Virus record (IMG/VR): IMGVR_UViG_3300042295_001683
Location: 1-64,000 of that record
DNA: 64,000 nucleotides
Strand: one strand, 5' to 3'
DNA from: a virus
In this document: piece by piece, positions 1 through 64,000 of the stretch
Layout of the letters: each line of letters opens with the position of its first letter
Numbering within the stretch: position 1 is the stretch's first letter
The notes under the pieces: model-generated
The model's database searches: none
Told to the model about the DNA's origin: nothing
What the model saw: the letters and a program-made list of their open reading frames with translations, nothing else
Translations under genes and position numbers: made by a program

Positions 1-123
1 TCTACCTCATCAGTGTATCGACTAGAACCACAAGGTTATCAGTACTTTGATGACTACACTGGTATTGTCAGTGGTATTTGGGCTAGCGTTAATGGCAACA
101 TGAGAATAGAGGAGGGTACATAA
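1..123 (+). CDS. Partial CDS, C-terminal end of a probable tail-fibre protein
   Basis: An open frame runs from the left edge to a TAA at 121-123 and encodes the last 40 residues of a protein cut by the window. The stop overlaps the ATG of the next gene (TAATG), as expected inside an operon. The residues are rich in Gly, Ser, Tyr and Asp, compatible with a virion protein. No domain can be recognised from so short a piece, and the tail-fibre reading rests on the following gene. Confidence 0.5.
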   Translation, partial: STSSVYRLEPQGYQYFDDYTGIVSGIWASVNGNMRIEEGT

Positions 124-659
124 TGGCAACTATTTTATCTAATCCCTTCATTATCCCTGACGCTTCAATAGTGCCAGCAAAGTTAGCCCAGCCTTACACC
201 AAAGGAGGTTCGGTTTCTTTAAGTGGCGTTAGTTACGATTTCACAGCCATACCTTCATGGGCGACCGAAATTGATATAGGGATTTCGGCTGTAGGATTTA
301 ATGCTTCATCAACTATCCTTTTGCAAATAGGGGATAGCGGAGGGATAAGTACTTCTGGGTACTTAGGTGGAAACGCAGTTTTAGCAGCAGCCCCTACCTA
401 TGCAAATCAAACTACTGGACTGCTGATTTACACTACTTTTAGTTCAGGTATTCGATTCATTGCAAATATAAACCTTAGAAGAAATGGGACTACAAATACT
501 TGGGTTTTATCTTCTTATGGGTATTTTGAATCTAATGCGATTGGTCAAATATCAGTAGCCTCAAGAACTCTATCTAACGCATTAGATAGAGTTCGCCTTA
601 CTAGTGTAGCTGGTACTGCAAGTTTTGTTTCTGGTGTCGCGTCTATTTCTTGGAGCTAA
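123..659 (+). CDS. Putative tail fibre or minor virion protein
   Basis: 178 aa, rich in Gly, Ser, Thr and Ala, with beta-strand-like alternating segments and almost no charged residues, typical of phage fibres and receptor-binding proteins. It starts with 'MATILSNPF' and overlaps the stop of the preceding open frame. No catalytic motif is visible. The next gene (666) lies 6 bases downstream in the same operon. The call is by composition and context only. Confidence 0.5.
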   Translation: MATILSNPFIIPDASIVPAKLAQPYTKGGSVSLSGVSYDFTAIPSWATEIDIGISAVGFNASSTILLQIGDSGGISTSGYLGGNAVLAAAPTYANQTTGLLIYTTFSSGIRFIANINLRRNGTTNTWVLSSYGYFESNAIGQISVASRTLSNALDRVRLTSVAGTASFVSGVASISWS

Positions 660-665
660 CTAATC

Positions 666-986
666 ATGTTTAGAATTGAATTAGATTTATCAACAGGCAA
701 AGAGGTTAAAGTATACCTATCACAGCAAGAGATTGAAGCATTGCAAAACATTATTCAGCCTACAGTCATTCGCGAGATTGATGCAAGGCGTTTAAGGCTT
801 GCGTTGCATCAATTAAATCTTTTGAATACTGTCGAGACAGCGATTGCCACATTAGGTCGTACTGCCCAAATCGAATGGGAGTATGCAACCATAATTAAAG
901 AGAACTACCCTTTGGTGATTTCCTTATCAACTGATCTGGGCTTAAATGTTAGCGAGATTTTTGATATTGCGATCGCAATTAAATAA
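666..986 (+). CDS. Hypothetical protein following the tail-fibre gene
   Basis: 106 aa, mostly alpha-helical by composition ('VETAIATLGRTAQIEWEY' in the middle). It lies directly behind the fibre-like gene, where many phages carry a fibre chaperone or assembly protein, so that role is possible but not shown. Its 3' end overlaps the 3' end of the convergent methyltransferase gene by 8 bases, which marks the boundary between the two transcription units. Confidence 0.45.
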   Translation: MFRIELDLSTGKEVKVYLSQQEIEALQNIIQPTVIREIDARRLRLALHQLNLLNTVETAIATLGRTAQIEWEYATIIKENYPLVISLSTDLGLNVSEIFDIAIAIK

Positions 987-1854
987 AGCTTAGTTGTACT
1001 TGTTTGCTTGGCATTTTAGCGATCGCCTGTAAGTCTGCGCGGATATTCTTCGAGCGATCGCATATCCATAATTTCTCAGTGCGCTTGATATCGTGCTTAG
1101 TCCGCGATCGCCCATTTGATGCGGACATAGTTGTCTCTATCTCTACGCATTTTTGCGCTGATTTGGGCGCGATATCCTGATGATAGTTACTCAGTACATA
1201 GCTAGATTCACAAGCGTCAAGAGCATCACATAAAGCTTGATAATCGTCTAAGGTATAGCCGCCGTAGTGACCTTGGTTAGTATTTGGGTATGGCGGATCT
1301 GCATAAACTAAACCGTGTGGACAATCCCAACGCTTAATAAAGTCAAGAGCATCTTCGCAGCCAATATACACATCTCGCAGTCGCTCAAAACATTCTGGCA
1401 ATCTAGCGGCGCGATTTACCCATGTTGCTGCTTTGCTTTCATTAATTACTTGCGCCGCCCATCCGCATCCAATTTGACTAGCAAAACTCATATTGCATTG
1501 GATGTAAGTAGCCCAAGCAACTTTTAGATCGCTGTATTCAGATGGATTGTTATAGATTTTTCGCGCCTCACGATGTTCTTCTTGGCTGTAAGGCGTGAGT
1601 TCTATCCATCGCGCTAACTCATCAGGCTGCTCTCTTGCCACGCGCCAGAACGTGATTAATTGCTTATTCAGGTCATTAATTGCTTCGCGGTAATAGTCAC
1701 TATTACCGCGATCTATTTTGCCTTTGGCATAGAGTACAGCCCCGCCACCAAAGAAAGGCTCTACATAAACGGTGTGTGGTATCGCCATGATGTGAGGGAC
1801 TATTTGAGTGGCGATACGACTTTTGCCCCCATAATAAGAACAGGGTGTTTTCAT
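979..1854 (-). CDS. DNA adenine N6-methyltransferase, D12 class (Dam-like)
   Basis: 291 aa from the chosen ATG at 1854, which overlaps the upstream stop as ATGA; an in-frame start 36 bases earlier is less likely. D12-class motifs are visible in order: 'YYGGKSRIA' near the N-terminus (SAM-binding region), 'EPFFGGGA' (motif I) and 'ADPPYP' (motif IV, catalytic DPPY). The protein should transfer a methyl group from SAM to adenine in a short DNA site. In phages such enzymes protect against host restriction or time packaging. It sits next to a second, different adenine methyltransferase gene. Confidence 0.88.
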   Translation of the reverse strand: MKTPCSYYGGKSRIATQIVPHIMAIPHTVYVEPFFGGGAVLYAKGKIDRGNSDYYREAINDLNKQLITFWRVAREQPDELARWIELTPYSQEEHREARKIYNNPSEYSDLKVAWATYIQCNMSFASQIGCGWAAQVINESKAATWVNRAARLPECFERLRDVYIGCEDALDFIKRWDCPHGLVYADPPYPNTNQGHYGGYTLDDYQALCDALDACESSYVLSNYHQDIAPKSAQKCVEIETTMSASNGRSRTKHDIKRTEKLWICDRSKNIRADLQAIAKMPSKQVQLSFI

Positions 1855-2402
1855 ATAGTTACAGATACATTGCCAAGATGCCCACAGCAAGCCTTAAACT
1901 TTTTAGCTGTGAACTTACCAAAATAGAATAAAGTCTGGCTTGTGTCATTGCCAGATTTTTTCTTTTTGCCATCGTTCTTAGGGTTTGTGAACTCAAGCCG
2001 ATGGTTAAAAGTTAGGTAACACGCAGAATAATTTTGAGCGTCTAGAAACCAATTAGAGCTTGTATTAGAGTTAGTCAGTAAGAAGGTATTACCTATGTGT
2101 GCATAGGTCAAAACCATCTCTACAGCCCTCTCAATGTTGCCTTTGGAGTAAGGTGGGTTAACCCACTTATTTGGGTAATGACTCCAATCCTTACTAAATG
2201 CGTCATCAGCTTTAGTCCAAAAGGTTTGAGCTTGGATGACTTGATTTGCTCTTAAGCAAGAAAATGGATCAAGATGGAAGCCTTTAACTAATTCTCGAAA
2301 TGGCTCCACAATGTAACTCGCTGTATAGTTCTCATCGTTTGATTCATCGTCATTTGTAAGAACATAATCTAGAGTAAATAGGTTTTCTTGTATTGCGATC
2401 AT
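1851..2402 (-). CDS. Phage DNA N-6-adenine-methyltransferase (DNMT/PF05869-like)
   Basis: 183 aa. The stretch 'LDPFSC' followed by 'TKADDAFSKDW' and 'WVNPPYSKG' matches the small phage Dam family, with NPPY as catalytic motif IV. The C-terminal third is Lys- and Cys-rich. Its stop overlaps the next gene's start (ATGA), and its own ATG overlaps the stop of the NblA-like gene upstream (TAATG). It probably modifies adenines in phage DNA together with the neighbouring D12 enzyme. Confidence 0.85.
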   Translation of the reverse strand: MIAIQENLFTLDYVLTNDDESNDENYTASYIVEPFRELVKGFHLDPFSCLRANQVIQAQTFWTKADDAFSKDWSHYPNKWVNPPYSKGNIERAVEMVLTYAHIGNTFLLTNSNTSSNWFLDAQNYSACYLTFNHRLEFTNPKNDGKKKKSGNDTSQTLFYFGKFTAKKFKACCGHLGNVSVTI

Positions 2403-2575
2403 TACAACCCTCCTAAAAACTCATTTTTCGCAATCTTGACCATCAATGCTTGCTGCCCCAAATACAGCAGATGTAGCTCAATGAGTAGCTGCTTAGCTGA
2501 GTCAATGTCAATGTTTTGGATTTGTTGGCAGAATAGAGCGTGAGTAAACGCTTTTTCGGGCGGTAAGTCGCTCAT
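2402..2575 (-). CDS. NblA-like phycobilisome degradation protein
   Basis: 57 aa encoded between two coupled neighbours; ATGA at its start and TAATG at its end make the frame convincing. Residues 5-52 follow the NblA/Ycf18 pattern: a Glu-x-x-Phe start, 'QQIQNIDIDSAKQLLIEL', then a second helix ending in a Lys- and Phe-containing tail, and the length is right (NblA is about 50-60 aa). NblA marks phycobilisomes for proteolysis, and several freshwater cyanophages carry a copy. If correct this is an auxiliary metabolic gene that dismantles the light-harvesting antenna. The family assignment is from memory of the alignment; alternative: an unrelated small helical protein. Confidence 0.58.
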   Translation of the reverse strand: MSDLPPEKAFTHALFCQQIQNIDIDSAKQLLIELHLLYLGQQALMVKIAKNEFLGGL

Positions 2576-3327
2576 GGCAATTCACTCCATACTTTCCCAT
2601 CCAATTCAGGCAATGAAATCTTTTTACCATTGACTGCCCTTTGTTTATAAAAGAAAGCCTTGTTAGCAGCTTTGACTTCATCCCGCAGCGATCGCACCCA
2701 GTCTTCATCCATCGGTCTAGCACCCTTACCAGATTCAGCGCCGACGATCGCGAGGTCAATGTATTGGGCATAAGCGCCGATATAAACTTCTTCTAGTAGT
2801 GGCTCAAAACTGACAAAAGTATTGCCTCCAAGCTGTTTAATTGCAGCGATCGTATCAAGGCGTTTCAACGCCGTGCCTTGGCTCTCAACCGAAACACCTA
2901 ACCATATATTGCTAGGGAGAAAGGGAAAATCAGATCTAGCACACCAATCATTTACAACTTGCAAAAGGGTGTCAGCACGTTTGGACAAGAGCATAAACGT
3001 CTGATTGTGAGAGGAAGCCATAGCTTGAATCATCTCTAATTGCCACTCTCTAGGAATCCAATCACCGCACCAATCTGTCATAGAGCAAACAAAATGACGT
3101 TTAGGCGATCGCATTCTCGCCCACTTAGCAAGCATTTCGTAGTTAAGCTCTAGTTCTGGAGCTTTGCCTGTATAGGTCAATCCACTAGCAAAGTCAAAGC
3201 GATTACCTGTATTAATTGCTTCAGCATAGCAGTTGGCGCATCCTTCCGATATTTTCCTACACCAATGACCACCGCCTTTGACGGTGATTGGGTTATCAGT
3301 TACATCAGTCCATTCAATTTTACTCAT
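2572..3327 (-). CDS. Gp37/Gp68 family phage protein (DUF5131-like)
   Basis: 251 aa. The N-terminus 'SKIEWTDVTDNPITVKGG' and the cysteine cluster 'GCANCYAE' are characteristic of the phage Gp37/Gp68 family (PF07505). Further hallmarks are 'VCSMTDWCGDWIP', 'LGVSVESQ' and 'VGAESGKGARP'. The biochemical role is not established; the cysteines suggest metal or iron-sulfur binding. It is coupled to the NblA-like gene downstream by an ATGA overlap and is overlapped at its 5' end by a small Cys-rich gene. Confidence 0.82.
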   Translation of the reverse strand: MSKIEWTDVTDNPITVKGGGHWCRKISEGCANCYAEAINTGNRFDFASGLTYTGKAPELELNYEMLAKWARMRSPKRHFVCSMTDWCGDWIPREWQLEMIQAMASSHNQTFMLLSKRADTLLQVVNDWCARSDFPFLPSNIWLGVSVESQGTALKRLDTIAAIKQLGGNTFVSFEPLLEEVYIGAYAQYIDLAIVGAESGKGARPMDEDWVRSLRDEVKAANKAFFYKQRAVNGKKISLPELDGKVWSELP

Positions 3328-3478
3328 GATTCCACACCTTCCACAAACTACAACGCTGATTCAATTCTCGCCATGCATTCTGTAACGGAGAGCGATCGCA
3401 TGAGTTGCGATGTGCGCACTGGCTGCAATCGTGAGATGTTTGCATGGTGGTGGTGATTGTGTCGATTATTTTATTCAT
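3320..3478 (-). CDS. Small Cys-rich protein (CxxC...C)
   Basis: 52 aa, between the Gp37-like gene (8-base overlap) and the upstream gene (ATGA overlap). It contains 'CSQCAHRNSC' and one later Cys, a pattern that could bind zinc or an iron-sulfur cluster. A similarly built protein is encoded at 30336-30536. No family is recognised. The tight coupling on both sides supports translation. Confidence 0.55.
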   Translation of the reverse strand: MNKIIDTITTTMQTSHDCSQCAHRNSCDRSPLQNAWRELNQRCSLWKVWNHE

Positions 3479-3654
3479 GATTTTGGTTTAGGTAGAAACT
3501 TCCAACATGCATCAAAAAAATGATCGTTCCATCTTTCTTCTTTGCCATCTATAAAAAGAATGTGGACGCGAACAGAATTAGGATAATTTTTGACGTTTTC
3601 AGATCTTAAATACTCTACAATTTCGCCTGTGTGCTTATTTTTACACTGTGTCAT
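3475..3654 (-). CDS. Hypothetical protein
   Basis: 59 aa from the ATG at 3654, which overlaps the upstream stop as ATGA; a start 21 bases upstream is less likely. It begins 'MTQCKNKHTGEIVEYL' and looks like a small beta-rich phage protein. No domain recognised. Member of the left minus-strand operon. Confidence 0.55.
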   Translation of the reverse strand: MTQCKNKHTGEIVEYLRSENVKNYPNSVRVHILFIDGKEERWNDHFFDACWKFLPKPKS

Positions 3655-3839
3655 AATCCTTTCAACTCCTTCCACTCTTCCTTTAACATTCTGAATGCCG
3701 CCAAGTCCTGATTTATTTGGCGATCAACTACAGCTTTACCAATACCGTGAACTGCCATGCGATCGCGTACCGATTCTACAAGCTTATCAATGGCTTGTTC
3801 TGTTCCTGCGATCGCATCTTGTCTGATTTGTGCGTTCAT
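3651..3839 (-). CDS. Hypothetical helical protein
   Basis: 62 aa, highly charged and helical, with the segment 'QAIDKLVESVRDRMAV'. It overlaps both neighbours by 4 bases, so translation is very probably coupled. Function unknown. Confidence 0.55.
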   Translation of the reverse strand: MNAQIRQDAIAGTEQAIDKLVESVRDRMAVHGIGKAVVDRQINQDLAAFRMLKEEWKELKGL

Positions 3840-4117
3840 ATCTTTTCACACCTTACTAATCGTTTGTTTCTCGCAGTCAAAATAACCGCATCGTACCGTT
3901 CAATTGCATCTAGAAATTCAGACTGATTTCTAACAACTTGAACAAAACTTCTATCTGGTATTGATGGCTCAATCTCATCATTTTTGAGTTTCACTACCTT
4001 GAATACAGGTTGCTGGTGGAATGTCACGATCACTTCCTTTTTACCAGCTTGCACAGCACGACATATCGAGGTTAGAGAAGCACGAAATTTGGTTAGGGGT
4101 TTATATTCTGCAATCAT
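3836..4117 (-). CDS. Phd/YefM-like antitoxin fold protein (orphan)
   Basis: 93 aa. Residues 10-45 ('RASLTSICRAVQAGKKEVIV' then 'QQPVFKVVKLK') resemble the N-terminal half of Phd/YefM antitoxins, which bind operator DNA and neutralise a toxin. No toxin gene of a familiar class lies next to it. It may therefore be an orphan anti-toxin that protects the phage from a host toxin, or simply a DNA-binding protein of this fold. The assignment is by pattern only. Confidence 0.45.
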   Translation of the reverse strand: MIAEYKPLTKFRASLTSICRAVQAGKKEVIVTFHQQPVFKVVKLKNDEIEPSIPDRSFVQVVRNQSEFLDAIERYDAVILTARNKRLVRCEKI

Positions 4118-4348
4118 TTACACCCTCTTGATGTCTACGATGTGACCAATAGCAACTTGAGATGGTGTATACCCTTGACTTTCCACATCAGCTTTGATTG
4201 CGTTAGTCAACCTTCCAGCACTAGCCATGCTAGGTAAACCATCAGTAGCTCCAATGAGTCCCGAAACAATGATTTGATCTATATCATCAGATACTGCGCT
4301 TTCAATATCTATTAGATATTTATAAAAAAATAATCCACTTAATCCCAT
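4118..4348 (-). CDS. Hypothetical protein
   Basis: 76 aa from the ATG at 4348, preceded on this strand by a good Shine-Dalgarno sequence (GGAGAGA); a GTG at 4387 would add 13 residues. A short hydrophobic N-terminal stretch ('GLSGLFFYKYLI') could be membrane-associated. The stop is immediately followed by the start of the Phd-like gene. Function unknown. Confidence 0.5.
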   Translation of the reverse strand: MGLSGLFFYKYLIDIESAVSDDIDQIIVSGLIGATDGLPSMASAGRLTNAIKADVESQGYTPSQVAIGHIVDIKRV

Positions 4349-4488
4349 GATTCTCTCCAAATAATTTAATAATGCGATCGCGCTCACAACTTGATCGCGT
4401 GATTTTGCTTGTTAGCTTTAGTGAGAGTGTGATCGCGCCTTGCAACCTTGACCACAGGTGATAATTCTTTGCAAGAGAATAGGTATTG

Positions 4489-4605
4489 CTACCCGATTAC
4501 ATATGCTTTACCCTCAAATTTAATAATGTTTGATCCGTCATCTAACTGATAAACAGTATATACCGAATATACTAAATATACTAGCCCCAAATCATAACTA
4601 TCCAT
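4489..4605 (-). CDS. Possible small protein, Val/Tyr-rich
   Basis: 38 codons in the otherwise empty 4388-4636 interval. The product has repeated Val-Tyr pairs ('LVYLVYSVYTVY') and ends 'FEGKAYVIG'. There is no overlap with neighbours to support it, and the repeats could be a low-complexity accident, so this is a weak call. Confidence 0.25.
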   Translation of the reverse strand: MDSYDLGLVYLVYSVYTVYQLDDGSNIIKFEGKAYVIG

Positions 4606-4611
4606 CACAAT

Positions 4612-4646
4612 AAACCCGCAAAGCATAGACTAAAATCTATGACTGA
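4612..4646 (-). repeat. Repeated hairpin element, copy 1
   Basis: On the minus strand a 6-bp stem (CATAGA/TCTATG) is followed by GCTTTGCGGGTT. The 17-base string TCTATGCTTTGCGGGTT is repeated exactly near 10529-10562, again after a short stem-loop. Both copies lie in gaps of the left operon. This could be a weak terminator, an RNA processing site or a leader element. Confidence 0.4.
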
Positions 4647-5800
4647 ATATCGCGATACCGTAGCAGACTGCACTCGTTATCAGGGGCGGCTTTACGGAAC
4701 TCTAATCCGTAAGCGCTGTAATCGAATCTGTGGGTTTTTCTAAAGGTATTCCTAGCAAATGGACACCCTCTAGATATTGCAAGCTGATAAGCCATCTCTA
4801 GCGTCATCCATTCATTCTCAAACTCTGTTGCTTGCACCCGTGAGAAGAAAGAAATCTCATGATGATCACGATTGTAGCGATGGATTTCCCCTGCTACAGA
4901 GCGATTGTAGAGAAGTTTGGATAATTTTCTTAGCTCAATATTCTCGCCTAGCAGATCATTTAGCTTGTAAGCAATTGTTACGGCATCCTGCCATTTATCG
5001 GTAAGCACTGAGTTAATCTGCTCAGTCGAGATAATCCGCTTAGCGACTCCCTTCTTTTTATCTGATTCAACTTTCTTACGGGTGCGGGTGCGTTTTGGAT
5101 TACTCCAATCTAATAAAAGTTTCTGAACATCAGGGTGCATCCTATACCGTTTTTTGAGCGATGGTAGATACACTTTTAGGCTGGCATATTCACCTCCGCT
5201 AGCCTTATAAGCAAGCAAAGCTTTTATACGCTGACCATCGGGGCGATCGCAGATCGGTGGTTTTTGTCGTGGGCATAACGGGGCACTGTAGGCAAAAAAG
5301 CTGTATAGATTCAGTATTGATAGCAAACCACTCAAACAGGGCTTTAAACACGCAAAAATATATAGGTACGTTGGTGATTTGCGATCTGTTAGCCTTTCGC
5401 GGTTACGAATCCGCTTACGTTGCTTTTTGGCTTTCGGCTTTGCAACATTCTTGGGCGGCTTGGTCTTTGGGCGATCGCTTTTCGGTTTTGGCGGTGGAGA
5501 TGCGATCGTCTCTAACTCTGGTTCTGGTCTAGCTTTTGGCGGTTGTAATTTTGGCGCATCACCAATATGCAAAACGTTGCGATCTAATAGCGACTGCCAT
5601 AGGCTAGACCACTGATTTTTATACACCAAATACCGAGCTACGAATAACGCATTAGTGGCAATAGCGCGATCATCTTTGAGCTTGCGCCTTTGCTCATGTT
5701 CTGCGATCGCACTTAGGATCGGCGCAACTTGTCGCCATATTTCGGGGCTGGTGTCAGGGGAGGGAATTGCGGGGATGCAGATGGGTATGGTGGGTTTCAT
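4637..5800 (-). CDS. Large basic protein, possible DNA-binding replication factor
   Basis: 387 aa. The middle (about 75-140) is a Pro/Lys-rich disordered linker with strongly basic runs, followed by a short hydrophobic, Cys-containing patch. The last 60 residues contain 'LEMAYQLAISRGC' and 'FRKTHRFDYSAYGLEF', which look like a winged-helix or wHTH DNA-binding segment. It lies just downstream of the DnaB and replisome-organizer genes in the same operon, so a replication role is plausible but unproven. Confidence 0.5.
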   Translation of the reverse strand: MKPTIPICIPAIPSPDTSPEIWRQVAPILSAIAEHEQRRKLKDDRAIATNALFVARYLVYKNQWSSLWQSLLDRNVLHIGDAPKLQPPKARPEPELETIASPPPKPKSDRPKTKPPKNVAKPKAKKQRKRIRNRERLTDRKSPTYLYIFACLKPCLSGLLSILNLYSFFAYSAPLCPRQKPPICDRPDGQRIKALLAYKASGGEYASLKVYLPSLKKRYRMHPDVQKLLLDWSNPKRTRTRKKVESDKKKGVAKRIISTEQINSVLTDKWQDAVTIAYKLNDLLGENIELRKLSKLLYNRSVAGEIHRYNRDHHEISFFSRVQATEFENEWMTLEMAYQLAISRGCPFARNTFRKTHRFDYSAYGLEFRKAAPDNECSLLRYRDIQS

Positions 5801-6006
5801 TTTGTGTACTGTGAAATAAAATATCTTAGCTTTAGAGTCATGTAATAGAACTGATTGTAGATACCTTGATCATCGGTTTCACCCCATTGTTTAGCAGCCG
5901 TTCGCCAATCAATGCCATAGCGATCAAGGATGTAATCGTTGACTTCACGAACAAGACGTTCATAAAATTGTTGATTGGTTTCTTTGTAGAAAGGTATTAA
6001 ATTCAT
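5797..6006 (-). CDS. Hypothetical protein, full-length relative of a fragment at 22093-22170
   Basis: 69 aa, aromatic and charged. Its first 20 residues ('MNLIPFYKETNQQFYERLVR') closely resemble a 25-aa remnant encoded at 22093-22170, so this gene has been copied elsewhere in the genome and truncated there. It is coupled at both ends by 4-base overlaps. Function unknown. Confidence 0.55.
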   Translation of the reverse strand: MNLIPFYKETNQQFYERLVREVNDYILDRYGIDWRTAAKQWGETDDQGIYNQFYYMTLKLRYFISQYTK

Positions 6007-6446
6007 AGTAAAGATTTTAAAGAGCTAATTAGTTTTTCGATCGTGGTAATATCTGCAATTTGGGAAACAGTCTCAACCTCAGAGCCAGTTCTCAACTTGT
6101 ATTTAGAGAGCCAAGCAGCAAGGCGATCGCTTACTGGTATTTCACCAAGTTTCGCTTCAAGTAAAGTTAGATTTTCTTTGAGTTCTGTATCTAAATCTTT
6201 GCGCTGATTCACTAAAGTTTTACGCTTTTCTACCAGCTTTCCAGCCAATAAAATATAGTCGTAAGGATCTTTAATCATTGCAGTAGTAGTCACCACAGGG
6301 GGAGAGATTTCGCCTATCTCTTGCAGTGCTGTTGTTAGGATTTTTTGTGATTCATCTTTGCCAACGTAAGCGGCGATTAATTCCAATTCTGTTTGTTTGG
6401 CAATGATGAACTGTGAGAAATCAGGGGCTAGGGTGTTAGTATCCAT
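6003..6446 (-). CDS. Hypothetical coiled-coil protein
   Basis: 147 aa. Residues 60-105 are heavily charged and heptad-like ('LVEKRKTLVNQRKDLDTEL'), suggesting a coiled coil. It overlaps the DnaB gene by 11 bases and the following gene by 4, so it belongs to the replication cluster. A helicase-loader or scaffold role is conceivable, but no motif supports it directly. Confidence 0.5.
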   Translation of the reverse strand: MDTNTLAPDFSQFIIAKQTELELIAAYVGKDESQKILTTALQEIGEISPPVVTTTAMIKDPYDYILLAGKLVEKRKTLVNQRKDLDTELKENLTLLEAKLGEIPVSDRLAAWLSKYKLRTGSEVETVSQIADITTIEKLISSLKSLL

Positions 6447-7794
6447 GATTTGCTCTCAGATTAGAAACTGTAGAGTTCGCACCATCCCACAATAGTTTTA
6501 CTGTTCCAGTTCTCCCATAGCGATTCTTTAAAGTGATTAACTCTAAAATGCCTGTGTCTACTGTGTCTTTGTTGTAGTATTCATCTCTATAGCAGCCAAT
6601 CATTAGATCGCTAGCTTCTTCTACTCCACCTGATTCCTTGGCACTATAAATCGTTGGGCGCTTATCTCCTGATTGCTTAGTATCGCGCCCAATTTGGCAT
6701 AAAACTACGATGCGAGTATCTAACTCTTTTTTGAGTTGATTAAGCTCTTCTAACACATAATCTACACGCTCTCTAGTTAGCATGTTTTGATTTGTACGAA
6801 CCAATGTTAAGTAGTCAATCCCAATCATCCCAATAGAGCCATGCTCAGCATAAAACTGTCTTGCAATAGAGACAATATCTTCAATCTTTCGGGCGCGATC
6901 GTTGACCTTCATAGGTAAACCCGAATAGTTCTCTTGAGCTTCCATCAATACGCCCCATTCTTCAGGCTTAATGTGACCGTTTTGCAATGATCCTGTACTG
7001 ATTTGAGCGTGTTTAGAAAACAGTTTCTGAGCTTGTGCTGAGCTGCTCATCTCAAGAGAAAAGAACAATGATGGCTGTCTCATCACGTAAGAAGTGTAAG
7101 TCAGTAGCTCAAGTAGTACGGTAGTTTTACCCATGCCAGTGCTACCAAGTATCGTTACAAGTCTTTGCCTTGGTAGTCCACCTGATAGCAAGTAATCAAG
7201 ATCTTTGAATCCAGTCGGCAGGATCGATTCGTGAATATTGCCTGTTTCCCTAGCCTCTGCAATCTTGGTTAGGTTTATAAACTCTTCTCCCATGACATCA
7301 AACATTAAGCGGGTGTGACTCTCATCACCTTGCAATGCCCGAAATTCTACGAGTTTTTGCTCAAACCATGAAAGCGAGTCTGCAAATTCACGCTCTTGAA
7401 AAATGCCTTGAGCCTCTCGGCAAAAGTCGCGATACTTTCGAGATTTATACTTTTCTCGGATTAGCTCGGCATATTCGACAATGCTAGGAGACGGTAAATG
7501 ATTCTCGTACAGGGCAAAAATGGCGGCGCGATCGCTTAGGTTTGGCGGTAAACCTTTCATTTCGCGCTTGGTTGCCATGTGCTGATACACAGATTCAGGG
7601 CTAATATAACCACCTGAATTAAATAATTCTACGCAGGTATTAAAAATTTGACCGTGAAGGGCTGTATAAAACATCTCGCTAGTCAGTATAGGGGTAACAG
7701 CCTTTATCACGTCCTGAGAGCTTAATACTGTGGCAATGACGATATTTTCTGCTACGACTGAGCATAGACTTTCACCAGTTGATAGATCTTTCAT
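6436..7794 (-). CDS. dnaB: Replicative DNA helicase, DnaB-like
   Basis: 452 aa, the usual DnaB length. An N-terminal helical domain ('ENIVIATVLSSQDVIKAV') is followed by a RecA-like ATPase core with Walker A 'GSTGMGKTT' at about 217-225, 'FFSLEMSS' (motif H1a), 'GMIGIDYLTLV' (Walker B), 'VVLCQIGRD' and 'ESGGVEEASDLMI'. The hexamer should unwind the phage replication fork. It starts with an ATGA overlap from the replisome-organizer gene, forming a primosome pair. Confidence 0.93.
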   Translation of the reverse strand: MKDLSTGESLCSVVAENIVIATVLSSQDVIKAVTPILTSEMFYTALHGQIFNTCVELFNSGGYISPESVYQHMATKREMKGLPPNLSDRAAIFALYENHLPSPSIVEYAELIREKYKSRKYRDFCREAQGIFQEREFADSLSWFEQKLVEFRALQGDESHTRLMFDVMGEEFINLTKIAEARETGNIHESILPTGFKDLDYLLSGGLPRQRLVTILGSTGMGKTTVLLELLTYTSYVMRQPSLFFSLEMSSSAQAQKLFSKHAQISTGSLQNGHIKPEEWGVLMEAQENYSGLPMKVNDRARKIEDIVSIARQFYAEHGSIGMIGIDYLTLVRTNQNMLTRERVDYVLEELNQLKKELDTRIVVLCQIGRDTKQSGDKRPTIYSAKESGGVEEASDLMIGCYRDEYYNKDTVDTGILELITLKNRYGRTGTVKLLWDGANSTVSNLRANHGY

Positions 7795-8804
7795 GATGCT
7801 TTCCTAGCTAATTTGGCGGCGTATTCTCTTGCCATGCTTGGCATTGGTGCGATGATTTCGGGTTCTTGCACTGCGATCGGGGCGGGCTGCTGTTGCGATC
7901 GCTGGGTTTTGGATTCTAAAAAGTCTTGATAGCGATCACGGGATTCGTCCCATCGTGAATCGCACTTGTCGTTTTTGGGTTCTATAGCAACCCGCACCCA
8001 TTTCCTAGCATCCGATGAGTCGCAAGATGTTTTGTAAGCGTCCCATCGCTTCATCAAGGGAATTAAGAATTTTAAAAATTCTTTGTCGCCTATCATCTTC
8101 TTAACTTCAGGTTCACGTTGCCTTACTTCCATCGCTCGTTGATACGGATCGATAAATTTCAGGTTTTGCGGGGCGGGGGGATTAAGGGGGGTGGGGTCTT
8201 GATTTTCGGATTTGTCTTCAAGAGCGATAGTTTCTTTTTTTTCTTCAGGTAAAGAAATTTCAATTTTGCAAGACGCTTTCATTTTTTTTTCTTGCGCTCT
8301 TAAAAATGAATTTGGATCTGAGTTTGGATCTGGATCTGCATATGGATCTGGATCTGCAATCGGGACATTGAGGGACAGGTCATTTGTCCCTAATGTGTCC
8401 CTAGGGACAGGTAAGGGACATTCAATATTTAGTAATGCCTGAGCGCGTTGATTTCGCTTCTTTTCAGCCTCTTTTGCTTTACGTTGCATGTAAGCATCTG
8501 CACGTTCCATGACACCTGAACTGTAAATAATATGCTCTTGCCATAGCTGCTTATTTATCAAACCCAAATCAGCCAATGTGTCGAAATATCTAACCAACGT
8601 TCGATCGTCTGTGAGGTTTAGAGATCGTGCCAATCGCTTCATCCAAACATTAGTAGCCTGAATCTGAAAGCCAGTATCTTCAGCTCCGTATAACTCCTCA
8701 AGAATTACCCAGAAAAAGCCATATCCTGCTAAACCGTGAATGTCGATTAGCTCAAAAATCTGGTCATCTTTTCGAGAGCCAATCTCATGATTGAAAAATT
8801 TCAT
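7791..8804 (-). CDS. Replisome organizer / DnaD-like protein (Lin1244-type N-terminal domain)
   Basis: 337 aa. The N-terminus 'MKFFNHEIGSRKDDQIFELI' with 'GYGFFWVILEELYG' is typical of the DUF4373/Lin1244 winged-helix domain in phage and plasmid replication initiators. A charged linker ('RKAKEAEKKRN') and a low-complexity Asp-Pro-rich stretch coded by GGATCT hexamers follow. The C-terminal part contains 'RWDAYKTSCDSSDARKWVRV'. It is coupled to dnaB and probably loads the helicase at the origin. Confidence 0.72.
   Translation of the reverse strand: MKFFNHEIGSRKDDQIFELIDIHGLAGYGFFWVILEELYGAEDTGFQIQATNVWMKRLARSLNLTDDRTLVRYFDTLADLGLINKQLWQEHIIYSSGVMERADAYMQRKAKEAEKKRNQRAQALLNIECPLPVPRDTLGTNDLSLNVPIADPDPYADPDPNSDPNSFLRAQEKKMKASCKIEISLPEEKKETIALEDKSENQDPTPLNPPAPQNLKFIDPYQRAMEVRQREPEVKKMIGDKEFLKFLIPLMKRWDAYKTSCDSSDARKWVRVAIEPKNDKCDSRWDESRDRYQDFLESKTQRSQQQPAPIAVQEPEIIAPMPSMAREYAAKLARKAS
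8314..8355. repeat. GGATCT hexanucleotide repeat inside the replisome-organizer gene
   Basis: Five copies of GGATCT occur within 42 bases, several directly adjacent. Read on the coding (minus) strand they give an Asp-Pro/Ser-rich run. Length variation in steps of six bases would keep the frame and change only linker length. Confidence 0.6.
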
Positions 8805-9565
8805 TATGAGATACCGCCTTGCAATCTAAAAATACGTGAATGAAGCGCGTTAATTTCTTTGGAATAATAGTCTTGAGCGTCTTGTACCGCTTTCTCGTAG
8901 CCATCATTAAACCCTTGATGGTAATGAGATTGAGTTACATCATTAGGGTTAAAGCCGACAATTTGGCGATCGTTAAACTTTGGGAAATACATTGTGATGT
9001 AAAGTCTCTCAAGTATATTTATATCTGCATCAGATAGGTCTGAAACATTTTGATACCGAATCTCATCTACTCCAACAGCTTTTAATGGGTTGAACTTGTG
9101 ATGATTCTTCCATCTAGCATTAAGGTTTTGAGTCTTGCCTATATACCACAATTCAAACGGCTCCATGTTTATAGCTTCACAGCAAAAATAAATAGCAGGA
9201 AAGCTTGGTAATTCTCGCAGACCATGAGGCAAACTTTCTAAATCTAATTGATGAGTAAATAAACTCTCTTCACCAAACATTGATTTAGTAAAGCTTCGAT
9301 CAAAAATCTGCCTCATCCTGTACTCATAAGTAGTGCGCTCTCCGAAAGCACATAAGCGTAATGCCCTTGCAGTAAAATCATCTTGTTCCACGTAGTCATA
9401 TCCAATGACATAATCTTGAGGTTTTACGGATAGATTCCCTATGAGTCTAAGTACCTCGTCTTTGTGCTTTTGCGCTCTTTCAGCAAATTTAATCCTATGC
9501 TTCCCACCGTTGGTAGCAGGATCGGGCGGGTTAGTACCATCGTCTTCATAATCCAAAAATTGCAT
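8804..9565 (-). CDS. GIY-YIG-like nuclease domain protein
   Basis: 253 aa from the ATG at 9565 (overlapping the upstream stop); a GTG at 9568 is an alternative. Residues about 125-185 contain 'AIYFCCEAI', 'LWYIGKTQNLNARWKNHH' and a later Glu, the layout of a GIY-YIG domain (Tyr...Tyr-Ile-Gly-Lys-x-x-x-x-x-x-Arg-x-x-x-His). Such domains cut DNA in homing endonucleases and UvrC. Here it may be a repair or mobile-type nuclease, or an inactive relative. A helical, His/Asp/Gln-rich tail follows. Confidence 0.55.
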   Translation of the reverse strand: MQFLDYEDDGTNPPDPATNGGKHRIKFAERAQKHKDEVLRLIGNLSVKPQDYVIGYDYVEQDDFTARALRLCAFGERTTYEYRMRQIFDRSFTKSMFGEESLFTHQLDLESLPHGLRELPSFPAIYFCCEAINMEPFELWYIGKTQNLNARWKNHHKFNPLKAVGVDEIRYQNVSDLSDADINILERLYITMYFPKFNDRQIVGFNPNDVTQSHYHQGFNDGYEKAVQDAQDYYSKEINALHSRIFRLQGGIS

Positions 9566-9777
9566 CACGCCGCCACCTCATCAGACTTAGCGATCGCCGC
9601 TTTGTAGAACTTTTCGAGATTGCGTTGCATCGCGCCATGATGATCGGCTTTGCGATGACCTTCGAGAAAATCAATCAAATCAGCGCCAGAAATTTTAACG
9701 CTTGGTTTTGAATTTTTGCTCTTATCAAAAATACGAACCCATCCACTGCGATCGCCGCCAATAAAACTGTAATTCAT
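9565..9777 (-). CDS. Hypothetical protein
   Basis: 70 aa, beginning 'MNYSFIGGDRSGWVRIF' with a basic, His-containing middle. Coupled to both neighbours by overlaps. No family recognised. Confidence 0.5.
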   Translation of the reverse strand: MNYSFIGGDRSGWVRIFDKSKNSKPSVKISGADLIDFLEGHRKADHHGAMQRNLEKFYKAAIAKSDEVAA

Positions 9778-10262
9778 CCCACACGCTCCTTAGCTTTTGC
9801 CATTTCACCATTACCTAATGCTTTACGCAAATCTTCCATTGATTGCAGTTTTTCTGCTGGCGGTTCAGTAGCTGCAAAGCTAAGCAAATTATCGCGCCAT
9901 CCCATACCATCAAGTGATATAGAAATATCTGTAAAGCGCAGCACTGAGTTAGCCTGAATCAATATGGTTTTGTCAATCCAATCACGAATAAGAGCGTCGG
10001 CAACGCTATTAGAGAAAATAGGAAGATCGTAAGGAAACAATCCTTTATATTCGAGCCAATCTAGATTGAACTGAGCTTCACCATAACCATACTCAAGGGT
10101 AAGGGTTAAATGCTTTACCGTGTCTAACACGTAGCCGACAAAACGCTCAAAATCTTGCCTATACTCGTCACTGTGGATAGTTCTTAGTGCTAGTTCGCTG
10201 GTTGAACGATTAGCTTGGAATATAGTGATTTGTTGCTTAGTGGCTTGATCTAATACACTCAC
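9774..10262 (-). CDS. Hypothetical protein
   Basis: 162 aa starting with GTG at 10262, which overlaps the upstream stop (GTGA). No motif is recognised; the sequence is mixed alpha/beta with a helical C-terminus ending 'GEMAKAKERVG'. Likely an accessory replication-region gene by position. Confidence 0.5.
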   Translation of the reverse strand: MSVLDQATKQQITIFQANRSTSELALRTIHSDEYRQDFERFVGYVLDTVKHLTLTLEYGYGEAQFNLDWLEYKGLFPYDLPIFSNSVADALIRDWIDKTILIQANSVLRFTDISISLDGMGWRDNLLSFAATEPPAEKLQSMEDLRKALGNGEMAKAKERVG

Positions 10263-10447
10263 GCCGACACCTCAGACTTAGCGATCGTCAAACCTTTAAT
10301 ATTTGCTCTAGCAATCAAATCATCGATCGCTGTTTCGATAGTGTCGTTAATCGTTTCTCCCAAAACCTCAGACGCAATTCGGGCGTTACGGTGTTTGTCA
10401 GGAGGGATATAAGCCTTAACTTGGCTGTGTGTAGCTGCTTTGCCCAT
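10259..10447 (-). CDS. Small ribbon-helix-helix-like protein
   Basis: 62 aa. 'KAYIPPDKHRNARIASEVLG' followed by 'NDTIETAIDDLIAR' has the strand-helix-helix layout of CopG/Arc-type DNA binders. It is the first gene of this part of the minus operon, a usual place for a self-regulating repressor. The overlapping GTGA end couples it to the next gene. Confidence 0.5.
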   Translation of the reverse strand: MGKAATHSQVKAYIPPDKHRNARIASEVLGETINDTIETAIDDLIARANIKGLTIAKSEVSA

Positions 10448-10528
10448 CGCTTTTTTTTGTTTACCTAAACTTGATTACCTAATAAGTATAGTACGATTGT
10501 ACACAAATAAACCATTAATTTACAAATC

Positions 10529-10562
10529 CCAACCCGCAAAGCATAGATATTTCTCTATGCAA
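10529..10562 (-). repeat. Repeated hairpin element, copy 2
   Basis: On the minus strand GCATAGA-gaaata-TCTATGC forms a 7-bp stem-loop, followed by TTTGCGGGTT. The 17-base string TCTATGCTTTGCGGGTT matches the element at 4612-4646. It lies between the gene ending at 10597 and the promoter region of the 10447 gene. Confidence 0.4.
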
Positions 10563-10596
10563 CGAGAGAGATAAATTCTTGATGTGTCATTATTTT

Positions 10597-10821
10597 TTAG
10601 AATGGGATTTCGTCTGTGCTTCCTTCAAGTTCTTGATCGATGTGAGATTTAGCCTCTGCAAGCGCTATTTGCAGATCAGCGCTGTAGCTAACAAATTGTG
10701 TTCTGCTCAGGCAGTCAAGTACTCTGATAGCTTGCCCTTCATCAGTTTTATAGTTTTCAAGTCGGTGGCTTCTATAAAACTCAGTGGATAGTGCGACACC
10801 TCTAAGAATTGGATTACTCAT
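10597..10821 (-). CDS. Hypothetical protein with an SSB-like C-terminal tail
   Basis: 74 aa from the ATG at 10821, which overlaps the upstream stop (ATGA). The last residues, 'STDEIPF', resemble the acidic Asp-Asp-Ile-Pro-Phe tail of single-stranded DNA-binding protein, which recruits replication and repair enzymes. The body is helical and unlike SSB. It might attract host SSB-tail-binding proteins, but a chance resemblance is possible. Confidence 0.45.
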   Translation of the reverse strand: MSNPILRGVALSTEFYRSHRLENYKTDEGQAIRVLDCLSRTQFVSYSADLQIALAEAKSHIDQELEGSTDEIPF

Positions 10822-11159
10822 GATTTCACTCCGCACCATTTCATAGCTATTGCGCCAAGTCTGTTAATAAGCGCATTCCTCAATTCACCAGAGACAGTTG
10901 CTAAATTAGGATGTACATATCCAAAATTCCGATAGCACCATAAGTTTTTACTATTCCAGCAAAGATCAATAGAGAATCCATAGCCTCTACATTCACTAAT
11001 TGACATCTGGAAACCATACTCGTTTTCGCCATGAAACGAATAGTCACTAGGATCTAGCGACTCTAAATACTCAATCAAATCACTCATAATTTGATTTTGC
11101 TCATCTTGTGTAAGGAGTTTACACTTTTGCTCGTCCAGCAATAAAGATTCATGCTTCAT
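10818..11159 (-). CDS. Hypothetical protein
   Basis: 113 aa with an acidic N-terminal helix and a Tyr/Cys-rich beta segment ('YGFSIDLCWNSKNLWCY'). The start has an AGGTG-type ribosome-binding site. No family recognised. Coupled by ATGA to the next gene. Confidence 0.5.
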   Translation of the reverse strand: MKHESLLLDEQKCKLLTQDEQNQIMSDLIEYLESLDPSDYSFHGENEYGFQMSISECRGYGFSIDLCWNSKNLWCYRNFGYVHPNLATVSGELRNALINRLGAIAMKWCGVKS

Positions 11160-11199
11160 GATTTCACCTGTAATTTTTTAATCTCGCGCTCAATTTTCC

Positions 11200-11514
11200 T
11201 CAACTCTTGCCCTGCTCTAATTTCCGTTCAACCTTTGCAACGACTTGCCTGATGTTCTCAGGATCGCGCCCTAGCTTTTCGGCTGTTGCGATGACCTTGC
11301 GATCGCACTCGATCCAAGTTGTGTATATCTCCCATTGCAAGGGAGTAATCCCAAAATACTTAAGCACAATTGCTTGTATTGACTGCGATGCGTTGTCACC
11401 AAGGGCGGCGATCGCATCTCCTAAGATTGGGCTAAAACAGTAGGAATATGTTTTAGCCTTTATTTCGGGCGGTTTCTTAGGTCTACCGCCGCCGTGGTTG
11501 CCTCCTCTAGGCAT
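11200..11514 (-). CDS. HTH-like DNA-binding protein
   Basis: 104 aa. The N-terminus is a basic Gly-rich arm ('MPRGGNHGGGRPKKPP'). Residues 70-100 ('DRKVIATAEKLGRDPENIRQ') look like a helix-turn-helix of the kind used to count or recognise repeats. It could be a small terminase-like or regulatory DNA-binding protein. Start overlaps the upstream stop by 8 bases. Confidence 0.45.
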   Translation of the reverse strand: MPRGGNHGGGRPKKPPEIKAKTYSYCFSPILGDAIAALGDNASQSIQAIVLKYFGITPLQWEIYTTWIECDRKVIATAEKLGRDPENIRQVVAKVERKLEQGKS

Positions 11515-11806
11515 TTATTAGCTCCATAGCTCTTTTTGTCGCTCCACAATGCCCAAACTCATTAATTGACTCTTGAAGAATCAATTTAAAAGCATCAATA
11601 GACATCTCGAAAGTATGAGATTCTTCAATATCAATGACCTCATCTAGCCCACACGCTTCGATGCTGTCTGAATCAAGAAAGAACCCATCATGCGTATGCT
11701 CGTAACTTACAGAGCATACGCCGTTAGCATACTGGTAAGCCTCAAAGGTATAAGTCCCCTTTGCGTTATATTCTTGCGCTGTAACCGTTAAAACTGTGAC
11801 TTGCAT
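11507..11806 (-). CDS. Hypothetical acidic protein, first gene of its transcript
   Basis: 99 aa, acidic, beta-rich at the N-terminus ('MQVTVLTVTAQEYNAKGTYT'). It is the first gene behind a clear minus-strand promoter (11845-11873). Function unknown. Confidence 0.55.
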   Translation of the reverse strand: MQVTVLTVTAQEYNAKGTYTFEAYQYANGVCSVSYEHTHDGFFLDSDSIEACGLDEVIDIEESHTFEMSIDAFKLILQESINEFGHCGATKRAMELINA

Positions 11807-11844
11807 TGCCTTGATTTCCTTTGCTTTGTTTAACTCAATAACCT

Positions 11845-11873
11845 ATTATTGATCGACCTATAGGTTTTGTCAA
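11845..11873 (-). promoter_or_regulatory. Sigma-70-type promoter (family shared with 44401)
   Basis: On the minus strand TTGACA, a 17-base spacer and AATAAT precede the 11806 gene. The sequence around the -10 and leader (CGATCAATAATAG, then TTGAGTTAAACAA) is nearly the same as at the plus-strand promoter at 44401-44429, so the two are copies of one phage promoter. Confidence 0.7.
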
Positions 11874-11902
11874 CAGCAAAACCAAACTATTTTTATAGAC
11901 AC

Positions 11903-11930
11903 AAAAAAAGCCGTCGCGAGTGCGTCGGCT
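11903..11930 (-). terminator. Rho-independent terminator of the CRISPR-like operon
   Basis: Read on the minus strand, AGCCGACGC and GCGACGGCT form a 9-bp stem with one mismatch, followed by seven T. It lies about 60 bases after the cas6-like stop at 11989 and upstream of the next promoter, so it closes the long 19.8-12.0 kb operon. Confidence 0.75.
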
Positions 11931-11988
11931 GGGGATGCGAAGTGGTCACTCTATTTTAAGCGATCGCTCCGCCGAGTGATTTTGTTAT

Positions 11989-12576
11989 TTATTCAAAAAA
12001 TCCGCATCCTAGATGTTTGCGACCTCCCAACCCTTTCTCTTGTAATATTAAAGACTCGTTAGGGCGCAAATCTGAAAACATTACAGGGTATACAGCACAC
12101 GGTTGCTTTTTAATAATTAGCTGCTCCTTGCGCCCTATTGTTGGCAGTGTATTAATATCAAACTTTGTTAGTTGCTTGCCTAGCGACACCGCAAACCTAG
12201 TAAGATCGGGTTCACGATTGTTGTCGGTTTTAATTGATACCCAAGCCGCTAGATTCTCTTGAGATTTTAGCTCTGTGCCATTAACCAGCTTGAGTTTAAT
12301 CAACTCTTTGCCTAAATGGATTTGACAATCAAAAAGCATCGTTAGCTCTGTAATTAAATCTTTGGAGCAACGTAGCTTTATAGTGCTTTGAGTTAAACGT
12401 AATGTGCGATCGTCAAAAATATTTGTGTTACTGATTCTACTGATCGCCCACTCAGGGTTATCTTTGAGCTTAGGAGATAAGCTGGTCAGCGCTGAATATA
12501 AGCAATAGTGATAATTCCGTGGGATTAACACCCCTTCAATACTGAATAAAAATTCTATAAAATTGCAGTTAGGCAT
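11989..12576 (-). CDS. cas6: Cas6-like CRISPR RNA endonuclease (Cmx6 family)
   Basis: 195 aa. The order of motifs fits the Cas6/Cmx6 family: an N-terminal strand 'IEFLFSIEGVLIPRNYHYCL', then 'DRTLRLTQSTIKLRC' in the first ferredoxin-like fold, and the C-terminal Gly-rich loop 'GLGGRKHLGCGFF' at about 182-194. Cas6 enzymes cut pre-crRNA inside repeats. Classical type IV-B loci lack a Cas6, so its presence as last gene of a Csf2/Csf3/CysH operon is unusual. It might mature crRNAs from the array at 46.6 kb or from a host array. Its start overlaps the cupin stop by 8 bases. The family call is from memory of conserved motifs. Confidence 0.8.
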   Translation of the reverse strand: MPNCNFIEFLFSIEGVLIPRNYHYCLYSALTSLSPKLKDNPEWAISRISNTNIFDDRTLRLTQSTIKLRCSKDLITELTMLFDCQIHLGKELIKLKLVNGTELKSQENLAAWVSIKTDNNREPDLTRFAVSLGKQLTKFDINTLPTIGRKEQLIIKKQPCAVYPVMFSDLRPNESLILQEKGLGGRKHLGCGFFE

Positions 12577-12928
12577 TGATAATCACCAATCTTTTTTCAC
12601 TATCTACAGGTTGATGCTTGTTTGCAATAGATAAAAGAAAAAGCCCGTCATTTCCAGCCCTTACCCTATGAGGTTGCGAACCGTCTATAAAGTAGCAAGT
12701 TCCTTTGATGATTGGTTGTGTTTCATCGCCGCAATCAATCCATCCAGACCCCTCTACTCCAAACAAAATATGATCACCCTCATGGGTATGAAGAGAAGTT
12801 TTTTCGTTAGGTGCGAAATTCAACATGTCAGCAGCAAAGCCGTCTTTTTTTACCAGTGGCAATCCGATAGCTTGACTGCCATACATCTGATACCAGTAAT
12901 CAGCATCTAAATAATTTTTAATTTGCAT
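12569..12928 (-). CDS. Cupin-fold protein in the CRISPR-like operon
   Basis: 119 aa single-domain cupin. Motif 1 is 'LHTHEGDHILFGVEGSGW' (His-x-His...Glu) and motif 2 is 'GTCYFIDGSQPHRV' (Gly...Pro-His), enough to hold a divalent metal. Cupins range from dioxygenases to isomerases and sugar-nucleotide enzymes, so the reaction cannot be named. It overlaps CysH-like and Cas6-like genes on either side and is therefore translated with them. I know of no described role for a cupin in type IV CRISPR loci. Confidence 0.75.
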   Translation of the reverse strand: MQIKNYLDADYWYQMYGSQAIGLPLVKKDGFAADMLNFAPNEKTSLHTHEGDHILFGVEGSGWIDCGDETQPIIKGTCYFIDGSQPHRVRAGNDGLFLLSIANKHQPVDSEKRLVIINA

Positions 12929-13586
12929 ACAATAATCCTTTTAGGTATTCAAAATATTCTGGCGAAATCTTGCGAAACTCTTCTAATCTTGTAGCTTGAT
13001 ATTGATTGTTAGTATTTTTGCTGACATGATCTGTAGTTCGTTTTGCGCCTAAATCATAGGCTTTTAGGTATGGTAATTCATGGGAAAGCGTATAAGCCCA
13101 AATATCGTTTTCACTCCAATTAAAAACAGGGCAAGCTCTGTAATCTCCTTTTTTGTATTGATAGATAGCGCCATTTTTTAGCAAGGTTGCTTTACGTTTT
13201 GCGCTTTCTTCTATCCGCAATCCAACAAAAGCGACAGGATAATCAATCCATAATTTTTGTGACTTAACTTTGTTAGGGACATGATCGCCTTGCATCAAAA
13301 TAGTTTGAATGTTTAGCCCAAATTTGTCCTGATATTTTGATTCTGTTTCAGCATAATTACTAATCATTTCTCTTTCATAATGTCCAAAAGAAATAGCCAA
13401 AATATTAGGACAAATCGACTGCACCAAATGAAGCATTACGACTGAATCCTTACCCCATGACACCGCAACATAAGAAGGAGCGATCGCTAAAGCCTCTCGA
13501 ATAATCTCTTTAGCTTTCTCAACTTTGCGCTTAAATGTTGGCAGTGTCGCATGAGCTAAGAATGCATCGCGTTCTATTCTCTCCAT
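12918..13586 (-). CDS. cysH: CysH-like PP-loop ATPase (type IV-B accessory)
   Basis: 222 aa, the size of PAPS/APS reductases. The PP-loop 'VSWGKDSVVMLHL' (Ser-x-Gly-Lys-Asp-Ser, about 43-48) binds ATP or the nucleotide moiety. 'GLRIEESAKRK', 'ACPVFNWSENDIWAYT' and a basic Arg/Thr loop follow, as in CysH and phage relatives. No C-terminal ECGxH reductase motif is visible, so it may not reduce PAPS. CysH-like genes are the hallmark neighbours of type IV-B CRISPR loci. Its start overlaps the Csf3-like stop by 13 bases. Confidence 0.82.
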   Translation of the reverse strand: MERIERDAFLAHATLPTFKRKVEKAKEIIREALAIAPSYVAVSWGKDSVVMLHLVQSICPNILAISFGHYEREMISNYAETESKYQDKFGLNIQTILMQGDHVPNKVKSQKLWIDYPVAFVGLRIEESAKRKATLLKNGAIYQYKKGDYRACPVFNWSENDIWAYTLSHELPYLKAYDLGAKRTTDHVSKNTNNQYQATRLEEFRKISPEYFEYLKGLLYAN

Positions 13587-14260
13587 ACATTATCCGTTGG
13601 CATATAGCATATAGTTCTATTGGATTGCAGAAAATACGGTGTTCGCCACCCCCAGTTCATCATATTGATAGATTGAGGTTGTGGAATCATATTAATTGGC
13701 ATTGGTCGGGCTAAACTTTCACCTCTCCACAAATGCCAATCATGTTCAAAAGGAAGTACTTCCCATTTGTGTACCTGCCCGCAACCTTGCGATCGCTTCT
13801 TACCAAGATGCGTAACATTTAGAATTAGTTCGCTAATCTTGTCAGCATTGCCAATCGCAAACCAGTGTATAGTCTGCATTTCGCGATCATATCGTGGTAA
13901 ATCATAGGCTTTAAAATGCCCTTGCGAACTATCAACCTTAGCTTTCTTTTTACCCCAATCAAGGTGTAGTTCTTGCTTGTCCCATCGCTTACGGTAACGC
14001 TGAGTTTGTTGATGATTTTCGATGTAATGTGGTGAACTCACGGCCCAATACCACTCGCCTTTAAGCGTCTTCCGAGCGATCGGCATTTCATCAAAAATCA
14101 AGGGCAGATTCTTTTCAGCATCCGCAGCCGTTGGATTAGGCGTGATTAACCCTAATTGGTCTAACAATTGATACTCAATCAGGGCATCAAAGCTAGGGGA
14201 CCAGTCATCATAGGCAACTAGCGGCGTTGCCATGTGTGCAATTATTTGGAGGTTATCCAT
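13574..14260 (-). CDS. csf3: Csf3-like protein (type IV Cas5)
   Basis: 228 aa. The conserved Cas5-type ending is clear: 'LGKKRSQGCGQVHKWEV' (Gly-rich loop) followed by 'DWHLWRGESLARPMP', as in Csf3. The N-terminal half has 'ATPLVAYDDWSPSFDALIEY', also typical of Csf3. Cas5 proteins cap the 5' handle of the crRNA in the effector complex. It overlaps csf2 by 8 bases and cysH by 13. Assignment is from memory of the family; alternative is another RAMP protein. Confidence 0.82.
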   Translation of the reverse strand: MDNLQIIAHMATPLVAYDDWSPSFDALIEYQLLDQLGLITPNPTAADAEKNLPLIFDEMPIARKTLKGEWYWAVSSPHYIENHQQTQRYRKRWDKQELHLDWGKKKAKVDSSQGHFKAYDLPRYDREMQTIHWFAIGNADKISELILNVTHLGKKRSQGCGQVHKWEVLPFEHDWHLWRGESLARPMPINMIPQPQSINMMNWGWRTPYFLQSNRTICYMPTDNVWRE

Positions 14261-15461
14261 TCAATAAACTCCTAATATCGCTTTTAGAATCAGCAAGAAA
14301 TCCTTTGTAATCTTCGAGATATTCTTTATACCTTGCATGAGATTCAGAGGCGCGATCGCTTAATTTCTGAGCATGAGGTGTAATCGTCATAAACTCACCG
14401 CGATCGCCCTCCGCAGTCTCAAACCAGAATTGCATAGAACATAGTCCGCAACCCGTTCCTGATTGACCGCCTAAGTATGGCGATTCAGCAAACTTGAGTA
14501 AAGCATCAGCAATAAATCCTTCTTCGATTCTGGTGACGTTTGCGCTCCAATAAGAGTACAAAGTAGCACCTGTTTGAAGTAGCCAATTACCCATGATCAT
14601 CTGTTGGCTTTTCTCTCTTTCGGGCTTTGCTTTGTCACCTTTCCCTTTCTTAGTTTCTTCAGAAACTATGCCAAATAGATCGCCTTGAGAAATCATCTTT
14701 TGAGGTTCTGGAGTAGCGCCGATCAAATGTTTTGCAAAGTTAGGATCGTGAAGTGAATCGCGCCTTGTCTTTTGGCTATAGGTAAGCCAATCGGAATAAT
14801 ATCGAAGCCTTTCTCCCAAGAACGGCATCCATTCAGCAAGCAATGCCTTTAGATCGTAATTATTAACATCCGAAGGAGAACCATGATGTAGCCATTGATT
14901 CACTCGTTGACTATGCTGTAAGTCTTTGCCATCGATAATCTGCTCTAGTGCTGGTATGACTTCGATTGGCAACGCAGGGGGGAACATCTGATAAAGATAC
15001 TTAGCGCTCTCTACACAAGCCAAATAAGCATCACCAACAGCGATCCGACCGTGCACCATTTGAGCATCGGATACACCAAACAATCCTTTAGGTTTGGCGG
15101 TTCCTAGTACTGAGAGGCATGGCAAAAGCTGACGGATTTTTCTATCCAAATCCAAATCATTACCCGTGCCACCATCAATCGCGCCGCCACAAAATAGAGC
15201 GTGATGCATCGTTGGCGATACTTGCACACCAATCTGAGATAAGAAAGAATCAATACCACACCGCCTTAAAATTCGATTGCGTAGTGAGTTGCCAGAAAGT
15301 GTGAAAACTTCAGAGGGATTGCCTTCTAAATCCGTCACCTTCATTGTTCGCAAGTTTGTTTGATTGCCTACGGACTCACTGATATGGGACAAAGGCTGTA
15401 GCAAAGTAATCTGCAAATGTAGTTTGATATTATGGCGATCGTGTGGGTTGTAATTAAGCAT
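14253..15461 (-). CDS. csf2: Csf2-like protein (type IV Cas7 backbone)
   Basis: 402 aa. After an N-terminal strand ('HNIKLHLQITLLQPLSH') comes 'LSGNSLRNRILRR' (about 55-67), the RAMP motif of Cas7-like proteins, then 'HALFCGGAIDGGTG', very like the conserved Cys-Gly-Gly stretch of Csf2. The C-terminal half carries 'SPYLGGQSGTGCGLCSMQF', another Gly-rich RAMP loop, and a charged insertion near 275-295. Cas7 subunits polymerise along crRNA. The gene lies between a 174-aa unknown and csf3 with overlaps on both sides. Confidence 0.85.
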   Translation of the reverse strand: MLNYNPHDRHNIKLHLQITLLQPLSHISESVGNQTNLRTMKVTDLEGNPSEVFTLSGNSLRNRILRRCGIDSFLSQIGVQVSPTMHHALFCGGAIDGGTGNDLDLDRKIRQLLPCLSVLGTAKPKGLFGVSDAQMVHGRIAVGDAYLACVESAKYLYQMFPPALPIEVIPALEQIIDGKDLQHSQRVNQWLHHGSPSDVNNYDLKALLAEWMPFLGERLRYYSDWLTYSQKTRRDSLHDPNFAKHLIGATPEPQKMISQGDLFGIVSEETKKGKGDKAKPEREKSQQMIMGNWLLQTGATLYSYWSANVTRIEEGFIADALLKFAESPYLGGQSGTGCGLCSMQFWFETAEGDRGEFMTITPHAQKLSDRASESHARYKEYLEDYKGFLADSKSDIRSLLNG

Positions 15462-15978
15462 TGATAGTAGCCTCTACATCTAGAGTATTTTCTGTTTCTT
15501 CTGGAATATTCAAAGCGCGATCGCTTTCAAAGCGAACACGACAATAAGTAGTAATAATGTGCGGTCTTGATTTGCACAAACCGAGGATATGGCGATCGCT
15601 TATCCCGTGAGGTTTAAGAGAGTTGAGAATATCTTGCCATCCGAGCCATTGCAAATGTTGATCGCTATCAATTTGCTGAATGTCTCCCATACTGCCATCA
15701 TCATTCACAGTAGCCCGTAAAACCACTTGTTTTGGCGCGATTATGCGAGTCCATTCTTTTGGGTTGAGGTGTGCAACAATAAGCTTCTTGGCTAAATTCT
15801 CAATGTAGTCGTCGATATTGCGAGAGGGAATAGCAGCATTTTGGATACTGCTTTGAAAATATTCCCATGTTTTTAAGCCCATGGCAGGGCTTTTGCCCTT
15901 GTCTCTACAGCGAAAAACCCAGTAACTAAGCGCACTGGCTAAAGCTGTAACCCTGTCTTCCGTTTCTATTCCATACAT
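15454..15978 (-). CDS. First gene of the type IV-like module; candidate Cas11/Csf1-type subunit
   Basis: 174 aa, mainly helical in its first half ('VTALASALSYWVFRCRDKG') with a beta-rich, acidic second half. It has no zinc-binding cysteine cluster, which Csf1 usually has. By position, directly before csf2 with an 8-base overlap, it is the natural candidate for a small (Cas11) or large (Csf1/Cas8) subunit. I do not recognise the family from sequence. Confidence 0.5.
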   Translation of the reverse strand: MYGIETEDRVTALASALSYWVFRCRDKGKSPAMGLKTWEYFQSSIQNAAIPSRNIDDYIENLAKKLIVAHLNPKEWTRIIAPKQVVLRATVNDDGSMGDIQQIDSDQHLQWLGWQDILNSLKPHGISDRHILGLCKSRPHIITTYCRVRFESDRALNIPEETENTLDVEATINA

Positions 15979-16006
15979 AAATATTTCTCGTACATCTACG
16001 GTGTTT

Positions 16007-16348
16007 TTATTCTAGATCACAAACAGCATTCCAAGCCGCCAACTTAGCTTTACCGACAGACACACCACGCGCCCTAGCATGGTCAAAAGCTTTATTACGC
16101 AGTCTACTTAACTCACGCGCCCGCATCTCCTTTGGTGTCGCCTTACGCAGTTTAGGAATAGCGCGATAATTACCCTCAACGCATTCAATATGCAAGCGCC
16201 TGTTACCGTATGCGATCGCGCCTTGGTTAAGAAGTAAGCGCAATGCGCTCGTATTGATTTGCGTGCATATTTCGATATAGCGCAGAGAGTAAGAGCCGCG
16301 ATGGGTGGTAAAAAAGCCGATGAGCTTAGCTCGTTCAATTTCTTGCAT
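16007..16348 (-). CDS. Hypothetical basic protein upstream of the CRISPR-like genes
   Basis: 113 aa, very basic. It starts with an HTH-like helix pair ('TQINTSALRLLLNQGAIAYG') and ends with an Arg/Ala-rich helix ('MRARELSRLRNKAFDHARAR'). It probably binds nucleic acid. It is separated from the 174-aa gene by 28 bases, and its start touches the preceding gene's stop. Confidence 0.5.
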   Translation of the reverse strand: MQEIERAKLIGFFTTHRGSYSLRYIEICTQINTSALRLLLNQGAIAYGNRRLHIECVEGNYRAIPKLRKATPKEMRARELSRLRNKAFDHARARGVSVGKAKLAAWNAVCDLE

Positions 16349-16734
16349 TAATCATGCTCTCCATCATCATCAATAATCGCAACCTGTGGCGGTGCGATTG
16401 GTGTGGGGTTTATGGCTAGTAGGAGCTTACAGAGTGCGAGTGCTGGTGATAGCGCATCATACTCAATAGGGCTGGTCAAAGTTGTTGCTCGACAAGCTGA
16501 CCCTGTTCCATGCATAGCAGGAAGATAAATAAGGCGGTAGCATATCTTAAATGACTCAAACACCTTAACAATCGCATCCAAGCTCTCGACATAATTAGGG
16601 ATAAACTTACGTAGCTCTGGATGTGTTGCGTTAGTGCCGATGTACGTTTTCTTGGTTGCGCTGGTATTCCAGTTTTCGATCTCAGTCCATCCTGCGATCG
16701 CTGCAACTGCGCGGTTAATTTCTTCGTTAGTCAT
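16348..16734 (-). CDS. Hypothetical protein
   Basis: 128 aa. No motif recognised; 'MTNEEINRAVAAIAGWTEI' at the start is a pattern common in phage proteins that recognise a substrate ('AIAGW'). Ends with an acidic tail. Coupled to neighbours by overlaps. Confidence 0.5.
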   Translation of the reverse strand: MTNEEINRAVAAIAGWTEIENWNTSATKKTYIGTNATHPELRKFIPNYVESLDAIVKVFESFKICYRLIYLPAMHGTGSACRATTLTSPIEYDALSPALALCKLLLAINPTPIAPPQVAIIDDDGEHD

Positions 16735-16945
16735 TTTTAATATTGTATTTATTCAAAAGATCAATAAAATCACGAGAAGCATCAGCGCGTTTTTGCTGTA
16801 TAGTCGCCAGTTGATCTTCAGTGTAAAAGTTCCTATTCATCAATGCCGTATCGTATTGAATAATTTTTACTTCAAGATTTAGCATTAACGCCATATCTTC
16901 TCGAACGCGATCTAGAGCGTGATTATATCCAGTCGCCTTATACAT
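16727..16945 (-). CDS. Hypothetical helical protein
   Basis: 72 aa, helical and charged ('AYNHALDRVREDMALM'-like composition at the N-terminus, basic middle). Overlaps both neighbours by 8 bases. Function unknown. Confidence 0.5.
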   Translation of the reverse strand: MYKATGYNHALDRVREDMALMLNLEVKIIQYDTALMNRNFYTEDQLATIQQKRADASRDFIDLLNKYNIKND

Positions 16946-17687
16946 TGTTTACCTCCAAATAATCTTCAACAAATTTCACCCGATCACCCAAATCCATGCA
17001 GTCTTTTGGCAACTCCTTATAAGGCAAATCCAAATAATAGAGCATCCCTAAAAGCTGAGTATGCAACTTGAATATTAACGGTTGATTAATCGCCGCTTTG
17101 TACTCACGCTCGACAAAAGGGATAGCGGGCGGGATTAATACAATCTTGCCAAAATACCGAGCCGTAACATTAAAGCAATCTTGCAAATACTCCATAACCT
17201 CAGACTGTGTATGCTTATCTAACTCACCATTGACAACATCAGTAAGCAAGTAAGCAGCCATATCCAACGGTGTGCGATCGCATATAAAGCTAGGCTCGTC
17301 AACTTCAAACCAGATATCTTCAGCTTTAGCCAAAATCTTTTGTTGCAAAAACAACCTAGTGCGGATATCCAATTTGTCGGACGGGTGGAAACCATGCTCC
17401 AAAAACACACTACTCGCATCAATAGGGATATATGGAATCCCTAGCTTTTGCGATAAGGCGTTTGCCAGTGTGGTTTTGCCCGTGCCATGTGCACCGCAAA
17501 GTCCTATTCCTATACAGGACTTTGCGGTGCGATAATCTGGATAAACAACCAATCTATCGTCTGGGATAAGCATTGCATAGCTAACCCTTCCACCAAACAT
17601 AGCTTTCGCTTCGTCTTCAGTGTCAAATCCGCCATAAGCAATGCAGTTTAGGCCTCGGTCCTCAAACATCGCGTACCATTTTTTCAT
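16938..17687 (-). CDS. P-loop NTPase/kinase (AAA_28, NadR- or deoxynucleoside-kinase-like)
   Basis: 249 aa from the ATG at 17687, which has GGTGAAG upstream. Walker A is 'GLCGAHGTGKTTLA' near residue 72-85. 'CDRTPLDMAAYLL' is the Asp-Arg lid-type motif of small-molecule kinases, and 'FVEREYKAAI' follows. The roughly 65-residue N-terminal region ('MKKWYAMFEDRGLNC') is a separate beta domain. With a dCTP deaminase in the same operon, a nucleotide-metabolism role is plausible. Confidence 0.68.
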   Translation of the reverse strand: MKKWYAMFEDRGLNCIAYGGFDTEDEAKAMFGGRVSYAMLIPDDRLVVYPDYRTAKSCIGIGLCGAHGTGKTTLANALSQKLGIPYIPIDASSVFLEHGFHPSDKLDIRTRLFLQQKILAKAEDIWFEVDEPSFICDRTPLDMAAYLLTDVVNGELDKHTQSEVMEYLQDCFNVTARYFGKIVLIPPAIPFVEREYKAAINQPLIFKLHTQLLGMLYYLDLPYKELPKDCMDLGDRVKFVEDYLEVNNV

Positions 17688-17904
17688 TGTCTTCACCACC
17701 AATATCAATTACTTCCTTGTCCAAGCACTGCATTATCAGTGCTAACTCGCCTTTTAGATCTTCTAGTGTTGTGCCAACAGGTGTTACTTCTTCGTGGCCC
17801 CAACTGGTTAATTTGCCCTTACTATTTGGGTAAAACTCGCGGATAGCAAACAACTCATCGCCATTTTCAAGGGTTTGCTTTGAGATTCGATACGTCCAAC
17901 TCAT
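17662..17904 (-). CDS. Hypothetical protein
   Basis: 80 aa, starting 'MSWTYRISKQTLENGDELFA', with the pattern of a small phage beta-sheet protein followed by an acidic helix. Its start overlaps the stop of a 27-aa gene (TAATG). Function unknown. Confidence 0.55.
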   Translation of the reverse strand: MSWTYRISKQTLENGDELFAIREFYPNSKGKLTSWGHEEVTPVGTTLEDLKGELALIMQCLDKEVIDIGGEDNEKMVRDV

Positions 17905-17987
17905 TATTTAACCTCAGTTAAGTTCTGGCTATCCCAAAGAGCTTTTTGCGCTAGCCATGCTTGGATGTCTTCAATTTTGACGATCAT
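17904..17987 (-). CDS. Very small coupled protein
   Basis: 27 aa between two genes, with TAATG overlaps at both ends. It reads 'MIVKIEDIQAWLAQKALWDS' and a short tail. The double coupling is the only evidence for translation; no function can be named. Confidence 0.4.
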   Translation of the reverse strand: MIVKIEDIQAWLAQKALWDSQNLTEVK

Positions 17988-18229
17988 TATCCTTTACGCT
18001 CCTTATTCCTTAATCCAGCTTCTCTAAGCGTGCTTAGAACTACTGCCGCAGTCCAAACGCATGTAAACACTGCAATAAATAGCAATCCCTTACCTAATGG
18101 CTGCCATACGAACCAGAAAAAACCCGCGATCGGTATCAGAAAAACAAAAGTTAAAGCGAAACAACCGCCAAAAGTTGATGCTGTTGCTTGTAGTTCTTCC
18201 TTACTGTCAGACTCAAATAATCTAGCCAT
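17987..18229 (-). CDS. Small membrane protein, two predicted TM helices
   Basis: 80 aa. Hydrophobic segments at about 25-42 ('LTFVFLIPIAGFFWFVW') and 48-65 ('LLFIAVFTCVWTAAVVL') should span the membrane. Both termini are charged. It could be a superinfection-exclusion or holin-like protein, but position in an early operon argues against lysis. Confidence 0.55.
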   Translation of the reverse strand: MARLFESDSKEELQATASTFGGCFALTFVFLIPIAGFFWFVWQPLGKGLLFIAVFTCVWTAAVVLSTLREAGLRNKERKG

Positions 18230-18759
18230 TATCCTTTACTCTCCTGTGTGTCTAAATCACCGTTGTATCTTCCAGTCTCTGAGTAATCATGCCTTGGGTA
18301 AGCCGTCTCAGCAAAAACAATTTGACCGATTCGCATCATTGGATAAATAGGTTGCCAAGCCCAAAGACGATGATTTAGTAATTCTAAAGTCAGCTTTGAA
18401 TTATTAAAACCACCATCAATCCATACTGCCAAAACGTGCCCCCATCCTGATCGCCCTCTACTTGACTTAAGTCTAAACTCTGCTGAGTAATTACTCGGCA
18501 TATTGAAAGTCTCGTAGGTACAAGTCAGAATAAAACTTAGTGGCGATACCAAAAACGGGTTTGATTCTGAGTATTTGGTTAAGTCATGAGTAGTAAACTC
18601 TTGACCTGTTAGACATCGTTTAAGCCAGTTATTCTCAGTTTTCAGTGTGTAGCCTATCCGCACATCGAGTGATTGTGGGTTAAGCATTGCTTTGTCAAAT
18701 GGCACGATAACGCCTTTTTCTTCGCAAAGCTTTTCGATTTCGTGGTCAACTAGCGTCAT
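18229..18759 (-). CDS. dcd: dCTP deaminase / dUTPase family enzyme
   Basis: 176 aa, close to the family size of about 190. Motifs in order: 'LNPQSLDVRIGYTL', 'LVSPLSFILTCT', 'RLKSSRGRSGWGH' (Ser-Ser-x-x-Arg substrate loop), 'WIDGGFNNSKLTLELLN' with the catalytic Glu, and 'MMRIGQIVFAE'. It converts dCTP to dUTP (or dUTP to dUMP), supplying thymidylate precursors for phage replication. Tightly coupled within the operon. Confidence 0.82.
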   Translation of the reverse strand: MTLVDHEIEKLCEEKGVIVPFDKAMLNPQSLDVRIGYTLKTENNWLKRCLTGQEFTTHDLTKYSESNPFLVSPLSFILTCTYETFNMPSNYSAEFRLKSSRGRSGWGHVLAVWIDGGFNNSKLTLELLNHRLWAWQPIYPMMRIGQIVFAETAYPRHDYSETGRYNGDLDTQESKG

Positions 18760-18947
18760 TCGTAACTCTCGCTTTCCAAAATAGTAATCAATCCAGTGTC
18801 AATCATTTTCATCATCAAAGGATTTGTTTGCACTAAATCCCAGTTATACCAAGTAGGCTTTTGATTAGCCAAAAAAGATTCTAAAAGCTTCCAGTTCTTT
18901 CCTGCTAATTTGCGAATCCATCGAAAGTTAGTTAAAAATCTATACAT
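18756..18947 (-). CDS. Hypothetical protein
   Basis: 63 aa, basic and aromatic N-terminus ('MYRFLTNFRWIRKLAGKNWK'). Overlaps the dcd start by 4 bases. Function unknown. Confidence 0.5.
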   Translation of the reverse strand: MYRFLTNFRWIRKLAGKNWKLLESFLANQKPTWYNWDLVQTNPLMMKMIDTGLITILESESYE

Positions 18948-18964
18948 TGTTTTACCCTGTAAAT

Positions 18965-19114
18965 TTACTCAAATAACCTCAAAATCCTAGAACTAGCACC
19001 CATCTTCTGAGCTTTTGCGCGAGAAGCTTCTACCCTATACCGATCTTCCATCTGCTGTGATGAAATGGCGATCGGGATACGCTGTTTTTCTGGCTGTTTT
19101 TCTGTGTCACTCAT
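18965..19114 (-). CDS. Small hydrophilic protein
   Basis: 49 aa, Gln- and Arg-rich ('MSDTEKQPEKQRIPIAISSQ' at the start). Its start overlaps the upstream stop by 8 bases. No family recognised, but the frame is well placed in an otherwise unexplained gap. Confidence 0.45.
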   Translation of the reverse strand: MSDTEKQPEKQRIPIAISSQQMEDRYRVEASRAKAQKMGASSRILRLFE

Positions 19115-19367
19115 GATTATTTTTACTTATAAATTCTTGAACAAGTGCCAATCGATCTTCATTGTTTAACAATGGGTTAGCGGCGATCGCCATTTCTATG
19201 GCTCTTAATTCTTCAAAAGAATATTTGGTAGCGCTAAGCTCACATTCAAAACCCCTCAAAAGCTTTTGCCATTCAGGAATAATGACAATTTTGCTGACTT
19301 CTTCATTGGCTTTTTCTAGGTACAACCTATTGTTTATACTAACTTCAGTCTGACTTGTAGCCATCAA
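19107..19367 (-). CDS. Hypothetical protein
   Basis: 86 aa, acidic and helical towards the C-terminus ('FEELRAIEMAIAANPLL'). Its start overlaps the stop of the HTH gene by 4 bases. Function unknown. Confidence 0.5.
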   Translation of the reverse strand: MMATSQTEVSINNRLYLEKANEEVSKIVIIPEWQKLLRGFECELSATKYSFEELRAIEMAIAANPLLNNEDRLALVQEFISKNNHE

Positions 19368-19600
19368 AGCCTCCTAATCTTCTGTAAATCATCAGCATTG
19401 CAATTAAGCACATTGCAAAGCGCGTCAATTAGGTCAAATTCCAAGAACCTGTAACAACCCTGCTCTAACTTTTGGATTTTGCGTAGATTGCATCCCTGTA
19501 GCTCTGCAAAATTAGCTTTTAGCCAAGCATCGCACTGCTTAGCTAATTCTTTTTGTGTTAGCGATCGCGCTTTGCGTAAGCGCTTTAGGTTTAGCTGCAT
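19364..19600 (-). CDS. XRE-family helix-turn-helix regulator
   Basis: 78 aa from the ATG at 19600 (an upstream in-frame start gives an unlikely Arg-rich extension). 'LRKARSLTQKELAKQCDAWL' and 'LRKIQKLEQGCYRFLEFDLI' form an XRE-type HTH with a small insertion between helices. Second gene of the long operon ending with the CRISPR-like module, so it may regulate the promoter around 19.85 kb. Confidence 0.7.
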   Translation of the reverse strand: MQLNLKRLRKARSLTQKELAKQCDAWLKANFAELQGCNLRKIQKLEQGCYRFLEFDLIDALCNVLNCNADDLQKIRRL

Positions 19601-19824
19601 GATTTTAGTTCTTGGTATTTGCGTTCTAATTCTGGTAGTTCGCATTCGAGATCCCCGTTGACGGTTAACTCGTACCATTTACCAGTAGATTTAGAATACT
19701 CATATGAATATTGATCCAACTCTTTATTCCACCAAATACTAGAGTTATCTTCATTACGGACATACGCCGCACCTTCAAACTCTATCAAGGTTGTAGTTCT
19801 TGTGGTTTCTCTAATTATTTCCAC
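19591..19824 (-). CDS. Hypothetical protein, first gene of the long minus operon
   Basis: 77 aa, with Tyr/Trp-rich strands ('SIWWNKELDQYSYEYSKS') and a charged helical end. First gene behind the divergent control region at 19825-19995. Overlaps the HTH start by 10 bases. Function unknown. Confidence 0.5.
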   Translation of the reverse strand: MEIIRETTRTTTLIEFEGAAYVRNEDNSSIWWNKELDQYSYEYSKSTGKWYELTVNGDLECELPELERKYQELKSCS

Positions 19825-19863
19825 ATTGTTACCTCATTAACTACTAATCACTATACTATCTAC

Positions 19864-19956
19864 TACCCCCTAAAAGGATACTTTTTACTTATATAATTAG
19901 ATGAGAAGCAGTGACAATACTAATCATTTGTGTATTGACTATCCCTCAAAAGGGTA
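19864..19956. promoter_or_regulatory. Pair of operator-like sites between divergent operons
   Basis: TACCCCCTAAAAGGATA (19864-19880) and TATCCCTCAAAAGGGTA (19940-19956) agree at 13 of 17 positions and each is roughly palindromic. One sits at the head of the minus operon and the other inside the spacer of the plus promoter. They are good candidates for binding sites of the HTH protein encoded at 19364. Confidence 0.5.
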
Positions 19957-19963
19957 GTAATGT
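19935..19963 (+). promoter_or_regulatory. Promoter of the rightward early operon
   Basis: TTGACT, a 17-base spacer holding an operator-like sequence, then TAATGT. Transcription should begin about 19970, which excludes an upstream in-frame ATG at 19960 and supports the start at 19996. Confidence 0.55.
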
Positions 19964-19995
19964 ATATACAGAAAGCAATAACACAGGAAAAAGCA

Positions 19996-20382
19996 ATGAC
20001 TACAGCAGCACAACTCGCACCAATCAAAAACGCAATCGCATTAGAGTTGCAAGACTTGAGAGAAAACCACGAATATGAGAAAACCCAATGCCAATCGGCG
20101 ATCGCTAAAGGCGACTTTGTAAGAGCTTCACGCTCTATGCATGAGTGCATGATTTGGGAATACAATCAAAATTTTGCCAATCAATTCAATCTCGATAAAA
20201 TCGAATGTGCCGCAAAATTTACTAATGAGATTCAAACCGTTATGGGTTCTCTCATGGCTAACATCCTTTGCACAGTATCGAATCCACGCGCCGCCGATCT
20301 TGCTTTGCAAGACGCTCAAAAGGAGCAATACAAGTTTTTGGTTAAGGTGCAAAAGATGATCGCTCGTAGAGAGGCTGCTTAA
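19996..20382 (+). CDS. Hypothetical helical protein
   Basis: 128 aa from the ATG at 19996, preceded by AGGAAAA and lying downstream of the predicted transcription start. Long amphipathic helices with charged residues and three Cys; no motif recognised. First gene of the short rightward operon. Confidence 0.55.
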   Translation: MTTAAQLAPIKNAIALELQDLRENHEYEKTQCQSAIAKGDFVRASRSMHECMIWEYNQNFANQFNLDKIECAAKFTNEIQTVMGSLMANILCTVSNPRAADLALQDAQKEQYKFLVKVQKMIARREAA

Positions 20383-20385
20383 CCC

Positions 20386-20550
20386 ATGACAGAAATCCAA
20401 TATTGCGAAAAATACTGGATTTCTCGCAATATCGCAATAGCGAGTATTCCAGTATTTCATTATGGCAATAAGGTAAGCCGAAAATACCTATTTGTGATTG
20501 AATCGCAACCAATTGTAGGAATGACTGAGGTTTATTGTGAAAATAATTGA
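20386..20550 (+). CDS. Small hypothetical protein
   Basis: 54 aa, starting 3 bases after the previous stop and overlapping the GTG of the next gene by 14 bases. It begins 'MTEIQYCEKYWISRNIAIAS'. The placement fits an operon gene, but no function is visible. Confidence 0.45.
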   Translation: MTEIQYCEKYWISRNIAIASIPVFHYGNKVSRKYLFVIESQPIVGMTEVYCENN

Positions 20551-20827
20551 ACTAGCCAAAACCGTTTTAAAAGAAAAGGCTGAGCTAGCAGCACTCAGGC
20601 AAACGATCGCAGATTTGCAAGAGCAAGAAAATAGATTACGCAATGAAATCGCAAGCCTTGATCGTCAATTCTCTCAAGAGTTTGGTCGCCTAGCCGACAT
20701 TGCTGATGAGAAATCTATAGACCATTCTGTAGTTGTAGAAATTGATCAGCAAGTTTACACAATTCGATATAAAGAGTTTAAAGGGCTTGTTATATCAGCT
20801 AATCAAATCTTAAAAGAGGAAGAATAA
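20537..20827 (+). CDS. Coiled-coil protein (GTG start)
   Basis: 96 aa beginning with GTG. Residues 10-52 form a clear coiled coil ('ELAALRQTIADLQEQENRLR'). The C-terminal part has a small beta hairpin. Possibly a scaffold or regulatory partner; no family recognised. Confidence 0.5.
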   Translation: MKIIELAKTVLKEKAELAALRQTIADLQEQENRLRNEIASLDRQFSQEFGRLADIADEKSIDHSVVVEIDQQVYTIRYKEFKGLVISANQILKEEE

Positions 20828-20833
20828 ACAATC

Positions 20834-21085
20834 ATGAAACCCGTAAACCACTACGCATCAACCACGCCGATCCCTGATTGGCTTGAGGCTGAGATTTTAG
20901 AACTATCAAAAGATGTTGATGAGATCGCCTTATTAGTGACCGACTTAGGGGGATCGTTATGGCTTCTTAGTTGGTTGAGTCATCCATCAGCAAAAATATC
21001 TGAACAAGCTAACGAATGGCTTAAAACACAATCACGCGACACATTCAAAGCGCTACTCCAATGGGTAGCGATGGAGTTGATTTAG
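20834..21085 (+). CDS. Hypothetical protein
   Basis: 83 aa, acidic N-terminal helix and a Trp-rich segment ('GSLWLLSWLSHPS'). Good operon spacing of 6 bases. Function unknown. Confidence 0.5.
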   Translation: MKPVNHYASTTPIPDWLEAEILELSKDVDEIALLVTDLGGSLWLLSWLSHPSAKISEQANEWLKTQSRDTFKALLQWVAMELI

Positions 21086-21087
21086 GC

Positions 21088-21291
21088 ATGAAGATTTTAG
21101 TATTCGCGGCTTACAAAGTAAACAAACAAGGAATTTCAGCACAAGGATCATGCGGCTTTGACATAGATATAGCCCATCCTTCAGAATTCGCAGAAGCGCT
21201 AGCAGAAGCTGAGAACAGGATTAAAACTCGCACCAAATCAGATTCAGTAACGTTCTTAAATCTGACAATGCAAGAATGGAAAGAACCATGA
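21088..21291 (+). CDS. Hypothetical protein
   Basis: 67 aa from the ATG at 21088, two bases after the previous stop; an in-frame start at 21061 would overlap that gene needlessly. Starts 'MKILVFAAYKVNKQGI'. Coupled to the next gene by ATGA. Function unknown. Confidence 0.5.
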   Translation: MKILVFAAYKVNKQGISAQGSCGFDIDIAHPSEFAEALAEAENRIKTRTKSDSVTFLNLTMQEWKEP

Positions 21292-21458
21292 CTACCGCAC
21301 AACAAATCACCATCTGTCAAACCCCTGAAGGGTATCTGCACACAGGCTACAGCGAGGATTACATCAAGCGTAATCCGCAATCATTCTGTAAGGTTTGTAA
21401 GCGATGGCAATTTAAGAGGCGGCGGTGTAAGTTATTTGTTGAGGGTAAACAAGATTAA
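21288..21458 (+). CDS. Small Cys/Arg-rich protein
   Basis: 56 aa from the ATG that overlaps the upstream stop (ATGA). 'FCKVCKRWQFKRRRC' could bind zinc and nucleic acid. No family recognised. Confidence 0.5.
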   Translation: MTTAQQITICQTPEGYLHTGYSEDYIKRNPQSFCKVCKRWQFKRRRCKLFVEGKQD

Positions 21459-21478
21459 TTAATAAAGGAGTAAACATA

Positions 21479-21937
21479 ATGGGTCGTGAAGTTCGTAGAG
21501 TTCCCCCTGATTGGGATCATTGGAGTTATTCGGATCAGCCATTGTTTGACTGCTATAACAAGGCATTGGCGCGATGGGTTGAACATAACGATAAATGGAA
21601 TCAAGGATTTGAGCTTAATTACACTACTAAGCAATGGGAACCTATCGCAGACAAATACAAGAATATTTCATACAGTGAATATGATGGCGATTGCCCTGAT
21701 CCTAATGACTATATGCCAGATTGGGAAAATTCAGAGCGTACACATTACCAAGCTTATGAGAATACAACTGAAGGTACTCCTATATCTCCAGTGATGGCTA
21801 CTGAAGATGATTTGATTGATTGGCTTGTAGATAACAAAGCTTCTGCTTTTGGAGATATGACTGGCGATCGTGATTTTTGGACATCCGTAGTTAAGCAAAA
21901 TAGTGGCGGCTTGATTACAATTACTAAATTAAAGTAA
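21479..21937 (+). CDS. Hypothetical protein, last gene of the rightward operon
   Basis: 152 aa, rich in Trp, Asp and Tyr ('PPDWDHWSYSDQPLF'). GGAG ribosome-binding site upstream. Ends just before a strong terminator. No family recognised. Confidence 0.55.
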   Translation: MGREVRRVPPDWDHWSYSDQPLFDCYNKALARWVEHNDKWNQGFELNYTTKQWEPIADKYKNISYSEYDGDCPDPNDYMPDWENSERTHYQAYENTTEGTPISPVMATEDDLIDWLVDNKASAFGDMTGDRDFWTSVVKQNSGGLITITKLK

Positions 21938-21945
21938 CCAACAGC

Positions 21946-21984
21946 AAAAAGAGAGAGCGATCATTGAGATCACTCTCTCTTTTT
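21946..21984. terminator. Bidirectional terminator
   Basis: AAAAAGAGAGAGCGATC and GATCACTCTCTCTTTTT form a long stem with one mismatch and T-runs on both strands. It separates the rightward operon from the minus-strand genes that follow. Confidence 0.85.
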
Positions 21985-21986
21985 GC

Positions 21987-22040
21987 TTACTTATAAGGCT
22001 TAGGCTTTGGCTTACCTTTGGGCTTAGGTTTCATTTTCAT
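21987..22040 (-). CDS. Possible Lys/Pro-rich micropeptide
   Basis: 17 codons of alternating Lys-Pro ('MKMKPKPKGKPKPKPYK'). Small basic Lys-Pro peptides occur in phage genomes, but there is no overlap with a neighbour to support this one. Weak call. Confidence 0.2.
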   Translation of the reverse strand: MKMKPKPKGKPKPKPYK

Positions 22041-22077
22041 GGCAGTGGTTTTGTGGCTTTACACTTTTATTATTGCA

Positions 22078-22110
22078 GATTGTCCTCAAGATTTAATTTA
22101 ATAGATCATC
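22078..22110. repeat. 33-bp direct repeat, copy 1
   Basis: Identical to 22725-22757 (starts GATTGTCCTCAAG, ends AGATCATC). The two copies flank the 174-aa gene at 22175-22699. Copy 1 encodes the end of a truncated paralog, copy 2 abuts the stop of the next gene. Confidence 0.85.
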
Positions 22111-22170
22111 TCTGACAAGGCGATCGTAAAACTGTTGATGGGATTCTCTGGGAAGTGGTGTTAAGTTCAT
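22093..22170 (-). pseudogene. Truncated paralog of the 69-aa protein at 5797-6006
   Basis: 25 codons starting 'MNLTPLPRESHQQFYDRLVR', matching the first 20 residues of the 5797-6006 product, then running into the 33-bp direct repeat and stopping. This looks like a partial gene copy left by recombination. Whether the short peptide is made is unknown. Confidence 0.55.
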
Positions 22171-22174
22171 GCCT

Positions 22175-22699
22175 TCACAAAGTTAAATATTCAGTGCTAG
22201 GCAAACTGTCCAAATCGACAGTAAATTTTTCTTTAAACCAATTTGGAAAACCTTTAGGATAAGCTCGTTTTAAATCTCCAACAGTAAAGCCTAAAACACC
22301 GCCGACCCAAGGTTCTGTTACCACATCAAAGGCAACGTGCAAACAACAAGAAAAAGCATTGCTTACCCTATCTGCTATCTCAAAGCGCAAATTATCGTAA
22401 GCCTCTAGTTCCTCTTCGGTACAGTCTTCTGACTGGCTCCTTGTATCAACAAAGCGATCTAACTTTGCTCGTTCAAGCCTATTACCCATTAAATGAGCAT
22501 AATCCACGACCTCAGTGGAATACTCAGAGATAAGGTCGTAGACATCCTCTAGGTTATTCCATTTGGGGTAATCGGTCGCATATTTAAAGAAAGTGTGCAG
22601 TTGATTAACCGTCCAGCCGTAGTAGCGATCATGTTTAAAACTAGCCTTAGCCAAGCAAAAAGCGAGGTCTTTTAATCGTTTGAGTTGTAGTTCTGTCAT
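22175..22699 (-). CDS. Hypothetical protein flanked by direct repeats
   Basis: 174 aa, helical, with two Cys and a Trp-rich C-terminal part ('KGFPNWFKEKFTVDL'). It lies exactly between two copies of a 33-bp repeat, so it may be a mobile or inserted cassette. No family recognised. Confidence 0.55.
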   Translation of the reverse strand: MTELQLKRLKDLAFCLAKASFKHDRYYGWTVNQLHTFFKYATDYPKWNNLEDVYDLISEYSTEVVDYAHLMGNRLERAKLDRFVDTRSQSEDCTEEELEAYDNLRFEIADRVSNAFSCCLHVAFDVVTEPWVGGVLGFTVGDLKRAYPKGFPNWFKEKFTVDLDSLPSTEYLTL

Positions 22700-22724
22700 G
22701 GTTTTCTCCGATGTGGTCTGGGGT

Positions 22725-22757
22725 GATTGTCCTCAAGATTTAATTTAATAGATCATC
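22725..22757. repeat. 33-bp direct repeat, copy 2
   Basis: Perfect match to 22078-22110, 647 bases apart. The end of the 54-aa gene (stop 22756-22758) overlaps it by two bases. Confidence 0.85.
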
Positions 22758-22920
22758 ACTCAATTCTAGTATTAGTAACAACGATCGCCGCTAGCTCGCG
22801 GTTGATTTTGCTGCGTAGTTCAATCAATTGAGCGCGTAACGCTCTTTCGTCTAAACCCTTGTTTTGGGCGGCGTATTTCATTTCGTCAGTCAATGCGTAT
22901 ATGCGGGTTAAATCGATCAT
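22756..22920 (-). CDS. Hypothetical helical protein
   Basis: 54 aa from the ATG at 22920, which overlaps the upstream stop (ATGA). Begins 'MIDLTRIYALTDEMKYAA' and is a two-helix hairpin by composition. Function unknown. Confidence 0.5.
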   Translation of the reverse strand: MIDLTRIYALTDEMKYAAQNKGLDERALRAQLIELRSKINRELAAIVVTNTRIE

Positions 22921-23132
22921 TTTGCTAACCTCTGGAAATAGTGGCAAGTGTATCTGTTACCAGTCTTAATCACAACGTTACCGCCCTTTTTGCGACATAG
23001 CCTAGAAGCCTCTTGATTGCTTCTAGCTGTGATTGTGCCAAGGTCTGAGAAGCCATTACCAACGGTGCGGTTAACTTGAGCAATAGCAGGGGTGGAGATA
23101 GAAAGCAATGCGAGGATTAGTAGATATTTCAT
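22917..23132 (-). CDS. Small exported protein with signal peptide
   Basis: 71 aa. Residues 1-18 are a signal peptide ('MKYLLILALLSISTPAIA') with a plausible Ala-x-Ala cleavage site. The mature part (about 53 aa) has two Cys and is basic. It may act in the periplasm or at the cell surface, for example in superinfection exclusion. A second signal-peptide protein is encoded at 56799-57077. Confidence 0.6.
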   Translation of the reverse strand: MKYLLILALLSISTPAIAQVNRTVGNGFSDLGTITARSNQEASRLCRKKGGNVVIKTGNRYTCHYFQRLAK

Positions 23133-23203
23133 GGTTTAATATTTGGTAGAAATGCAGTTTTTCGGGTTTCAGCGATCGCTTGTCATGGGGCGATCGCTGA
23201 TTT

Positions 23204-24091
23204 TTATTGGAGCAATGACGCTAAATATTTAACTCTAAGCAATGGCACAACAGCGCACTGAGGGACGATCGCATTACCTAATGCTGAAAGTCTGTCCAGC
23301 CTATTGGGAAGCCCTGCATCCACTCCACAAACTGGGGGCTCAATACTTGCCCAGTGGCTAAGCCTAGAATGTGATCCAATGTTGGCTGATTTCGCAATGC
23401 TTCGCTCGGCGCTCCTGTCTCCTTGGCTAGATGTGCTGTTGGTGTCGGTAATAGCTTTTGCAATGCAGTTACTAGACCGTCTCCGCTTGTTTTGCTTGAC
23501 CCCTTGCGGTTGTGGTTCCCGCAAACTGAAGGGGTAGGTAGAAGCAATCGCAACTTGACATCTAATTTGGTCTGCCCAGGTCGATGGCTCTTTTGAAAAC
23601 TGTAAGCCTGTGGGGTAGGCAATGAGAAATATTCGCTCTCTAAGGTGTGGCGCTCCAAGGGCGGCTGCGCTGATAACTTGCCATTCCGCATCATACCCGC
23701 TTTCGGAAAGGCTCCTGAGAACTTCTCTAAATCCGTTGCGAAAAGCTCCTGCGACGTTTTCCCAAATAAGGAAAGTTGCTCTACTCTCTTTGTAGATTCG
23801 TAATTGTTCAAACCATAGACTTGACCTTTTGCCCTCGATAATGCCCTTCTGAACTCCTGCGATAGAAAGATCTTGGCAAGGCGATCCCCCGACAACAAGA
23901 TCGCAGTATGACGTAGGTTTATAGGTTGTGACATCATCATAAATTGGTGTATTTGGAAAGTTTTTCTTTAATACTTTTTGACAGAACGGATTAATTTCTA
24001 CTGAGACGATCGTCTCAATTCCTCCAACCCAATCGCTGGCTAGTCTAAAGCCGCCTATTCCTGCAAATAGCTCGATCATTTTGAGTTTCAT
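23204..24091 (-). CDS. DNA cytosine-5 methyltransferase
   Basis: 295 aa from the ATG at 24091 (ATGA overlap with the upstream stop). Motif I 'ELFAGIGGFRLA', motif IV 'GGSPCQDLS' with catalytic Cys at about 72, motif VI 'WENVAGA', motif VIII 'RERIFLIAYP' and motif IX/X 'GLPNRLDRLSALGNAIVPQ' are all present, so the enzyme looks complete with a short recognition domain. It methylates C5 of cytosine, protecting phage DNA. A long ORF in another frame overlaps it (see 23278-23940). Confidence 0.9.
   Translation of the reverse strand: MKLKMIELFAGIGGFRLASDWVGGIETIVSVEINPFCQKVLKKNFPNTPIYDDVTTYKPTSYCDLVVGGSPCQDLSIAGVQKGIIEGKRSSLWFEQLRIYKESRATFLIWENVAGAFRNGFREVLRSLSESGYDAEWQVISAAALGAPHLRERIFLIAYPTGLQFSKEPSTWADQIRCQVAIASTYPFSLREPQPQGVKQNKRRRSSNCIAKAITDTNSTSSQGDRSAERSIAKSANIGSHSRLSHWASIEPPVCGVDAGLPNRLDRLSALGNAIVPQCAVVPLLRVKYLASLLQ
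23278..23940 (-). CDS. Overlapping-frame ORF resembling a methyltransferase-associated phage protein
   Basis: 220 codons entirely inside the C5 methyltransferase gene on the same strand but in another frame. Its product has 'LSLFGKTSQELF', 'FPKAGMMRNGKLS', 'LLPTPSVCGNHNRKG' and 'LSPQFVEWMQGFPIGWTDF'. From memory this is the pattern of a protein family seen next to or fused to phage and cyanobacterial C5 methyltransferases. It may be genuine dual coding, or an ORF that recurs because the methyltransferase motifs force it. No ribosome-binding site was identified. Confidence 0.35.
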   Translation of the reverse strand: MMMSQPINLRHTAILLSGDRLAKIFLSQEFRRALSRAKGQVYGLNNYESTKRVEQLSLFGKTSQELFATDLEKFSGAFPKAGMMRNGKLSAQPPLERHTLESEYFSLPTPQAYSFQKSHRPGQTKLDVKLRLLLPTPSVCGNHNRKGSSKTSGDGLVTALQKLLPTPTAHLAKETGAPSEALRNQPTLDHILGLATGQVLSPQFVEWMQGFPIGWTDFQH

Positions 24092-24369
24092 TGCACTAGC
24101 TCCACTAACTCGCAATCATAAGCAAAAATATTTTCAGCAATCTCACCCTGCGATGATCCGCCTTTAGTAAGGAAATCAAAACAACGCTCTGATGCGATCG
24201 CTGGTTCTGGCAATGCATAAACTTTGTTGCCGATATATGCAAAATGTTGAGTGACGTGGGTATCGGTATATCCCATCTCTCGCAGGGCAAGAGCTAATGG
24301 TGACTTACTAGGATACTTTGCGACGGCGATGTGCGCGGCGGTTACAGATACTTTGATTGTACTTAGCAT
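24088..24369 (-). CDS. Hypothetical protein upstream of the C5 methyltransferase
   Basis: 93 aa. 'SPLALALREMGYTDTHVTQH' followed by 'ALPEPAIASERCFDF' is a pattern I associate with small phage proteins of unknown function. Coupled by ATGA to the methyltransferase and by a 7-base overlap to the gene before it. Confidence 0.5.
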   Translation of the reverse strand: MLSTIKVSVTAAHIAVAKYPSKSPLALALREMGYTDTHVTQHFAYIGNKVYALPEPAIASERCFDFLTKGGSSQGEIAENIFAYDCELVELVQ

Positions 24370-24644
24370 CGCTTCAACCTCTTGACTACTTCCTTTTTGT
24401 ACTGCTCTTTCTTCTCTTCCTTCACCCGCTTAGCTTTAGTCACGGGATGAGCTAGCTCTGATTCAAGAAAATCAGCTAGTTCGGCGGGGTTACCTTGTTC
24501 GTCTACGATCGCATAATCGTAATCAGGATTGTCGGTCTGATGGCGTTCCATCATAAGACGCAATACATCAAGTCGGGCGGTGTACTTGGTTACATCTTCA
24601 TCTTTGCGGATGGTGCGGATGAGTTTAAATTTCTTATCGCTCAT
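24363..24644 (-). CDS. Hypothetical charged protein
   Basis: 93 aa from the ATG at 24644, which overlaps the stop of a small membrane gene (ATGA). The C-terminus is a strongly basic helix ('KRVKEEKKEQYKKEVVKRL'). Function unknown. Confidence 0.5.
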   Translation of the reverse strand: MSDKKFKLIRTIRKDEDVTKYTARLDVLRLMMERHQTDNPDYDYAIVDEQGNPAELADFLESELAHPVTKAKRVKEEKKEQYKKEVVKRLKRC

Positions 24645-24757
24645 CTGCTTCTTTTGCCAATAGCGTTTCTTTTGCCAATAGTGTAGCCAAGGGTAAAACA
24701 AGAAATACATAAAGACGCTAGACAACAAATCACAGTAAAAATAGATACTCCGATCAT
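24641..24757 (-). CDS. Small single-pass membrane protein
   Basis: 38 aa, 'MIGVSIFTVICCLASLCISC' then a basic tail ending 'GKRSR'. AGGAG lies 7 bases upstream on this strand, and the stop overlaps the next ATG. One hydrophobic helix of about 25 residues with a cytoplasmic basic tail is expected. Confidence 0.55.
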   Translation of the reverse strand: MIGVSIFTVICCLASLCISCFTLGYTIGKRNAIGKRSR

Positions 24758-24859
24758 AATTAACTCCTCGCAACCGCAATCTTAATAGTGAGGTATAGAA
24801 CTTGTTGTAGTAGTTCTTGCATAATGTTTAGGCGGCATTGCGCCGCCTGTGAGTGTGGG

Positions 24860-25768
24860 TTAGAAATCGTCAGCGTCTATGCGGCTTTGTTCTTCTGGAG
24901 TAGGATCTGATTCATCCAACTCATGTGCAGACTTTACGGGTTGAGGGGCAACTTCCTGATTAAACTTCTTAGTCAAATCACCCAAAATATTAGTGATGAT
25001 TGAGAGCTGATCTTGACTTGGCTCGTACTTGCTAGAGCTTTTCGCAACCCATGCTATAAGCTTTTCCAGATCCTCAATGGTTGCGCACTTATTTACGCCC
25101 TTTTCAAAGATTGCCCATAGCTTTTCATCCCATCCCGTTGCGATTTCTGGCTTTGGAATGCTGACTGGTTGAGTCTGTGGACTGACATTGCTAGCTTGAT
25201 CCATCTCTTCAGATGCATAAAGCCCAGCGGTTTGCTCTGGAAATGCTTTGCGAAGTGCTAAAGCCTCGGAACATTTACCGATCATGATGTCGGGCATTTT
25301 CTCCCATAGTCCTGAAAGCTTGCCTTTAAAGTCTTGTTTGTAAGCATCAAAACGAGCGACGGCTGTGAATGGTTGCCCACAACCTTTACGATATACAACA
25401 GTTTTAGCAGCGCTTGGCGGTGTTGATTTTAACCACACTTCCAACCATTTACCATCTTCTCCACACCAAAAAGTTGTAGAGCCGTCATAGTATCCAGAAT
25501 TAGCAGCGCGTTTGCGAAGTCCATCAATCGATACTTGGATCGACATTTTTGGCTCTTTGCGCTGTGTCTCTGGGTTCCAAGTCTCCCTAGAGATTGCGTA
25601 AATCTCACGGGTGAAAGGGCTTAAATTAGTCTGTTTGCAAACTTCAATGAAATAATCAAGTTCTGTGTCAGAGCATTTAGGCGCAATCTGTTGCTTGAGA
25701 ACTTTCAACTGCTCAGGATTGAAATGCTGAGTGATGCTTGATTGAGATGTAGTTGTGATAGCTGACAT
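24860..25768 (-). CDS. bet: Bet/RecT-family single-strand annealing protein
   Basis: 302 aa. 'DTELDYFIEVCKQTNLSPF' with 'REIYAISR', 'SIDGLRKRAANSGYYDG' and 'CSEALALRKAFPEQTAGLY' are signature stretches of phage Bet recombination proteins. The enzyme pairs complementary single strands during phage recombination and replication. The C-terminal 100 residues are a linker ending in an acidic 'RIDADDF', which resembles an SSB tail. No partner exonuclease is obvious next to it. Confidence 0.88.
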   Translation of the reverse strand: MSAITTTSQSSITQHFNPEQLKVLKQQIAPKCSDTELDYFIEVCKQTNLSPFTREIYAISRETWNPETQRKEPKMSIQVSIDGLRKRAANSGYYDGSTTFWCGEDGKWLEVWLKSTPPSAAKTVVYRKGCGQPFTAVARFDAYKQDFKGKLSGLWEKMPDIMIGKCSEALALRKAFPEQTAGLYASEEMDQASNVSPQTQPVSIPKPEIATGWDEKLWAIFEKGVNKCATIEDLEKLIAWVAKSSSKYEPSQDQLSIITNILGDLTKKFNQEVAPQPVKSAHELDESDPTPEEQSRIDADDF

Positions 25769-25773
25769 TTGTT

Positions 25774-25881
25774 TTACCTGTGCGGATTAATGTTAATAGC
25801 GATCGCCCAAATAACAGGCGACAAGAATGCAACGCATAGCCAGTATGTTAGTTGCTGGTGGAGATAGTCGTATGGGGTCAT
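25774..25881 (-). CDS. Small single-pass membrane protein
   Basis: 35 aa with a hydrophobic centre ('TYWLCVAFLSPVIWAIAI'). Its ATG overlaps the upstream stop (ATGA). It lies between the 111-aa gene and bet. Function unknown. Confidence 0.45.
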   Translation of the reverse strand: MTPYDYLHQQLTYWLCVAFLSPVIWAIAININPHR

Positions 25882-26213
25882 ACCACCTCCGCAAAATCAG
25901 TTAGCTCGGCATAAGCCTGATCCGCGATTGCCTCTGATTCTTGCAACCGCATCAAAGCGATTTTGCATGACAAGTAAGCGAGAAAACCTGTCTGATCTTC
26001 TGGCTCCCAAAATTTAAATACAAGCCAATGGCTAAAATCAATTAGATCAGGTTTCATCTCATCATGATTACCGTATAAGTAGAGCGCTTGCAAATCTACG
26101 GAGATTTCTTCTAACTGCTCTCTAGAGTATTTTTTGAAAATGTTAGCTAGACTTCCCTCAAATTCAAACTCGTTTACTGTCTTTTGAAGTGAATCGATAA
26201 TTTGTTGACGCAT
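25878..26213 (-). CDS. Hypothetical protein
   Basis: 111 aa from the ATG at 26213 (two bases after the upstream stop). Helical, acidic, ending 'YAELTDFAEVV'. Function unknown; part of the Bet operon. Confidence 0.5.
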   Translation of the reverse strand: MRQQIIDSLQKTVNEFEFEGSLANIFKKYSREQLEEISVDLQALYLYGNHDEMKPDLIDFSHWLVFKFWEPEDQTGFLAYLSCKIALMRLQESEAIADQAYAELTDFAEVV

Positions 26214-26214
26214 T

Positions 26215-26349
26215 TTAAAAATCATCCTCGTAGTTAGGGTTTGGTGTAGCCATCGGATAGGCGGCGATCATCATCAGATATAGCGGGGCAAAGCGCCAAG
26301 TTAGGCGATCGCAATATTCGATATATTCTTGCTCTTCGTAGTTGCTCAT
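26215..26349 (-). CDS. Small hypothetical protein
   Basis: 44 aa, 'MSNYEEQEYIEYCDRLTWRF' then a Met/Pro-rich stretch. Its start overlaps the previous stop (ATGA), which supports translation. No family recognised. Confidence 0.45.
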   Translation of the reverse strand: MSNYEEQEYIEYCDRLTWRFAPLYLMMIAAYPMATPNPNYEDDF

Positions 26350-26711
26350 ACTCCTAATAGCTCCCTAGCAACGATCGCGTCAGCAACAATGTCAGCGATG
26401 CTCATCTCATCCAACTCCGATTGTTTCTTTTGAGCATGGATTTGTTCGCAGTAGAGTTGCACGTCTTTGTAACAAAGCAACTTGTAGGGATTGGTACTAA
26501 TCATTACATTGCCATCCATCAGCACCAATCTGGGTTTGCTACCTAGAAGCTCTAACCCATATTCTTTAGCAATGCTTTCGGCTGTAGCGCGTGAGATGTC
26601 TTTTGTCTCTTTGCGCGTTGCTTTTACCATTGCGTGTGCATCTTGTGCGCTGATCGTAGATGTGTTGCGGCGGCGATCGTAACCGCCAATGATTTGAAAT
26701 GTGTCTGACAT
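26346..26711 (-). CDS. Hypothetical protein, first gene of the Bet operon
   Basis: 121 aa. 'ISRATAESIAKEYGLELLG' is HTH-like, followed by a beta segment and an acidic helix. First gene leftward from the divergent region at 26712-26863; it may contribute to early regulation. Confidence 0.5.
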   Translation of the reverse strand: MSDTFQIIGGYDRRRNTSTISAQDAHAMVKATRKETKDISRATAESIAKEYGLELLGSKPRLVLMDGNVMISTNPYKLLCYKDVQLYCEQIHAQKKQSELDEMSIADIVADAIVARELLGV

Positions 26712-26756
26712 GATGCGTTACCTTTGCTTGCTTGTGTTTTACCTGTATGTGAAACA

Positions 26757-26784
26757 GTATTACATAGTATTTCCTAAAATGCAA
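26757..26784 (-). promoter_or_regulatory. Leftward promoter with AGTATT operators
   Basis: On the minus strand TTGCAT, a 16-base spacer and TAATAC. The hexamer AGTATT or its complement occurs three times across 26756-26789, overlapping both elements, as expected for a repressor site. Confidence 0.5.
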
Positions 26785-26808
26785 TACTTTTTTTGATTAA
26801 ATATTCTA

Positions 26809-26837
26809 TTGACTTGTAAAAATATTTATGCTTTACT
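26809..26837 (+). promoter_or_regulatory. Rightward promoter of the HTH/DinD operon
   Basis: TTGACT, 17 bases, TTTACT. The next start codon (26864) has a normal leader. Divergent from the leftward promoter at 26757-26784, a classical immunity-region layout. Confidence 0.55.
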
Positions 26838-26863
26838 AAGGATCGAATTACATAGAGGCGCTT

Positions 26864-27064
26864 ATGGCTTTATCAAAAATTTCAGAGCTTAGGCAAAGAA
26901 AAGGATTGACTCAAAAAGCTTTAGCTGACGAGTTAGGAATGACTGTCGCTGGTTTCCAAAATTGGGAGAAAGGTAAAAACAATAAGAAGTCTATTGAACG
27001 CTTTGCAAAATTATGCAAAGCATTAGGATGTAAACCTGAAGATTTAGTAGAGGTAGATTCATGA
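26864..27064 (+). CDS. XRE-family regulator (Cro/CI-like)
   Basis: 66 aa, a complete single HTH domain: 'ELRQRKGLTQKALADELGMT' and 'FQNWEKGKNNKKSIERFAKL'. No dimerisation or peptidase domain, so Cro-like in size. It faces a divergent promoter with operator hexamers and probably controls both directions. Confidence 0.82.
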   Translation: MALSKISELRQRKGLTQKALADELGMTVAGFQNWEKGKNNKKSIERFAKLCKALGCKPEDLVEVDS

Positions 27065-27828
27065 GTGAAATTACAGTACAGAATGATTCTCCATTTGATG
27101 CGATCCGCCGCTTTGATGAAAGTGGAAAAGAATATTGGATTGCTAGAGAGTTGATGAAGCTTTTGGGTTATACCAAATGGGAGAGGTTTGGGACTAAAGA
27201 AACCCAGTCTAACCGTACATCGGTAATTAAAAAAGCAATCGCAGCTTGTCATAATGCAGGGTTTAACTCTGAAGAGCATTTTAACCATTTCCCCACATGG
27301 GGAAACACCCGTGAAGACTGGTTTCTAACTCGTTACGCTTGCTATTTAATTGCTCAGAATGGTGATCCTGAAAAGCAAGAAATTGCTATGGCGCAAAGCT
27401 ATTTTGCAACTAAAACCCGTGAAGCTGAAATTGCAGAAATCAAGATCGAACCATCAATAAAGGCATTGCCAACTCGCGACGCGATTGATTACATTGAAGC
27501 TGCTGACAAGTTGGCTAAACTTCCAGATAGTCGCCTTACTCGATTACTATCTCAGATGTTTGTATCTGAAGTTGCTTTAATCAGCGCTAATCAGCGTCAA
27601 ATAGCACCTGCAACAGAAGTCCAAAAGCAATACACTACAGCAACTGTAAGAGCTTCTCAACTTGGCTACACCGCTAAACAGATTGGCAATGGGACATCAT
27701 TGGGTAAATTCGTAAAGGCTGTGATAGAGCCTGACTTTGTGGACTGGCAAGGGCAATATAAGGTTAATCACTTTGAAGTGAATGAAGTGCTTGACGCTCG
27801 TATCCACTTATTCTTTGCGAGAGGTTAA
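27061..27828 (+). CDS. DinD / BRO-N-like protein
   Basis: 255 aa. 'SPFDAIRRFDESGKEYWIAR', 'LLGYTKWERF' and 'LTRYACYLIAQNGDPEKQEI' are the signature of DNA-damage-inducible DinD and related BRO-N phage antirepressors. The C-terminal half has 'LGYTAKQIGNGTSLGKFVKA', a second DNA-binding-like module. Coupled to the repressor gene (ATGA), it may act as its antirepressor or in damage response. Confidence 0.72.
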   Translation: MSEITVQNDSPFDAIRRFDESGKEYWIARELMKLLGYTKWERFGTKETQSNRTSVIKKAIAACHNAGFNSEEHFNHFPTWGNTREDWFLTRYACYLIAQNGDPEKQEIAMAQSYFATKTREAEIAEIKIEPSIKALPTRDAIDYIEAADKLAKLPDSRLTRLLSQMFVSEVALISANQRQIAPATEVQKQYTTATVRASQLGYTAKQIGNGTSLGKFVKAVIEPDFVDWQGQYKVNHFEVNEVLDARIHLFFARG

Positions 27829-27832
27829 CAAC

Positions 27833-28270
27833 ATGCACCCCGTAGAAAACCTTACGATCCTATACCGCGCCCGTGGTTTCTGGCACACACCCGAACTCAA
27901 CCAAGCGATCGAGAAAATCATTAATCACTTTGGAGATCGCGCATCTATTCCCCCTGAATTTATTGCTGAGTTCATGAGTGGAATTAAGCGTCATGGCTTG
28001 CCAAGTGGCGAGGGTTGGAATGTTTGGTATGAACCATGTCCAGTTGTTAAAACTACTGCAATGGAAGTAGTTGTTACATCACAGGATCTATCGCCAGAAA
28101 TCCTAGAAATATTCCCAGACTTCTACAAGGGCGGTAAATTCCACATCAACAAAGCTAAGCTACAGCGCGACGGCAGGGCTTATCACTCGCGGCATGGTGA
28201 GTATTTTTATATTGATGCGCCTGATAGCGCGATCGCATTGGTGGAAAGTAAAGAATTATTGGAGGTTTGA
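27833..28270 (+). CDS. Hypothetical protein
   Basis: 145 aa from the ATG at 27833, four bases after the DinD-like stop; an in-frame ATG at 27782 would overlap that gene. Aromatic and Pro-rich N-terminus ('TILYRARGFWHTPELNQAI'). No family recognised. Confidence 0.5.
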   Translation: MHPVENLTILYRARGFWHTPELNQAIEKIINHFGDRASIPPEFIAEFMSGIKRHGLPSGEGWNVWYEPCPVVKTTAMEVVVTSQDLSPEILEIFPDFYKGGKFHINKAKLQRDGRAYHSRHGEYFYIDAPDSAIALVESKELLEV

Positions 28271-28272
28271 TT

Positions 28273-28503
28273 ATGGTTAAAGAGTGTAAAGCCATCGATT
28301 TTCCCGTAGGAGCTTATTACCTTAATGGTGATGACAAGCCCTTGGAAGTAATCAAAAAAAGTGTAAGCAGAGAGCGTGTACTAGGATCTAATCAAGTAGA
28401 TTATTTTGTGTTACTGAACACTGCACAGTCTAGACCAAATGGGGAAGACTATCTGTATTTTGGTGCTGACTGCATTCTTCAGTTTCAGGAGGCTATCTCA
28501 TGA
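28273..28503 (+). CDS. Hypothetical protein
   Basis: 76 aa from the ATG at 28273, which is 7 bases behind GGAGG; a TTG at 28267 is a weaker start. Small beta-rich protein ('FPVGAYYLNGDDKPLEVI'). Coupled to the next gene. Confidence 0.5.
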   Translation: MVKECKAIDFPVGAYYLNGDDKPLEVIKKSVSRERVLGSNQVDYFVLLNTAQSRPNGEDYLYFGADCILQFQEAIS

Positions 28504-28715
28504 CCCAACAAATCAAGATCGCTTACCTACTCCAGCGATTTATCTCAGATCGCAACGAGTGGAAAACACTACGCTCCAACAAAAAAGAATCTGATGCAAT
28601 CAAATTATTGAAGCGGATGCGGTTGAGACATCCTGAATTACAGTATCGGGTTGCGATTGAAGAAGAGACTACTACGATTGCGGTTGTAAAGGTTGTTAGA
28701 GGTATTGAATTATGA
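28500..28715 (+). CDS. Hypothetical basic protein
   Basis: 71 aa, basic ('LLKRMRLRHPELQYRVAI'), ATGA-coupled to both neighbours. Function unknown. Confidence 0.5.
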   Translation: MTQQIKIAYLLQRFISDRNEWKTLRSNKKESDAIKLLKRMRLRHPELQYRVAIEEETTTIAVVKVVRGIEL

Positions 28716-29068
28716 TTTACGAATTAAGTCGCAATTACGATCGCGCATGGAAATTGATACAGCAAGGCGAAAAGCTTGCGTGTTGGGTTGATTACGATTC
28801 ACTTTTTAGAGATATTGCTCAGGCTTACAAATGGTTTGGAGCGACAATGATTGTAGCGAGAGGGACTCAGTATGTTTATTTGTTTGAAGAGCAAAATAAT
28901 TTTGATGATTTTGCCAAGCGTTGCACAGAGCTTAATGCTGAATTTTATCTACCACTTGCTGACAATATGATCGTGATTTCTGAGGAGCGTTTAACAGAAA
29001 TAACCTCAAAAGTCATTGACAGGAATTTTGAAAATTTAAAAAAATATCGTAAGGGAGAAGCATCATGA
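28712..29068 (+). CDS. Hypothetical protein
   Basis: 118 aa, mixed alpha/beta, no recognised motif. ATGA overlaps at both ends. Function unknown. Confidence 0.5.
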   Translation: MIYELSRNYDRAWKLIQQGEKLACWVDYDSLFRDIAQAYKWFGATMIVARGTQYVYLFEEQNNFDDFAKRCTELNAEFYLPLADNMIVISEERLTEITSKVIDRNFENLKKYRKGEAS

Positions 29069-29652
29069 AAACACCGCCGCTAGGCATGACTGAAGCTAAC
29101 TTCTGCGCGATAGTTGATCCGCGATCGCCTAATCCTAAGACTGAAACGCGGCGATTATCTAATGGTAGTGATAAGCCTAAGTATAATGTGGGCGATCGCT
29201 GCTACCTAACAGAGCCAACGCAAAATCTAGCTGGCGCTGATTACACAAACAAAAAACTGCATATTCAGTATTTTTGGCATAGTCCAGAATCTAAGTGGGT
29301 AACTCCTACTGAGCAAGATTTGATAAAAATCAACAACCGCAAAACTGGCTTATACTCAAAACAAAACGCCCGTTTCATGCTGAAGTCCTTTGCCCGTTAC
29401 TGGGTTGAGATTGTTGATGTGAAGTTAGAGCGATTGCTTGATATCACGGCTGAGGCGGCGATCGCTGAAGGGATTGAGTATGACGATTACTGGGATCGTT
29501 ATTGGGATTACATGGCAGAAGATTACTCTTTTAAGTCTCCCATTGATTCTTATATCTCAGAGATCGAGATGCTGCATGGCAAGGCGATCGCTAATTCAAA
29601 CCCTTGGCTATGGGTTTATAAATTTAAGCTTATAGGTAACAACAATGAGTGA
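29065..29652 (+). CDS. ASCH-like phage protein
   Basis: 195 aa. 'NPKTETRRL', 'YNVGDRCYLTEP', 'RYWVEIVDVKLERLLDITAE', 'AIAEGIEYDDYW' and 'NPWLWVYKFKLI' reproduce the phage ASCH-domain protein layout. ASCH domains have a PUA-like fold and probably bind modified or unmodified RNA/nucleotides. Its job in phages is not established. Confidence 0.7.
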   Translation: MKTPPLGMTEANFCAIVDPRSPNPKTETRRLSNGSDKPKYNVGDRCYLTEPTQNLAGADYTNKKLHIQYFWHSPESKWVTPTEQDLIKINNRKTGLYSKQNARFMLKSFARYWVEIVDVKLERLLDITAEAAIAEGIEYDDYWDRYWDYMAEDYSFKSPIDSYISEIEMLHGKAIANSNPWLWVYKFKLIGNNNE

Positions 29653-30013
29653 ATTAGAACAGATTGAAGACATGATTTTAGAATGCAATGAAGAGTGTGG
29701 TAATTATTACCAGATTCAAGAACTGCAAGAAGAGGCTGAAAACATTAGAAATGAGCTTGAATCAACTAAAACCTACAGCGAATTACTAGCAGAAATACAG
29801 CCTCAAGTCATCACCAATGATGCAGAAAATGACGCAAACCTAGCGCACATTGAGAGGCTATGGAGCATTAAAAACCGCACACCAGAAGAAGAAAAGCTGT
29901 TTGATTTACTGCTTTTGCTTTCAGAGCAATTTGAAGAAAAGGCTTATCCGATGAAATCACCTTGGTATGCGGGGCTTTGGTATCGGATTCAAGCTTTTAT
30001 TTTTAGGTGGTAA
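29645..30013 (+). CDS. Hypothetical acidic coiled-coil protein
   Basis: 122 aa, acidic with a heptad-like N-terminal half ('QELQEEAENIRNELESTK') and a Trp-rich basic end. Function unknown. Confidence 0.5.
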   Translation: MSELEQIEDMILECNEECGNYYQIQELQEEAENIRNELESTKTYSELLAEIQPQVITNDAENDANLAHIERLWSIKNRTPEEEKLFDLLLLLSEQFEEKAYPMKSPWYAGLWYRIQAFIFRW

Positions 30014-30015
30014 TT

Positions 30016-30174
30016 ATGGCTAGAAAATCAGCACCCAAAAAAGAACTGACGGTTGAGGCAACGCCGATCATTGAGCGATACCGATCGCGCCACACTTGGG
30101 CGGAGTTCGTTGCGCTGTATGTTCCTGCGGATGCGGATAAGTACCCGACGATGCATAGGGAGTATTTGAGATAA
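30016..30174 (+). CDS. Small basic protein
   Basis: 52 aa, 'MARKSAPKKELTVEATPIIE' then a Trp/Tyr-rich half. It starts two bases after the previous stop and ends inside the terminator arm. No family recognised. Confidence 0.5.
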   Translation: MARKSAPKKELTVEATPIIERYRSRHTWAEFVALYVPADADKYPTMHREYLR

Positions 30175-30217
30175 AAAAATGAACTGCTCGAATTATTTGA
30201 GCAGTTCATTTTTTTAT
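30172..30217. terminator. Strong bidirectional terminator
   Basis: ATGAACTGCTC and GAGCAGTTCAT form a perfect 11-bp stem with an A-run before and seven T after. It ends the operon that begins at 26864. The 30218-30335 stretch that follows shows no gene. Confidence 0.88.
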
Positions 30218-30335
30218 TTGACCGTCATTTGACTACACCCGCAAATATTCGCTTTTAGTCGATTAGCGTTAAAGCACTTTTTTCTATACAGCGCAAAGCT
30301 TTGAGTAATTGCGATGGTTTAAATCAGATTAGCTT

Positions 30336-30536
30336 TTAAACACTTTTATTTTGCCAATCGTGGCAATCGTTAGGCACATAGAAACTAGCGCTATCCCGTG
30401 GCGGTACTTTGGTGCAGAGCCGCCAGTTATTAAATCGGCAGTTGTGGCAACCTTTCAGCGATCGCACATCATGGGTGTTTTCCAATAGGACGGGGTAAGA
30501 CTCTTGTACTTGATATTCGGTAAGTTGTGGCGACAT
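30336..30536 (-). CDS. Small Cys-rich protein
   Basis: 66 aa with 'GCHNCRFNNWRLC' and a later 'CHDW', giving four Cys spaced like a zinc or iron-sulfur site. It resembles the 52-aa protein at 3320-3478 in layout. Function unknown. Confidence 0.5.
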   Translation of the reverse strand: MSPQLTEYQVQESYPVLLENTHDVRSLKGCHNCRFNNWRLCTKVPPRDSASFYVPNDCHDWQNKSV

Positions 30537-30610
30537 GTTTTATTTTGTGTTTTAACAGTTATAATTTAAAAGCATTGTTACCTTTGTTTAACCTGTTGCC
30601 TTCTTGATCA

Positions 30611-30648
30611 AAGGCGGATCGCACTCCCTACAGCGATCCGCCTTTTTT
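30611..30648. terminator. Hairpin at the end of the 30628 gene
   Basis: AAGGCGGATCGC and GCGATCCGCCTT form a 12-bp stem. The T-run is strong on the plus strand (six T) and short on the minus strand. The stem overlaps the last codons of the minus-strand gene ending at 30628. Confidence 0.6.
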
Positions 30649-30945
30649 ATTTGCTTGTAACAGTTTGTAGGCATTACTCCAATCTGAGTAATGCCTAATA
30701 TCCACAACAGTGGTTATAGGGAAAACAAAGGCATCAGGATAGTCCCCTAGCTCTTTTGCATACTCTAAAGCGATTGTAGCTACTTCGTAGGTAGTGGAAA
30801 AATCAGCATCAGCAATATTGCTTACAGGCGTTTGGTTTTCACTGCCCAAAAACATCCATTGGGATGTTATGGGTGAAGTTTCTATAATTTGTAGGACGAC
30901 CACAAATCTTTCAAGTGTGTAGGAATGTTCTTGATTAGGAGGCAT
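30628..30945 (-). CDS. Hypothetical protein
   Basis: 105 aa, no recognised motif; begins 'MPPNQEHSYTLERFVVVL'. Five bases behind an RHH-like gene. Function unknown. Confidence 0.45.
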   Translation of the reverse strand: MPPNQEHSYTLERFVVVLQIIETSPITSQWMFLGSENQTPVSNIADADFSTTYEVATIALEYAKELGDYPDAFVFPITTVVDIRHYSDWSNAYKLLQANKKGGSL

Positions 30946-30950
30946 AAGGG

Positions 30951-31226
30951 TTATCCGTATTTTTGCTCACATTCGTAATCGCGATCCGACTCTAATCGCG
31001 CCTCGATATCGTTTACCTTCTGCTCTAATTTTGTGACACGGTTGTTTAGCTTATCCCAGATATGTATAGGCATTTGTAACCGCAAAGACTCATTTATTAA
31101 ATCAATAATAGTGATTCGCTCTTTGCTGCCCTCAGCTTCAAACCTAGCATTACGCGCCGCTACGCATTGAATTAGTGCGCTGTAGATATCATCATCAATT
31201 CTAATATTGCGGGGTTGCCCTGCCAT
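30951..31226 (-). CDS. Ribbon-helix-helix-type regulator with coiled-coil tail
   Basis: 91 aa. 'RNIRIDDDIYSALIQCVAAR' and 'ERITIIDLINESLRLQM' fit an RHH DNA-binding fold with an insertion, and the C-terminus is a coiled coil ('NNRVTKLEQKVNDIEARL'). It is transcribed away from the palindrome at 31276-31289 and could bind there. Confidence 0.55.
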   Translation of the reverse strand: MAGQPRNIRIDDDIYSALIQCVAARNARFEAEGSKERITIIDLINESLRLQMPIHIWDKLNNRVTKLEQKVNDIEARLESDRDYECEQKYG

Positions 31227-31262
31227 AAATTACCACTTAAGAAACAAATATAAATATAGCAC

Positions 31263-31292
31263 TTGACGTTACTCGCTACAGCGCTGTAGTAT
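31263..31292 (+). promoter_or_regulatory. Promoter with embedded palindromic operator
   Basis: TTGACG, an 18-base spacer and TAGTAT. The perfect 14-bp palindrome CTACAGCGCTGTAG (31276-31289) lies in the spacer and enters the -10 element, an ideal place for a repressor. Confidence 0.6.
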
Positions 31293-31297
31293 AAGCC

Positions 31298-31564
31298 ATG
31301 ACGCACACGATCGCTTACGCTATGACGCACACTGAAAGCCATATAGAGCTTAGCGTTAAGCAGATTATTGAAGCATACGGATTTGCAAGATCAACTTTTG
31401 AGGATTGGCGCGATGCTGTTTATTCAGGAGTTGGCGATCCGCCTTATTCACAAGATGAATTGAAAATCATTCTTGAGTATGCTGAAAAGAGGTCTGCTAA
31501 AGCGTTTGGAGCTTCTAAAAACAAAAACACTCGTAAAATATCAAGGATCTTAAGATCGTTATGA
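31298..31564 (+). CDS. Hypothetical HTH-like protein
   Basis: 88 aa from the first ATG, which lies just 6 bases behind the -10 element, so translation would be leaderless; the ATG at 31322 (80 aa) avoids this. The first 11 bases ATGACGCACAC occur again at 31322. 'IIEAYGFARSTFEDWRDAVY' is HTH-like, with a basic C-terminus. First gene of the membrane/ATPase operon. Confidence 0.5.
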   Translation: MTHTIAYAMTHTESHIELSVKQIIEAYGFARSTFEDWRDAVYSGVGDPPYSQDELKIILEYAEKRSAKAFGASKNKNTRKISRILRSL

Positions 31565-32046
31565 CAACCCAATACAAGACTAAAGAACAAGTAAAAGCGG
31601 AACAATCCGCATCTCAAGATAATCAATCTCAAGATGTGTCACCCCAGAATCTAAGCATTACTGATGGTGTAACCAAATTCTATGAGACTCGTTGTGAGTT
31701 TTACGAGAACGTTTTTTTGCAAGCAGATCAGCAAGCGGCAAAAGATGTAATGGGAAAGTTCTTGACCTACGACAAAAGCAATCGCGAGGCAGTAGGCGGC
31801 GCTTTTTTTGGCAACCTTGCAACCAAGAGACAAGCTCTGAGCTTTGGGCTATTGCCATCGCTCTTTCTACCCTCCCATGTTGAAGCTGAAGCAGTTGAAT
31901 CCGAGCCATCAAACATCGAAACACTTACCGCCCGTTTTGACGAGCTTGTTACTTTGGAGCAAAGCTCAGAGATTAGCGATGAGTTGCTAACTGAGTTAGA
32001 TGAAGTTGAGGCAAGGCTTAAGGAATTGGGAGTGCTAAAGCGATGA
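31561..32046 (+). CDS. Hypothetical protein
   Basis: 161 aa, Gln/Ser-rich N-terminus, a helical middle and an acidic C-terminal helix ('ELLTELDEVEARLKEL'). ATGA coupling on both sides. Function unknown. Confidence 0.5.
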   Translation: MTTQYKTKEQVKAEQSASQDNQSQDVSPQNLSITDGVTKFYETRCEFYENVFLQADQQAAKDVMGKFLTYDKSNREAVGGAFFGNLATKRQALSFGLLPSLFLPSHVEAEAVESEPSNIETLTARFDELVTLEQSSEISDELLTELDEVEARLKELGVLKR

Positions 32047-32228
32047 CCTCACGCGATTTAGCTACTCTCTCGTCCGTTGAGCTAATCGAGAGATTACAAA
32101 GCAAAGACAAAATAATTGCTCTGCTTGTTCTATCAATAATCTTTAGCTTGATTACTGGCGTATCAGTTGGATTTGCGATTGGGTTTTCTTCAGGCTGGAC
32201 ATCCGCACAAATACAGAGGGCAAAATGA
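32043..32228 (+). CDS. Small membrane protein
   Basis: 61 aa with one clear TM segment ('ALLVLSIIFSLITGVSVGFA') after a charged N-terminal helix. Part of the operon leading to the FtsK/TraG-like ATPase. Confidence 0.5.
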   Translation: MTSRDLATLSSVELIERLQSKDKIIALLVLSIIFSLITGVSVGFAIGFSSGWTSAQIQRAK

Positions 32229-32452
32229 GTATATTTTCTGCGATCGCTGAAGCTATTGTTGGCACTTCACAGCAAGAATGGGATTCTGAAGATTATCAGT
32301 TTATCTATTGCCGAGAAGAAGACCCCGCACTAGTCGAGCCTTTGACCTACTCCGATCATGTTAATAGCTGTGCCGATTTAGATGATTCAGGCAGCGAAGA
32401 TGACAGCGATCTAGAAACTTCTAGCAGTTGGATGTCATGGCTAGGGTTATAA
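32225..32452 (+). CDS. Very acidic small protein
   Basis: 75 aa, pI clearly acidic ('ADLDDSGSEDDSDLETSSSW'). It could mimic DNA or interact with basic partners, but nothing specific is recognised. Confidence 0.45.
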   Translation: MSIFSAIAEAIVGTSQQEWDSEDYQFIYCREEDPALVEPLTYSDHVNSCADLDDSGSEDDSDLETSSSWMSWLGL

Positions 32453-32610
32453 GCATTGTTTTAACTATTGCGAGTTTAGGGTGTATCGGTTCTGTAGCCT
32501 ACATCCTGAACTCGCTACCAGATCAAATAACAGAATCAAAAGCAGCTTTCAAAAAGAATCAATTATTGCGAGAGATCCGCGATGTCTACAACCAGACAGC
32601 ACAACCTTAA
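32437..32610 (+). CDS. Small membrane protein
   Basis: 57 aa from the ATG at 32437. TM segment 'VISIVLTIASLGCIGSVAYI', then a charged cytoplasmic helix. Overlaps both neighbours. Confidence 0.45.
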   Translation: MARVISIVLTIASLGCIGSVAYILNSLPDQITESKAAFKKNQLLREIRDVYNQTAQP

Positions 32611-32887
32611 CCATGTACGAGCGATCAGCACTTCCTTTTTAGTTGCCATGAGTTCTTGTGTTTTGTCTGGTGTTTGGCTTACTGGTAGTTGGGTTTACTC
32701 TACCTATCTACAGCCAAAAGTTGCAGCAGTAGAGATTTCGGAATCTCGCAAAGAATTAGAGAAAAAGCATCGTGAATTGCTTGAGAAATCAGGATTTAAA
32801 AGCGATGTCAATCTTAGATCTGTTACTGATGAAAATTTAAAAGCTGCTAACCGCAAACTGGAAAAGGCACTGAGAGCAGGGCAATGA
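32582..32887 (+). CDS. Single-pass membrane protein with coiled-coil tail
   Basis: 101 aa with one hydrophobic segment ('SFLVAMSSCVLSGVWLTGSW') and a charged C-terminal coiled coil. Directly upstream of and overlapping the ATPase gene, so a membrane anchor or partner for it is possible. Confidence 0.5.
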   Translation: MSTTRQHNLNHVRAISTSFLVAMSSCVLSGVWLTGSWVYSTYLQPKVAAVEISESRKELEKKHRELLEKSGFKSDVNLRSVTDENLKAANRKLEKALRAGQ

Positions 32888-34209
32888 ACTTAACGAAAGA
32901 TTTCCATGTATCGCAGGTAGCGCTAGTTCTAGACTCTAAGCGCTACTCGTCTTATGGGAGTCGTGCGTGTAGTTTCACAACCTTAGTGCTTGCCTTAGCA
33001 ATCCCCTTTCAGTCGAGCGATTTTGCTAAGGGATCTATTTTTTTAGGTCAGCTAGTTTCAACTGTAAATTGTTTTTACTTATCAAAATTCAGATCGCGAT
33101 ATGCAGCAGAGAATCATGCAAACGTAATTCATAGAGCCAATGAGGGCTTATCTAATCATTTAGCGGTGTCCTATGCGCCGCCTAAGCGTGAGGTAACGAT
33201 TGCCCAATTAGAGATTGTTGAAAAGCCTAATTATTATGATTGGAATAATATTGCTGATGAGGCTGTTGGATTCCTGATTTGTGGCAATTCTGGCAGTGCT
33301 AAAAGCTCTCTTGCTACTTGGCTGGCTGGGCATTTGTCCAAAGATGAGCCAATGGCTGTAATTGCCCTTGACCCACACTGGAATGATTGTTGGAAACTAG
33401 CAGGGATTACTAGTATTGGCAAAATCGAAAAGATTGAAGCTGCTTTAATTTGGCTACTTTCTGAGCTAGACGCAAGATGCGATCGCAAAGGCAAAGGTGA
33501 ACCATTAGGAGATCCTTTATTTGTAATTTGTGATGAGCTAAACGCGGCGCTAGAACGATTCAAAGATAAAAAGGTAGTTGAATCAGCTTTAAAAAGATTA
33601 GGCAGTGAGGGACGCAAATTTGGACTTACCTTTTGCGGATTAAATCAAAGCTCAAATGTAAACGCGATCGGTATTGATGCCAAATACCGATCTAACTATG
33701 CATTGATTTTGCTAGGTCAATCAGCAAGAAGTCATGCTCAATTAGGCAAATCTTTTACTGATGTGGCTTATCCTTGCTTGCTTGATGGCAGTATCGCGCC
33801 ATCTATAGCAATTCATCCTACGCATGGGCATTATTCTACTTTCAGGAAGAAAGGTAATCCACCTAAAAACTTAATGCAGATTAATCAATTGCCTATTCCT
33901 AATGGGCTGCTAGCAATTATTAACAATGATTGCGATGATTTATCGCAGCCTACAGTATCGGTAAAATCTAGCGAGATTGTGGATACCCCTAAATCGCAAA
34001 TTACCGCGCCAACATTAAAAGCAATTATTAATTATTTGGATGGGCGCGATTGGGTGCGTGATAATTTAATCAGTCAATCAATCACTGAGTTTAAGGTAGC
34101 CAAAACACCGATCGCTGAAGTCCAAGGCTATCTGCAATATTTGGAGGTGCAGGGCTATGTGGAAACTCGTAACGCTGGAAGAAACGGATTAGAAGCAAGG
34201 AAAATATGA
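32884..34209 (+). CDS. FtsK/TraG/VirD4-like P-loop ATPase with membrane segment
   Basis: 441 aa. An N-terminal hydrophobic region (about 28-60) is followed by Walker A 'GNSGSAKSS' at about 134-142 and Walker B 'PLFVICDELN' at about 211-220. 'GLTFCGLNQSSN' (sensor-like) and a winged-helix-like C-terminus ('QGYLQYLEVQGYVETR') complete it. This architecture belongs to DNA-translocating ATPases of plasmids and conjugation systems, uncommon in phage tails or heads. It may serve plasmid maintenance or transfer if the element has a plasmid phase. Confidence 0.65.
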   Translation: MNLTKDFHVSQVALVLDSKRYSSYGSRACSFTTLVLALAIPFQSSDFAKGSIFLGQLVSTVNCFYLSKFRSRYAAENHANVIHRANEGLSNHLAVSYAPPKREVTIAQLEIVEKPNYYDWNNIADEAVGFLICGNSGSAKSSLATWLAGHLSKDEPMAVIALDPHWNDCWKLAGITSIGKIEKIEAALIWLLSELDARCDRKGKGEPLGDPLFVICDELNAALERFKDKKVVESALKRLGSEGRKFGLTFCGLNQSSNVNAIGIDAKYRSNYALILLGQSARSHAQLGKSFTDVAYPCLLDGSIAPSIAIHPTHGHYSTFRKKGNPPKNLMQINQLPIPNGLLAIINNDCDDLSQPTVSVKSSEIVDTPKSQITAPTLKAIINYLDGRDWVRDNLISQSITEFKVAKTPIAEVQGYLQYLEVQGYVETRNAGRNGLEARKI

Positions 34210-34397
34210 CATTAAATCAAAACATCCCATCAAGACTAAAAGAAGAACTTACTGAGCTTTTGATGCAAGTTTGCAACCCTCACAAAGTCGTTATTTCGCC
34301 AAAATTTGATGACGTTAACTACAAGTATTATTTGTTACCCGATGGCACGTACAGACAAGATAAACGGACTTTTGGAAACAATGGAAAACTCAACTAA
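34206..34397 (+). CDS. Hypothetical protein
   Basis: 63 aa, ATGA-coupled to the ATPase gene. Small, mixed charge; no motif. Function unknown. Confidence 0.45.
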   Translation: MTLNQNIPSRLKEELTELLMQVCNPHKVVISPKFDDVNYKYYLLPDGTYRQDKRTFGNNGKLN

Positions 34398-34932
34398 TTT
34401 ACTTCTAATTCCAATCGCTCTAATCGTCTTCGCTTTTGTTTGCCGATGGCATACGGCGTTTGTGGAATCACAGCTCAAAGAACAAGATCGCACTATCTCC
34501 AATCTCAAAGACCAGATCGACGGAAGAGATGCGGCCCTTAGAGGTAGTGCCAAAATAATTCAAGGGCTAAATCAAGAAATCGAAAGGCTGCAAGAAGCTT
34601 CAAAAAGCGTTCAGCCTATAGCCCATAGCAGTGCTGAAAGGATTGACCAACTACGTGAAGTTATCGATCAGAATAACAAAGCTTTTGCTCAAGAGAATGA
34701 ACGGCTTTTAGCGGTAATTGAAGAGCGTTGCAATAAAATCGACATCCTAGAAGATAATCTTGACCGTTCCGACAGCGATCGCCTATCAGAGCTAACATCA
34801 ATCATGCGTATGGTGCAAGCCCTAGAATCAATACCAATGCTTGATAGACTTAGCGGCGCTATACACCTAATTAAGCGAGTGATTTACGATGCAATCTGTA
34901 AGCTCGATCCTAGCCAAGCTGTTGACCCTTAA
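34381..34932 (+). CDS. Membrane-anchored coiled-coil protein
   Basis: 183 aa from the ATG at 34381. One N-terminal TM helix ('LLLIPIALIVFAFVCRW') then a long coiled coil ('QIDGRDAALRGSAKIIQGLN' and onward). Its end overlaps the convergent 34910 gene by 23 bases. Function unknown. Confidence 0.5.
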   Translation: MENSTNLLLIPIALIVFAFVCRWHTAFVESQLKEQDRTISNLKDQIDGRDAALRGSAKIIQGLNQEIERLQEASKSVQPIAHSSAERIDQLREVIDQNNKAFAQENERLLAVIEERCNKIDILEDNLDRSDSDRLSELTSIMRMVQALESIPMLDRLSGAIHLIKRVIYDAICKLDPSQAVDP

Positions 34933-35656
34933 TCACTTTCTCTAAATCCTTTATCTCAACCCGCAACTGAGCAATCGTACCTGTGTACTGTTCAATGATG
35001 CGGGTTTCTGCTAGCTGAATAATTTTTTCGATTCGCTCGTACCCCACATGCTTAATCTGATTGCTTTCCTCAATCCTGCGATCAATACTATTTAAGGCAA
35101 TTCTCAATTCTGATGCATGAATTTCTAATATAGAAGCTGTCTCTGTGGGAATGCTAGCGATCGCTTGTTCCAATGCTTGCACAGCTTCAGTATTGTGCCT
35201 AGTGGCATTAATCAAATCCTCATGCGCTTTATTTACCGACTCGTTAGCCTTAGCCAATGACTGTAAGGATTGAGCGTTTGCCGATGAAGTTTGGATTGCA
35301 TCAGACACTAAATGCAATAAGTCTTTTGTGATGGCTGTAGTGGTATCCATTCCCCTTGTAGCAAGTTGGGATACGGTATCGGACAGACCTTGATTAATAT
35401 CAATCTCTGCTTCTAGCTCTTGCCCTTTGCGGTTTTCGGATTGCAGTATCCTACTAGTCTGCGATCCTGACCATTGTTTCCCAATCTCTTTCCAATCCAC
35501 AAAGCCAGATAGCTTAGTCAAAATTACAGACAAAACAACTAGTCCAGTCCCTACAGCCCCTGTCCCTAAATTTATAGGTATTTCATTACTAGATCCGCTA
35601 TTTGGCGTAGACTGCGATTGTGGCTGCGATGTAGCCACTGCGATATAAGATTTCAT
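34910..35656 (-). CDS. Membrane-anchored coiled-coil protein
   Basis: 248 aa from the ATG at 35656. A hydrophobic segment near residues 35-52 ('GAVGTGLVVLSVILTKLSGF') is followed by a long helical, Gln/Ala-rich coiled coil reminiscent of methyl-accepting or phage lysis accessory proteins. It lies between tail genes and the membrane operon, so a spanin-like or signalling role is possible. Confidence 0.45.
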   Translation of the reverse strand: MKSYIAVATSQPQSQSTPNSGSSNEIPINLGTGAVGTGLVVLSVILTKLSGFVDWKEIGKQWSGSQTSRILQSENRKGQELEAEIDINQGLSDTVSQLATRGMDTTTAITKDLLHLVSDAIQTSSANAQSLQSLAKANESVNKAHEDLINATRHNTEAVQALEQAIASIPTETASILEIHASELRIALNSIDRRIEESNQIKHVGYERIEKIIQLAETRIIEQYTGTIAQLRVEIKDLEKVIKGQQLG

Positions 35657-35714
35657 TATTGAAACAATAGGGAAAGTATTAGAATGATTATGGCACTTTT
35701 TCAAGGAATTTCAA

Positions 35715-35870
35715 ATGAACTCTACACAATGGCTAACTGTTTTGGGTGTTGTCGCTGGAGCATCCGAGCTAGCGATCTCGAAAAATATCTATCCCGAATA
35801 TGCGTCATGGGCTTTTGGCTTAAGCATTATCGGGATGGGTGCGTTAGGTAAGGGAGTGGAGAAAAAATAG
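35715..35870 (+). CDS. Small hydrophobic protein, possible holin-like
   Basis: 51 aa, AGGAA upstream. Two short hydrophobic stretches ('LTVLGVVAGASELAI' and 'FGLSIIGMGALG') end in a Lys/Glu tail. It is alone between a divergent gene and a terminator. Size and layout suit a tiny holin, but no endolysin is visible nearby. Confidence 0.4.
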   Translation: MNSTQWLTVLGVVAGASELAISKNIYPEYASWAFGLSIIGMGALGKGVEKK

Positions 35871-35874
35871 AAAC

Positions 35875-35905
35875 AAAAAAGCGCTCTGACTTAGAGCGCT
35901 TTTTT
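35875..35905. terminator. Bidirectional terminator
   Basis: AAAAAAGCGCTC and GAGCGCTTTTTT form a perfect stem. It ends both the small plus-strand gene and the minus-strand tail operon. Confidence 0.88.
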
Positions 35906-35907
35906 GT

Positions 35908-36159
35908 TTAAGAAATCTTGCTAGTATAAGTGCCGATCGCTGAATGGATCGGAAAAGTACAAATCACTGATTCCCCGATCAATACTTCTTTTGTACCTTG
36001 GTTGTAGGCTGTACGGATATCGCCATTAGCAAGCTGTACTTTATTAGCTCCCAAATAAGTTGCACTTACATTTCGTTGCGCGTCATCAATTGTGAGCTTT
36101 CGGTTGATAGCTAGCACTGAATCCATGAATGCTGTTGATAGTAAGTTTTCTATGCTCAT
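35908..36159 (-). CDS. Hypothetical virion-associated protein
   Basis: 83 aa, last gene of the distal tail operon. Beta-rich, few charges ('VSATYLGANKVQLANGDIRT'). Position suggests a fibre or baseplate accessory. No family recognised. Confidence 0.45.
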   Translation of the reverse strand: MSIENLLSTAFMDSVLAINRKLTIDDAQRNVSATYLGANKVQLANGDIRTAYNQGTKEVLIGESVICTFPIHSAIGTYTSKIS

Positions 36160-36162
36160 AGT

Positions 36163-36987
36163 TTAGCTAAAAGTAATACTGTTTATTTCGATGTTGACCC
36201 AAACTTCAAACGGGATAGCCCCGACAGCATAGGAACCTGTAAATATTTGAGGGCTTTCGGTCAAAGTTTCGTCAAAAGTCCAGTTAACAGGCGGGGTAGA
36301 TTCTTCGGGAAACCCTTCTATTTTTATATAGCCAGTAATGGTAGTTACAATTGCAAAAGTTGAAGCAGTTAACAAAGGACTTTCAGTGCCCAAACTTATT
36401 TGTACACCCCTTTCTAGCGTTATTTCTATAGATGTATTTTCAAAAGCGATCGCATATTTAAGATAGGGGATTGAATTTCTAAAAATAGCTTCCCCTGTAT
36501 ATGCGTAATCGATATTATCTGAGGATATTACCTCTTCGCGTTCGGTCACTGGGATATAATCACCCTCCAAATTATAGCCAGCACCTTGGATACTATCAAA
36601 ACCTGTTAGTGTACTCCCCCCTGTGTAGGTAATGAGGACTTCATAAAACAGCCCAAGGAAAAATGCAGGGATTATAATATCGGGTTCAGTAGCTGATACT
36701 GCTACCAACCTATTCCTAGCGTCAACTCTTTGCAGTCCGCCTTGCTTATTTTTTCGCAAATATACTCGCTCACCAATTGGTAAAGGCGCGTTGCAAATCA
36801 GTTTAAATCCGCTATTTATTTCGCCATTTATTGCCACTCGATCCGTGCCATCAATAGGATCAATTCCCTGATAAGTTGCAAATGGATTTAGTAGCCCGTC
36901 ACGCTTTTCTTTTGCGTATTGATTACGCAATCGGTCGATTTGTGATTGACTAGCATTGCCAGCTACTGCATCAAAAAAATCTGTCAT
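36163..36987 (-). CDS. Putative tail/fibre protein, paralogous N-terminus with the 36984 gene
   Basis: 274 aa. It starts 'MTDFFDAVAGNASQSQIDRL', resembling the neighbour 36984-37259 ('MPNFFTSVIASASQAQINRL'), so the two arose by duplication or share an attachment module. The rest is beta-rich with Gly/Thr, fitting a receptor-binding or fibre protein. Confidence 0.5.
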   Translation of the reverse strand: MTDFFDAVAGNASQSQIDRLRNQYAKEKRDGLLNPFATYQGIDPIDGTDRVAINGEINSGFKLICNAPLPIGERVYLRKNKQGGLQRVDARNRLVAVSATEPDIIIPAFFLGLFYEVLITYTGGSTLTGFDSIQGAGYNLEGDYIPVTEREEVISSDNIDYAYTGEAIFRNSIPYLKYAIAFENTSIEITLERGVQISLGTESPLLTASTFAIVTTITGYIKIEGFPEESTPPVNWTFDETLTESPQIFTGSYAVGAIPFEVWVNIEINSITFS

Positions 36988-37259
36988 TGTGGCGCTCTAA
37001 AGTCTGCAAAAGTTGTGTAACTATTTTTAGTAGTAGACAAAGAAACTTGCGACGGCGGCGCTCCAAAATTACCAAGATTGGCGGCTTGTATGCCGCCGTC
37101 AGCAGTCGTTACGATAAATTCACCTGTACTAGAATCAAACCCTGTTACCGAGCCAATCTGTATTGGTTGTGGTAAAGACGCTTTTTCGGATACAGATTTT
37201 AATCGATTGATTTGCGCTTGGGAGGCGCTTGCGATGACAGAAGTAAAAAAATTAGGCAT
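36984..37259 (-). CDS. Small tail-associated protein with the shared N-terminal module
   Basis: 91 aa, N-terminus similar to the 36163 gene; then 'GSVTGFDSSTGEFIVTTADG', a typical fibre-like beta stretch. ATGA overlap with the downstream gene and an 8-base overlap with the upstream one. Confidence 0.5.
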   Translation of the reverse strand: MPNFFTSVIASASQAQINRLKSVSEKASLPQPIQIGSVTGFDSSTGEFIVTTADGGIQAANLGNFGAPPSQVSLSTTKNSYTTFADFRAPQ

Positions 37260-38079
37260 TTCCTAAACTCACTTTAAAATTACCAGATGGAATAATTAGT
37301 TCTTGACCAACAGTAATATTTTGGGTTGACACTGAACTAAAAACAATTAGATTAGTGGAATCAAACAAAGCGACAGAATTAAAGCCAGTAGCAGCGGCGA
37401 TCGCATTGCCATAATTTATATTATTTACAACCTGAATTTGGCGAGTATTACCTACAGTGCTAATTGCAGACCATCCACTGCTAGGGATTGAGAATCTCCC
37501 GCCTGTAGCAACTGTAGCTGTAATTTCAGTAATAGTGCCATTGGTAGCAATCGCTGTTGCAAGCGCTAATTGATTGGATGTTGGCGCTGTACCTGCGCTT
37601 GATCCTTTTAACCAATTTAGTTGCAAGTCTCTGGCGTAAATACTCCAGAATAGAATATCCAAATCAATGACTATATTGCCAGACGCTCTCGAAACACTAT
37701 CGCCACTACCAAAACTTAGAAGCTCTGTTACTCCTAATGCGTTACGGAATGGGAACCCGCCTAAAAAATTACCACTGGTAGAAGCGTCCCAAAAACCAAA
37801 GAAAGGCAGATTGGAGCCAGCCGCGATCGATGTCCCAAAATTCAAAGATGCTGTGCTAACAATCCTTCGATTATTCCCTACAGTAGCAGGAGTGCTAAAG
37901 TTACTGGAAGTGTACGAAGCTCGACCGCTAAAGTAAGTACCTGTTACCTCATTTGCGCCTGTAAGAGCGGGATCGGCGCTGTGAATACTTGCGTATAAAG
38001 TAGTAGGGGCTGTACCCGCGTTGGTTCCCTTAAAATGATGATTAAGGAATTTGTCGATAAAGTAGCTGGAAAGTCCCAT
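37252..38079 (-). CDS. Tail fibre protein with two tandem domains
   Basis: 275 aa in two similar halves: each has a 'GTAPT' start, a '+VGN.R' turn and a 'NFGTSIAA' / 'NYGNAIAA' strand near the end. This is the pattern of duplicated phage fibre domains. The N-terminus 'MGLSSYFIDKFLNHHFKGT' would attach to the tail tip. No enzymatic motif. Confidence 0.6.
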   Translation of the reverse strand: MGLSSYFIDKFLNHHFKGTNAGTAPTTLYASIHSADPALTGANEVTGTYFSGRASYTSSNFSTPATVGNNRRIVSTASLNFGTSIAAGSNLPFFGFWDASTSGNFLGGFPFRNALGVTELLSFGSGDSVSRASGNIVIDLDILFWSIYARDLQLNWLKGSSAGTAPTSNQLALATAIATNGTITEITATVATGGRFSIPSSGWSAISTVGNTRQIQVVNNINYGNAIAAATGFNSVALFDSTNLIVFSSVSTQNITVGQELIIPSGNFKVSLGNA

Positions 38080-38089
38080 GATTTTTCAC

Positions 38090-39976
38090 CTATAAAGTAG
38101 CTAATCCGATCATTGTATTTGGCTTAATTGGATTGTAATTAATATACAAATCTGCTAAGCCGATCATTGTAGAAGGGGCGATCGGGTTGAAATTTATACG
38201 TAAATCTGCAAGCCCGATCATATTAAAATTGCCTAACGTAATCGCAACGGGGCGCGATATTACCGTAGGGGTGCTAGCGGGGGCTGTACCAACTTCGATA
38301 CCGTTAAAAACTAACCATGCTTCTGTCCCATTTAATCCCCATTTAATGCAATCTAATTTTAAGTAATAAATTAAATCTGCGTCTGTCACCGCTACATCCG
38401 CAAAAGGCTTAAAAGCACTACTTAAAGCTGTGTCAGTAATCGCGCCGCCAAATTGCTGACCATAAGCACGCCCTGATAATATGCGATTAAATCGAGAGCC
38501 ATAATCAACTAATTGAGACTGATCAACTGTGTAGGGTACATCTATTGTTCTTTGCCTTGGTCGGTACGGATCGGCGGCTAATTGCTGTGCAAATATTTCT
38601 GCTTTTAGCTGTACTTCTTCTGTAGTGTTTGTGCTTGCATCACCAAAATTTGTAGGTGGGCCAGACGTATCTTTATCGTCGCTAAAGTTTGCCGCTGTAA
38701 ATAGCACAGTAGGATTTTGATCGCCTAATGCCGTCCCTTTAAAAATTACTCCTGCTGGTTCATGTCGAGTATAAGTTTTAATCCATTTTTGCGATCCTGT
38801 GTTTACCCATTCATAATCTTCTCTTTTAGCCGTAATTAGTACTGAAGGATTTTGATCGCCAAAAGTAGTTCCTTTTATAATTACCCCTGCTGGTTGAAAA
38901 GATGTTACAGTTTGAGCCGTAACAATCCCATTGACAAGAGTATAAGTATTTATGGATTTGTCAGATATAAATAGCACAGTAGGATTTTGATCGCCTAATG
39001 CCGTCCCTTTAAAAAGTACCCCTGCTGGTTCGCGTGTTTCTATGGTTTTTTCAAAAAATGTTGAACTTATCTCTGATGTGGTTATTGTCCTTTTAGCCGT
39101 AAATAACGCGGTAGGATTTTGATCTCCAAAAGTAGTCCCTTTAAAAAGTACCCCTGCTGGCTGTGTGTCAATTACTTCGCTAGGTGCGGTGTCTACAGGT
39201 ATTATTTCTTTTACCGTACCTGTAACTATTAATTTTTCAATTGGTTGTTCTGCGATATCACCGATCGCGTCCCATAATTTTTCGTCAGAGCCAATTATAT
39301 AAGAAGCGATAGCACTGCCAGAATAGATGGCACTGATAGGCTCTGCGATTACCGTACCAGCGCTATTGCATCGCAAATAGTACCCTGCACTATCAGCGAT
39401 CGCCCCTGCAAATCCAATAAAATTACCAGTTTGCTTTGGCAGTGGATAGGCGATCGGATAGGGGATAGAGTCAATCGAATTAGCAACGTCGATATAGTTA
39501 AGGATATTTGTGATTACGGTATTTCTTGCTAATGGTGTACCCGCCGTAATACCAGATATATCTTGATTTGGTTCGGGTGGAAAATTCTCTAAAGCTAATC
39601 GACAGCCAATTTCCAAAGATAATTCTAATATGCCATCCATATTCCTTTTTGGTTTTTGAGGCATTTTTAGCAAATGCAAAGCTTGCCCACTACAAGGCAG
39701 ATAAGTAAGCGTTCCTGATGTATTTGCAGTTCGGATCGTGACTAGTTGACCCCGTTTCCATTGACTAGGGTTAAGTCTAGGATTAGGTGAACTTGGCACG
39801 GTTGAATCGTAGCGAGAAATTTTAAGATTAATGGAGCCTGTGACTGGCATTAATCCAGTCCCAACCTCATATTCTGGATAACCCAAAATTATTCCAGAAT
39901 CAAAGCTAATCCAGTTAGTCCAATTTTGCGATCCTATAATTAATTCGCATCTGCGAGATGAGAGATTAAGCGTCAT
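38090..39976 (-). CDS. Large tail protein with internal repeats
   Basis: 628 aa. The N-terminal 250 residues look like a distal-tail or tip domain ('NWTNWISFDSGIILGYPEYE'). Residues about 280-450 hold four copies of a 25-residue unit around 'GDQNP', and the C-terminus repeats 'MIGLADL' three times at about 18-residue spacing. The protein is probably a baseplate or tip subunit with an adhesive tail. It follows the tape measure and 40053 genes in tail order. Confidence 0.6.
   Translation of the reverse strand: MTLNLSSRRCELIIGSQNWTNWISFDSGIILGYPEYEVGTGLMPVTGSINLKISRYDSTVPSSPNPRLNPSQWKRGQLVTIRTANTSGTLTYLPCSGQALHLLKMPQKPKRNMDGILELSLEIGCRLALENFPPEPNQDISGITAGTPLARNTVITNILNYIDVANSIDSIPYPIAYPLPKQTGNFIGFAGAIADSAGYYLRCNSAGTVIAEPISAIYSGSAIASYIIGSDEKLWDAIGDIAEQPIEKLIVTGTVKEIIPVDTAPSEVIDTQPAGVLFKGTTFGDQNPTALFTAKRTITTSEISSTFFEKTIETREPAGVLFKGTALGDQNPTVLFISDKSINTYTLVNGIVTAQTVTSFQPAGVIIKGTTFGDQNPSVLITAKREDYEWVNTGSQKWIKTYTRHEPAGVIFKGTALGDQNPTVLFTAANFSDDKDTSGPPTNFGDASTNTTEEVQLKAEIFAQQLAADPYRPRQRTIDVPYTVDQSQLVDYGSRFNRILSGRAYGQQFGGAITDTALSSAFKPFADVAVTDADLIYYLKLDCIKWGLNGTEAWLVFNGIEVGTAPASTPTVISRPVAITLGNFNMIGLADLRINFNPIAPSTMIGLADLYINYNPIKPNTMIGLATL
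38690..39190. repeat. Four in-gene repeats in an A-B-A-B pattern
   Basis: A 45-base stretch at 38701-38745 is identical to 38971-39015, 270 bases away; two other diverged copies lie near 38843 and 39107, again about 265-270 bases apart. The repeats therefore arose by duplication of a two-repeat unit. Confidence 0.75.
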
Positions 39977-40056
39977 ACAGCTAACCCTCCATCAAATAAA
40001 GTTAGCTGCCCTTTTGGTGCTGCTTTTGGTTTTTTAGTTTTCACAGGTGCGATCAT
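39973..40056 (-). CDS. Very small coupled protein in the tail operon
   Basis: 27 aa ('MIAPVKTKKPKAAPKGQLTL' and a short end), with ATGA overlaps to both neighbours. Basic N-terminus. The double coupling makes translation likely, but the role is unknown. Confidence 0.4.
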   Translation of the reverse strand: MIAPVKTKKPKAAPKGQLTLFDGGLAV

Positions 40057-40784
40057 ATCTTAACCCCTGTCTCTTGCAACTCAAACACTGCCATCACATT
40101 ACCAACCCCCGTATCTGGGCTAAACGTTGGCTCAATAGGCATTTTTACCTGTAACTTAGGGTAATAATTTACCCCGCCGTTTCGCTGGAAGGGCGTGCCA
40201 ACAGATGAACGGGTTTTAGTTGACGATGTTTTCCCCTCTTCAAAATACAGTGTGATTTCGTCAGTCAACTCTAAGTATGGCGAACCTGTTAAAGTCTGAG
40301 CACGCCGTATATTATTAGCTGTAGACCACATTGCGCTTAACTTTAGTGAATCAGCGATACTAACTTTTGCTTGAATATTGTATTGTTGCGGATCTTCAAA
40401 ACTAATGCCCGTATCGATGAAATTTCCGTTTACGCTAAAAGTCCCATTTCCTGATAACCGAGAACTTTGGCGGGGCGGGGGAGAATCAGAACTAAAATTC
40501 CTGAATACAACACTCAGATAAACGCGGATCGAGTGCGTACCACTTCCACCGCTAAGACTTATAGCCGATCCCCCTTGCGTAGCTGACACGGTAATAGTCG
40601 AGCCTACACTCACGACATAATAGCTAGTATTAAGTGCTAGACCCGTTGGCAATGTGCCTGTGGTAGTAAAGCGCACGATATCGTCAACCGCAAATACTTG
40701 CGTGAATGGTGTTATGGCGCTACCACTAAAAGTAAAAGTATAGCTACGCCCAAAATATACGAGTGTTAAGTCGCCAACAGCCAT
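40053..40784 (-). CDS. Distal tail / virion protein
   Basis: 243 aa. The N-terminal third has an Ig-like or fibre-like repeat ('VDDIVRFTTTGTLPTGLALN' with 'YYVVSVGSTITVS'), and the remainder a beta-rich domain. Same strand and order as the tape measure gene on the other side of the island, so it probably belongs to the tail tip. No family recognised with confidence. Confidence 0.5.
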   Translation of the reverse strand: MAVGDLTLVYFGRSYTFTFSGSAITPFTQVFAVDDIVRFTTTGTLPTGLALNTSYYVVSVGSTITVSATQGGSAISLSGGSGTHSIRVYLSVVFRNFSSDSPPPRQSSRLSGNGTFSVNGNFIDTGISFEDPQQYNIQAKVSIADSLKLSAMWSTANNIRRAQTLTGSPYLELTDEITLYFEEGKTSSTKTRSSVGTPFQRNGGVNYYPKLQVKMPIEPTFSPDTGVGNVMAVFELQETGVKI

Positions 40785-40834
40785 GAGTGAGTTAGGGGAT
40801 TTTGATTAATTATCGCACATCACAAAAATAGTAC

Positions 40835-40864
40835 TTGACAAATAATATTAGTGTGTAGTATATT
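40835..40864 (+). promoter_or_regulatory. Sigma-70-type promoter, start of the accessory island
   Basis: TTGACA followed after 18 bases by TATATT (17 to GTATAT). The first 17 bases, TACTTGACAAATAATATT, are shared with the promoters at 42057 and 42494. It drives the plus-strand genes from 40946. Confidence 0.65.
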
Positions 40865-40945
40865 GATTTACATCAGGACACAACACACCCGCAAACGCCG
40901 CAACCTGATAGCGGTACTCAGTTAAAGAGGGGCTGAGAGAAAGAA

Positions 40946-41473
40946 ATGGGATGGATTCACGCAGGTAACAGTGAAAGCACTAGTGATGGCGGTGCTGGCT
41001 ACACAAGAAACGCGGCGGCTGTCCGTGACATCGTGAAACATCACGATGTTGACGAGAAAACAGCATGGGCGCTAGTAGCTTTGTTTTCGTGGCAGAAAAA
41101 CACCACGATCCCTGATCAGGTGGCAGACAGTGACTATGTAAGAAAGTGGATCGAATTCCCCTACTTTCAGGCTTTTCTTCCCGTATTTTTGAAATACGGA
41201 TGGACTTCCAATGTCGAAAGATTCTTGGAGTCGTGGATATACCACAATCAGGATTTCCATCAACTGATGGAAAAGTACTTCCCTGAGATCGCTGCACCCG
41301 CCCCCGCACCTGTTCAATCTGAATGGGTTGACTATGAGGCTTTGTACGAAGCAAAGCACAATGTCAACCTCCGCGACAAAGCGGAAAATGACGAAAACTG
41401 GTACATGAATGAAGTGTACCCCCTTAGTCTAAAAGATTGGGCTAAGGTGCAACTAGAAGCAGTTAGCTTTTAG
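40946..41473 (+). CDS. Hypothetical protein, first gene of the island
   Basis: 175 aa. 'VDEKTAWALVALFSWQKNTT' and a Pro/Ala linker near residue 118 separate two helical parts. No recognised family. Confidence 0.5.
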   Translation: MGWIHAGNSESTSDGGAGYTRNAAAVRDIVKHHDVDEKTAWALVALFSWQKNTTIPDQVADSDYVRKWIEFPYFQAFLPVFLKYGWTSNVERFLESWIYHNQDFHQLMEKYFPEIAAPAPAPVQSEWVDYEALYEAKHNVNLRDKAENDENWYMNEVYPLSLKDWAKVQLEAVSF

Positions 41474-41481
41474 GCTAGGCA

Positions 41482-41673
41482 ATGGTAAACCGACCTGTAG
41501 GCAGACCGCGAAGTAGCGATCGCATCAGGAAACAATTTTTGCTTACTCAAAAGCACATTGATATTCTTGAGGCAATCGCTATAAAACAGACTCTTGTAAC
41601 CTCGCAAGGTTCTTATAAAGGTCAGCCAAATATCAACGCGGCGATCATTTGGTTGATTGAAAATTATCAATAA
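41482..41673 (+). CDS. Small DNA-binding-like protein, paralog of 43303
   Basis: 63 aa. The N-terminus 'NRPVGRPRSSDR' (an AT-hook-like Gly-Arg-Pro arm) is shared with the 64-aa product at 43303-43497, as is the C-terminal layout ending in 'KGQPNINAAI' / 'KGEPNISGWL'. Ribbon-helix-helix regulators of this size are common on plasmids. Confidence 0.5.
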   Translation: MVNRPVGRPRSSDRIRKQFLLTQKHIDILEAIAIKQTLVTSQGSYKGQPNINAAIIWLIENYQ

Positions 41674-41735
41674 AAAAGAGTTCATTCAAGGTTAAACATA
41701 TAAAAAGTATGTAGTTCTATTTGGAGATTAAAATT

Positions 41736-41966
41736 ATGACTAAGATTGAAGTTGTTGAAGCGATTAACCAAGCATCTAAAGCTTGGGAGGATGACTACGA
41801 AGCAATGAAAGCTTTGTTTATTCCAGTGTTTAACTTCATCAAGAGCGATGTAGACTTCCGCTCGTTTGTCCCTTGGTATCACAACTACTTCTCTAACAAC
41901 AGAGAGGTCAATGACACTACTGTTGTCAAGTTCATGACTATGACAGCAGCGGTTCACGAGTGCTAA
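41736..41966 (+). CDS. Cassette protein 1 (shared N-terminus)
   Basis: 76 aa from the ATG at 41736 behind TTGGAG. The first 18 residues ('MTKIEVVEAINQASKAWED') are nearly the same as in the 42122 gene, after which the proteins differ completely. This mosaic points to recombination between cassettes. Function unknown. Confidence 0.5.
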   Translation: MTKIEVVEAINQASKAWEDDYEAMKALFIPVFNFIKSDVDFRSFVPWYHNYFSNNREVNDTTVVKFMTMTAAVHEC

Positions 41967-42003
41967 CCCATTACCCAATAGTCTAGCCATAGTGCTACGT
42001 TAT

Positions 42004-42029
42004 AAGGCGATCGCGCGATCGCCTTTTTT
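42004..42029 (+). terminator. Terminator of cassette 1
   Basis: AAGGCGATCG-CGCGATCGCCTT, an almost uninterrupted HIP1-based stem, followed by TTTTTT. Confidence 0.85.
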
Positions 42030-42056
42030 GTTGGATAAATTAGTTGTAAATAGTAC

Positions 42057-42085
42057 TTGACAAATAATATTTAAGCGTTTAATAT
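42057..42085 (+). promoter_or_regulatory. Promoter of cassette 2
   Basis: TTGACA, 17 bases, TAATAT, then a leader with TTCAAGGTTAAACATA and an AAAGGAG ribosome-binding site. Confidence 0.75.
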
Positions 42086-42121
42086 TATATTCAAGGTTAA
42101 ACATACAAAAGGAGCAAGACC

Positions 42122-42400
42122 ATGACTAAGATTGAAGTTATTGAAGCGATTAACCAAGCATCTAAAGCTTGGGAAGATGTATACTATATTGTTGTCTGTC
42201 GATACATGACAAATAGGAAATACGGGGGCTTAGTAAGAACTTACAGCTATTTTTACGAAGGCCCGTCACTAGAAAGAGCTTTTGTAAATGCACAAGATGC
42301 GTTTAAGGAAAGAGATGCAAAGGTTACTTTAGTGACGCTATCTCATGCCAATTCTTTTCTTGGGGTAGAAACCGAACTAAGCAAAGAAGCTGTTGTCTAA
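42122..42400 (+). CDS. Cassette protein 2 (shared N-terminus)
   Basis: 92 aa, AAGGAG upstream. N-terminal 18 residues match cassette protein 1; the remainder is a different alpha/beta domain ('GGLVRTYSYFYEGPSLERAF'). Function unknown. Confidence 0.5.
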   Translation: MTKIEVIEAINQASKAWEDVYYIVVCRYMTNRKYGGLVRTYSYFYEGPSLERAFVNAQDAFKERDAKVTLVTLSHANSFLGVETELSKEAVV

Positions 42401-42440
42401 CAGATCATTACCCAATAGTCTAGCCATAGTGCTACGTTAT

Positions 42441-42466
42441 AAGGCGATCGCGCGATCGCCTTTTTT
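42441..42466 (+). terminator. Terminator of cassette 2
   Basis: Identical to the terminator at 42004-42029, with a HIP1-based stem and six T. Confidence 0.85.
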
Positions 42467-42493
42467 GTTGGATAAATTAGTTGTAAATAGTAC

Positions 42494-42522
42494 TTGACAA
42501 ATAATATTTAAGCGTTTAATAT
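42494..42522 (+). promoter_or_regulatory. Promoter of cassette 3
   Basis: Identical to 42057-42085: TTGACA, 17 bases, TAATAT. Confidence 0.75.
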
Positions 42523-42563
42523 TATATTCAAGGTTAAATATACAAAAAACAAAGGACAAACAA

Positions 42564-42776
42564 ATGACAAAAAAATTGTTCGGGTATTGGGAAGAAGACA
42601 TGGATGGGAGCACTTGCGGATACTTCGTAGTATCCGCATACCAACCAGAATTTTTTGCAGATTGCGAAGAAAATTTTAACGATGAGCATGAGCTTGTCGG
42701 AGCGTGGTGTGACAGCCATGCTTTGAAAACCAGGATCAAAGATCTTGGTTTGGATTTGGAAGTTTCAGAGGATTAA
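42564..42776 (+). CDS. Cassette protein 3
   Basis: 70 aa, acidic, with three Cys ('GYWEEDMDGSTCGYFVV'). It is expressed from the third copy-type promoter and does not share the N-terminal module of cassettes 1 and 2. Function unknown. Confidence 0.5.
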   Translation: MTKKLFGYWEEDMDGSTCGYFVVSAYQPEFFADCEENFNDEHELVGAWCDSHALKTRIKDLGLDLEVSED

Positions 42777-42787
42777 GGTAAAAAAAT

Positions 42788-43306
42788 ATGTACGCATTTG
42801 ACAGAGACGGAGTATTGGTGGGTGAGCTAGGCAATTTCGCTGCCAGTCACCCGAAAAACTACAAGGGCGCTGAGATGCCCCTTATCAAAGAGGTGCTAGC
42901 CAAAGTACCGCCTCATTCGATCATTATCAGTAATCAAGCTGGCATTGATCGCGGCTATACCACACTCAAAGTGGTACAAGCTCAATTTGATTGGCTCATG
43001 GCGCAGCAGCCTAATTTTATCGGGGCTTTCTTTTGCCCTGATGAAGGGGAAAGTTGCTGGTTTAAGTTTTTTTGGGCAGACGAATGGACAGAGCAGTTAG
43101 CGATTGCCCCATACTTCAGAAAGCCTAATATAGGCTTGGGAGACTCCGCCAACGTGTATCTAAATCATTATGGGCTTGGCCAGATCACCCATTACATAGG
43201 AGATCTTTCTGGCAACCCCGCCTATGCTGAGGGTAGAGACAGCGATCGCATCTTTGCGCAAAATCTGGGCTGTGAGTATTTGGATGTGAATGATTTTTTA
43301 GCTTGA
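42788..43306 (+). CDS. HAD-superfamily phosphatase, PNKP 3'-phosphatase-like
   Basis: 172 aa. 'FDRDGVLVGE' is HAD motif I (Asp-x-Asp), 'IIISNQAGIDRG' motif II, and 'IGDLSGNPAYAEGRDSDRIF' carries the acidic motif with the Gly-Arg-Asp-x-Asp-Arg signature of polynucleotide 3'-phosphatases. It would clean 3' ends in DNA or RNA repair. No kinase or ligase lies beside it. Confidence 0.65.
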   Translation: MYAFDRDGVLVGELGNFAASHPKNYKGAEMPLIKEVLAKVPPHSIIISNQAGIDRGYTTLKVVQAQFDWLMAQQPNFIGAFFCPDEGESCWFKFFWADEWTEQLAIAPYFRKPNIGLGDSANVYLNHYGLGQITHYIGDLSGNPAYAEGRDSDRIFAQNLGCEYLDVNDFLA

Positions 43307-43497
43307 GCCTACAGGAACGCCGCCCTGTAGGCAGACCACGAAGTAGTGATCACTATGCTCAATTAAATTTACGTTTGCCAATGGCAATAATTGAGAAGAT
43401 GAGAGCGATCGCCCTATCTGAAGGATTTATCACTCAGATAGGCAAGCACAAAGGAGAGCCAAATATTAGCGGATGGCTCTCTAATAAATATAAGTAG
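43303..43497 (+). CDS. Small DNA-binding-like protein, paralog of 41482
   Basis: 64 aa with the 'RRPVGRPRSSDH' arm and an RHH-like core ('LNLRLPMAIIEKMRAIA'). Overlaps the HAD gene by 4 bases. Probably a regulator. Confidence 0.55.
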   Translation: MSLQERRPVGRPRSSDHYAQLNLRLPMAIIEKMRAIALSEGFITQIGKHKGEPNISGWLSNKYK

Positions 43498-43507
43498 CTC
43501 CTCTCTA

Positions 43508-43597
43508 TGCTATATTTTGATTGCGTTAAAAATTTGGCTGATCTAGATCCTAAGGAGCTAAGGAGAACCGAAAAGCTAAGATTTGTGGATTTGTAAT
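43508..43597 (+). CDS. Possible 29-aa peptide
   Basis: Begins 'MLYFDCVKNLADLDPKELRR' with a weak CTCCTCT-type upstream region. No overlap supports it. Weak call. Confidence 0.2.
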
Positions 43598-43613
43598 GAT
43601 TTTTTGAGAGTTT

Positions 43614-43641
43614 GAAGGCGATCGCGAGGTCGTCTTTTTTT
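43614..43641 (+). terminator. Weaker terminator
   Basis: AAGGCGA and TCGTCTT form a 7-bp stem with one G-U pair, followed by a seven-base T-run; a degenerate relative of the cassette terminators. Confidence 0.55.
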
Positions 43642-43668
43642 GTGGGTAAAATTATTTTTAAAACATGG

Positions 43669-43697
43669 TTGACATTACTAACGTAATCAACTATATT
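43669..43697 (+). promoter_or_regulatory. Promoter of the 43739 gene
   Basis: TTGACA, 17 bases, TATATT; the leader (ACACATCAGGAAAACGCAACACGC) resembles that of 40946. Confidence 0.75.
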
Positions 43698-43738
43698 TAA
43701 ACACATCAGGAAAACGCAACACGCAAGGAAACAAAGCA

Positions 43739-44179
43739 ATGACTACACTACTAGGAATCACAGATGAGAATTTAGGTTGCGCTTGCTGCGGTCGTACGGA
43801 TTTAAAGCGTTATGCAGTTATTCAAGATAATGAAGGCGAAATTGCTACTTACGGTAGTGACTGCGCTACAAAAATCTTAGGTAGAAAAATTTCTACTCAA
43901 AGAAATCTACCTAAGATTCAAACTGAAGACATCAAAAACATTACTCCTTTTGTAGAAGTAACTGTTTATAAAATGCATATCAGCCGACGTTACAACTTTG
44001 TAACCCGAAGCTATGAATGGGGATTAACCCTTCCTGTCAGCCCTAAACAAGTTTTAAAAACACTCAAAGAAGACTACGAATATTACGTTGAAGAGAATAT
44101 TCAAAACCGTCCCCTTGATGCTATTAAAACTGCCATTAATCTTTTAACTGAATACACGACTCAATATGCCCAAACCTAA
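43739..44179 (+). CDS. Zinc-finger-like protein
   Basis: 146 aa. 'GCACCGRTDLKRYAVIQ' with 'YGSDCATKIL' gives a treble-clef-like Cys set seen in several phage proteins that bind nucleic acid. The rest is helical. Overlaps the next gene by 14 bases. Confidence 0.55.
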   Translation: MTTLLGITDENLGCACCGRTDLKRYAVIQDNEGEIATYGSDCATKILGRKISTQRNLPKIQTEDIKNITPFVEVTVYKMHISRRYNFVTRSYEWGLTLPVSPKQVLKTLKEDYEYYVEENIQNRPLDAIKTAINLLTEYTTQYAQT

Positions 44180-44387
44180 CCCCGCAAACCCATACCATTG
44201 CGATCGCCCTATGCGTCGCAATGGTAAACAAGCCAAGTCAGGGGCAGTGCAATATCGCTGCAAATGTGGCTTTACCTGTACCGATGGCGATCGCCCCGCA
44301 CACCGCCCCCTATTAGGTGATGCGCCTTTGACGCAAGTTGAGCGTAATCGTAGGTATAGAGCTAAGAAGAAAGCTAATTTAAATTAG
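44166..44387 (+). CDS. Zinc-ribbon protein, paralog of 59127
   Basis: 73 aa. 'CDRPMRRNGKQAKSGAVQYR' then 'CKCGFTC' parallels the 59127-59396 product ('KPMCFNGTKSSGAKQYRCR'), including the 'GD.P' and 'RYR' blocks. The N-terminal half resembles the zinc ribbon of InsA-type transposition proteins. No transposase is linked to it. Confidence 0.55.
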   Translation: MPKPNPANPYHCDRPMRRNGKQAKSGAVQYRCKCGFTCTDGDRPAHRPLLGDAPLTQVERNRRYRAKKKANLN

Positions 44388-44400
44388 TTGCAAATAGTAG

Positions 44401-44429
44401 TTGACAAATACAGGATATCGATCAATAAT
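44401..44429 (+). promoter_or_regulatory. Promoter of the 44463 gene
   Basis: TTGACA, 17 bases, AATAAT; closely related, including leader, to the promoter at 11845-11873 on the other strand. Confidence 0.75.
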
Positions 44430-44462
44430 AGATCGTTGAGTTAAACAAGCAAGGCAAAAACA

Positions 44463-44783
44463 ATGACACATTCTTTAGATGAAAAACAACCAACTCTTGA
44501 CAAGCTTATTGCAAGCCATCCAATGTTTGAGGAGCTAAAAACTATTATTGATTCTTTGATCTCAACTCGATATAAAAAAGTTAGAAAACTAGCTGGTCAA
44601 TCGTGGAAAGGCTACAGGTCAAATGCTCAGTATTTGAGTGAAGTCACTAAAAACAACAATCTTGGCAATAAAATTGCTGCTATGCAACGTCAAATCTTGG
44701 TTGATATTGATTTACTAGATGAAACTGGTTTTGCGTTTTTTAGAAACTATTCTGTTGACTGGGATAAAGTTAGAGCTTGGTAA
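44463..44783 (+). CDS. Hypothetical protein
   Basis: 106 aa, helical and basic in the middle. First gene behind the 44401 promoter. Function unknown. Confidence 0.5.
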   Translation: MTHSLDEKQPTLDKLIASHPMFEELKTIIDSLISTRYKKVRKLAGQSWKGYRSNAQYLSEVTKNNNLGNKIAAMQRQILVDIDLLDETGFAFFRNYSVDWDKVRAW

Positions 44784-44784
44784 T

Positions 44785-44997
44785 ATGCCTAAATCACGCA
44801 CCGAAATCTATCGCGATTGCTATCTCAAGCGTACAGCAGACAAACTCCGCTACTACTGTACGCAATGCGATCGCCAACTCAGATCAGACTCACCTCTCAC
44901 TATTTGCCGCGCCTGTTGGCTTAAAACGGATGATGGCAAGCTATACATGCGACTGAAGCAAGCGGAATCAAGAGCTAAAAAAGTAGTAAAATATTAA
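44785..44997 (+). CDS. Small zinc-ribbon protein
   Basis: 70 aa from the ATG at 44785 (TAATATG junction). 'YYCTQCDRQLRSDSPLTICR' with 'CRACW' gives two Cys pairs for zinc. Basic C-terminal helix. Probably binds nucleic acid. Confidence 0.55.
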   Translation: MPKSRTEIYRDCYLKRTADKLRYYCTQCDRQLRSDSPLTICRACWLKTDDGKLYMRLKQAESRAKKVVKY

Positions 44998-45058
44998 TGC
45001 GATCGCGGATGCTAGTCCCGATCGCGTGATCAACCTTATCCATTAATCGCAGGTCAAT

Positions 45059-45919
45059 ATGACAAGTTTAACTCAATTTGCATTTAATTCTCAACAGGTT
45101 CGTATTGTTTCCATTAATAACGAGCCTTGGTTTGTCGCTCAGGACGTATGTGACATTTTAGATATAAGGAATGTCAGCAAGGCTTGTAACCCATTAAAAG
45201 ATCGCGAAAAGCAAGTTTTAAATTTGCATGAGATGGGTATAACTTCAAGTGATGATCCAGACACCACAAGGCTTTTAGCGGTTTCAGAGTCTGGTTTGTA
45301 CCGCTTAACCATGAAATCTCGCAAACCTCAAGCTGAACCTTTTCAGGATTGGGTATGTGAGCAAATCTTGCCAATCATCCGCAAAACTGGCAAGTATGAG
45401 TTAGCCCCATCTCAACCCGCACTACCTCAAAACTATATTGAGGCTCTAGAGGCACATCTACAATCTGAGAAAGATAAAAAGGTACTTGCTGAAGCTAACC
45501 AGAAATTGATCGCCGCCAATCAATCCCTAGAAATCGAAGTACAGACTTTAGAACCAAAAGTCGATCGCTATGATTTGATTTTGGCTACCGATGGATGGAT
45601 GACTGGGGAAGAGATTGTTAAGCAGTTGAATATTTCCAAGTTTTCTGTTCGCAAGCTTTACGACATTTTGCGTAAGGAGAAAGTACTATTTAATAGCGAT
45701 GGCACTAATTTACCTTATGCCAGTTGGCAAAATGAAGGGCTTGCTACGATTCGTGATGGTCAATGTTTTGATGGACGCATGAGATTTAGCCCTGTATTCT
45801 CTTGGAAGGGATTGGATCGCATTCTTGACCTATTGCGTAAACATCAAGTTATCCCAAGGGATAAGCAGTATCGATTTAACTTTGATTCTGACAAAATCGT
45901 AGCGATGAAGAGGGCTTAG
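45059..45919 (+). CDS. BRO-N / antirepressor protein
   Basis: 286 aa. N-terminal BRO-N domain ('VRIVSINNEPWFVAQDVCDI', 'LLAVSESGLYRLTMKSRKP', 'WVCEQILPIIRKTGKY'), a coiled-coil linker (about 125-165), and a C-terminal KilAC/ANT-like DNA-binding part ('MTGEEIVKQLNISKFSVRKL'). Such proteins antagonise phage repressors. It lies upstream of the CRISPR array. Confidence 0.8.
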   Translation: MTSLTQFAFNSQQVRIVSINNEPWFVAQDVCDILDIRNVSKACNPLKDREKQVLNLHEMGITSSDDPDTTRLLAVSESGLYRLTMKSRKPQAEPFQDWVCEQILPIIRKTGKYELAPSQPALPQNYIEALEAHLQSEKDKKVLAEANQKLIAANQSLEIEVQTLEPKVDRYDLILATDGWMTGEEIVKQLNISKFSVRKLYDILRKEKVLFNSDGTNLPYASWQNEGLATIRDGQCFDGRMRFSPVFSWKGLDRILDLLRKHQVIPRDKQYRFNFDSDKIVAMKRA

Positions 45920-45921
45920 TT

Positions 45922-46557
45922 ATGTTTGACAAAGTTTACACAACTGAAGAGCTAACTAAAATTCTAGAAATAGAGAGAATGGCTTGCGTCAAAGGTCAGG
46001 GCACATTCCCTATGCCTGATAATGCCGATGAAATTGCAAAGCAAACACCACTAGGCTCTATTTTGGGGGCGCAAAGATTATTTGAGGTTGGTTGTTATCA
46101 TGAGTTTCGCGATCAAGTTCAAAAGTATCAAATTGAAAATAATATTTCTGGGCTTGAAGTTGATGTTTGTATTATTGGTGACAAGCTCTATAGATTCCCT
46201 ATCCCTGTCTGCCAATTAGAGCTAACTAAGGATGATTACCAAGTCTTGAAGTTAGCCAAAGACGCTGTAGTTGACGCATTCCTTAGTGCTGTTGATGAGC
46301 TTACCTATTTGAGCTTTAGCCATGAAGACAAATCTCATGCTCAATTTGATATCGAAACTACAAGCCAATATATTAGACACCTTTCTGAGTTTTGCGACTG
46401 GGCAGAAATTACAGTCGCTAAAGAATTTGAAATAACTCTTGTTCTTGGCTATGGTGATTATCACGAATCTGCATATATTGCTGAGCATTCAGAAGCTGCA
46501 AAATATTCTGATTCTATGTATTTCTGTGCTGCTAAAGCTTGCAAAATTAACGGGTAA
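45922..46557 (+). CDS. Hypothetical protein
   Basis: 211 aa, acidic, no recognised motif; two bases behind the antirepressor gene. The N-terminal 'EIERMACVKGQGTFPMPDN' may be a short conserved phage element. Its end faces the CRISPR array 56 bases away. Confidence 0.5.
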   Translation: MFDKVYTTEELTKILEIERMACVKGQGTFPMPDNADEIAKQTPLGSILGAQRLFEVGCYHEFRDQVQKYQIENNISGLEVDVCIIGDKLYRFPIPVCQLELTKDDYQVLKLAKDAVVDAFLSAVDELTYLSFSHEDKSHAQFDIETTSQYIRHLSEFCDWAEITVAKEFEITLVLGYGDYHESAYIAEHSEAAKYSDSMYFCAAKACKING

Positions 46558-46614
46558 ACCAATGTCTATCAAAATCAAATTCTCTTTGTTGCCTGAGTTG
46601 AGAAGAGCATATGC

Positions 46615-46915
46615 TTCCAATCAGCCGATCACTTAACCAGAAGTTTCACCACTATCGCCTCTCTTCCAATCAGCCGATCGCTTAACCAAAAGTTTCACCA
46701 TTCTGAGTTTCCAAAAATTGCAAATAACCTTGCCTTCCAATCAATTGATCGTCTAACCACTAGTTTCACCATGAACTAGAGCGCCGCTTTACAGCCTGTA
46801 TCGGTACTTCCAATCAGCCGATCGCTTAACCAAAAGTTTCACTGGACAAAATGACAATTTTATATGTCAGCTACCTTCCTTCCAATCAGCCGATCGCTTA
46901 ACCAGAAGTTTCACC
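46615..46915 (-). CRISPR. CRISPR array, 5 repeats and 4 spacers
   Basis: Five 36-base repeats at 46615-46650, 46664-46699, 46735-46770, 46808-46843 and 46880-46915, written on + as TTCCAATCAGCCGATCGCTT followed by a segment ending in GTTTCACC. Spacers are 13, 35, 37 and 36 bases. Against the last copy, R1 and R2 have one change, R4 two, and R3 about seven. A C precedes most repeats. The effector gene lies on the minus strand and runs straight into the repeat at 46880-46915, so that is probably the first repeat and transcription goes leftward. No AT-rich leader separates gene and array. Confidence 0.88.
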
Positions 46916-48643
46916 TAACAGATCCCAAAAACCAAGCTGAGAGCCAATATTAGGATCGATTTGCGCGGATCGCTTACGAGATTGCAATTTAGAGTCGGCT
47001 TTAGATAGTGATTTTAAATCTTGCCATAGCTCAAAGTCTTGTGGTGATTGGTTTTCAGAGTTTGCGCGAGTGGTTAGGTTGCGATCTAGCTGTAAATCAT
47101 TGTCTGGTAAGGGCTTAAGCTTATCAGCTTCCAATCTTTTATCAGTACTATTTACAGCCCCGCTTTCGCGGTTGATTGCGGGAGTTGTTTCTCCTCCCGA
47201 TCCTTTCTTACTCTTGCGAGTCTTACTCGGTTGGCGCTTCTTCCCATGCGTTGCATGATCCACGCCCTTAAATTCCCCCGATGAAGCGGGGTATGGTATC
47301 AGTACCAAGCCTTTAAAAGCAACATTACGGATAACGGTTGAGGCGTTGTTATCTGCGTTGTCACCATGACCACAATTCAAGCATTTAAAAACAGCTTGAG
47401 ATGGTCGAAACTTTTCGGAATAGTAGCCACACTGAGAGCAACCTTGAGAAGTGTGCGGTGCGGGTACTTTCACAAATATTCTTTCTGATGCTTTAGATTT
47501 AGTCTCTAGCATCGTCTTTGTTTTACCGATCGCCACATCATGAAGCGATTTATTTAAACCAGCTTTAGCAGCCGATCCGTTGGGTAGAAAAGCGCCATTT
47601 TCACCAGCTTTCGCCTTTGGTGCGCGTACCATATTTTTAACTTTGGTATCTTCAATGGCGATGCTTTGATATTCACTTACATATTTTGAAGTGAGCTTAT
47701 GGATAAAGCGATCCCTTTGCCTAGCGATTTTAAGATGCGCTTTAGCTAGTTTAGAGCGTTTAGCTTTTAGCCTGTTAGAGCCATCTTTTGAGCGAGAGAT
47801 AGAGCGCTGAATACGAGCTAATTTCTTAGCTTGCATCTTTGCGTAACGCTTAGATTTGTGTAGTCTCCCATCACTATCTGCAATAGGAGCGACTACACCA
47901 AAATCTAAACCTACTTCTTGCTTTTTTGCTGGTTTAACGGGCTTTACATCTACCGTGCTAGTGAATTGCACATAATAACCATCAGCTTTTTGGACGATGC
48001 GTACAATCGTATGATTGCCAGCATAGCGACGGTAGAATCCCTTGCATTTGATTTGTCCTAGTCTTGGATAATCAATTAATGCATTGTCATTACCCAAGGG
48101 CAAAATATTAACGTATATCCGACCGTTGCCATTAGAAAAGCTTTCTAATTTATCAGCTTTCTTTTTGTAACGTGGTCTGCCTTTTTTTCCCTTGCGGTAC
48201 TGAGTCCATGCATCAATTAGGTTATCCACAACAGATCGCCGTGATTCGCCATCAATAGAGTGTAGAAAATCAGGACACCGCATATTAGCGATAAAGCGAT
48301 AATTTTTAACGTGCTTAAATGGCTCTTCAATATCCCGATGTTTGCGGATGTCGCATTTATCAGGATAGTAAGCACAGCAAAGCCCGTATTGATTATCAGG
48401 ATTTACATACTCAATCCCGTCGATTTTGCATGATTTTCGCCATTGCCATACTTCAGGACTATACTCTGCCCATTCTTGTTTTGCCCTCCAATAACGTTGC
48501 TGATCTTCCTCAAGCAGACTTAAACCAACATTCCATACCCATTTAAGTTGAGTAAGCCACAAATCAATTTGTGTGCTTTGCTCAATCGTGGGAGACAACT
48601 TAAATTCAGTTATCTTTTTAGTAGTGGCTTCATTGCTAGTCAT
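46898..48643 (-). CDS. cas12: Compact Cas12/TnpB-like RNA-guided nuclease (type V-U-like)
   Basis: 581 aa, between TnpB (about 400) and large Cas12. The N-terminus 'FKLSPTIEQSTQIDLWLTQL' is TnpB-like. RuvC-I 'GLDFGVVAPIADSDG' (Asp247), RuvC-II 'SIAIEDTKVKNM' (Glu331), a zinc finger with Cys402/405/421/424 and RuvC-III 'DNADNNAS' (Asp431) are all intact, so DNA cleavage is expected to be possible. About 140 extra residues follow RuvC-III. From memory it is nearest to cyanobacterial V-U2-type (C2c8) or TnpB proteins. The last 18 bases are CRISPR repeat sequence. No TnpA or Cas1/Cas2 is seen. Confidence 0.8.
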   Translation of the reverse strand: MTSNEATTKKITEFKLSPTIEQSTQIDLWLTQLKWVWNVGLSLLEEDQQRYWRAKQEWAEYSPEVWQWRKSCKIDGIEYVNPDNQYGLCCAYYPDKCDIRKHRDIEEPFKHVKNYRFIANMRCPDFLHSIDGESRRSVVDNLIDAWTQYRKGKKGRPRYKKKADKLESFSNGNGRIYVNILPLGNDNALIDYPRLGQIKCKGFYRRYAGNHTIVRIVQKADGYYVQFTSTVDVKPVKPAKKQEVGLDFGVVAPIADSDGRLHKSKRYAKMQAKKLARIQRSISRSKDGSNRLKAKRSKLAKAHLKIARQRDRFIHKLTSKYVSEYQSIAIEDTKVKNMVRAPKAKAGENGAFLPNGSAAKAGLNKSLHDVAIGKTKTMLETKSKASERIFVKVPAPHTSQGCSQCGYYSEKFRPSQAVFKCLNCGHGDNADNNASTVIRNVAFKGLVLIPYPASSGEFKGVDHATHGKKRQPSKTRKSKKGSGGETTPAINRESGAVNSTDKRLEADKLKPLPDNDLQLDRNLTTRANSENQSPQDFELWQDLKSLSKADSKLQSRKRSAQIDPNIGSQLGFWDLLGETSG

Positions 48644-48649
48644 ATACTG

Positions 48650-48679
48650 ATAGTATCATAGTATTGATACTATTGACAA
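48650..48679 (-). promoter_or_regulatory. Promoter of the Cas12-like gene
   Basis: On the minus strand TTGTCA, an 18-base spacer and TACTAT. The inverted repeat ATAGTAT-CA-ATACTAT (48658-48673 on +: ATAGTATTGATACTAT) fills the spacer. The start codon at 48643 is only about 7 bases past the -10, so the transcript may be leaderless. Confidence 0.6.
48658..48673. promoter_or_regulatory. Operator-like inverted repeat between effector and regulator
   Basis: ATAGTATTGATACTAT has 7-bp arms around TT/GA. Its core TAGTA-N4-TACTA recurs exactly at 59071-59084 and 60478-60491, and in a degraded form at 60909-60922, always within a promoter spacer or touching the -10. Confidence 0.65.
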
Positions 48680-48701
48680 GCTTTTAATACAAGCTTTTAA
48701 T
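48673..48701 (+). promoter_or_regulatory. Promoter of the HTH regulator
   Basis: TTGACA, 17 bases, TTTAAT. The ATG at 48708 is about 7 bases beyond the -10, so the message may be leaderless, as for the divergent effector gene. Confidence 0.6.
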
Positions 48702-48707
48702 TGTGAT

Positions 48708-48917
48708 ATGGCTTTAAGAAATATAGTTAAAGAATTTCTGGAAGAAAGAAAAATAACCGCTTATCAGTTCGTCAAAGAAACGGGGATAAGCGGTACAACT
48801 GGCTATGAGTTAGCGCGTAACCCTTGGCATATACCATCTACAGGCTCAATCGCTAAAATCTGCGATACCTACAAAATTCAACCATCTGAAATTGTTGTTT
48901 GGGTAGGGAATGAATAA
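48708..48917 (+). CDS. HTH regulator divergent from the Cas12-like gene
   Basis: 69 aa XRE-type HTH: 'LEERKITAYQFVKETGISGT' and 'PSTGSIAKICDTYKIQPSEI'. It shares a 64-base control region containing the inverted repeat with the effector gene. The layout recalls CvkR-type repressors next to cas12k, although that protein is of another family. Likely represses the effector and itself. Confidence 0.72.
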   Translation: MALRNIVKEFLEERKITAYQFVKETGISGTTGYELARNPWHIPSTGSIAKICDTYKIQPSEIVVWVGNE

Positions 48918-48987
48918 CAGCCGCATAAGCTAAAATCATGAAGCAAGGTTAAACACTATCTTTAGCGTTGAGTCAGCCCCTTGCAAC

Positions 48988-49019
48988 AAAAAGCCGATCG
49001 CTTGTTGGTCGGCTTTTTT
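48988..49019 (+). terminator. Terminator after the HTH regulator
   Basis: AAAAAGCCGATC and GGTCGGCTTTTTT form a stem with a run of six T. Confidence 0.8.
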
Positions 49020-49091
49020 GTTGCGTAATCTCCTATACAAAAACCTGCGAGATACTTGCAATAATTAACCAACGTATCAAGTAAGAATATT

Positions 49092-49292
49092 ATGCAAGTT
49101 TGCGATATTTGCGGCGCTCAAGAAACTAACGGTAATATCTCCTTATCAGCCGACCGCAATCGGCATATATCTGTATCTAATAAGGATTTGCATTATACAA
49201 GATGTTGCCAGATCGCTATCAGTCGAGGTCGCAAAGGTTGTTTGAATAGATTAGGAAAAGTTATAGATCTTTCTACTCTGTTTGGTGTTTAG
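49092..49292 (+). CDS. Small Cys-rich (zinc-finger-like) protein
   Basis: 66 aa, 'VCDICGAQETNGNISLSADR' plus two later Cys ('RCCQIAISRGRKGC'), enough for one zinc site. Last gene of the island; it meets the end of the tape measure gene convergently, one base apart. Confidence 0.5.
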   Translation: MQVCDICGAQETNGNISLSADRNRHISVSNKDLHYTRCCQIAISRGRKGCLNRLGKVIDLSTLFGV

Positions 49293-49293
49293 A

Positions 49294-52200
49294 TTACATA
49301 CTCAACGCCGCCGATCGTGCCATCTCCCTTTGAATTTGCAAAGCGATCTCAGTAGCATTACCGCTACCAGTCGTCACATTTACGTTATAGGTTTTGTTAC
49401 CGCCCGAATTGTTCAATACGTTCTTAGTCTGATTTGCAGGTAGGACATTAGAGCCTCTAGGCAATGTCACAAGCTCAGCACCTCGTTCTCCTACCAATGC
49501 AATACCGCCGCGGAAGTTTGTAACACCACTAGCAAAAGCAGGAACTTTTCCTACCCCTACAGCGCCGCTAAGTGGTGAAGCCCCTTTGGCGACTGATAGA
49601 GCGCTGATAATTTGCTGTGCAGACTTACCTAAAATTTGCTGTATCTCAATCGCAGACGCTTTATCTAGCGCCCTTTGTTGCTCTTTAAATACTCTCTCAC
49701 GTTCGATTTTCTGATCCTCAAACGCCCGATCAAGCGCTAGCTCTTTCTCTTTTTGAGCTAACTTAATCGTCTCTAGCTCAGCATCAGCAGCTTTCCTGAG
49801 TGCTAAGTCCTCGTTAGTTTGCTGTAGTTTTAAAGCACGTTCTTCATCGGCTTGCTGCTTTTTAATTGTTGCAAGTTCACCTCTCTCGAAAGCTAATTTA
49901 CTAGCCTGTAATTCAGCTTCGATTCTTTGTTTTTCAGGTTTGAGTACAGTGTTCTCAAAGTTCAACTTAGCAGCGTTTTGCTCAGCATCAAAAGCCAACT
50001 TAGCAGCGTTTAATTCAGCTTCAAAAGCCTTGTCACTAGCTCTCTTGACCTCTGTGCGCTTTACATCTTCAGCTTTATCGATTTCAAGCTGCTTGGCTTT
50101 GTTGGCTTTCTCTAATTCGTCCAATGCAAGTTGTACTTTTTTCTGCTCTTCACCCGTAGCGATCGCGGATACTTGAGCTATTTGCTTGGCTTGAGCAACT
50201 AACTGTTCTTGGCTTTGTACTCCGCCCTGTCCTTGGGTAGCTGCTTGTGCTCTAATGCGATTCTCTTCTTCGATTTGCGCTGCAATCCTAGCCCGATCTT
50301 CGGGCTTGGCAGTAGCGATCGCGCCTTCATTACTGATTAATTGCTTAGCTTTTGACAAAGCCTCAGATGCTTGTTTATCACGCTGAGCGCGTTGCGCTGC
50401 AAAAGCTTCATCGTCTTTACGTTGCTTTTCTGCTCTCTGTTCCTTAAGTGCATTTTGCTTGTCATCAAAATCCTGCTTGAGTTTGTTTAGTTTCTCCTCG
50501 TTTGCACGTTTCTTGGCATCAAGAGCATCCTCAAGTTGTAGTTTTTTGGCATTCTGAGCGTCGTCAAATGCGCGTTGCTTATCTTGTAAAGCTAGGGTTT
50601 GCTTTTCCTTTAGTACCTCTGTTTCTAGCGCTTGCTTGCGATCTAGCTCACCTTTTGCGAGTGCATTTTTTTCTTCAATTGCTTTGATTGCATTGGCATT
50701 CTCACGATCTCGCTTGGCTTTGGTGTCTTCAAAGGATCTCTTGATATTTTTTTCAGCGTCTTGGTTTTGGGCTTCCCTGATTCTTTCAGCTTGCTTGCGT
50801 TGTTCATCGGTTACTTCAGCTTCCTTTGCTGCTGTACTATTTACCGCAGCAATTCGATCTTCTAAAAGTTTTTTGCGTTTGGAGAATATTGCAATCTCAT
50901 TGTTTAGAAGTTTTTGTAAAGCAGGGTTATCAGAAGCGCCTTGAGCTTGCGCTTTCAAGGAATTAATAGCTAAATCAATATTTTCAACCTGCTCCTTGGT
51001 TTCTTTATTAAATTTCGCTACTCCTTCGGCACCCAATCTATTTTTAGCCCCTGTAGCGTCAATGGCTACACCGTATTTATTCAATACGTTGAGTGATTCG
51101 TCAAGGTCTTTGGTATATTCCTTTTGATTTTCAGCAAATTCAATTACTTCTTTTTGTCGCCCCCTTTGCGCCCCAAAAATATCAAATGTTGCGCCTTGTC
51201 TTCCTAATCCGTCGTCAGTAGTTTGCTCAGGTGGCGCTAGCTTACCGCGTAGCGCTTGTAATTCTGCTAATTTTTGCTTGTAATCCTGCAAGCTTTTTGT
51301 CGATTCCGAAACATTAAAAGCTGATGATAATTGCTTACCTACTGCAATTAGTGGAATCGCAGCAATAGCAATTAACCCCAATGGCGTTGTCAGTGCATAC
51401 GCCGCTACACTAGCAGCCGTGAGCGCACCTGTTAGCACTCCCGTACCTACAGCAAGTGCCCCTTGAGCGATCGCCGCTAATCCCGCTTTAGTGGTTAGCA
51501 GTGTAAAGGCATTACTAGCTAGGGTAGTCGCAAAGGTGAGGGCTTTAGTACCAAAAGCTGCAATACCAGCCGCCCCACCAAATAACTTTAACCCCTCAAC
51601 AAAAGCTGGAGCCGCCGCGCCGATCGCTGTAAGAGCCGCACCTAATGTAACAATACCGCCAACTAGTCCAATAATCGCGCCTAAACCTACTTGAATTGGT
51701 GCGGGTAATTGGTTGAATACATCAACAGCCGCGCCTACAACCGCTATTAATGGCGCAAAAGCTGTTTGTGTACCACGTCCTAAATTTACTAAAGCTTCAT
51801 TGATTTTGTTGATTGCTGTTGTTATTTTCCCTTCAGCAGATTTAGCAACAACATCAAAACCAATTTGCGCTTTGCCCGAAGCATTGCCAACAGCTACTAG
51901 ATTCTCATTAAAGTTCTTAAGGTCGTCGTTAAGTAAAGGGACAACAGCAGTTAAACCATCAATATCTGTAAAGATTTTAGATAGCTGACTACTGGTGGTT
52001 AAGCCAGCCACTTTTAATCGATTGAGTACACCTGTTAATCCTTCAGTTTTAAGCGTTGTAGCAGCGTTAGTGATCCCAATAGCCTTCAATGCTTCTTTTG
52101 CGGATTGCGTGGGCTTAACCAAGTTGACGATCGCCTGTCTAATACCACTAACCGCAGTCTCGGTTTTAACGCCTTTAATCGTAACGCTTGCTATGGCAGC

Positions 52201-53229
52201 GTTTAACTCGTTTAGTGTTACGCCCGCACTTGCAGCAATTGGCGCAACTTTACCAAGCTGACCAGCAAATAATCCAATTGTAGTTTTACCTTTATCTTGG
52301 ACTACTGCTAATTGGTCTACTACCTTAGCAGCATCGCTAGCAGCTAAACCATAGGCATTCAAAATTGAGGTAGTTGCATCAGCTACCGTAGCTGTGTCAG
52401 TAAAACCAGCCTTAGCACCTAATACCGATACTCTGGCAATCTCTGAAGCATCAGCAGCATTAATAAATCCACTAGATAGAATTTCGTATTGTGCTGTTAA
52501 TATTTCGGTGCTGGTTACTTGATTGTTTAAATCCTTTGATAGCTTGATAGCTGTATTAGCAAAAGCGTTAGATTGAGTAGATAATGTCGCTACTTTAGTT
52601 TTGGCAGTATCAAAAGCCAAAAAAGCTTGATTAGCAGCACTAGAAACTTGATTGAAAGTAGTACCAATCCGTTCTAATGTCTGCGATGTATTTTGTAGTT
52701 GCTCAGCTAAATCTCGCGCTTTCTCAGTAGTAGCGCCAATGAACTGATTAAAAGTTACAGGACTCGCATCGTCAAAACCTTTCTTGATTTTGTCGAGATT
52801 AAGTTTATTGATTTCACTCGCTAGAGCTTTAGCGTTAGCAATATCAGCAGGATTAATCAGCTTTGCATCTATAGCTGCTAATTGCTGTTTGTATCGTAGT
52901 AATTCTTGTGCAACTCGCGCCGCCTCTTTGTCAGCGCCATCTGATACCCGTACAGCGCTAGCTGCTTTTTGTTTTTCTAGTTGCGAGATAAAAGCAGCCG
53001 ATCTAGTTGCGTCGTTTGCGCCGCTTTGTGCCTTTTTCTTCTCTAAAGCATCAACTTCTAGCTGTAGTTTTTTGAGCGAAGCTTCAGCAATTTTTGCTGA
53101 TTCCGCGCCGCCCAAATTTAAGACGGGTGCTTTGATATTACCGATCGCAGATTGCAAAGTTTTGATGTCACTGATCGCCTTGTCGATGCCATCAAAACTT
53201 ACTCTAATTGCGTAATTCTCATCAGCCAT
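49294..53229 (-). CDS. Tail tape measure protein
   Basis: 1311 aa. The N-terminal third has the TP901-type tape measure core ('AGFTDTATVADATTSILNAY' then 'GVKTETAVSGIRQAIVNLVK'). A hydrophobic Ala/Gly-rich region (about 480-650) is followed by a very long charged coiled coil (about 790-1190) and the end block 'GERGAELVTLPRGSNVLP'. It sets tail length; at about 1.5 angstrom per residue it predicts a tail near 190-200 nm. Many opposite-strand ORFs here are shadows of its coiled coil. Follows the chaperone genes in standard order. Confidence 0.95.
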   Translation of the reverse strand: MADENYAIRVSFDGIDKAISDIKTLQSAIGNIKAPVLNLGGAESAKIAEASLKKLQLEVDALEKKKAQSGANDATRSAAFISQLEKQKAASAVRVSDGADKEAARVAQELLRYKQQLAAIDAKLINPADIANAKALASEINKLNLDKIKKGFDDASPVTFNQFIGATTEKARDLAEQLQNTSQTLERIGTTFNQVSSAANQAFLAFDTAKTKVATLSTQSNAFANTAIKLSKDLNNQVTSTEILTAQYEILSSGFINAADASEIARVSVLGAKAGFTDTATVADATTSILNAYGLAASDAAKVVDQLAVVQDKGKTTIGLFAGQLGKVAPIAASAGVTLNELNAAIASVTIKGVKTETAVSGIRQAIVNLVKPTQSAKEALKAIGITNAATTLKTEGLTGVLNRLKVAGLTTSSQLSKIFTDIDGLTAVVPLLNDDLKNFNENLVAVGNASGKAQIGFDVVAKSAEGKITTAINKINEALVNLGRGTQTAFAPLIAVVGAAVDVFNQLPAPIQVGLGAIIGLVGGIVTLGAALTAIGAAAPAFVEGLKLFGGAAGIAAFGTKALTFATTLASNAFTLLTTKAGLAAIAQGALAVGTGVLTGALTAASVAAYALTTPLGLIAIAAIPLIAVGKQLSSAFNVSESTKSLQDYKQKLAELQALRGKLAPPEQTTDDGLGRQGATFDIFGAQRGRQKEVIEFAENQKEYTKDLDESLNVLNKYGVAIDATGAKNRLGAEGVAKFNKETKEQVENIDLAINSLKAQAQGASDNPALQKLLNNEIAIFSKRKKLLEDRIAAVNSTAAKEAEVTDEQRKQAERIREAQNQDAEKNIKRSFEDTKAKRDRENANAIKAIEEKNALAKGELDRKQALETEVLKEKQTLALQDKQRAFDDAQNAKKLQLEDALDAKKRANEEKLNKLKQDFDDKQNALKEQRAEKQRKDDEAFAAQRAQRDKQASEALSKAKQLISNEGAIATAKPEDRARIAAQIEEENRIRAQAATQGQGGVQSQEQLVAQAKQIAQVSAIATGEEQKKVQLALDELEKANKAKQLEIDKAEDVKRTEVKRASDKAFEAELNAAKLAFDAEQNAAKLNFENTVLKPEKQRIEAELQASKLAFERGELATIKKQQADEERALKLQQTNEDLALRKAADAELETIKLAQKEKELALDRAFEDQKIERERVFKEQQRALDKASAIEIQQILGKSAQQIISALSVAKGASPLSGAVGVGKVPAFASGVTNFRGGIALVGERGAELVTLPRGSNVLPANQTKNVLNNSGGNKTYNVNVTTGSGNATEIALQIQREMARSAALSM

Positions 53230-53231
53230 AT

Positions 53232-53980
53232 CTAGTCACCCGCTAATAATTCAATCGTCTCGTAATCGCAAATTTCTACAACCCAATTCGGGATCTTGCC
53301 TTTCTTAAACAGCAAAGCAAACTTCTTGGCAAAGGTTACAGACATCCGCTTTTTGGCTTGCATTCTACGCAATGCTTGCAGTGAAGGGGTAAGCGATCTA
53401 AAGGCTTTCTCACGGTCTTTAAAATCACCAGTAGCTAACGTATTTCGCGCCGCAATCACCTCTAGTTCTGCCGATCGCTGTAACTCTTGCTCGTTAATAT
53501 AAGCAAGATATTGCCTAATTACGCTGATTCGAGTAGACCCGAAATTTCCACTAAATTTGTCTCGGAATCTTGATCCTGTGAGTTTGAGGTAGATTTGATT
53601 CCACTCTTCCTCAATGTCTTTAACGGTACGGTTGGACTTCCGTCCTTTCCCTCAGTCACGGGTTCATCAAGTTCATAGTTTTCAGTAATTCCCTCGCGTT
53701 CAGATACAAAAGTTAGCCACAAAGCCTCGATCAAAAGTATTGACTTTTTGAGCTGTGCTGTAATTTCTTCACGGCTTACAGATAATCGCACTGCCAACCA
53801 TGCCGATACCTGTACGATTTTCCACTCAGTATTGGCACTAGTCGAGCTTAAATCAATAGCGATCGCTTTATCGACTGCAATCGCTTCATCTACGGTTAAT
53901 TCCCCTAGTAAAGGAATTTCAACACCAAAAACGGTTTTAGATTTAAAGGGAGGCTTTTGCTCAATCTCAAAAATTAGCAT
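53232..53980 (-). CDS. Tail assembly chaperone long form (gpG-T-like) by -1 frameshift
   Basis: Fusion of the 153-codon frame with the -1 frame: codons from 53980 to 53645 (112), then from 53645 to 53232 (137 aa), total about 249 aa. The -1 frame is open from a TGA just before the slippery heptamer to the TAG at 53232, and its only start otherwise is a GTG at 53459. The added part contains 'TVKDIEEEWNQIYLKL' and a basic C-terminal domain 'FAKKFALLFKKGKIPNW'. This matches the lambda gpG/gpGT arrangement directly before the tape measure gene. Confidence 0.75.
53519..53980 (-). CDS. Tail assembly chaperone short form (gpG-like)
   Basis: 153 aa, helical N-terminal domain ('LLGELTVDEAIAVDKAIAID', 'SREEITAQLKKSILLIEALW') and a disordered, Ser/Asp-rich end. 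In lambdoid phages the short form is made in excess and coats the tape measure protein. It overlaps the 53974 gene by 7 bases. Confidence 0.72.
   Translation of the reverse strand: MLIFEIEQKPPFKSKTVFGVEIPLLGELTVDEAIAVDKAIAIDLSSTSANTEWKIVQVSAWLAVRLSVSREEITAQLKKSILLIEALWLTFVSEREGITENYELDEPVTEGKDGSPTVPLKTLRKSGIKSTSNSQDQDSETNLVEISGLLESA
53645..53651 (-). promoter_or_regulatory. Programmed -1 ribosomal frameshift site (GGGAAAG)
   Basis: On the coding strand the heptamer G GGA AAG, in the zero frame of the short chaperone, is the same slippery sequence used by lambda gpG. Slippage to GGG AAA moves the ribosome into the -1 frame, open for 137 more codons. Confidence 0.75.
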
Positions 53981-54186
53981 ATTTGCAAAGTGATATTTTG
54001 ATGTGTATTAATGTCAGTCTTTGGGATTAATACAGTGGCAACCAAAACGCGATCGCCACTGTATAAATCTACTTTTGTTTCTTGCGTAAACTCTTCCCTT
54101 AGATAAAGCATTTCGGCAATAAGCTGCTTGCCGTCTAGCTTGCAGCTTATTGCGTATGCTTTAGGAGAGATTAGATATTCGTGCAT
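53974..54186 (-). CDS. Hypothetical tail-region protein
   Basis: 70 aa between the tail tube and chaperone genes. 'KAYAISCKLDGKQLIAEML' then a beta segment; no motif recognised. The start touches the previous stop. Confidence 0.5.
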   Translation of the reverse strand: MHEYLISPKAYAISCKLDGKQLIAEMLYLREEFTQETKVDLYSGDRVLVATVLIPKTDINTHQNITLQIC

Positions 54187-54965
54187 TAAGTTACGACTGC
54201 GGGATCTGTGAATACACTTCCATTAGCTTTGAAAGGTAAGTTTTGCTTGCTAATCGCTCCAGCCTGTACGTCAATAGTCTGGTCTGTGCAATAGCAGATA
54301 GCACGACGAACCGATCCCGATGTATAACCAGCCGCAGGGGGCGGAGTAGTGATAACTACCCACATATAATTCCCTGGAGTTGAAATCACGGTAGTGCCAT
54401 CGATCGCAGTTGCGCCGATCGTCAAGTTGGCTACGGTAGTTAGCCCAGCATCGATAGAACTAAACGCACCATCACAGCTAAATTCACCCGCGCCGCTAAC
54501 GATTTGACCTTGATCGAACAAAGTGCTATCAAAGGTTCGTAACTGTTCATCAGCGAGGGTTACTGTACCTGTAGCTGTTGAACGCGCCCCAAGAGGAATA
54601 AAGTTAGAGCTAGTGCTGTTGTTTGGGATCGCTAGATGGTTCGCATCGAGTGCAATTGAGCCAGTGGCAGTATATGGCCCCGACCCAGTGCTTAACGCCG
54701 TGCTGACAGCAGTTGTAACCGTTGCGCTAACTACGTTTCCAGTTACTGGATCGGTAAATGGCAGACAAGTTCCAGCGGGGATCTTAATGGTTTGCCCAGC
54801 CGTTGCAACGCTATAGGAAACAGCAACAGTAGTCGCGTTCTTAATAGCAGCCGTGGTAACGGTGATCGCAATGCGCTTGGGGTAATCGGTGTCGCCTTTA
54901 CCTAAAGGCACGATCTCGACTTTAGCGCCATTACCCGTCTCAAATGTCGTGAGCTTCTCACCCAT
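54186..54965 (-). CDS. Major tail tube protein (putative)
   Basis: 259 aa, Thr/Ala/Gly/Val-rich and almost without helices. It begins 'MGEKLTTFETGNGAKVEIVP', has a probable Ig-like C-terminal half, and lies just upstream of the chaperones and tape measure, which is the standard place of the tail tube gene. The call rests on composition and order. Confidence 0.65.
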   Translation of the reverse strand: MGEKLTTFETGNGAKVEIVPLGKGDTDYPKRIAITVTTAAIKNATTVAVSYSVATAGQTIKIPAGTCLPFTDPVTGNVVSATVTTAVSTALSTGSGPYTATGSIALDANHLAIPNNSTSSNFIPLGARSTATGTVTLADEQLRTFDSTLFDQGQIVSGAGEFSCDGAFSSIDAGLTTVANLTIGATAIDGTTVISTPGNYMWVVITTPPPAAGYTSGSVRRAICYCTDQTIDVQAGAISKQNLPFKANGSVFTDPAVVT

Positions 54966-55014
54966 GATTTTAATCCTAGATACTTTACCCTCTAGGATTG
55001 CATCAAAAAATAGC

Positions 55015-55056
55015 TATAATATTGAGTACGGACTGATCGCGGACTAACTACGGACT
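55015..55056 (+). promoter_or_regulatory. Control region of the moron with 11-bp-spaced repeats
   Basis: TATAAT at 55015-55020 without a good -35, followed by three GGACT repeats at 55030, 55041 and 55052, exactly one helical turn apart. This suggests a protein-binding site in the leader. Confidence 0.4.
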
Positions 55057-55064
55057 GAGATTTT

Positions 55065-56486
55065 ATGAGCGAAAATATTGAAGATTTGAAAGAGTTTCGC
55101 CGTAGCATTAGCGATATTTTTGACGGCGATTTTTTGAGCGATAGAGCTATCATCAACAAGGTTAAAAGGGTTGCAGAAAACAATGATATTTTGTTTGAAA
55201 TTTCGTGTATGTTTGACAACCCTAAGAGCTTGAAAGTTAAAATCAAAGAGCTAGCAGAATTTCGCGACCGCGTGAAAAGCCTTTTACATGTATCGCCTGA
55301 AGTTAGCGACCCTGATTCTATTGGTTTTATTGAGTACCTCATGGGACGATACAAGCGCTGGGAACGCGATCATGAGGTTACTCAATTTGCGCTTGAGGTC
55401 AAACAGCTTTTAATTGATCTAGTTGGCAAAGACATTAGCAATGATGAAGCGATCGCTGAGATTAAGCGCTTGCAAGCCAATCAAAACAGAAGTGACAAAA
55501 TCATCCTTGATAGGCTTGCAGAACAAGAGGAGTTTGAAAAGGCTCCACGCTATGATCCGCAAGAAGTCTCAGAAATCTGTGATGATAGCGATCATAAATC
55601 TGCCAAGGATCGCGAAATTGAGAGACTAAATCGCTGTCTATCGGAGATTGTTGACATTTTAAATAGGGCTAATACAGAATGTCTTGACCATTACAGATCC
55701 AAGCAAGAAGAAAAAATTGTTCTTACTGGATTCCGCCGATTATGCGACATTCACGCAGCCCTTTTTAAAAAGCGTAGTGAGTATGAGATTTATGGCAGTC
55801 GCATTATTAATGATTTGCTGAACTCAGTAAATCTACAAGCCCAAAAGCACGCCTATGATCAGGAAGAAATCAAGTTTCGCAGTCAGATCAAACAAGCGCT
55901 ATATGAAGGAGTCAGGAAAGACAAATATCCGTCTATTGATGAGTTCCCTGACGATGACGCTATCAGCTTTGTAGAGCATTTAATAGATCGTCACAAACAC
56001 TGGGGGCGCGATCATGAGTTTACTCAATTTGCGCTTGAGGTTAAACAGCTTTTAATTGATTCAGTTGGTAAAGATATTAGCAATGAAGAGGCGATCGCTG
56101 AGATTAAGCGCTTGCAAGCCAATCAAAACAGATTTGATTCTGCAACTTACGATCCTTTTCAAGATAAATACAAACTTGAAAATATAGAACATGCCATTAG
56201 CTTTCGCGCTACAGTAGCGTCATATTTGGGCTGTTCCTATGACAGGAATGAAGCGATCGCCAAGATTGAACAACTTACAGGAGACAAGGATCGCGAAATT
56301 GAGAGACTAAATCGCTGTATATCTGGTATTGCCTCATTCTTGGACTTGCCTAGTGATGCCAAGCAACCTGACATTTGTTTTGCAATCATGGAGCTAAGGC
56401 AGAAATACAAAAAGATTAGTCGAGAGCCTTCATCACATGAGCAGATCGTCATAGTTGATTGGATCGCCCGTCTCGTTGGTAAGTAA
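55065..56486 (+). CDS. Moron-encoded protein with a tandem internal duplication
   Basis: 473 aa, charged and helical. Two blocks of about 55 residues containing 'TQFALEVKQLLIDLVGKDIS' and 'EIKRLQANQNR' recur near 108-165 and 325-380, and 'KDREIERLNRC' occurs twice. The gene opposes all surrounding tail genes and has its own promoter region and is therefore a moron. Function unknown. Confidence 0.5.
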   Translation: MSENIEDLKEFRRSISDIFDGDFLSDRAIINKVKRVAENNDILFEISCMFDNPKSLKVKIKELAEFRDRVKSLLHVSPEVSDPDSIGFIEYLMGRYKRWERDHEVTQFALEVKQLLIDLVGKDISNDEAIAEIKRLQANQNRSDKIILDRLAEQEEFEKAPRYDPQEVSEICDDSDHKSAKDREIERLNRCLSEIVDILNRANTECLDHYRSKQEEKIVLTGFRRLCDIHAALFKKRSEYEIYGSRIINDLLNSVNLQAQKHAYDQEEIKFRSQIKQALYEGVRKDKYPSIDEFPDDDAISFVEHLIDRHKHWGRDHEFTQFALEVKQLLIDSVGKDISNEEAIAEIKRLQANQNRFDSATYDPFQDKYKLENIEHAISFRATVASYLGCSYDRNEAIAKIEQLTGDKDREIERLNRCISGIASFLDLPSDAKQPDICFAIMELRQKYKKISREPSSHEQIVIVDWIARLVGK

Positions 56487-56488
56487 GC

Positions 56489-56704
56489 ATGGAAGAAGGT
56501 AAATCAATAGAAATAAAAATCGTCATCACATCTGCTTTTCTCGCAGAGCTTAATAAACTTATGCCAGATTGCGAGAAGGGCAAGGGATATCGCACTGAGA
56601 TAATCTATTTTTTTATCAGAGAAGGTTATCTTGCAACTAAAAATAAATCACAGCAAGAGCCACGCCCGAATTATGGCAGTAATCGAGATTATTTAAGGAG
56701 ATAA
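56489..56704 (+). CDS. Hypothetical protein, second moron gene
   Basis: 71 aa; 'IEIKIVITSAFLAELNKLMP' and a basic, disordered end. Starts two bases after the previous stop. RHH-like pattern is possible but weak. Confidence 0.45.
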   Translation: MEEGKSIEIKIVITSAFLAELNKLMPDCEKGKGYRTEIIYFFIREGYLATKNKSQQEPRPNYGSNRDYLRR

Positions 56705-56710
56705 TAAAAA

Positions 56711-56770
56711 ATGATCGCCATCCAATTAACTCAGGACAGCGATCGCATTCAAGACATAGTAAAGGAGTAA
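56711..56770 (+). CDS. Possible micropeptide
   Basis: 19 codons ('MIAIQLTQDSDRIQDIVKE') directly after the second moron gene. Too short to judge. Confidence 0.15.
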   Translation: MIAIQLTQDSDRIQDIVKE

Positions 56771-56798
56771 ACACGCGGTCAAGCGATTTACACTGTGA

Positions 56799-57077
56799 TT
56801 ATCGCATATTTCGTAAATATTCTAATCTAATCAATTTCCGAGCATTCTCAAAATTAACCCGCTGCTTGTTATCTCTCACCTCACGCGATTCCACTGGTCT
56901 CTCAACAGGCTTTTGCTGCACTGTGATAATTTGTTGCACACCTTTACCAGCTAAGTGATCGAGGTTGTAGACTACGCCGCGCCATTCGATGAAGTTGGCG
57001 GGATAGTTGAGAGGTTCAATGGCAATCGCGGGGGATGGGATTGCGAAAAGTAGGATGGGGAGTATGTATTTTTTCAT
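56799..57077 (-). CDS. Small exported protein with signal peptide
   Basis: 92 aa. Signal peptide 'MKKYILPILLFAIPSPAIA' with a probable Ala-x-Ala site, then a mature part with 'NFIEWRGVVYNLDHLAGKGV' and a basic end. Could alter the cell surface or periplasm. Coupled to the upstream gene by a 4-base overlap. Confidence 0.55.
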   Translation of the reverse strand: MKKYILPILLFAIPSPAIAIEPLNYPANFIEWRGVVYNLDHLAGKGVQQIITVQQKPVERPVESREVRDNKQRVNFENARKLIRLEYLRNMR

Positions 57078-57304
57078 GGGTTTGTTTTATTTGGTTTAAT
57101 TCCTATTGTCCTGATTTCTGCGTTTCCTTTAGCCCAGTACCAAGTATTCACCCAATTTTTAATATGTATTTGTACGAATCTAACTCCATTTATTGATTGA
57201 GTTAGAACTTCATTTATTTGCGCTGATGGATAGACTCTTGCAAAATTTAAAGCCGTAACCCATTCAGGACGAGTATGCCTTATTCGTCTTAGTTTCCTTT
57301 TCAC
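57074..57304 (-). CDS. Hypothetical basic protein
   Basis: 76 aa, strongly basic N-terminus ('MKRKLRRIRHTRPEWVTALN'). Overlaps both neighbours. Function unknown. Confidence 0.45.
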   Translation of the reverse strand: MKRKLRRIRHTRPEWVTALNFARVYPSAQINEVLTQSINGVRFVQIHIKNWVNTWYWAKGNAEIRTIGIKPNKTNP

Positions 57305-57711
57305 GCAACCACTCCTTTAAAAGCTCCGATTACAAACTGAAAATTGCTAGGCACAAACGGATGTGCCATCGGCACAGGACGAAGTAAACCAACACGCTTA
57401 CCGCCTAAATCTAACTCACAACGCACGTTATTAAATGACGCAAAATTAGCTGGTAAACATTTGGGATCTTGAATCCATATCTTGATCGGTGTTTCCTCCA
57501 CACTAGCGCCGATCGTCTCAAGTAATTGCGGATTACTTTCACGTACAGCCCAGCCTTGCACCGCTCTTGTATCGCTATCAATCACAGGATTACCTAGCGC
57601 GTTAACCGTGCCTGTATCTATGCTATTGCGTACCCAAAACGTGCAGTTATATTGGTAACTGCCATCGGGGTTCTTGGGCGCAAATGGGGGGATGAGGTTA
57701 GGGAGTTGCAT
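57301..57711 (-). CDS. Hypothetical head-tail joining or tail terminator candidate
   Basis: 136 aa, beta-rich with Pro/Asn-rich loops ('QDPKCLPANFASFNNVRCEL'). Its place between the virion-morphogenesis gene and the tail tube suits a connector protein. No specific motif. Confidence 0.4.
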   Translation of the reverse strand: MQLPNLIPPFAPKNPDGSYQYNCTFWVRNSIDTGTVNALGNPVIDSDTRAVQGWAVRESNPQLLETIGASVEETPIKIWIQDPKCLPANFASFNNVRCELDLGGKRVGLLRPVPMAHPFVPSNFQFVIGAFKGVVA

Positions 57712-57892
57712 GATGTCTCTCTTTCTTAAATCTTGGAGGCTCGTAGCTTTCGCACAAATTCCGATACCGTTCAGCAGGTGTTGTTAAGTGCGCTAATTCT
57801 GGGAAAGTTGAGGGATGATGACTAATAAATTTAGACTGAGTATCTCGCAAATGATTGTAAAACTCTAGTTGATCAGGTGTCATTCGTCTCAT
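57698..57892 (-). CDS. Small hypothetical protein
   Basis: 64 aa, His/Arg-rich, helical ('PDQLEFYNHLRDTQSKFI'). Overlaps the next gene by 14 bases. Function unknown. Confidence 0.45.
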   Translation of the reverse strand: MRRMTPDQLEFYNHLRDTQSKFISHHPSTFPELAHLTTPAERYRNLCESYEPPRFKKERHHATP

Positions 57893-57895
57893 ACA

Positions 57896-58312
57896 TTACT
57901 TACCCTTCAAATGCTTGCTTAACTCAATTTTAGCGCGTTCTTTCGTCTCTGGACTCATGCCTAAAAACCGCCGCGCCTCATTGGCATATGCAAAGTACCG
58001 TTTAGCCTCACCAGTGACGCTGATCCGATAACTTCTGTCATCGCTTGATATTACTGTTATTCCTTTACGCATCGCATCAGTACGCCGCAAAATCGTAAGG
58101 AACGCGCCAATTAAGCGCTTGTGTGCGATGTACTTAGCGCTGAGTGTTTTCCACGCCGCACCCGTATTAGGATCGCCACCCTCACGAATAATATTATCTT
58201 GCAGTGCAACCACATGATCCGCGCTGACAGTCTTTATCACAGGCTCTATGTTTTGCAGCTTGGATAGGAGCTTAGCGGCGATCGGTGTGTTGGGCAGGGT
58301 GAATTTAAGCAT
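57896..58312 (-). CDS. Phage virion morphogenesis / tail completion protein (Mu gpG / P2 gpS-like)
   Basis: 138 aa. 'GAAWKTLSAKYIAHKRLIGA', 'ILRRTDAMRKGITV' and 'YANEARRFLGMSPETKERAK' reproduce the pattern of the tail completion family (PF05069): a Trp-x-x-Leu-Ser block, a Leu-x-Arg-Thr block and a Phe-Leu-Gly-Met end. Expected to act at the neck or tail end during assembly. Confidence 0.7.
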   Translation of the reverse strand: MLKFTLPNTPIAAKLLSKLQNIEPVIKTVSADHVVALQDNIIREGGDPNTGAAWKTLSAKYIAHKRLIGAFLTILRRTDAMRKGITVISSDDRSYRISVTGEAKRYFAYANEARRFLGMSPETKERAKIELSKHLKGK

Positions 58313-58321
58313 AATGGCAAC

Positions 58322-58355
58322 AAAAAGCGCTTACGGTGTATTGTAAGCGCTTTTT
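58322..58355. terminator. Bidirectional terminator
   Basis: AAAAAGCGCTTAC and GTAAGCGCTTTTT, a perfect 13-bp stem around an 8-base loop. Confidence 0.88.
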
Positions 58356-58375
58356 AGCTTTGGTTTCTGAAGATG

Positions 58376-58726
58376 CTATTCGTTAGTGAGTAAATCGTTT
58401 AGTAAATCAAGGCAGTCTCTAGTGACGATCCTGTTAACTCGATCATTTATATCTGGCAATCTATCTGAGATCCCAAAATCGTGAATCCTAGAAACTACGG
58501 AAGCTCTAGCTTTTTTAAGCTCGTCATTACAATTAGGGCTGGTCAAAACATCTTCTCTAAGATACCTGCCAAGCCTTTGACATTCACAGAAAGCCATCGC
58601 TTTAAGAATCTGTTCATCTTGCAGGCATCCAACAGAAAAATCTGTCATAGCTTGCATATATTTGTCATAGTGGCGTTTGTATCGAGACTCAAAATATTCA
58701 ATGTGTTCAAGTGATTGAGTTTCCAT
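58376..58726 (-). CDS. Hypothetical helical protein
   Basis: 116 aa, helical, with three Cys and many charges ('HIEYFESRYKRHYDKYMQAM'). No motif. Stands between a terminator and a TAGTA-regulated gene. Confidence 0.45.
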   Translation of the reverse strand: METQSLEHIEYFESRYKRHYDKYMQAMTDFSVGCLQDEQILKAMAFCECQRLGRYLREDVLTSPNCNDELKKARASVVSRIHDFGISDRLPDINDRVNRIVTRDCLDLLNDLLTNE

Positions 58727-58749
58727 CGTGTTACTTTCCTTTGTTTTGT

Positions 58750-59040
58750 CTATTTAGCTTTACGAGCCGTTGTCATTTCGCCACCTGCGATAAGTGGCTG
58801 TGCATTCTGCACCTCATCAAAATAGCTGATGCAGTCGCCATCCTCAAAGTCTACCGTCACAGTCACGATTTCGGTGAAGTAGAACTCAAAGCCATCTGCT
58901 TGGCTGCCTGAGTACTCAAAGTTCTTGACATTTGGTGACAAGCTTTTAGCCAGTGCGATCGCCGATGGCTTGTCAGCTAGATCGGGGTGTGTTTCGCTGT
59001 CCCATGCGTGATTAAAGTAGCAGTTAATTTGTGTTTGCAT
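58750..59040 (-). CDS. Hypothetical protein, TAGTA-regulon gene 1
   Basis: 96 aa, acidic ('MQTQINCYFNHAWDSETHPD'). Transcribed from the promoter at 59070-59099, whose leader ends GGAGTAAACGACA-ATG, as at two other genes. Function unknown. Confidence 0.55.
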   Translation of the reverse strand: MQTQINCYFNHAWDSETHPDLADKPSAIALAKSLSPNVKNFEYSGSQADGFEFYFTEIVTVTVDFEDGDCISYFDEVQNAQPLIAGGEMTTARKAK

Positions 59041-59069
59041 TGTCGTTTACTCCTTTGTCTATACGAGTA

Positions 59070-59099
59070 ATAGTATCAGTACTAGACGAAAGATGTCAA
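59070..59099 (-). promoter_or_regulatory. TAGTA-type promoter 1
   Basis: On the minus strand TTGACA, 18 bases, TACTAT. TAGTACTGATACTA (minus) overlaps the -10. The leader continues to AAAGGAGTAAACGAC directly before the ATG. Confidence 0.75.
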
Positions 59100-59126
59100 G
59101 ATATTTGTAATATTTGTTTACAATTA

Positions 59127-59396
59127 CTACTCACCTTTAGTTTTTGGCTTGTACTTATGCACTTCCTTATACTTCTCAGGATGTGCCAATCGATAACGCA
59201 AATCATACTCAGCCTGACTCATGGGCTTATCGCCTATTGTTTGACCGCCACGCTTGCGATCGCTGTCAGTCATGGTGACTGTTTTTCCTTCAGGAGTGAG
59301 ACAGCCACGCCTACAGCGATATTGTTTCGCTCCTGATGATTTTGTACCGTTAAAGCACATTGGTTTATGGCAGTAGGGGCAGTCTGGGTTAGGCAT
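59127..59396 (-). CDS. Zinc-ribbon protein, paralog of 44166
   Basis: 89 aa. 'CPYCHKPMCFNGTKSSGAKQ' and 'YRCRRGC' form an InsA-like zinc ribbon; a basic tail rich in Lys/Tyr follows. Related to the 44166-44387 product. Probably binds DNA. Confidence 0.55.
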   Translation of the reverse strand: MPNPDCPYCHKPMCFNGTKSSGAKQYRCRRGCLTPEGKTVTMTDSDRKRGGQTIGDKPMSQAEYDLRYRLAHPEKYKEVHKYKPKTKGE

Positions 59397-59901
59397 TCTT
59401 TAAAGCCTCCATATGTGCGATATCTTGCGGTGTACCTGCGAAATTAATCCAGTTAAACCATTCAACTTTTTCGTCATCGGAAACAGGTGTATCGTATTCA
59501 CAAAGCCTATAAGCTGTAACCCAATGGCGGTTAATTTGCCCTGCATAATCTTTCGGGAGATCATCACAGTAATAACCACAGAAATCAAAGCCGCCTTGTA
59601 CATACTCAATAAAAGCGCTTAAACGCTGCTTTCCGTCAATTACTTGGTAAGTATCGCCAAGAGTTTGAACAACGCTAATAGGCGGAATAGATCGGCGAAT
59701 CAGAATACTCTCAATTAGCGATCGCTTTTGGTCAAGAGTCCAAACTAAGGGGCGCTGTAGATTCAAACCTTTTGTTGGCAGATATACATCAAAGTCCCAT
59801 CTTTTGCGTAATACGCTTTTACCTTGTGCAATAACAAGATTTCCAGATCCGATCTCTTGACGCTCTAAAAAAGAACTGCGTAGGGGTGGTAATTTACTCA
59901 T
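59389..59901 (-). CDS. DUF262 / GmrSD-N-like (ParB-fold) protein
   Basis: 170 aa. 'NLQRPLVWTLDQKRSLIESI', 'PPISVVQT' and 'YQVIDGKQRLSAFIEYVQGG' are the DUF262 signature (Asp-Gly-x-Gln-Arg). In GmrSD restriction systems this domain is the NTPase-type subunit acting on modified DNA; the nuclease half (DUF1524) is missing here. In phages it may be an anti-restriction or exclusion protein. Confidence 0.75.
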   Translation of the reverse strand: MSKLPPLRSSFLERQEIGSGNLVIAQGKSVLRKRWDFDVYLPTKGLNLQRPLVWTLDQKRSLIESILIRRSIPPISVVQTLGDTYQVIDGKQRLSAFIEYVQGGFDFCGYYCDDLPKDYAGQINRHWVTAYRLCEYDTPVSDDEKVEWFNWINFAGTPQDIAHMEALKNA

Positions 59902-60127
59902 GGCTTAGTAATCTTTTTAACTCGCTTACTGTTTCCAATGCGTGCCAAATACCTTCAGACTGCCGTAACCATGAGTATTCGTAACCCTCATCAGCCATGC
60001 GTACAGATAAAATGTCGTCTTCCCATAAATCAAAGATGTACTCTTCGCCGATCTTGCCATCGATATTGTCAGGATGTAATTCGGCATAGCGTTGTAGGAA
60101 CGCTTGGATCATGAATAATTTTTGCAT
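59894..60127 (-). CDS. Hypothetical acidic protein
   Basis: 77 aa, acidic ('EEYIFDLWEDDILSVRMADE'). Overlaps the DUF262 start by 8 bases, so the two are co-translated. Function unknown. Confidence 0.5.
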   Translation of the reverse strand: MQKLFMIQAFLQRYAELHPDNIDGKIGEEYIFDLWEDDILSVRMADEGYEYSWLRQSEGIWHALETVSELKRLLSHE

Positions 60128-60194
60128 CGTCGTTACCTTTGTGAATGTTAGTTGAGAGAGGGTCGCAACTCCCTCGTTTGCGCGGGTGTGTCGG

Positions 60195-60440
60195 TTAGAT
60201 TGCGTCTACTTCAGGGTTTGCTTCTGTTTGCCAAATATCAAAAATGGTTTCAATCTTAAAATCTGAATGCCAGTAATGTTTAAACAGGCACTTTACGGAA
60301 TCCTCAATATAATGAATTTCTACTTCATTTGTTTCGTTGTTGTACTTTGCGAACCCACTGCCAACAACCCCGTAGTCTCTTTTTACTACTGCATACCAAT
60401 CTTGAAGTCTTGCGTTGATATGATTTACTACTGCGTTCAT
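60195..60440 (-). CDS. Hypothetical protein, TAGTA-regulon gene 2
   Basis: 81 aa, acidic C-terminus ('IFDIWQTEANPEVDAI'). Behind the promoter at 60477-60506 with the shared AAAGGAGTAAACGAC leader. Function unknown. Confidence 0.55.
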   Translation of the reverse strand: MNAVVNHINARLQDWYAVVKRDYGVVGSGFAKYNNETNEVEIHYIEDSVKCLFKHYWHSDFKIETIFDIWQTEANPEVDAI

Positions 60441-60476
60441 GGTCGTTTACTCCTTTGTTTTGTCTGTATGAATAAA

Positions 60477-60506
60477 ATAGTATCAGTACTAGTCGAAAGA
60501 TGTCAA
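60477..60506 (-). promoter_or_regulatory. TAGTA-type promoter 2
   Basis: On the minus strand TTGACA, 18 bases, TACTAT, with TAGTACTGATACTA overlapping the -10; the -35 region and spacer (ATCTTTCG) match promoter 1. Confidence 0.75.
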
Positions 60507-60574
60507 TAGGGTAAGCAAATTATTTTTTAGAATGTTAGTTGAATGAGGGGCGGTTAAGCCCCTGATGTGTAATA

Positions 60575-60874
60575 TTAAAAAGCGTTGTAAGCATCGTTAT
60601 ACGCTTTGTCCAATTCCGTAAAAATGGCTTTTGCTGCCAAAAACTCAGCTTTAGAAATCGCGTCTTTTTGGTAGTAGTCGTTTTGAGCTTTAGTCCAGAT
60701 AGGGTAGTAATCATCCCAAGCCTTCTTGGCATTGTCATAAGCGATTTGCTCTTCAGACTTACCACAAACACTAGTCCACAAAGCCTCTAATTGTTCTGCG
60801 GTTTCGATCAAGATAGTATTAAGTTCAGTAGTTTCTTCGTCTTCGCCAAATAGATCGAATTGGATAACAGTCAT
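60575..60874 (-). CDS. Hypothetical protein, TAGTA-regulon gene 3
   Basis: 99 aa, begins 'MTVIQFDLFGEDEETTEL', acidic then helical. Behind the promoter at 60908-60937. Function unknown. Confidence 0.55.
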   Translation of the reverse strand: MTVIQFDLFGEDEETTELNTILIETAEQLEALWTSVCGKSEEQIAYDNAKKAWDDYYPIWTKAQNDYYQKDAISKAEFLAAKAIFTELDKAYNDAYNAF

Positions 60875-60907
60875 GTCGTTTACTCCTTTGTTTTGTCTAT
60901 AAGAGTA

Positions 60908-60937
60908 ATACTATCAGTACTAAACGAAAGGTGTCAA
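60908..60937 (-). promoter_or_regulatory. TAGTA-type promoter 3
   Basis: On the minus strand TTGACA, 18 bases, TAGTAT. The operator is degraded to TAGTACTGATAGTA, so one arm has a C-to-G change. Leader as in promoters 1 and 2. Confidence 0.7.
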
Positions 60938-60975
60938 TAGGGTAGGCAAACTATTTTTTAGATCGTAATATTCCG

Positions 60976-61485
60976 TTACAAATATCCTGCGTAATCAAAC
61001 TCAAAAATAATGCTATCCAGTAGCGGCGCTTGATCGATCTGCTTTGGAGGTGGAAGTTGCTTGTATAGATCTAAAAGCTTGGCAACTTTCGCCGCCGCTA
61101 GTGATAAACCCTCACTTAGGTTTGTCTCAGTAATCGGATCAAGTCCTGCTACGTCTCTATATGCATTGATTTGATTTAGCGTAAGCCTATCTGTATTCAT
61201 GTGATCCTTTAGCAATACCCAAGATTTTTTCCTAACGTCAACTTGACGATTGAGCATCTTGGTAAACTCATCCATCGCAATATTCCGATAAATAATTATC
61301 TCTATGCCTTGATACTTGACTGGATTACCATTGATAATCGCAGGAAAATTGATGCCGCCTTCTTCTAAATCTTCATCTGGCAACATCAAGATAGAGGGTT
61401 GCACAATGTCGCCAAAATACCTGATGCCAATTAGATCGGGAATAGCAGCGAGTATGGCTGTTCTGATTTCAAGCGGTGTTTTCAC
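60976..61485 (-). CDS. Hypothetical structural-region protein
   Basis: 169 aa, begins 'MKTPLEIRTAILAAIPDLIG'; mixed alpha/beta. Phage neck and tail-terminator proteins often open with such a helix, so this is a candidate tail-terminator, but weak. Confidence 0.4.
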   Translation of the reverse strand: MKTPLEIRTAILAAIPDLIGIRYFGDIVQPSILMLPDEDLEEGGINFPAIINGNPVKYQGIEIIIYRNIAMDEFTKMLNRQVDVRKKSWVLLKDHMNTDRLTLNQINAYRDVAGLDPITETNLSEGLSLAAAKVAKLLDLYKQLPPPKQIDQAPLLDSIIFEFDYAGYL

Positions 61486-61646
61486 GATGGCAACCGATAA
61501 AGCTTTGTGCTAATATTGTAAACGCGATCGCGCATAGAGCAGATCAAGTGTTGGTGCAAGCCCAAAGGTTTAGGGTGTGGATAGTCGCCTTGTAATCGTG
61601 CCGCCTAAAAGTCTCGTCCTCCTTGTCCTAAACGCGATCGCTTTAA

Positions 61647-61764
61647 CCGAGAGTAGCTCTAAGTGGATAGAGCATCGTGAAGGTTCTGATGTCATATAAG
61701 TAGCTCTTATACTGACTAAATGGCTTGTAAGCGAAGGTTATAGGTTCAAATCCTATCTCTTGGA
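61647..61764 (+). tRNA. tRNA-like gene with a hairpin insertion in the anticodon arm
   Basis: Acceptor stem CCGAGAG (61647-61653) pairs with CTCTTGG (61757-61763), followed by discriminator A. D-stem GCTC/GAGC (61656-61659, 61670-61673), T-stem ATAGG/CCTAT with loop TTCAAAT, and variable loop are normal. The anticodon stem TCGT/GCGA encloses about 52 bases in place of 7-9; a hairpin at 61691-61716 fills the excess. The 3' half of the loop, CTTGTAA, would give anticodon TGT (Thr) if the insertion were absent. May be a decayed, recombinant or processed tRNA. Confidence 0.45.
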
Positions 61765-61766
61765 TT

Positions 61767-62375
61767 TTAATTAAACACAGTTTCAGCTACACAATGCGCG
61801 ATCGCTTTCTGAGTTTTAGCTAACTCTAATTTGAGCTTATCCACTTTCTTAGTTCCAATCTTTGACCACTTAAGCTCATCAACTATCTCAGCAATCCTAT
61901 CGGCGCGTAATTCGCCAAGTGTGGCGATGAGAGAGGCTTTGTCATGCAATATGGGATTATGGCCCCATTTAATCACCACGCTACTATATGGTGATGATTG
62001 CGGCATCAAGCTAATCGTAATCACAATGGTATCCGCAAAAACAGGATCAGGCGCTTTGCATTGCGAGTAAACAAAGTGGAATAAATCTTGATTACCATCG
62101 TCAAACTTTTGCCCAAAGTACTGAGATAGGCTGTCAATCAAACCATCTCTCACAGGTTTAAAAGCGATCGCCAAGCCGTCATCATCCATCGGTCTATTAG
62201 CAGCAGCAAAGCGATGAAAGTGTATGCGTAATTGTGATTTGGTATCCCAATCAAAAGCAGACTCAATCGCGCCGCCTTGCTTCAGTGATTGCTTTTCTTT
62301 GAGGTGTAGTATCCAGTTACCACGCCCGTTACTTGTGTTTTTGGGCGGTTCGTCTATGATGTATTGGATTAGCAT
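61767..62375 (-). CDS. RusA-like Holliday junction resolvase (putative)
   Basis: 202 aa. 'LRIHFHRFAAANRPMDDDGL' and 'FKPVRDGLIDSLSQYF' with 'KFDDGNQDLFHFVYS' follow the RusA layout (acidic cluster, Lys-x-x-x-Asp-Gly-Leu, later acidic residue). RusA would cut junctions in replicating phage DNA. The C-terminal helical part is extra. Confidence 0.5.
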   Translation of the reverse strand: MLIQYIIDEPPKNTSNGRGNWILHLKEKQSLKQGGAIESAFDWDTKSQLRIHFHRFAAANRPMDDDGLAIAFKPVRDGLIDSLSQYFGQKFDDGNQDLFHFVYSQCKAPDPVFADTIVITISLMPQSSPYSSVVIKWGHNPILHDKASLIATLGELRADRIAEIVDELKWSKIGTKKVDKLKLELAKTQKAIAHCVAETVFN

Positions 62376-62659
62376 GACGCAACCTCAAAATTAACAATTT
62401 CAGACTCAATCATGTAATCAATTCCTAACTGATGTAGTGGATCGCTTGGATCGCACCAAAAGCGCCATGTAATCCAAACTTTACCAGAGCACCGAACATC
62501 AAACCAAACACGCGCAAAGTTTTCGCCATTTCTAGCAATAAATCCGTCATTACTCTTAGTAAATTTACGGCACTTGTAACCCGATTCAATCAGCTTATTT
62601 CTGATTGCTTGCAGCATTGGCTGTGCTTCTTCCTTCTCGATCTCGTATGTTGGGTTCAT
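62369..62659 (-). CDS. Hypothetical protein
   Basis: 96 aa from the ATG at 62659 (just after the upstream stop); an in-frame start at 62707 overlaps that gene. Trp/Cys-rich ('VRCSGKVWITWRFWCDPSDP'). Overlaps the RusA-like start by 7 bases. Confidence 0.5.
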   Translation of the reverse strand: MNPTYEIEKEEAQPMLQAIRNKLIESGYKCRKFTKSNDGFIARNGENFARVWFDVRCSGKVWITWRFWCDPSDPLHQLGIDYMIESEIVNFEVASC

Positions 62660-62669
62660 GGTGAAAAAC

Positions 62670-62936
62670 TTAATATTTTGGGCGGCGCAAATCTTGGATT
62701 TTTGCATTCAAACTTGCAACTACCGAGCAAACCCAAAACTCAAAATGTTGCCAGAAATTAGGCGCAACTTGTACGCAATCATTGGCATCAACATATTCGC
62801 CAATCTCATCTAGGAATAAGAGTGTTTTACCATAGCCATAGGAGCTATCAGCGCCATAGAGTTCAGCTTCTGCTGTCACATCAGAGCAGTGGTATATTTT
62901 GCCTTGATATAGGTAATAGTCGTTAGTGTCGTTCAT
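62670..62936 (-). CDS. Hypothetical protein
   Basis: 88 aa, Tyr/Asp-rich ('MNDTNDYYLYQGKIYHCSDV'). No motif. Function unknown. Confidence 0.5.
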   Translation of the reverse strand: MNDTNDYYLYQGKIYHCSDVTAEAELYGADSSYGYGKTLLFLDEIGEYVDANDCVQVAPNFWQHFEFWVCSVVASLNAKIQDLRRPKY

Positions 62937-62940
62937 GATT

Positions 62941-63315
62941 CTATCTAAAAGTCTCTTTCATATTTTTTGCGAACTTCTCTGAAACTTTAGCCAGATTTTC
63001 ATTAAACTCAGTGCGGTTTAATTCGATTTTGGGCTTGCAATACCCATTATCAAAATGTTCGCAAGCTTGGCATACTTTTTTAGGGACATTAAACGTGTTG
63101 GGTTTTGAGCTTTCGGGATATATGCCAGAAAAATCTTTGATGCGACATACGGTAGAAGCGCCCTTAATCAATACTTTCAATCCGTCTTTACTGATGATAG
63201 GCTCACCAGATCCAAGGGTAAGGACGGGCTTTTTATTGCCATCTTTAAAAACCCAAATGTTTCGCATCCATCGGATTCTGCCAAAGTCAAAAACATCAAA
63301 AATGTTACTCATCAT
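62941..63315 (-). CDS. Hypothetical protein with a Cys cluster
   Basis: 124 aa. 'VCQACEHFDNGYC' near residue 80 could bind a metal. Starts with two ATG codons overlapping the preceding stop. Function unknown. Confidence 0.5.
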   Translation of the reverse strand: MMSNIFDVFDFGRIRWMRNIWVFKDGNKKPVLTLGSGEPIISKDGLKVLIKGASTVCRIKDFSGIYPESSKPNTFNVPKKVCQACEHFDNGYCKPKIELNRTEFNENLAKVSEKFAKNMKETFR

Positions 63316-63404
63316 CTATCTCCTGTTTCTTTGTTTACACCCAAAACCACTTTAATAAATACAAGTGGTGAATCAGGCTTGGTTGTTCCCTTATGTCTAG
63401 CCAT
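63312..63404 (-). CDS. Truncated paralog of the 63595 protein
   Basis: 30 aa, 'MARHKGTTKPDSPLVFIKVV' and a short end; almost the same as the first 27 residues of the 63595-63744 product. Coupled at both ends by overlapping start and stop codons. Either a shortened copy or a functional micropeptide. Confidence 0.45.
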   Translation of the reverse strand: MARHKGTTKPDSPLVFIKVVLGVNKETGDR

Positions 63405-63529
63405 CAATCAAAAAGCTTTTGAAGCTCCCATAAAATTTTATTTGCAATAGATCGGCGATCAATCAATCCAGAGTAAACAAGGAAAAACGAAAGCCTTAAA
63501 ACAATAAGTTGAAATTGCAGTCTAACCAT
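63404..63529 (-). CDS. Small hydrophobic protein
   Basis: 41 aa, 'MVRLQFQLIVLRLSFFLVYS' then a helical end. Its stop overlaps the ATG of the 30-aa gene (TGATG). May be membrane-associated. Confidence 0.4.
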   Translation of the reverse strand: MVRLQFQLIVLRLSFFLVYSGLIDRRSIANKILWELQKLFD

Positions 63530-63594
63530 TTTTTTTACTTTGTTTGTAATTGCGTAGATTCCTTGCGTCATAGTTCTTTAGTTTTGTTTTGATT

Positions 63595-63744
63595 ACGATA
63601 TAAAGAGATCGCATCGCGCATAGTTTTGGCTTTTGTTCCTTCAGGGAGTGATTTATACCACTCCTCTGTTTCTTTGTTTACGCCCAAAACCACTTTAATA
63701 AATACAAGTGAATCGGGCTTGGTTGTGCCTTTAGGTCTAGCCAT
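63595..63744 (-). CDS. Small basic protein
   Basis: 49 aa, 'MARPKGTTKPDSLVFIKVVL' then a helix with 'TMRDAISLS' at the end, the size and layout of a CopG/RHH-type protein. Overlaps the gene at 63737 by 8 bases. Confidence 0.5.
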
Positions 63745-63919
63745 TGATTTGTTTTTTTCCGTTTGCGTCGTAACCTTTAGCAGCTAGCCATTTTTCAGCA
63801 CCTTTGCGGGTTTTGAATGACTTGGATTGAGTAAGTGTCAATGCTTCAAATGTTCCGTCACTATCTTCAAAAATTCCAGTGGTTAATGATTCGTTATTGC
63901 CTAAATCTAAAACTTGCAT
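63737..63919 (-). CDS. Hypothetical protein
   Basis: 60 aa. 'SKSFKTRKGAEKWLAAKGYD' is a pattern common in small phage proteins that carry a Lys-rich helix. GGAA-type ribosome-binding site upstream. The 63920-64000 end of the window shows no gene. Confidence 0.5.
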   Translation of the reverse strand: MQVLDLGNNESLTTGIFEDSDGTFEALTLTQSKSFKTRKGAEKWLAAKGYDANGKKQING

Positions 63920-64000
63920 CGCTTTTTCCTTTGTGTTATTTGCTATAAATTAAAAATTACCACTAATAAATAATTTTGTCAACCACCAAATAATAAATAC

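Follow-up and report, generated by a model that had tools for sequence, protein, structure and literature searches.

In the window analysed here, which is bases 1–64000 of a 73,403-base virus record, three small genes on the plus strand are separated by two copies of the same intergenic module. Gene1 (41736–41966, 76 aa), gene2 (42122–42400, 92 aa) and gene3 (42564–42776, 70 aa) alternate with a 142-nt direct repeat, M, whose plus-strand copies A (41969–42110) and B (42406–42547) lie 437 nt apart from start to start and are 99% identical, the single mismatch being C/T at 42102/42539. The preliminary description had reported a 142-base module in two near-identical copies 437 bases apart, and this is borne out; chance cannot account for a repeat of this length with a single mismatch. 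M starts 3–6 nt past the stop of the upstream gene and ends 11–16 nt short of the next start codon; it is the entire intergenic region less each gene's own ribosome-binding stretch.

The terminator, promoter and leader that the same description had read into M were all recovered as predicted features. The terminator consists of a plus-strand hairpin, AAGGCGATCGC-GCGATCGCCTT (42004–42025 in copy A, with the HIP1-type stem GCGATCGC; 42441–42462 in copy B), with a T run behind it. Its stem has the form GGCGATC-GCGC-GATCGCC, and the hairpin has a computed stability of −15 kcal/mol (z −3.2), equalled in 0 of 200 shuffles. A TTGACA promoter-like site lies inside M, and a 22-nt leader, ATTCAAGGTTAAACATATAAAA, stands at the right end of both copies and once more 5′ of gene1 (41684–41705, plus strand). 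Partial relatives of M occur within the window at 40826, 43615 and 44380.

Gene1 and gene2 match over 58–63 nt counted from exactly the ATG, with 19 of 21 residues identical, and nowhere beyond; the earlier statement that they share their first 18 codons and then differ was about right. The spacer 5′ of the gene2 ATG differs from that of gene1. Gene2 is probably a real gene, since its own frame scores best of the six by the phage's codon usage. Pfam and PHROGs gave no convincing family for gene1, gene2 or gene3, and the body of gene2 had no relatives in anything searched (viral contigs, genome contigs and phages). The structure models (pLDDT 67 for gene1 and 52.5 for gene2) are both too weak for a fold search; they suggest a first helix common to both proteins, after which gene1 continues in helices and gene2 has a strand-helix-strand body. 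Gene2 may have come by the first 20 codons of gene1 through leader-to-leader duplication and subsequent replacement of the body, or as an imported allele that already started in this way. It is improbable, in our estimation, that the common ~20 residues are a portable N-terminal tag, folded as the predicted helix, with payloads captured as translational fusions; at the same long odds, the constant part (promoter, leader and tag) would extend beyond the start codon and the payload domains would be unrelated. The targeting peptide common to the internal head proteins of T4 is a parallel for such a tag.

The record encodes a tape-measure protein, DnaB and a RecT/Bet-type protein, and beyond the window a terminase and a portal, which match PHROG 2 and 145 (the NCBIfam PBSX terminase match is below its cut-off). 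The virus family probably infects cyanobacteria, as the DNA is rich in HIP1 (79 sites in the window), an element that many cyanobacteria over-represent (PMC3219970). The part of that paper available to us ties HIP1 to RNA polymerase peaks and not to terminator stems. On the minus strand of the window lie Type IV-like CRISPR effector genes and a CysH-like protein (11989–15978; Csf2/Cas7 4e-43, Csf3/Cas5 4.9e-47, Cas11 5.7e-13, Cas6 3.2e-35), and a crude exact-repeat scan of the window found no CRISPR array. The same strand encodes a 581-aa TnpB/Cas12f-like protein (46898–48643; PADLOC Cas12u2 1.9e-104, Pfam OrfB_IS605), in a stretch (about 46560–48927) with no DNA match in contig G001. The minus-strand ORFs at 23204–24115 and 23278–23940 include a C-5 cytosine methylase gene (Pfam 6.6e-40) and, overlapping it in a different frame, a long ORF that on inspection by eye looks like the C-terminal part of a methylase, possibly through a frameshift. 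A 628-aa protein (38090–39976, minus strand) has internal repeats of PAGVLFKGTTFGDQNP-like units, with cross-matching repeats in the related contig L011.

A relative with a single module

L011 (IMGVR_UViG_3300008266_014111, 14.2 kb) aligns with the window at ~95% on both sides and reads gene1-M-gene3, with an identical gene1, a single M followed directly by gene3, and no gene2, such that precisely one gene2+M unit distinguishes the two arrangements. An impression that gene1 is unusually conserved between the two was dropped, as other 200-nt stretches are equally clean. The M of L011 shows several differences from the window copies, which differ from each other by 1 nt; on that account the two copies would have arisen, or been homogenised, in the window lineage after the split from L011. 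Alternatively, gene2 may have been lost from L011 through recombination between M copies.

The exact-core scan of viral contigs found the promoter 21-mer in two contigs and the 26-mer in one, and the M core occurs in one other viral contig, as a single copy with the same neighbours (gene3 behind). A search of 50,697 phage and 72,556 plasmid records did not find the M core; the only counterpart with other cargo is a distant one in L013, a terminator-promoter block that is 76% identical over ~95 nt and is followed by other genes and then by a HAD gene. (By eye, the intergenic stretch L013:8940–9270, between cargo genes, contains tRNA-like T-arm sequences.) According to the preliminary description, a module unique to this genome would imply a single tandem duplication; with M missing from the phage and plasmid records and present, beside the same neighbours, in that other viral contig, such a duplication may still account for the M pair.

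Considered on their own, the two M copies might have come from duplication in place, one gene body having been replaced. One tandem duplication of gene1+M, through unequal crossing-over between the 22-nt leaders with the second body later replaced or scrambled, would suit the leader motif on both sides of the gene1-M unit, the single-copy state of L011, where the leaders lie at about 9950 and 10355 (~405 nt apart), and the searches, which turned up neither M nor gene2 beside other partners. Such a history would nevertheless still need a replacement, given that the gene2 body is unrelated to gene1 and the spacer is different, and the neighbouring slots change cargo repeatedly under constant borders; we consider it unlikely. 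An assembly artefact, in which two population variants were joined at M in a metagenome contig, is more improbable still. The 142 nt of M do correspond to a short-read length and gene2 is present in the window contig only, but the M copies differ from each other by one base and both differ from the copy in L011, the stacking geometry recurs at another slot in L011 and L037, and a mis-join would still require a genome with gene2 followed by M.

The three genes belong to a longer plus-strand block (40823–43505) with the order promoter P40825, 175-aa gene, RPVGRPRSSD gene, gene1-M-gene2-M-gene3, HAD gene and RPVGRPRSSD gene. It is carried only by the window and L011 among the contigs compared and is absent from L031, L033, G001, L037 and L038, which read straight across from the tail-side gene to the terminator border T43600; to judge from these alignments, the entire block is an insertion. 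P40825 (40826–40864, plus strand; TTGACA-18-TATATT) belongs to the same promoter family as M. It recurs in G001 (41 nt, 97.6%) at another place, near the tape-measure gene, where it heads a different, 241-aa gene, and L038 and L039 have a similar promoter site. No relatives of the HAD protein were found in genome contigs. The two small genes with an RPVGRPRSSD start (41482–41673 and 43303–43497) are related to each other, the second with a weak Arc-like match; a relative follows the cargo in G001, and in L013 the HAD gene has behind it a reading frame that looks similar by eye.

Changing cargo at the neighbouring borders

Scanning viral contigs with the MPKPN protein (73 aa) retrieved 12 related contigs in which two sister borders downstream of the block could be followed. 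(The gene for this zinc-ribbon-like protein has an in-frame insertion of ~87 nt, or 29–30 residues, in the six contigs L037–L042.) The terminator T43600 (43600–43660, plus strand) is kept in 12 of the 12, with differing cargo behind it, and the promoter P44380 (44376–44462, plus strand) is kept in 11; a 31-nt stretch of P44380 also occurs in M, with an identity of 94% in the window and of 97% in several relatives. For border and cargo identities, 12 of 13 contigs were used at P44380 (L042 was dropped, with no matching promoter) and nine of 13 at T43600 (L036, L040, L041 and L042 were dropped, having no clear adjoining first gene or no promoter). Both slots hold five cargo families. At P44380, mean identity over the 54 different-cargo pairs is 0.914 for the border and 0.459 for the initial 150 nt of cargo; at T43600 the values over 29 such pairs are 0.920 and 0.495, with random 150-mers of the window at 0.373 ± 0.161 as control for cargo identity. 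L031/L033 and L040/L041 are near-copies, and independent cases are fewer than these counts.

The P44380 cargo is MTHSL in the window, L011 and L037, MTNVI + MTIKW in L031–L033, MTNTT + MTIKW in L035, MTILK + MDINI in L036 and MKTLQ + MHKSL in L038–L041. Behind T43600 stand MTTLLG, MTLKQ, MKTLLAQ, MTKAD + MLLTT, MLLTT alone and others, or none (L040 and L041). When 19 cargo proteins were compared by BLASTP, the sole match below E 0.1 was between gene1 and gene2, over their first 21 residues.

Two relatives carry an additional unit at the terminator slot. In L011, a T-promoter-MKTLLAQ-MDINI unit that ends with a truncated MPKSR gene precedes a second T, behind which stands MTTLLG, the window-type cargo; L037 is organised alike, with MATLTEV behind the second T (the last ~100 residues of MATLTEV match the window ORF 20035–20367, at 58%). 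This stacking of a cassette between two T copies has the geometry of gene2 between the M copies. MDINI followed by MPKSR is also the cargo of the P44380 slot in L036, and since the same pair sits in the T unit of L011 and L037, cargo has moved between slots. The joint before the second T lies inside the MPKSR gene in L011, and likewise inside a gene in L037, in both cases with no visible homology, pointing to illegitimate joining at that end; hence not all joints are made at borders.

The preliminary description had proposed a cassette system in which small ORFs are exchanged under constant signals. Constant borders with swapped small ORFs are what T43600 and P44380 present in 12–13 contigs, L011 lacks exactly the gene2+M unit, and two relatives stack a cassette between T copies; for M itself, the contigs and records compared do not support the proposal. 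Against exchange at M stands the same gene3 behind M in the sole relative with the module, and against a junction at the border stand the 58 nt shared by gene1 and gene2, which lie inside the ORF, and the different spacers upstream.

Homology breaks at promoters bear on whether the borders are themselves used. The window contains 17 strict promoter sites (TTGACA-16/18-TATAAT-like), where 6.5 ± 3.3 are expected under a Markov control that reproduces nearest-neighbour composition only. Homology to G001 ends at most 80 nt downstream of eight of the 17, with 1.0 expected, and a fraction of 0.0002 of 5000 circular shifts reaches the observed coincidence; two of the eight break-linked promoters are inside or at the ends of ORFs (29016, and 44497, which has its break in common with 44401). 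In a gene-based control, a break lies near the start in seven of eight promoter-bearing genes and in 10 of 45 others (Fisher one-sided p 0.0008). The looser consensus scan of 36000–47000 gave no excess over shuffles for either promoters (32 versus 27.2 ± 5.2) or terminators (8 versus 9.0 ± 3.1). The enrichment supports use of the borders, short of proof: breaks at gene starts are common in phage mosaics generally, and the first genes of transcripts may swap more for other reasons. Elsewhere in the window (58300–61600, minus strand), a 56-nt promoter block occurs three times (59069, 60476 and 60907) before different small genes and forms a second, independent family of reiterated promoter borders with the same layout.

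It may instead be solely the need of each early gene for a terminator and a strong promoter that keeps the blocks, and ordinary border mosaicism, with illegitimate joints sorted by selection, would then look alike with the borders having no role in exchange. We hold this to be possible though rather unlikely: it agrees with the joint of illegitimate type that precedes the second T of L011 and with the start breaks in 10 of 45 genes that have no promoter, whereas the 24–31 nt common to different slots extend beyond the −35/−10 hexamers alone and breaks are enriched at promoter-bearing genes.

Proposed cassette exchange and known parallels

We favour, with a probability of roughly 0.6, the reading that M belongs to a set of related terminator-promoter blocks and that recombination inside such blocks swaps, adds or loses cargo. 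In this family of cyanophage-like viruses, the blocks would lie between short accessory genes that are transcribed individually, each block putatively terminating one transcript and initiating the next. With near-identical borders, recombination within the blocks could exchange the gene between them and leave the signals intact. After the split from L011, one such event in the window lineage, presumably with a donor that carried gene2, would have placed two M copies around this gene. That identical borders promote exchange, as first proposed, we infer from the positions of the breakpoints.

The likely process would be single-strand annealing by the phage's RecT/Bet, the partners being either co-infecting relatives or copies within a single genome. 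The candidate agent of such short-homology exchange is a RecT/Bet-type single-strand annealing protein (24860–25768, minus strand; Pfam RecT 2.3e-31, PHROG 2780 4.5e-65, NCBIfam bet_lambda above cut-off). Rad52-like recombinases, with Red-beta and RecT among their number, are reported to drive a phage mosaicism that is homology-based and tolerant of divergence, and to create mosaics at diverged homologies in temperate E. coli phages (PMC3945230). The present case resembles this relaxed recombination in that a RecT/Bet is encoded and exchange would have taken place at short, diverged homologies, as read here from sequence.

The closest known system is that of the PeSLs (promoter early stem-loops) of T4-like phages, reportedly described by Arbiol in 2010 and Comeau in 2014. 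Like PeSLs, M is a composite of promoter and stem-loop terminator, related copies occur several times per genome (M twice, plus the partial relatives), and the blocks mark the boundaries between small-gene modules that are shuffled, with varying cargo and breaks enriched at promoters. Unlike PeSLs, the promoters here are of the TTGACA sigma-70 type and not T4 early promoters, the terminator stem is a HIP1 octamer, and the phage is of ~73 kb with a RecT/Bet. The blocks are PeSL-like in working and are not filed as PeSLs, as the promoter type differs and kinship with T4 is not established. PeSL-mediated shuffling is reported for T4-like phages, and the same source considers the PeSL route improbable in the case of the S-PM2 cyanophage's ORFan region (PMC4503421); in the accessible parts of PMC4177764, PMC5931544 and PMC5348500, PeSL work appears as references only. 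T4-like cyanophages have mobile gene cassettes near tRNAs and endonucleases (PMC3037559).

A second comparison is with morons, and here gene2+M, with its own predicted signals and its absence from L011, is like the units of lambdoid phages. A moron is a small accessory gene that brings a promoter and a terminator of its own, and that some relatives have and others lack. In contrast to morons, the signals here are common to neighbouring units and recur at several slots, and cargo changes under the same signals. The present case was not found in the literature covered on HIP1 terminators, cyanophage cassettes, PeSLs, morons and Rad52-like recombinases, which included few subscription papers.

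Our results suggest that promoter-terminator exchange borders of the kind found in T4-like phages also exist in an unrelated-looking cyanophage family, and that in this family the highly repeated HIP1 octamer of the host serves as a terminator stem. The window versus L011, and L036 versus L011 and L037, are natural before-and-after pairs that allow the gain of genes under constant regulation to be put in order.
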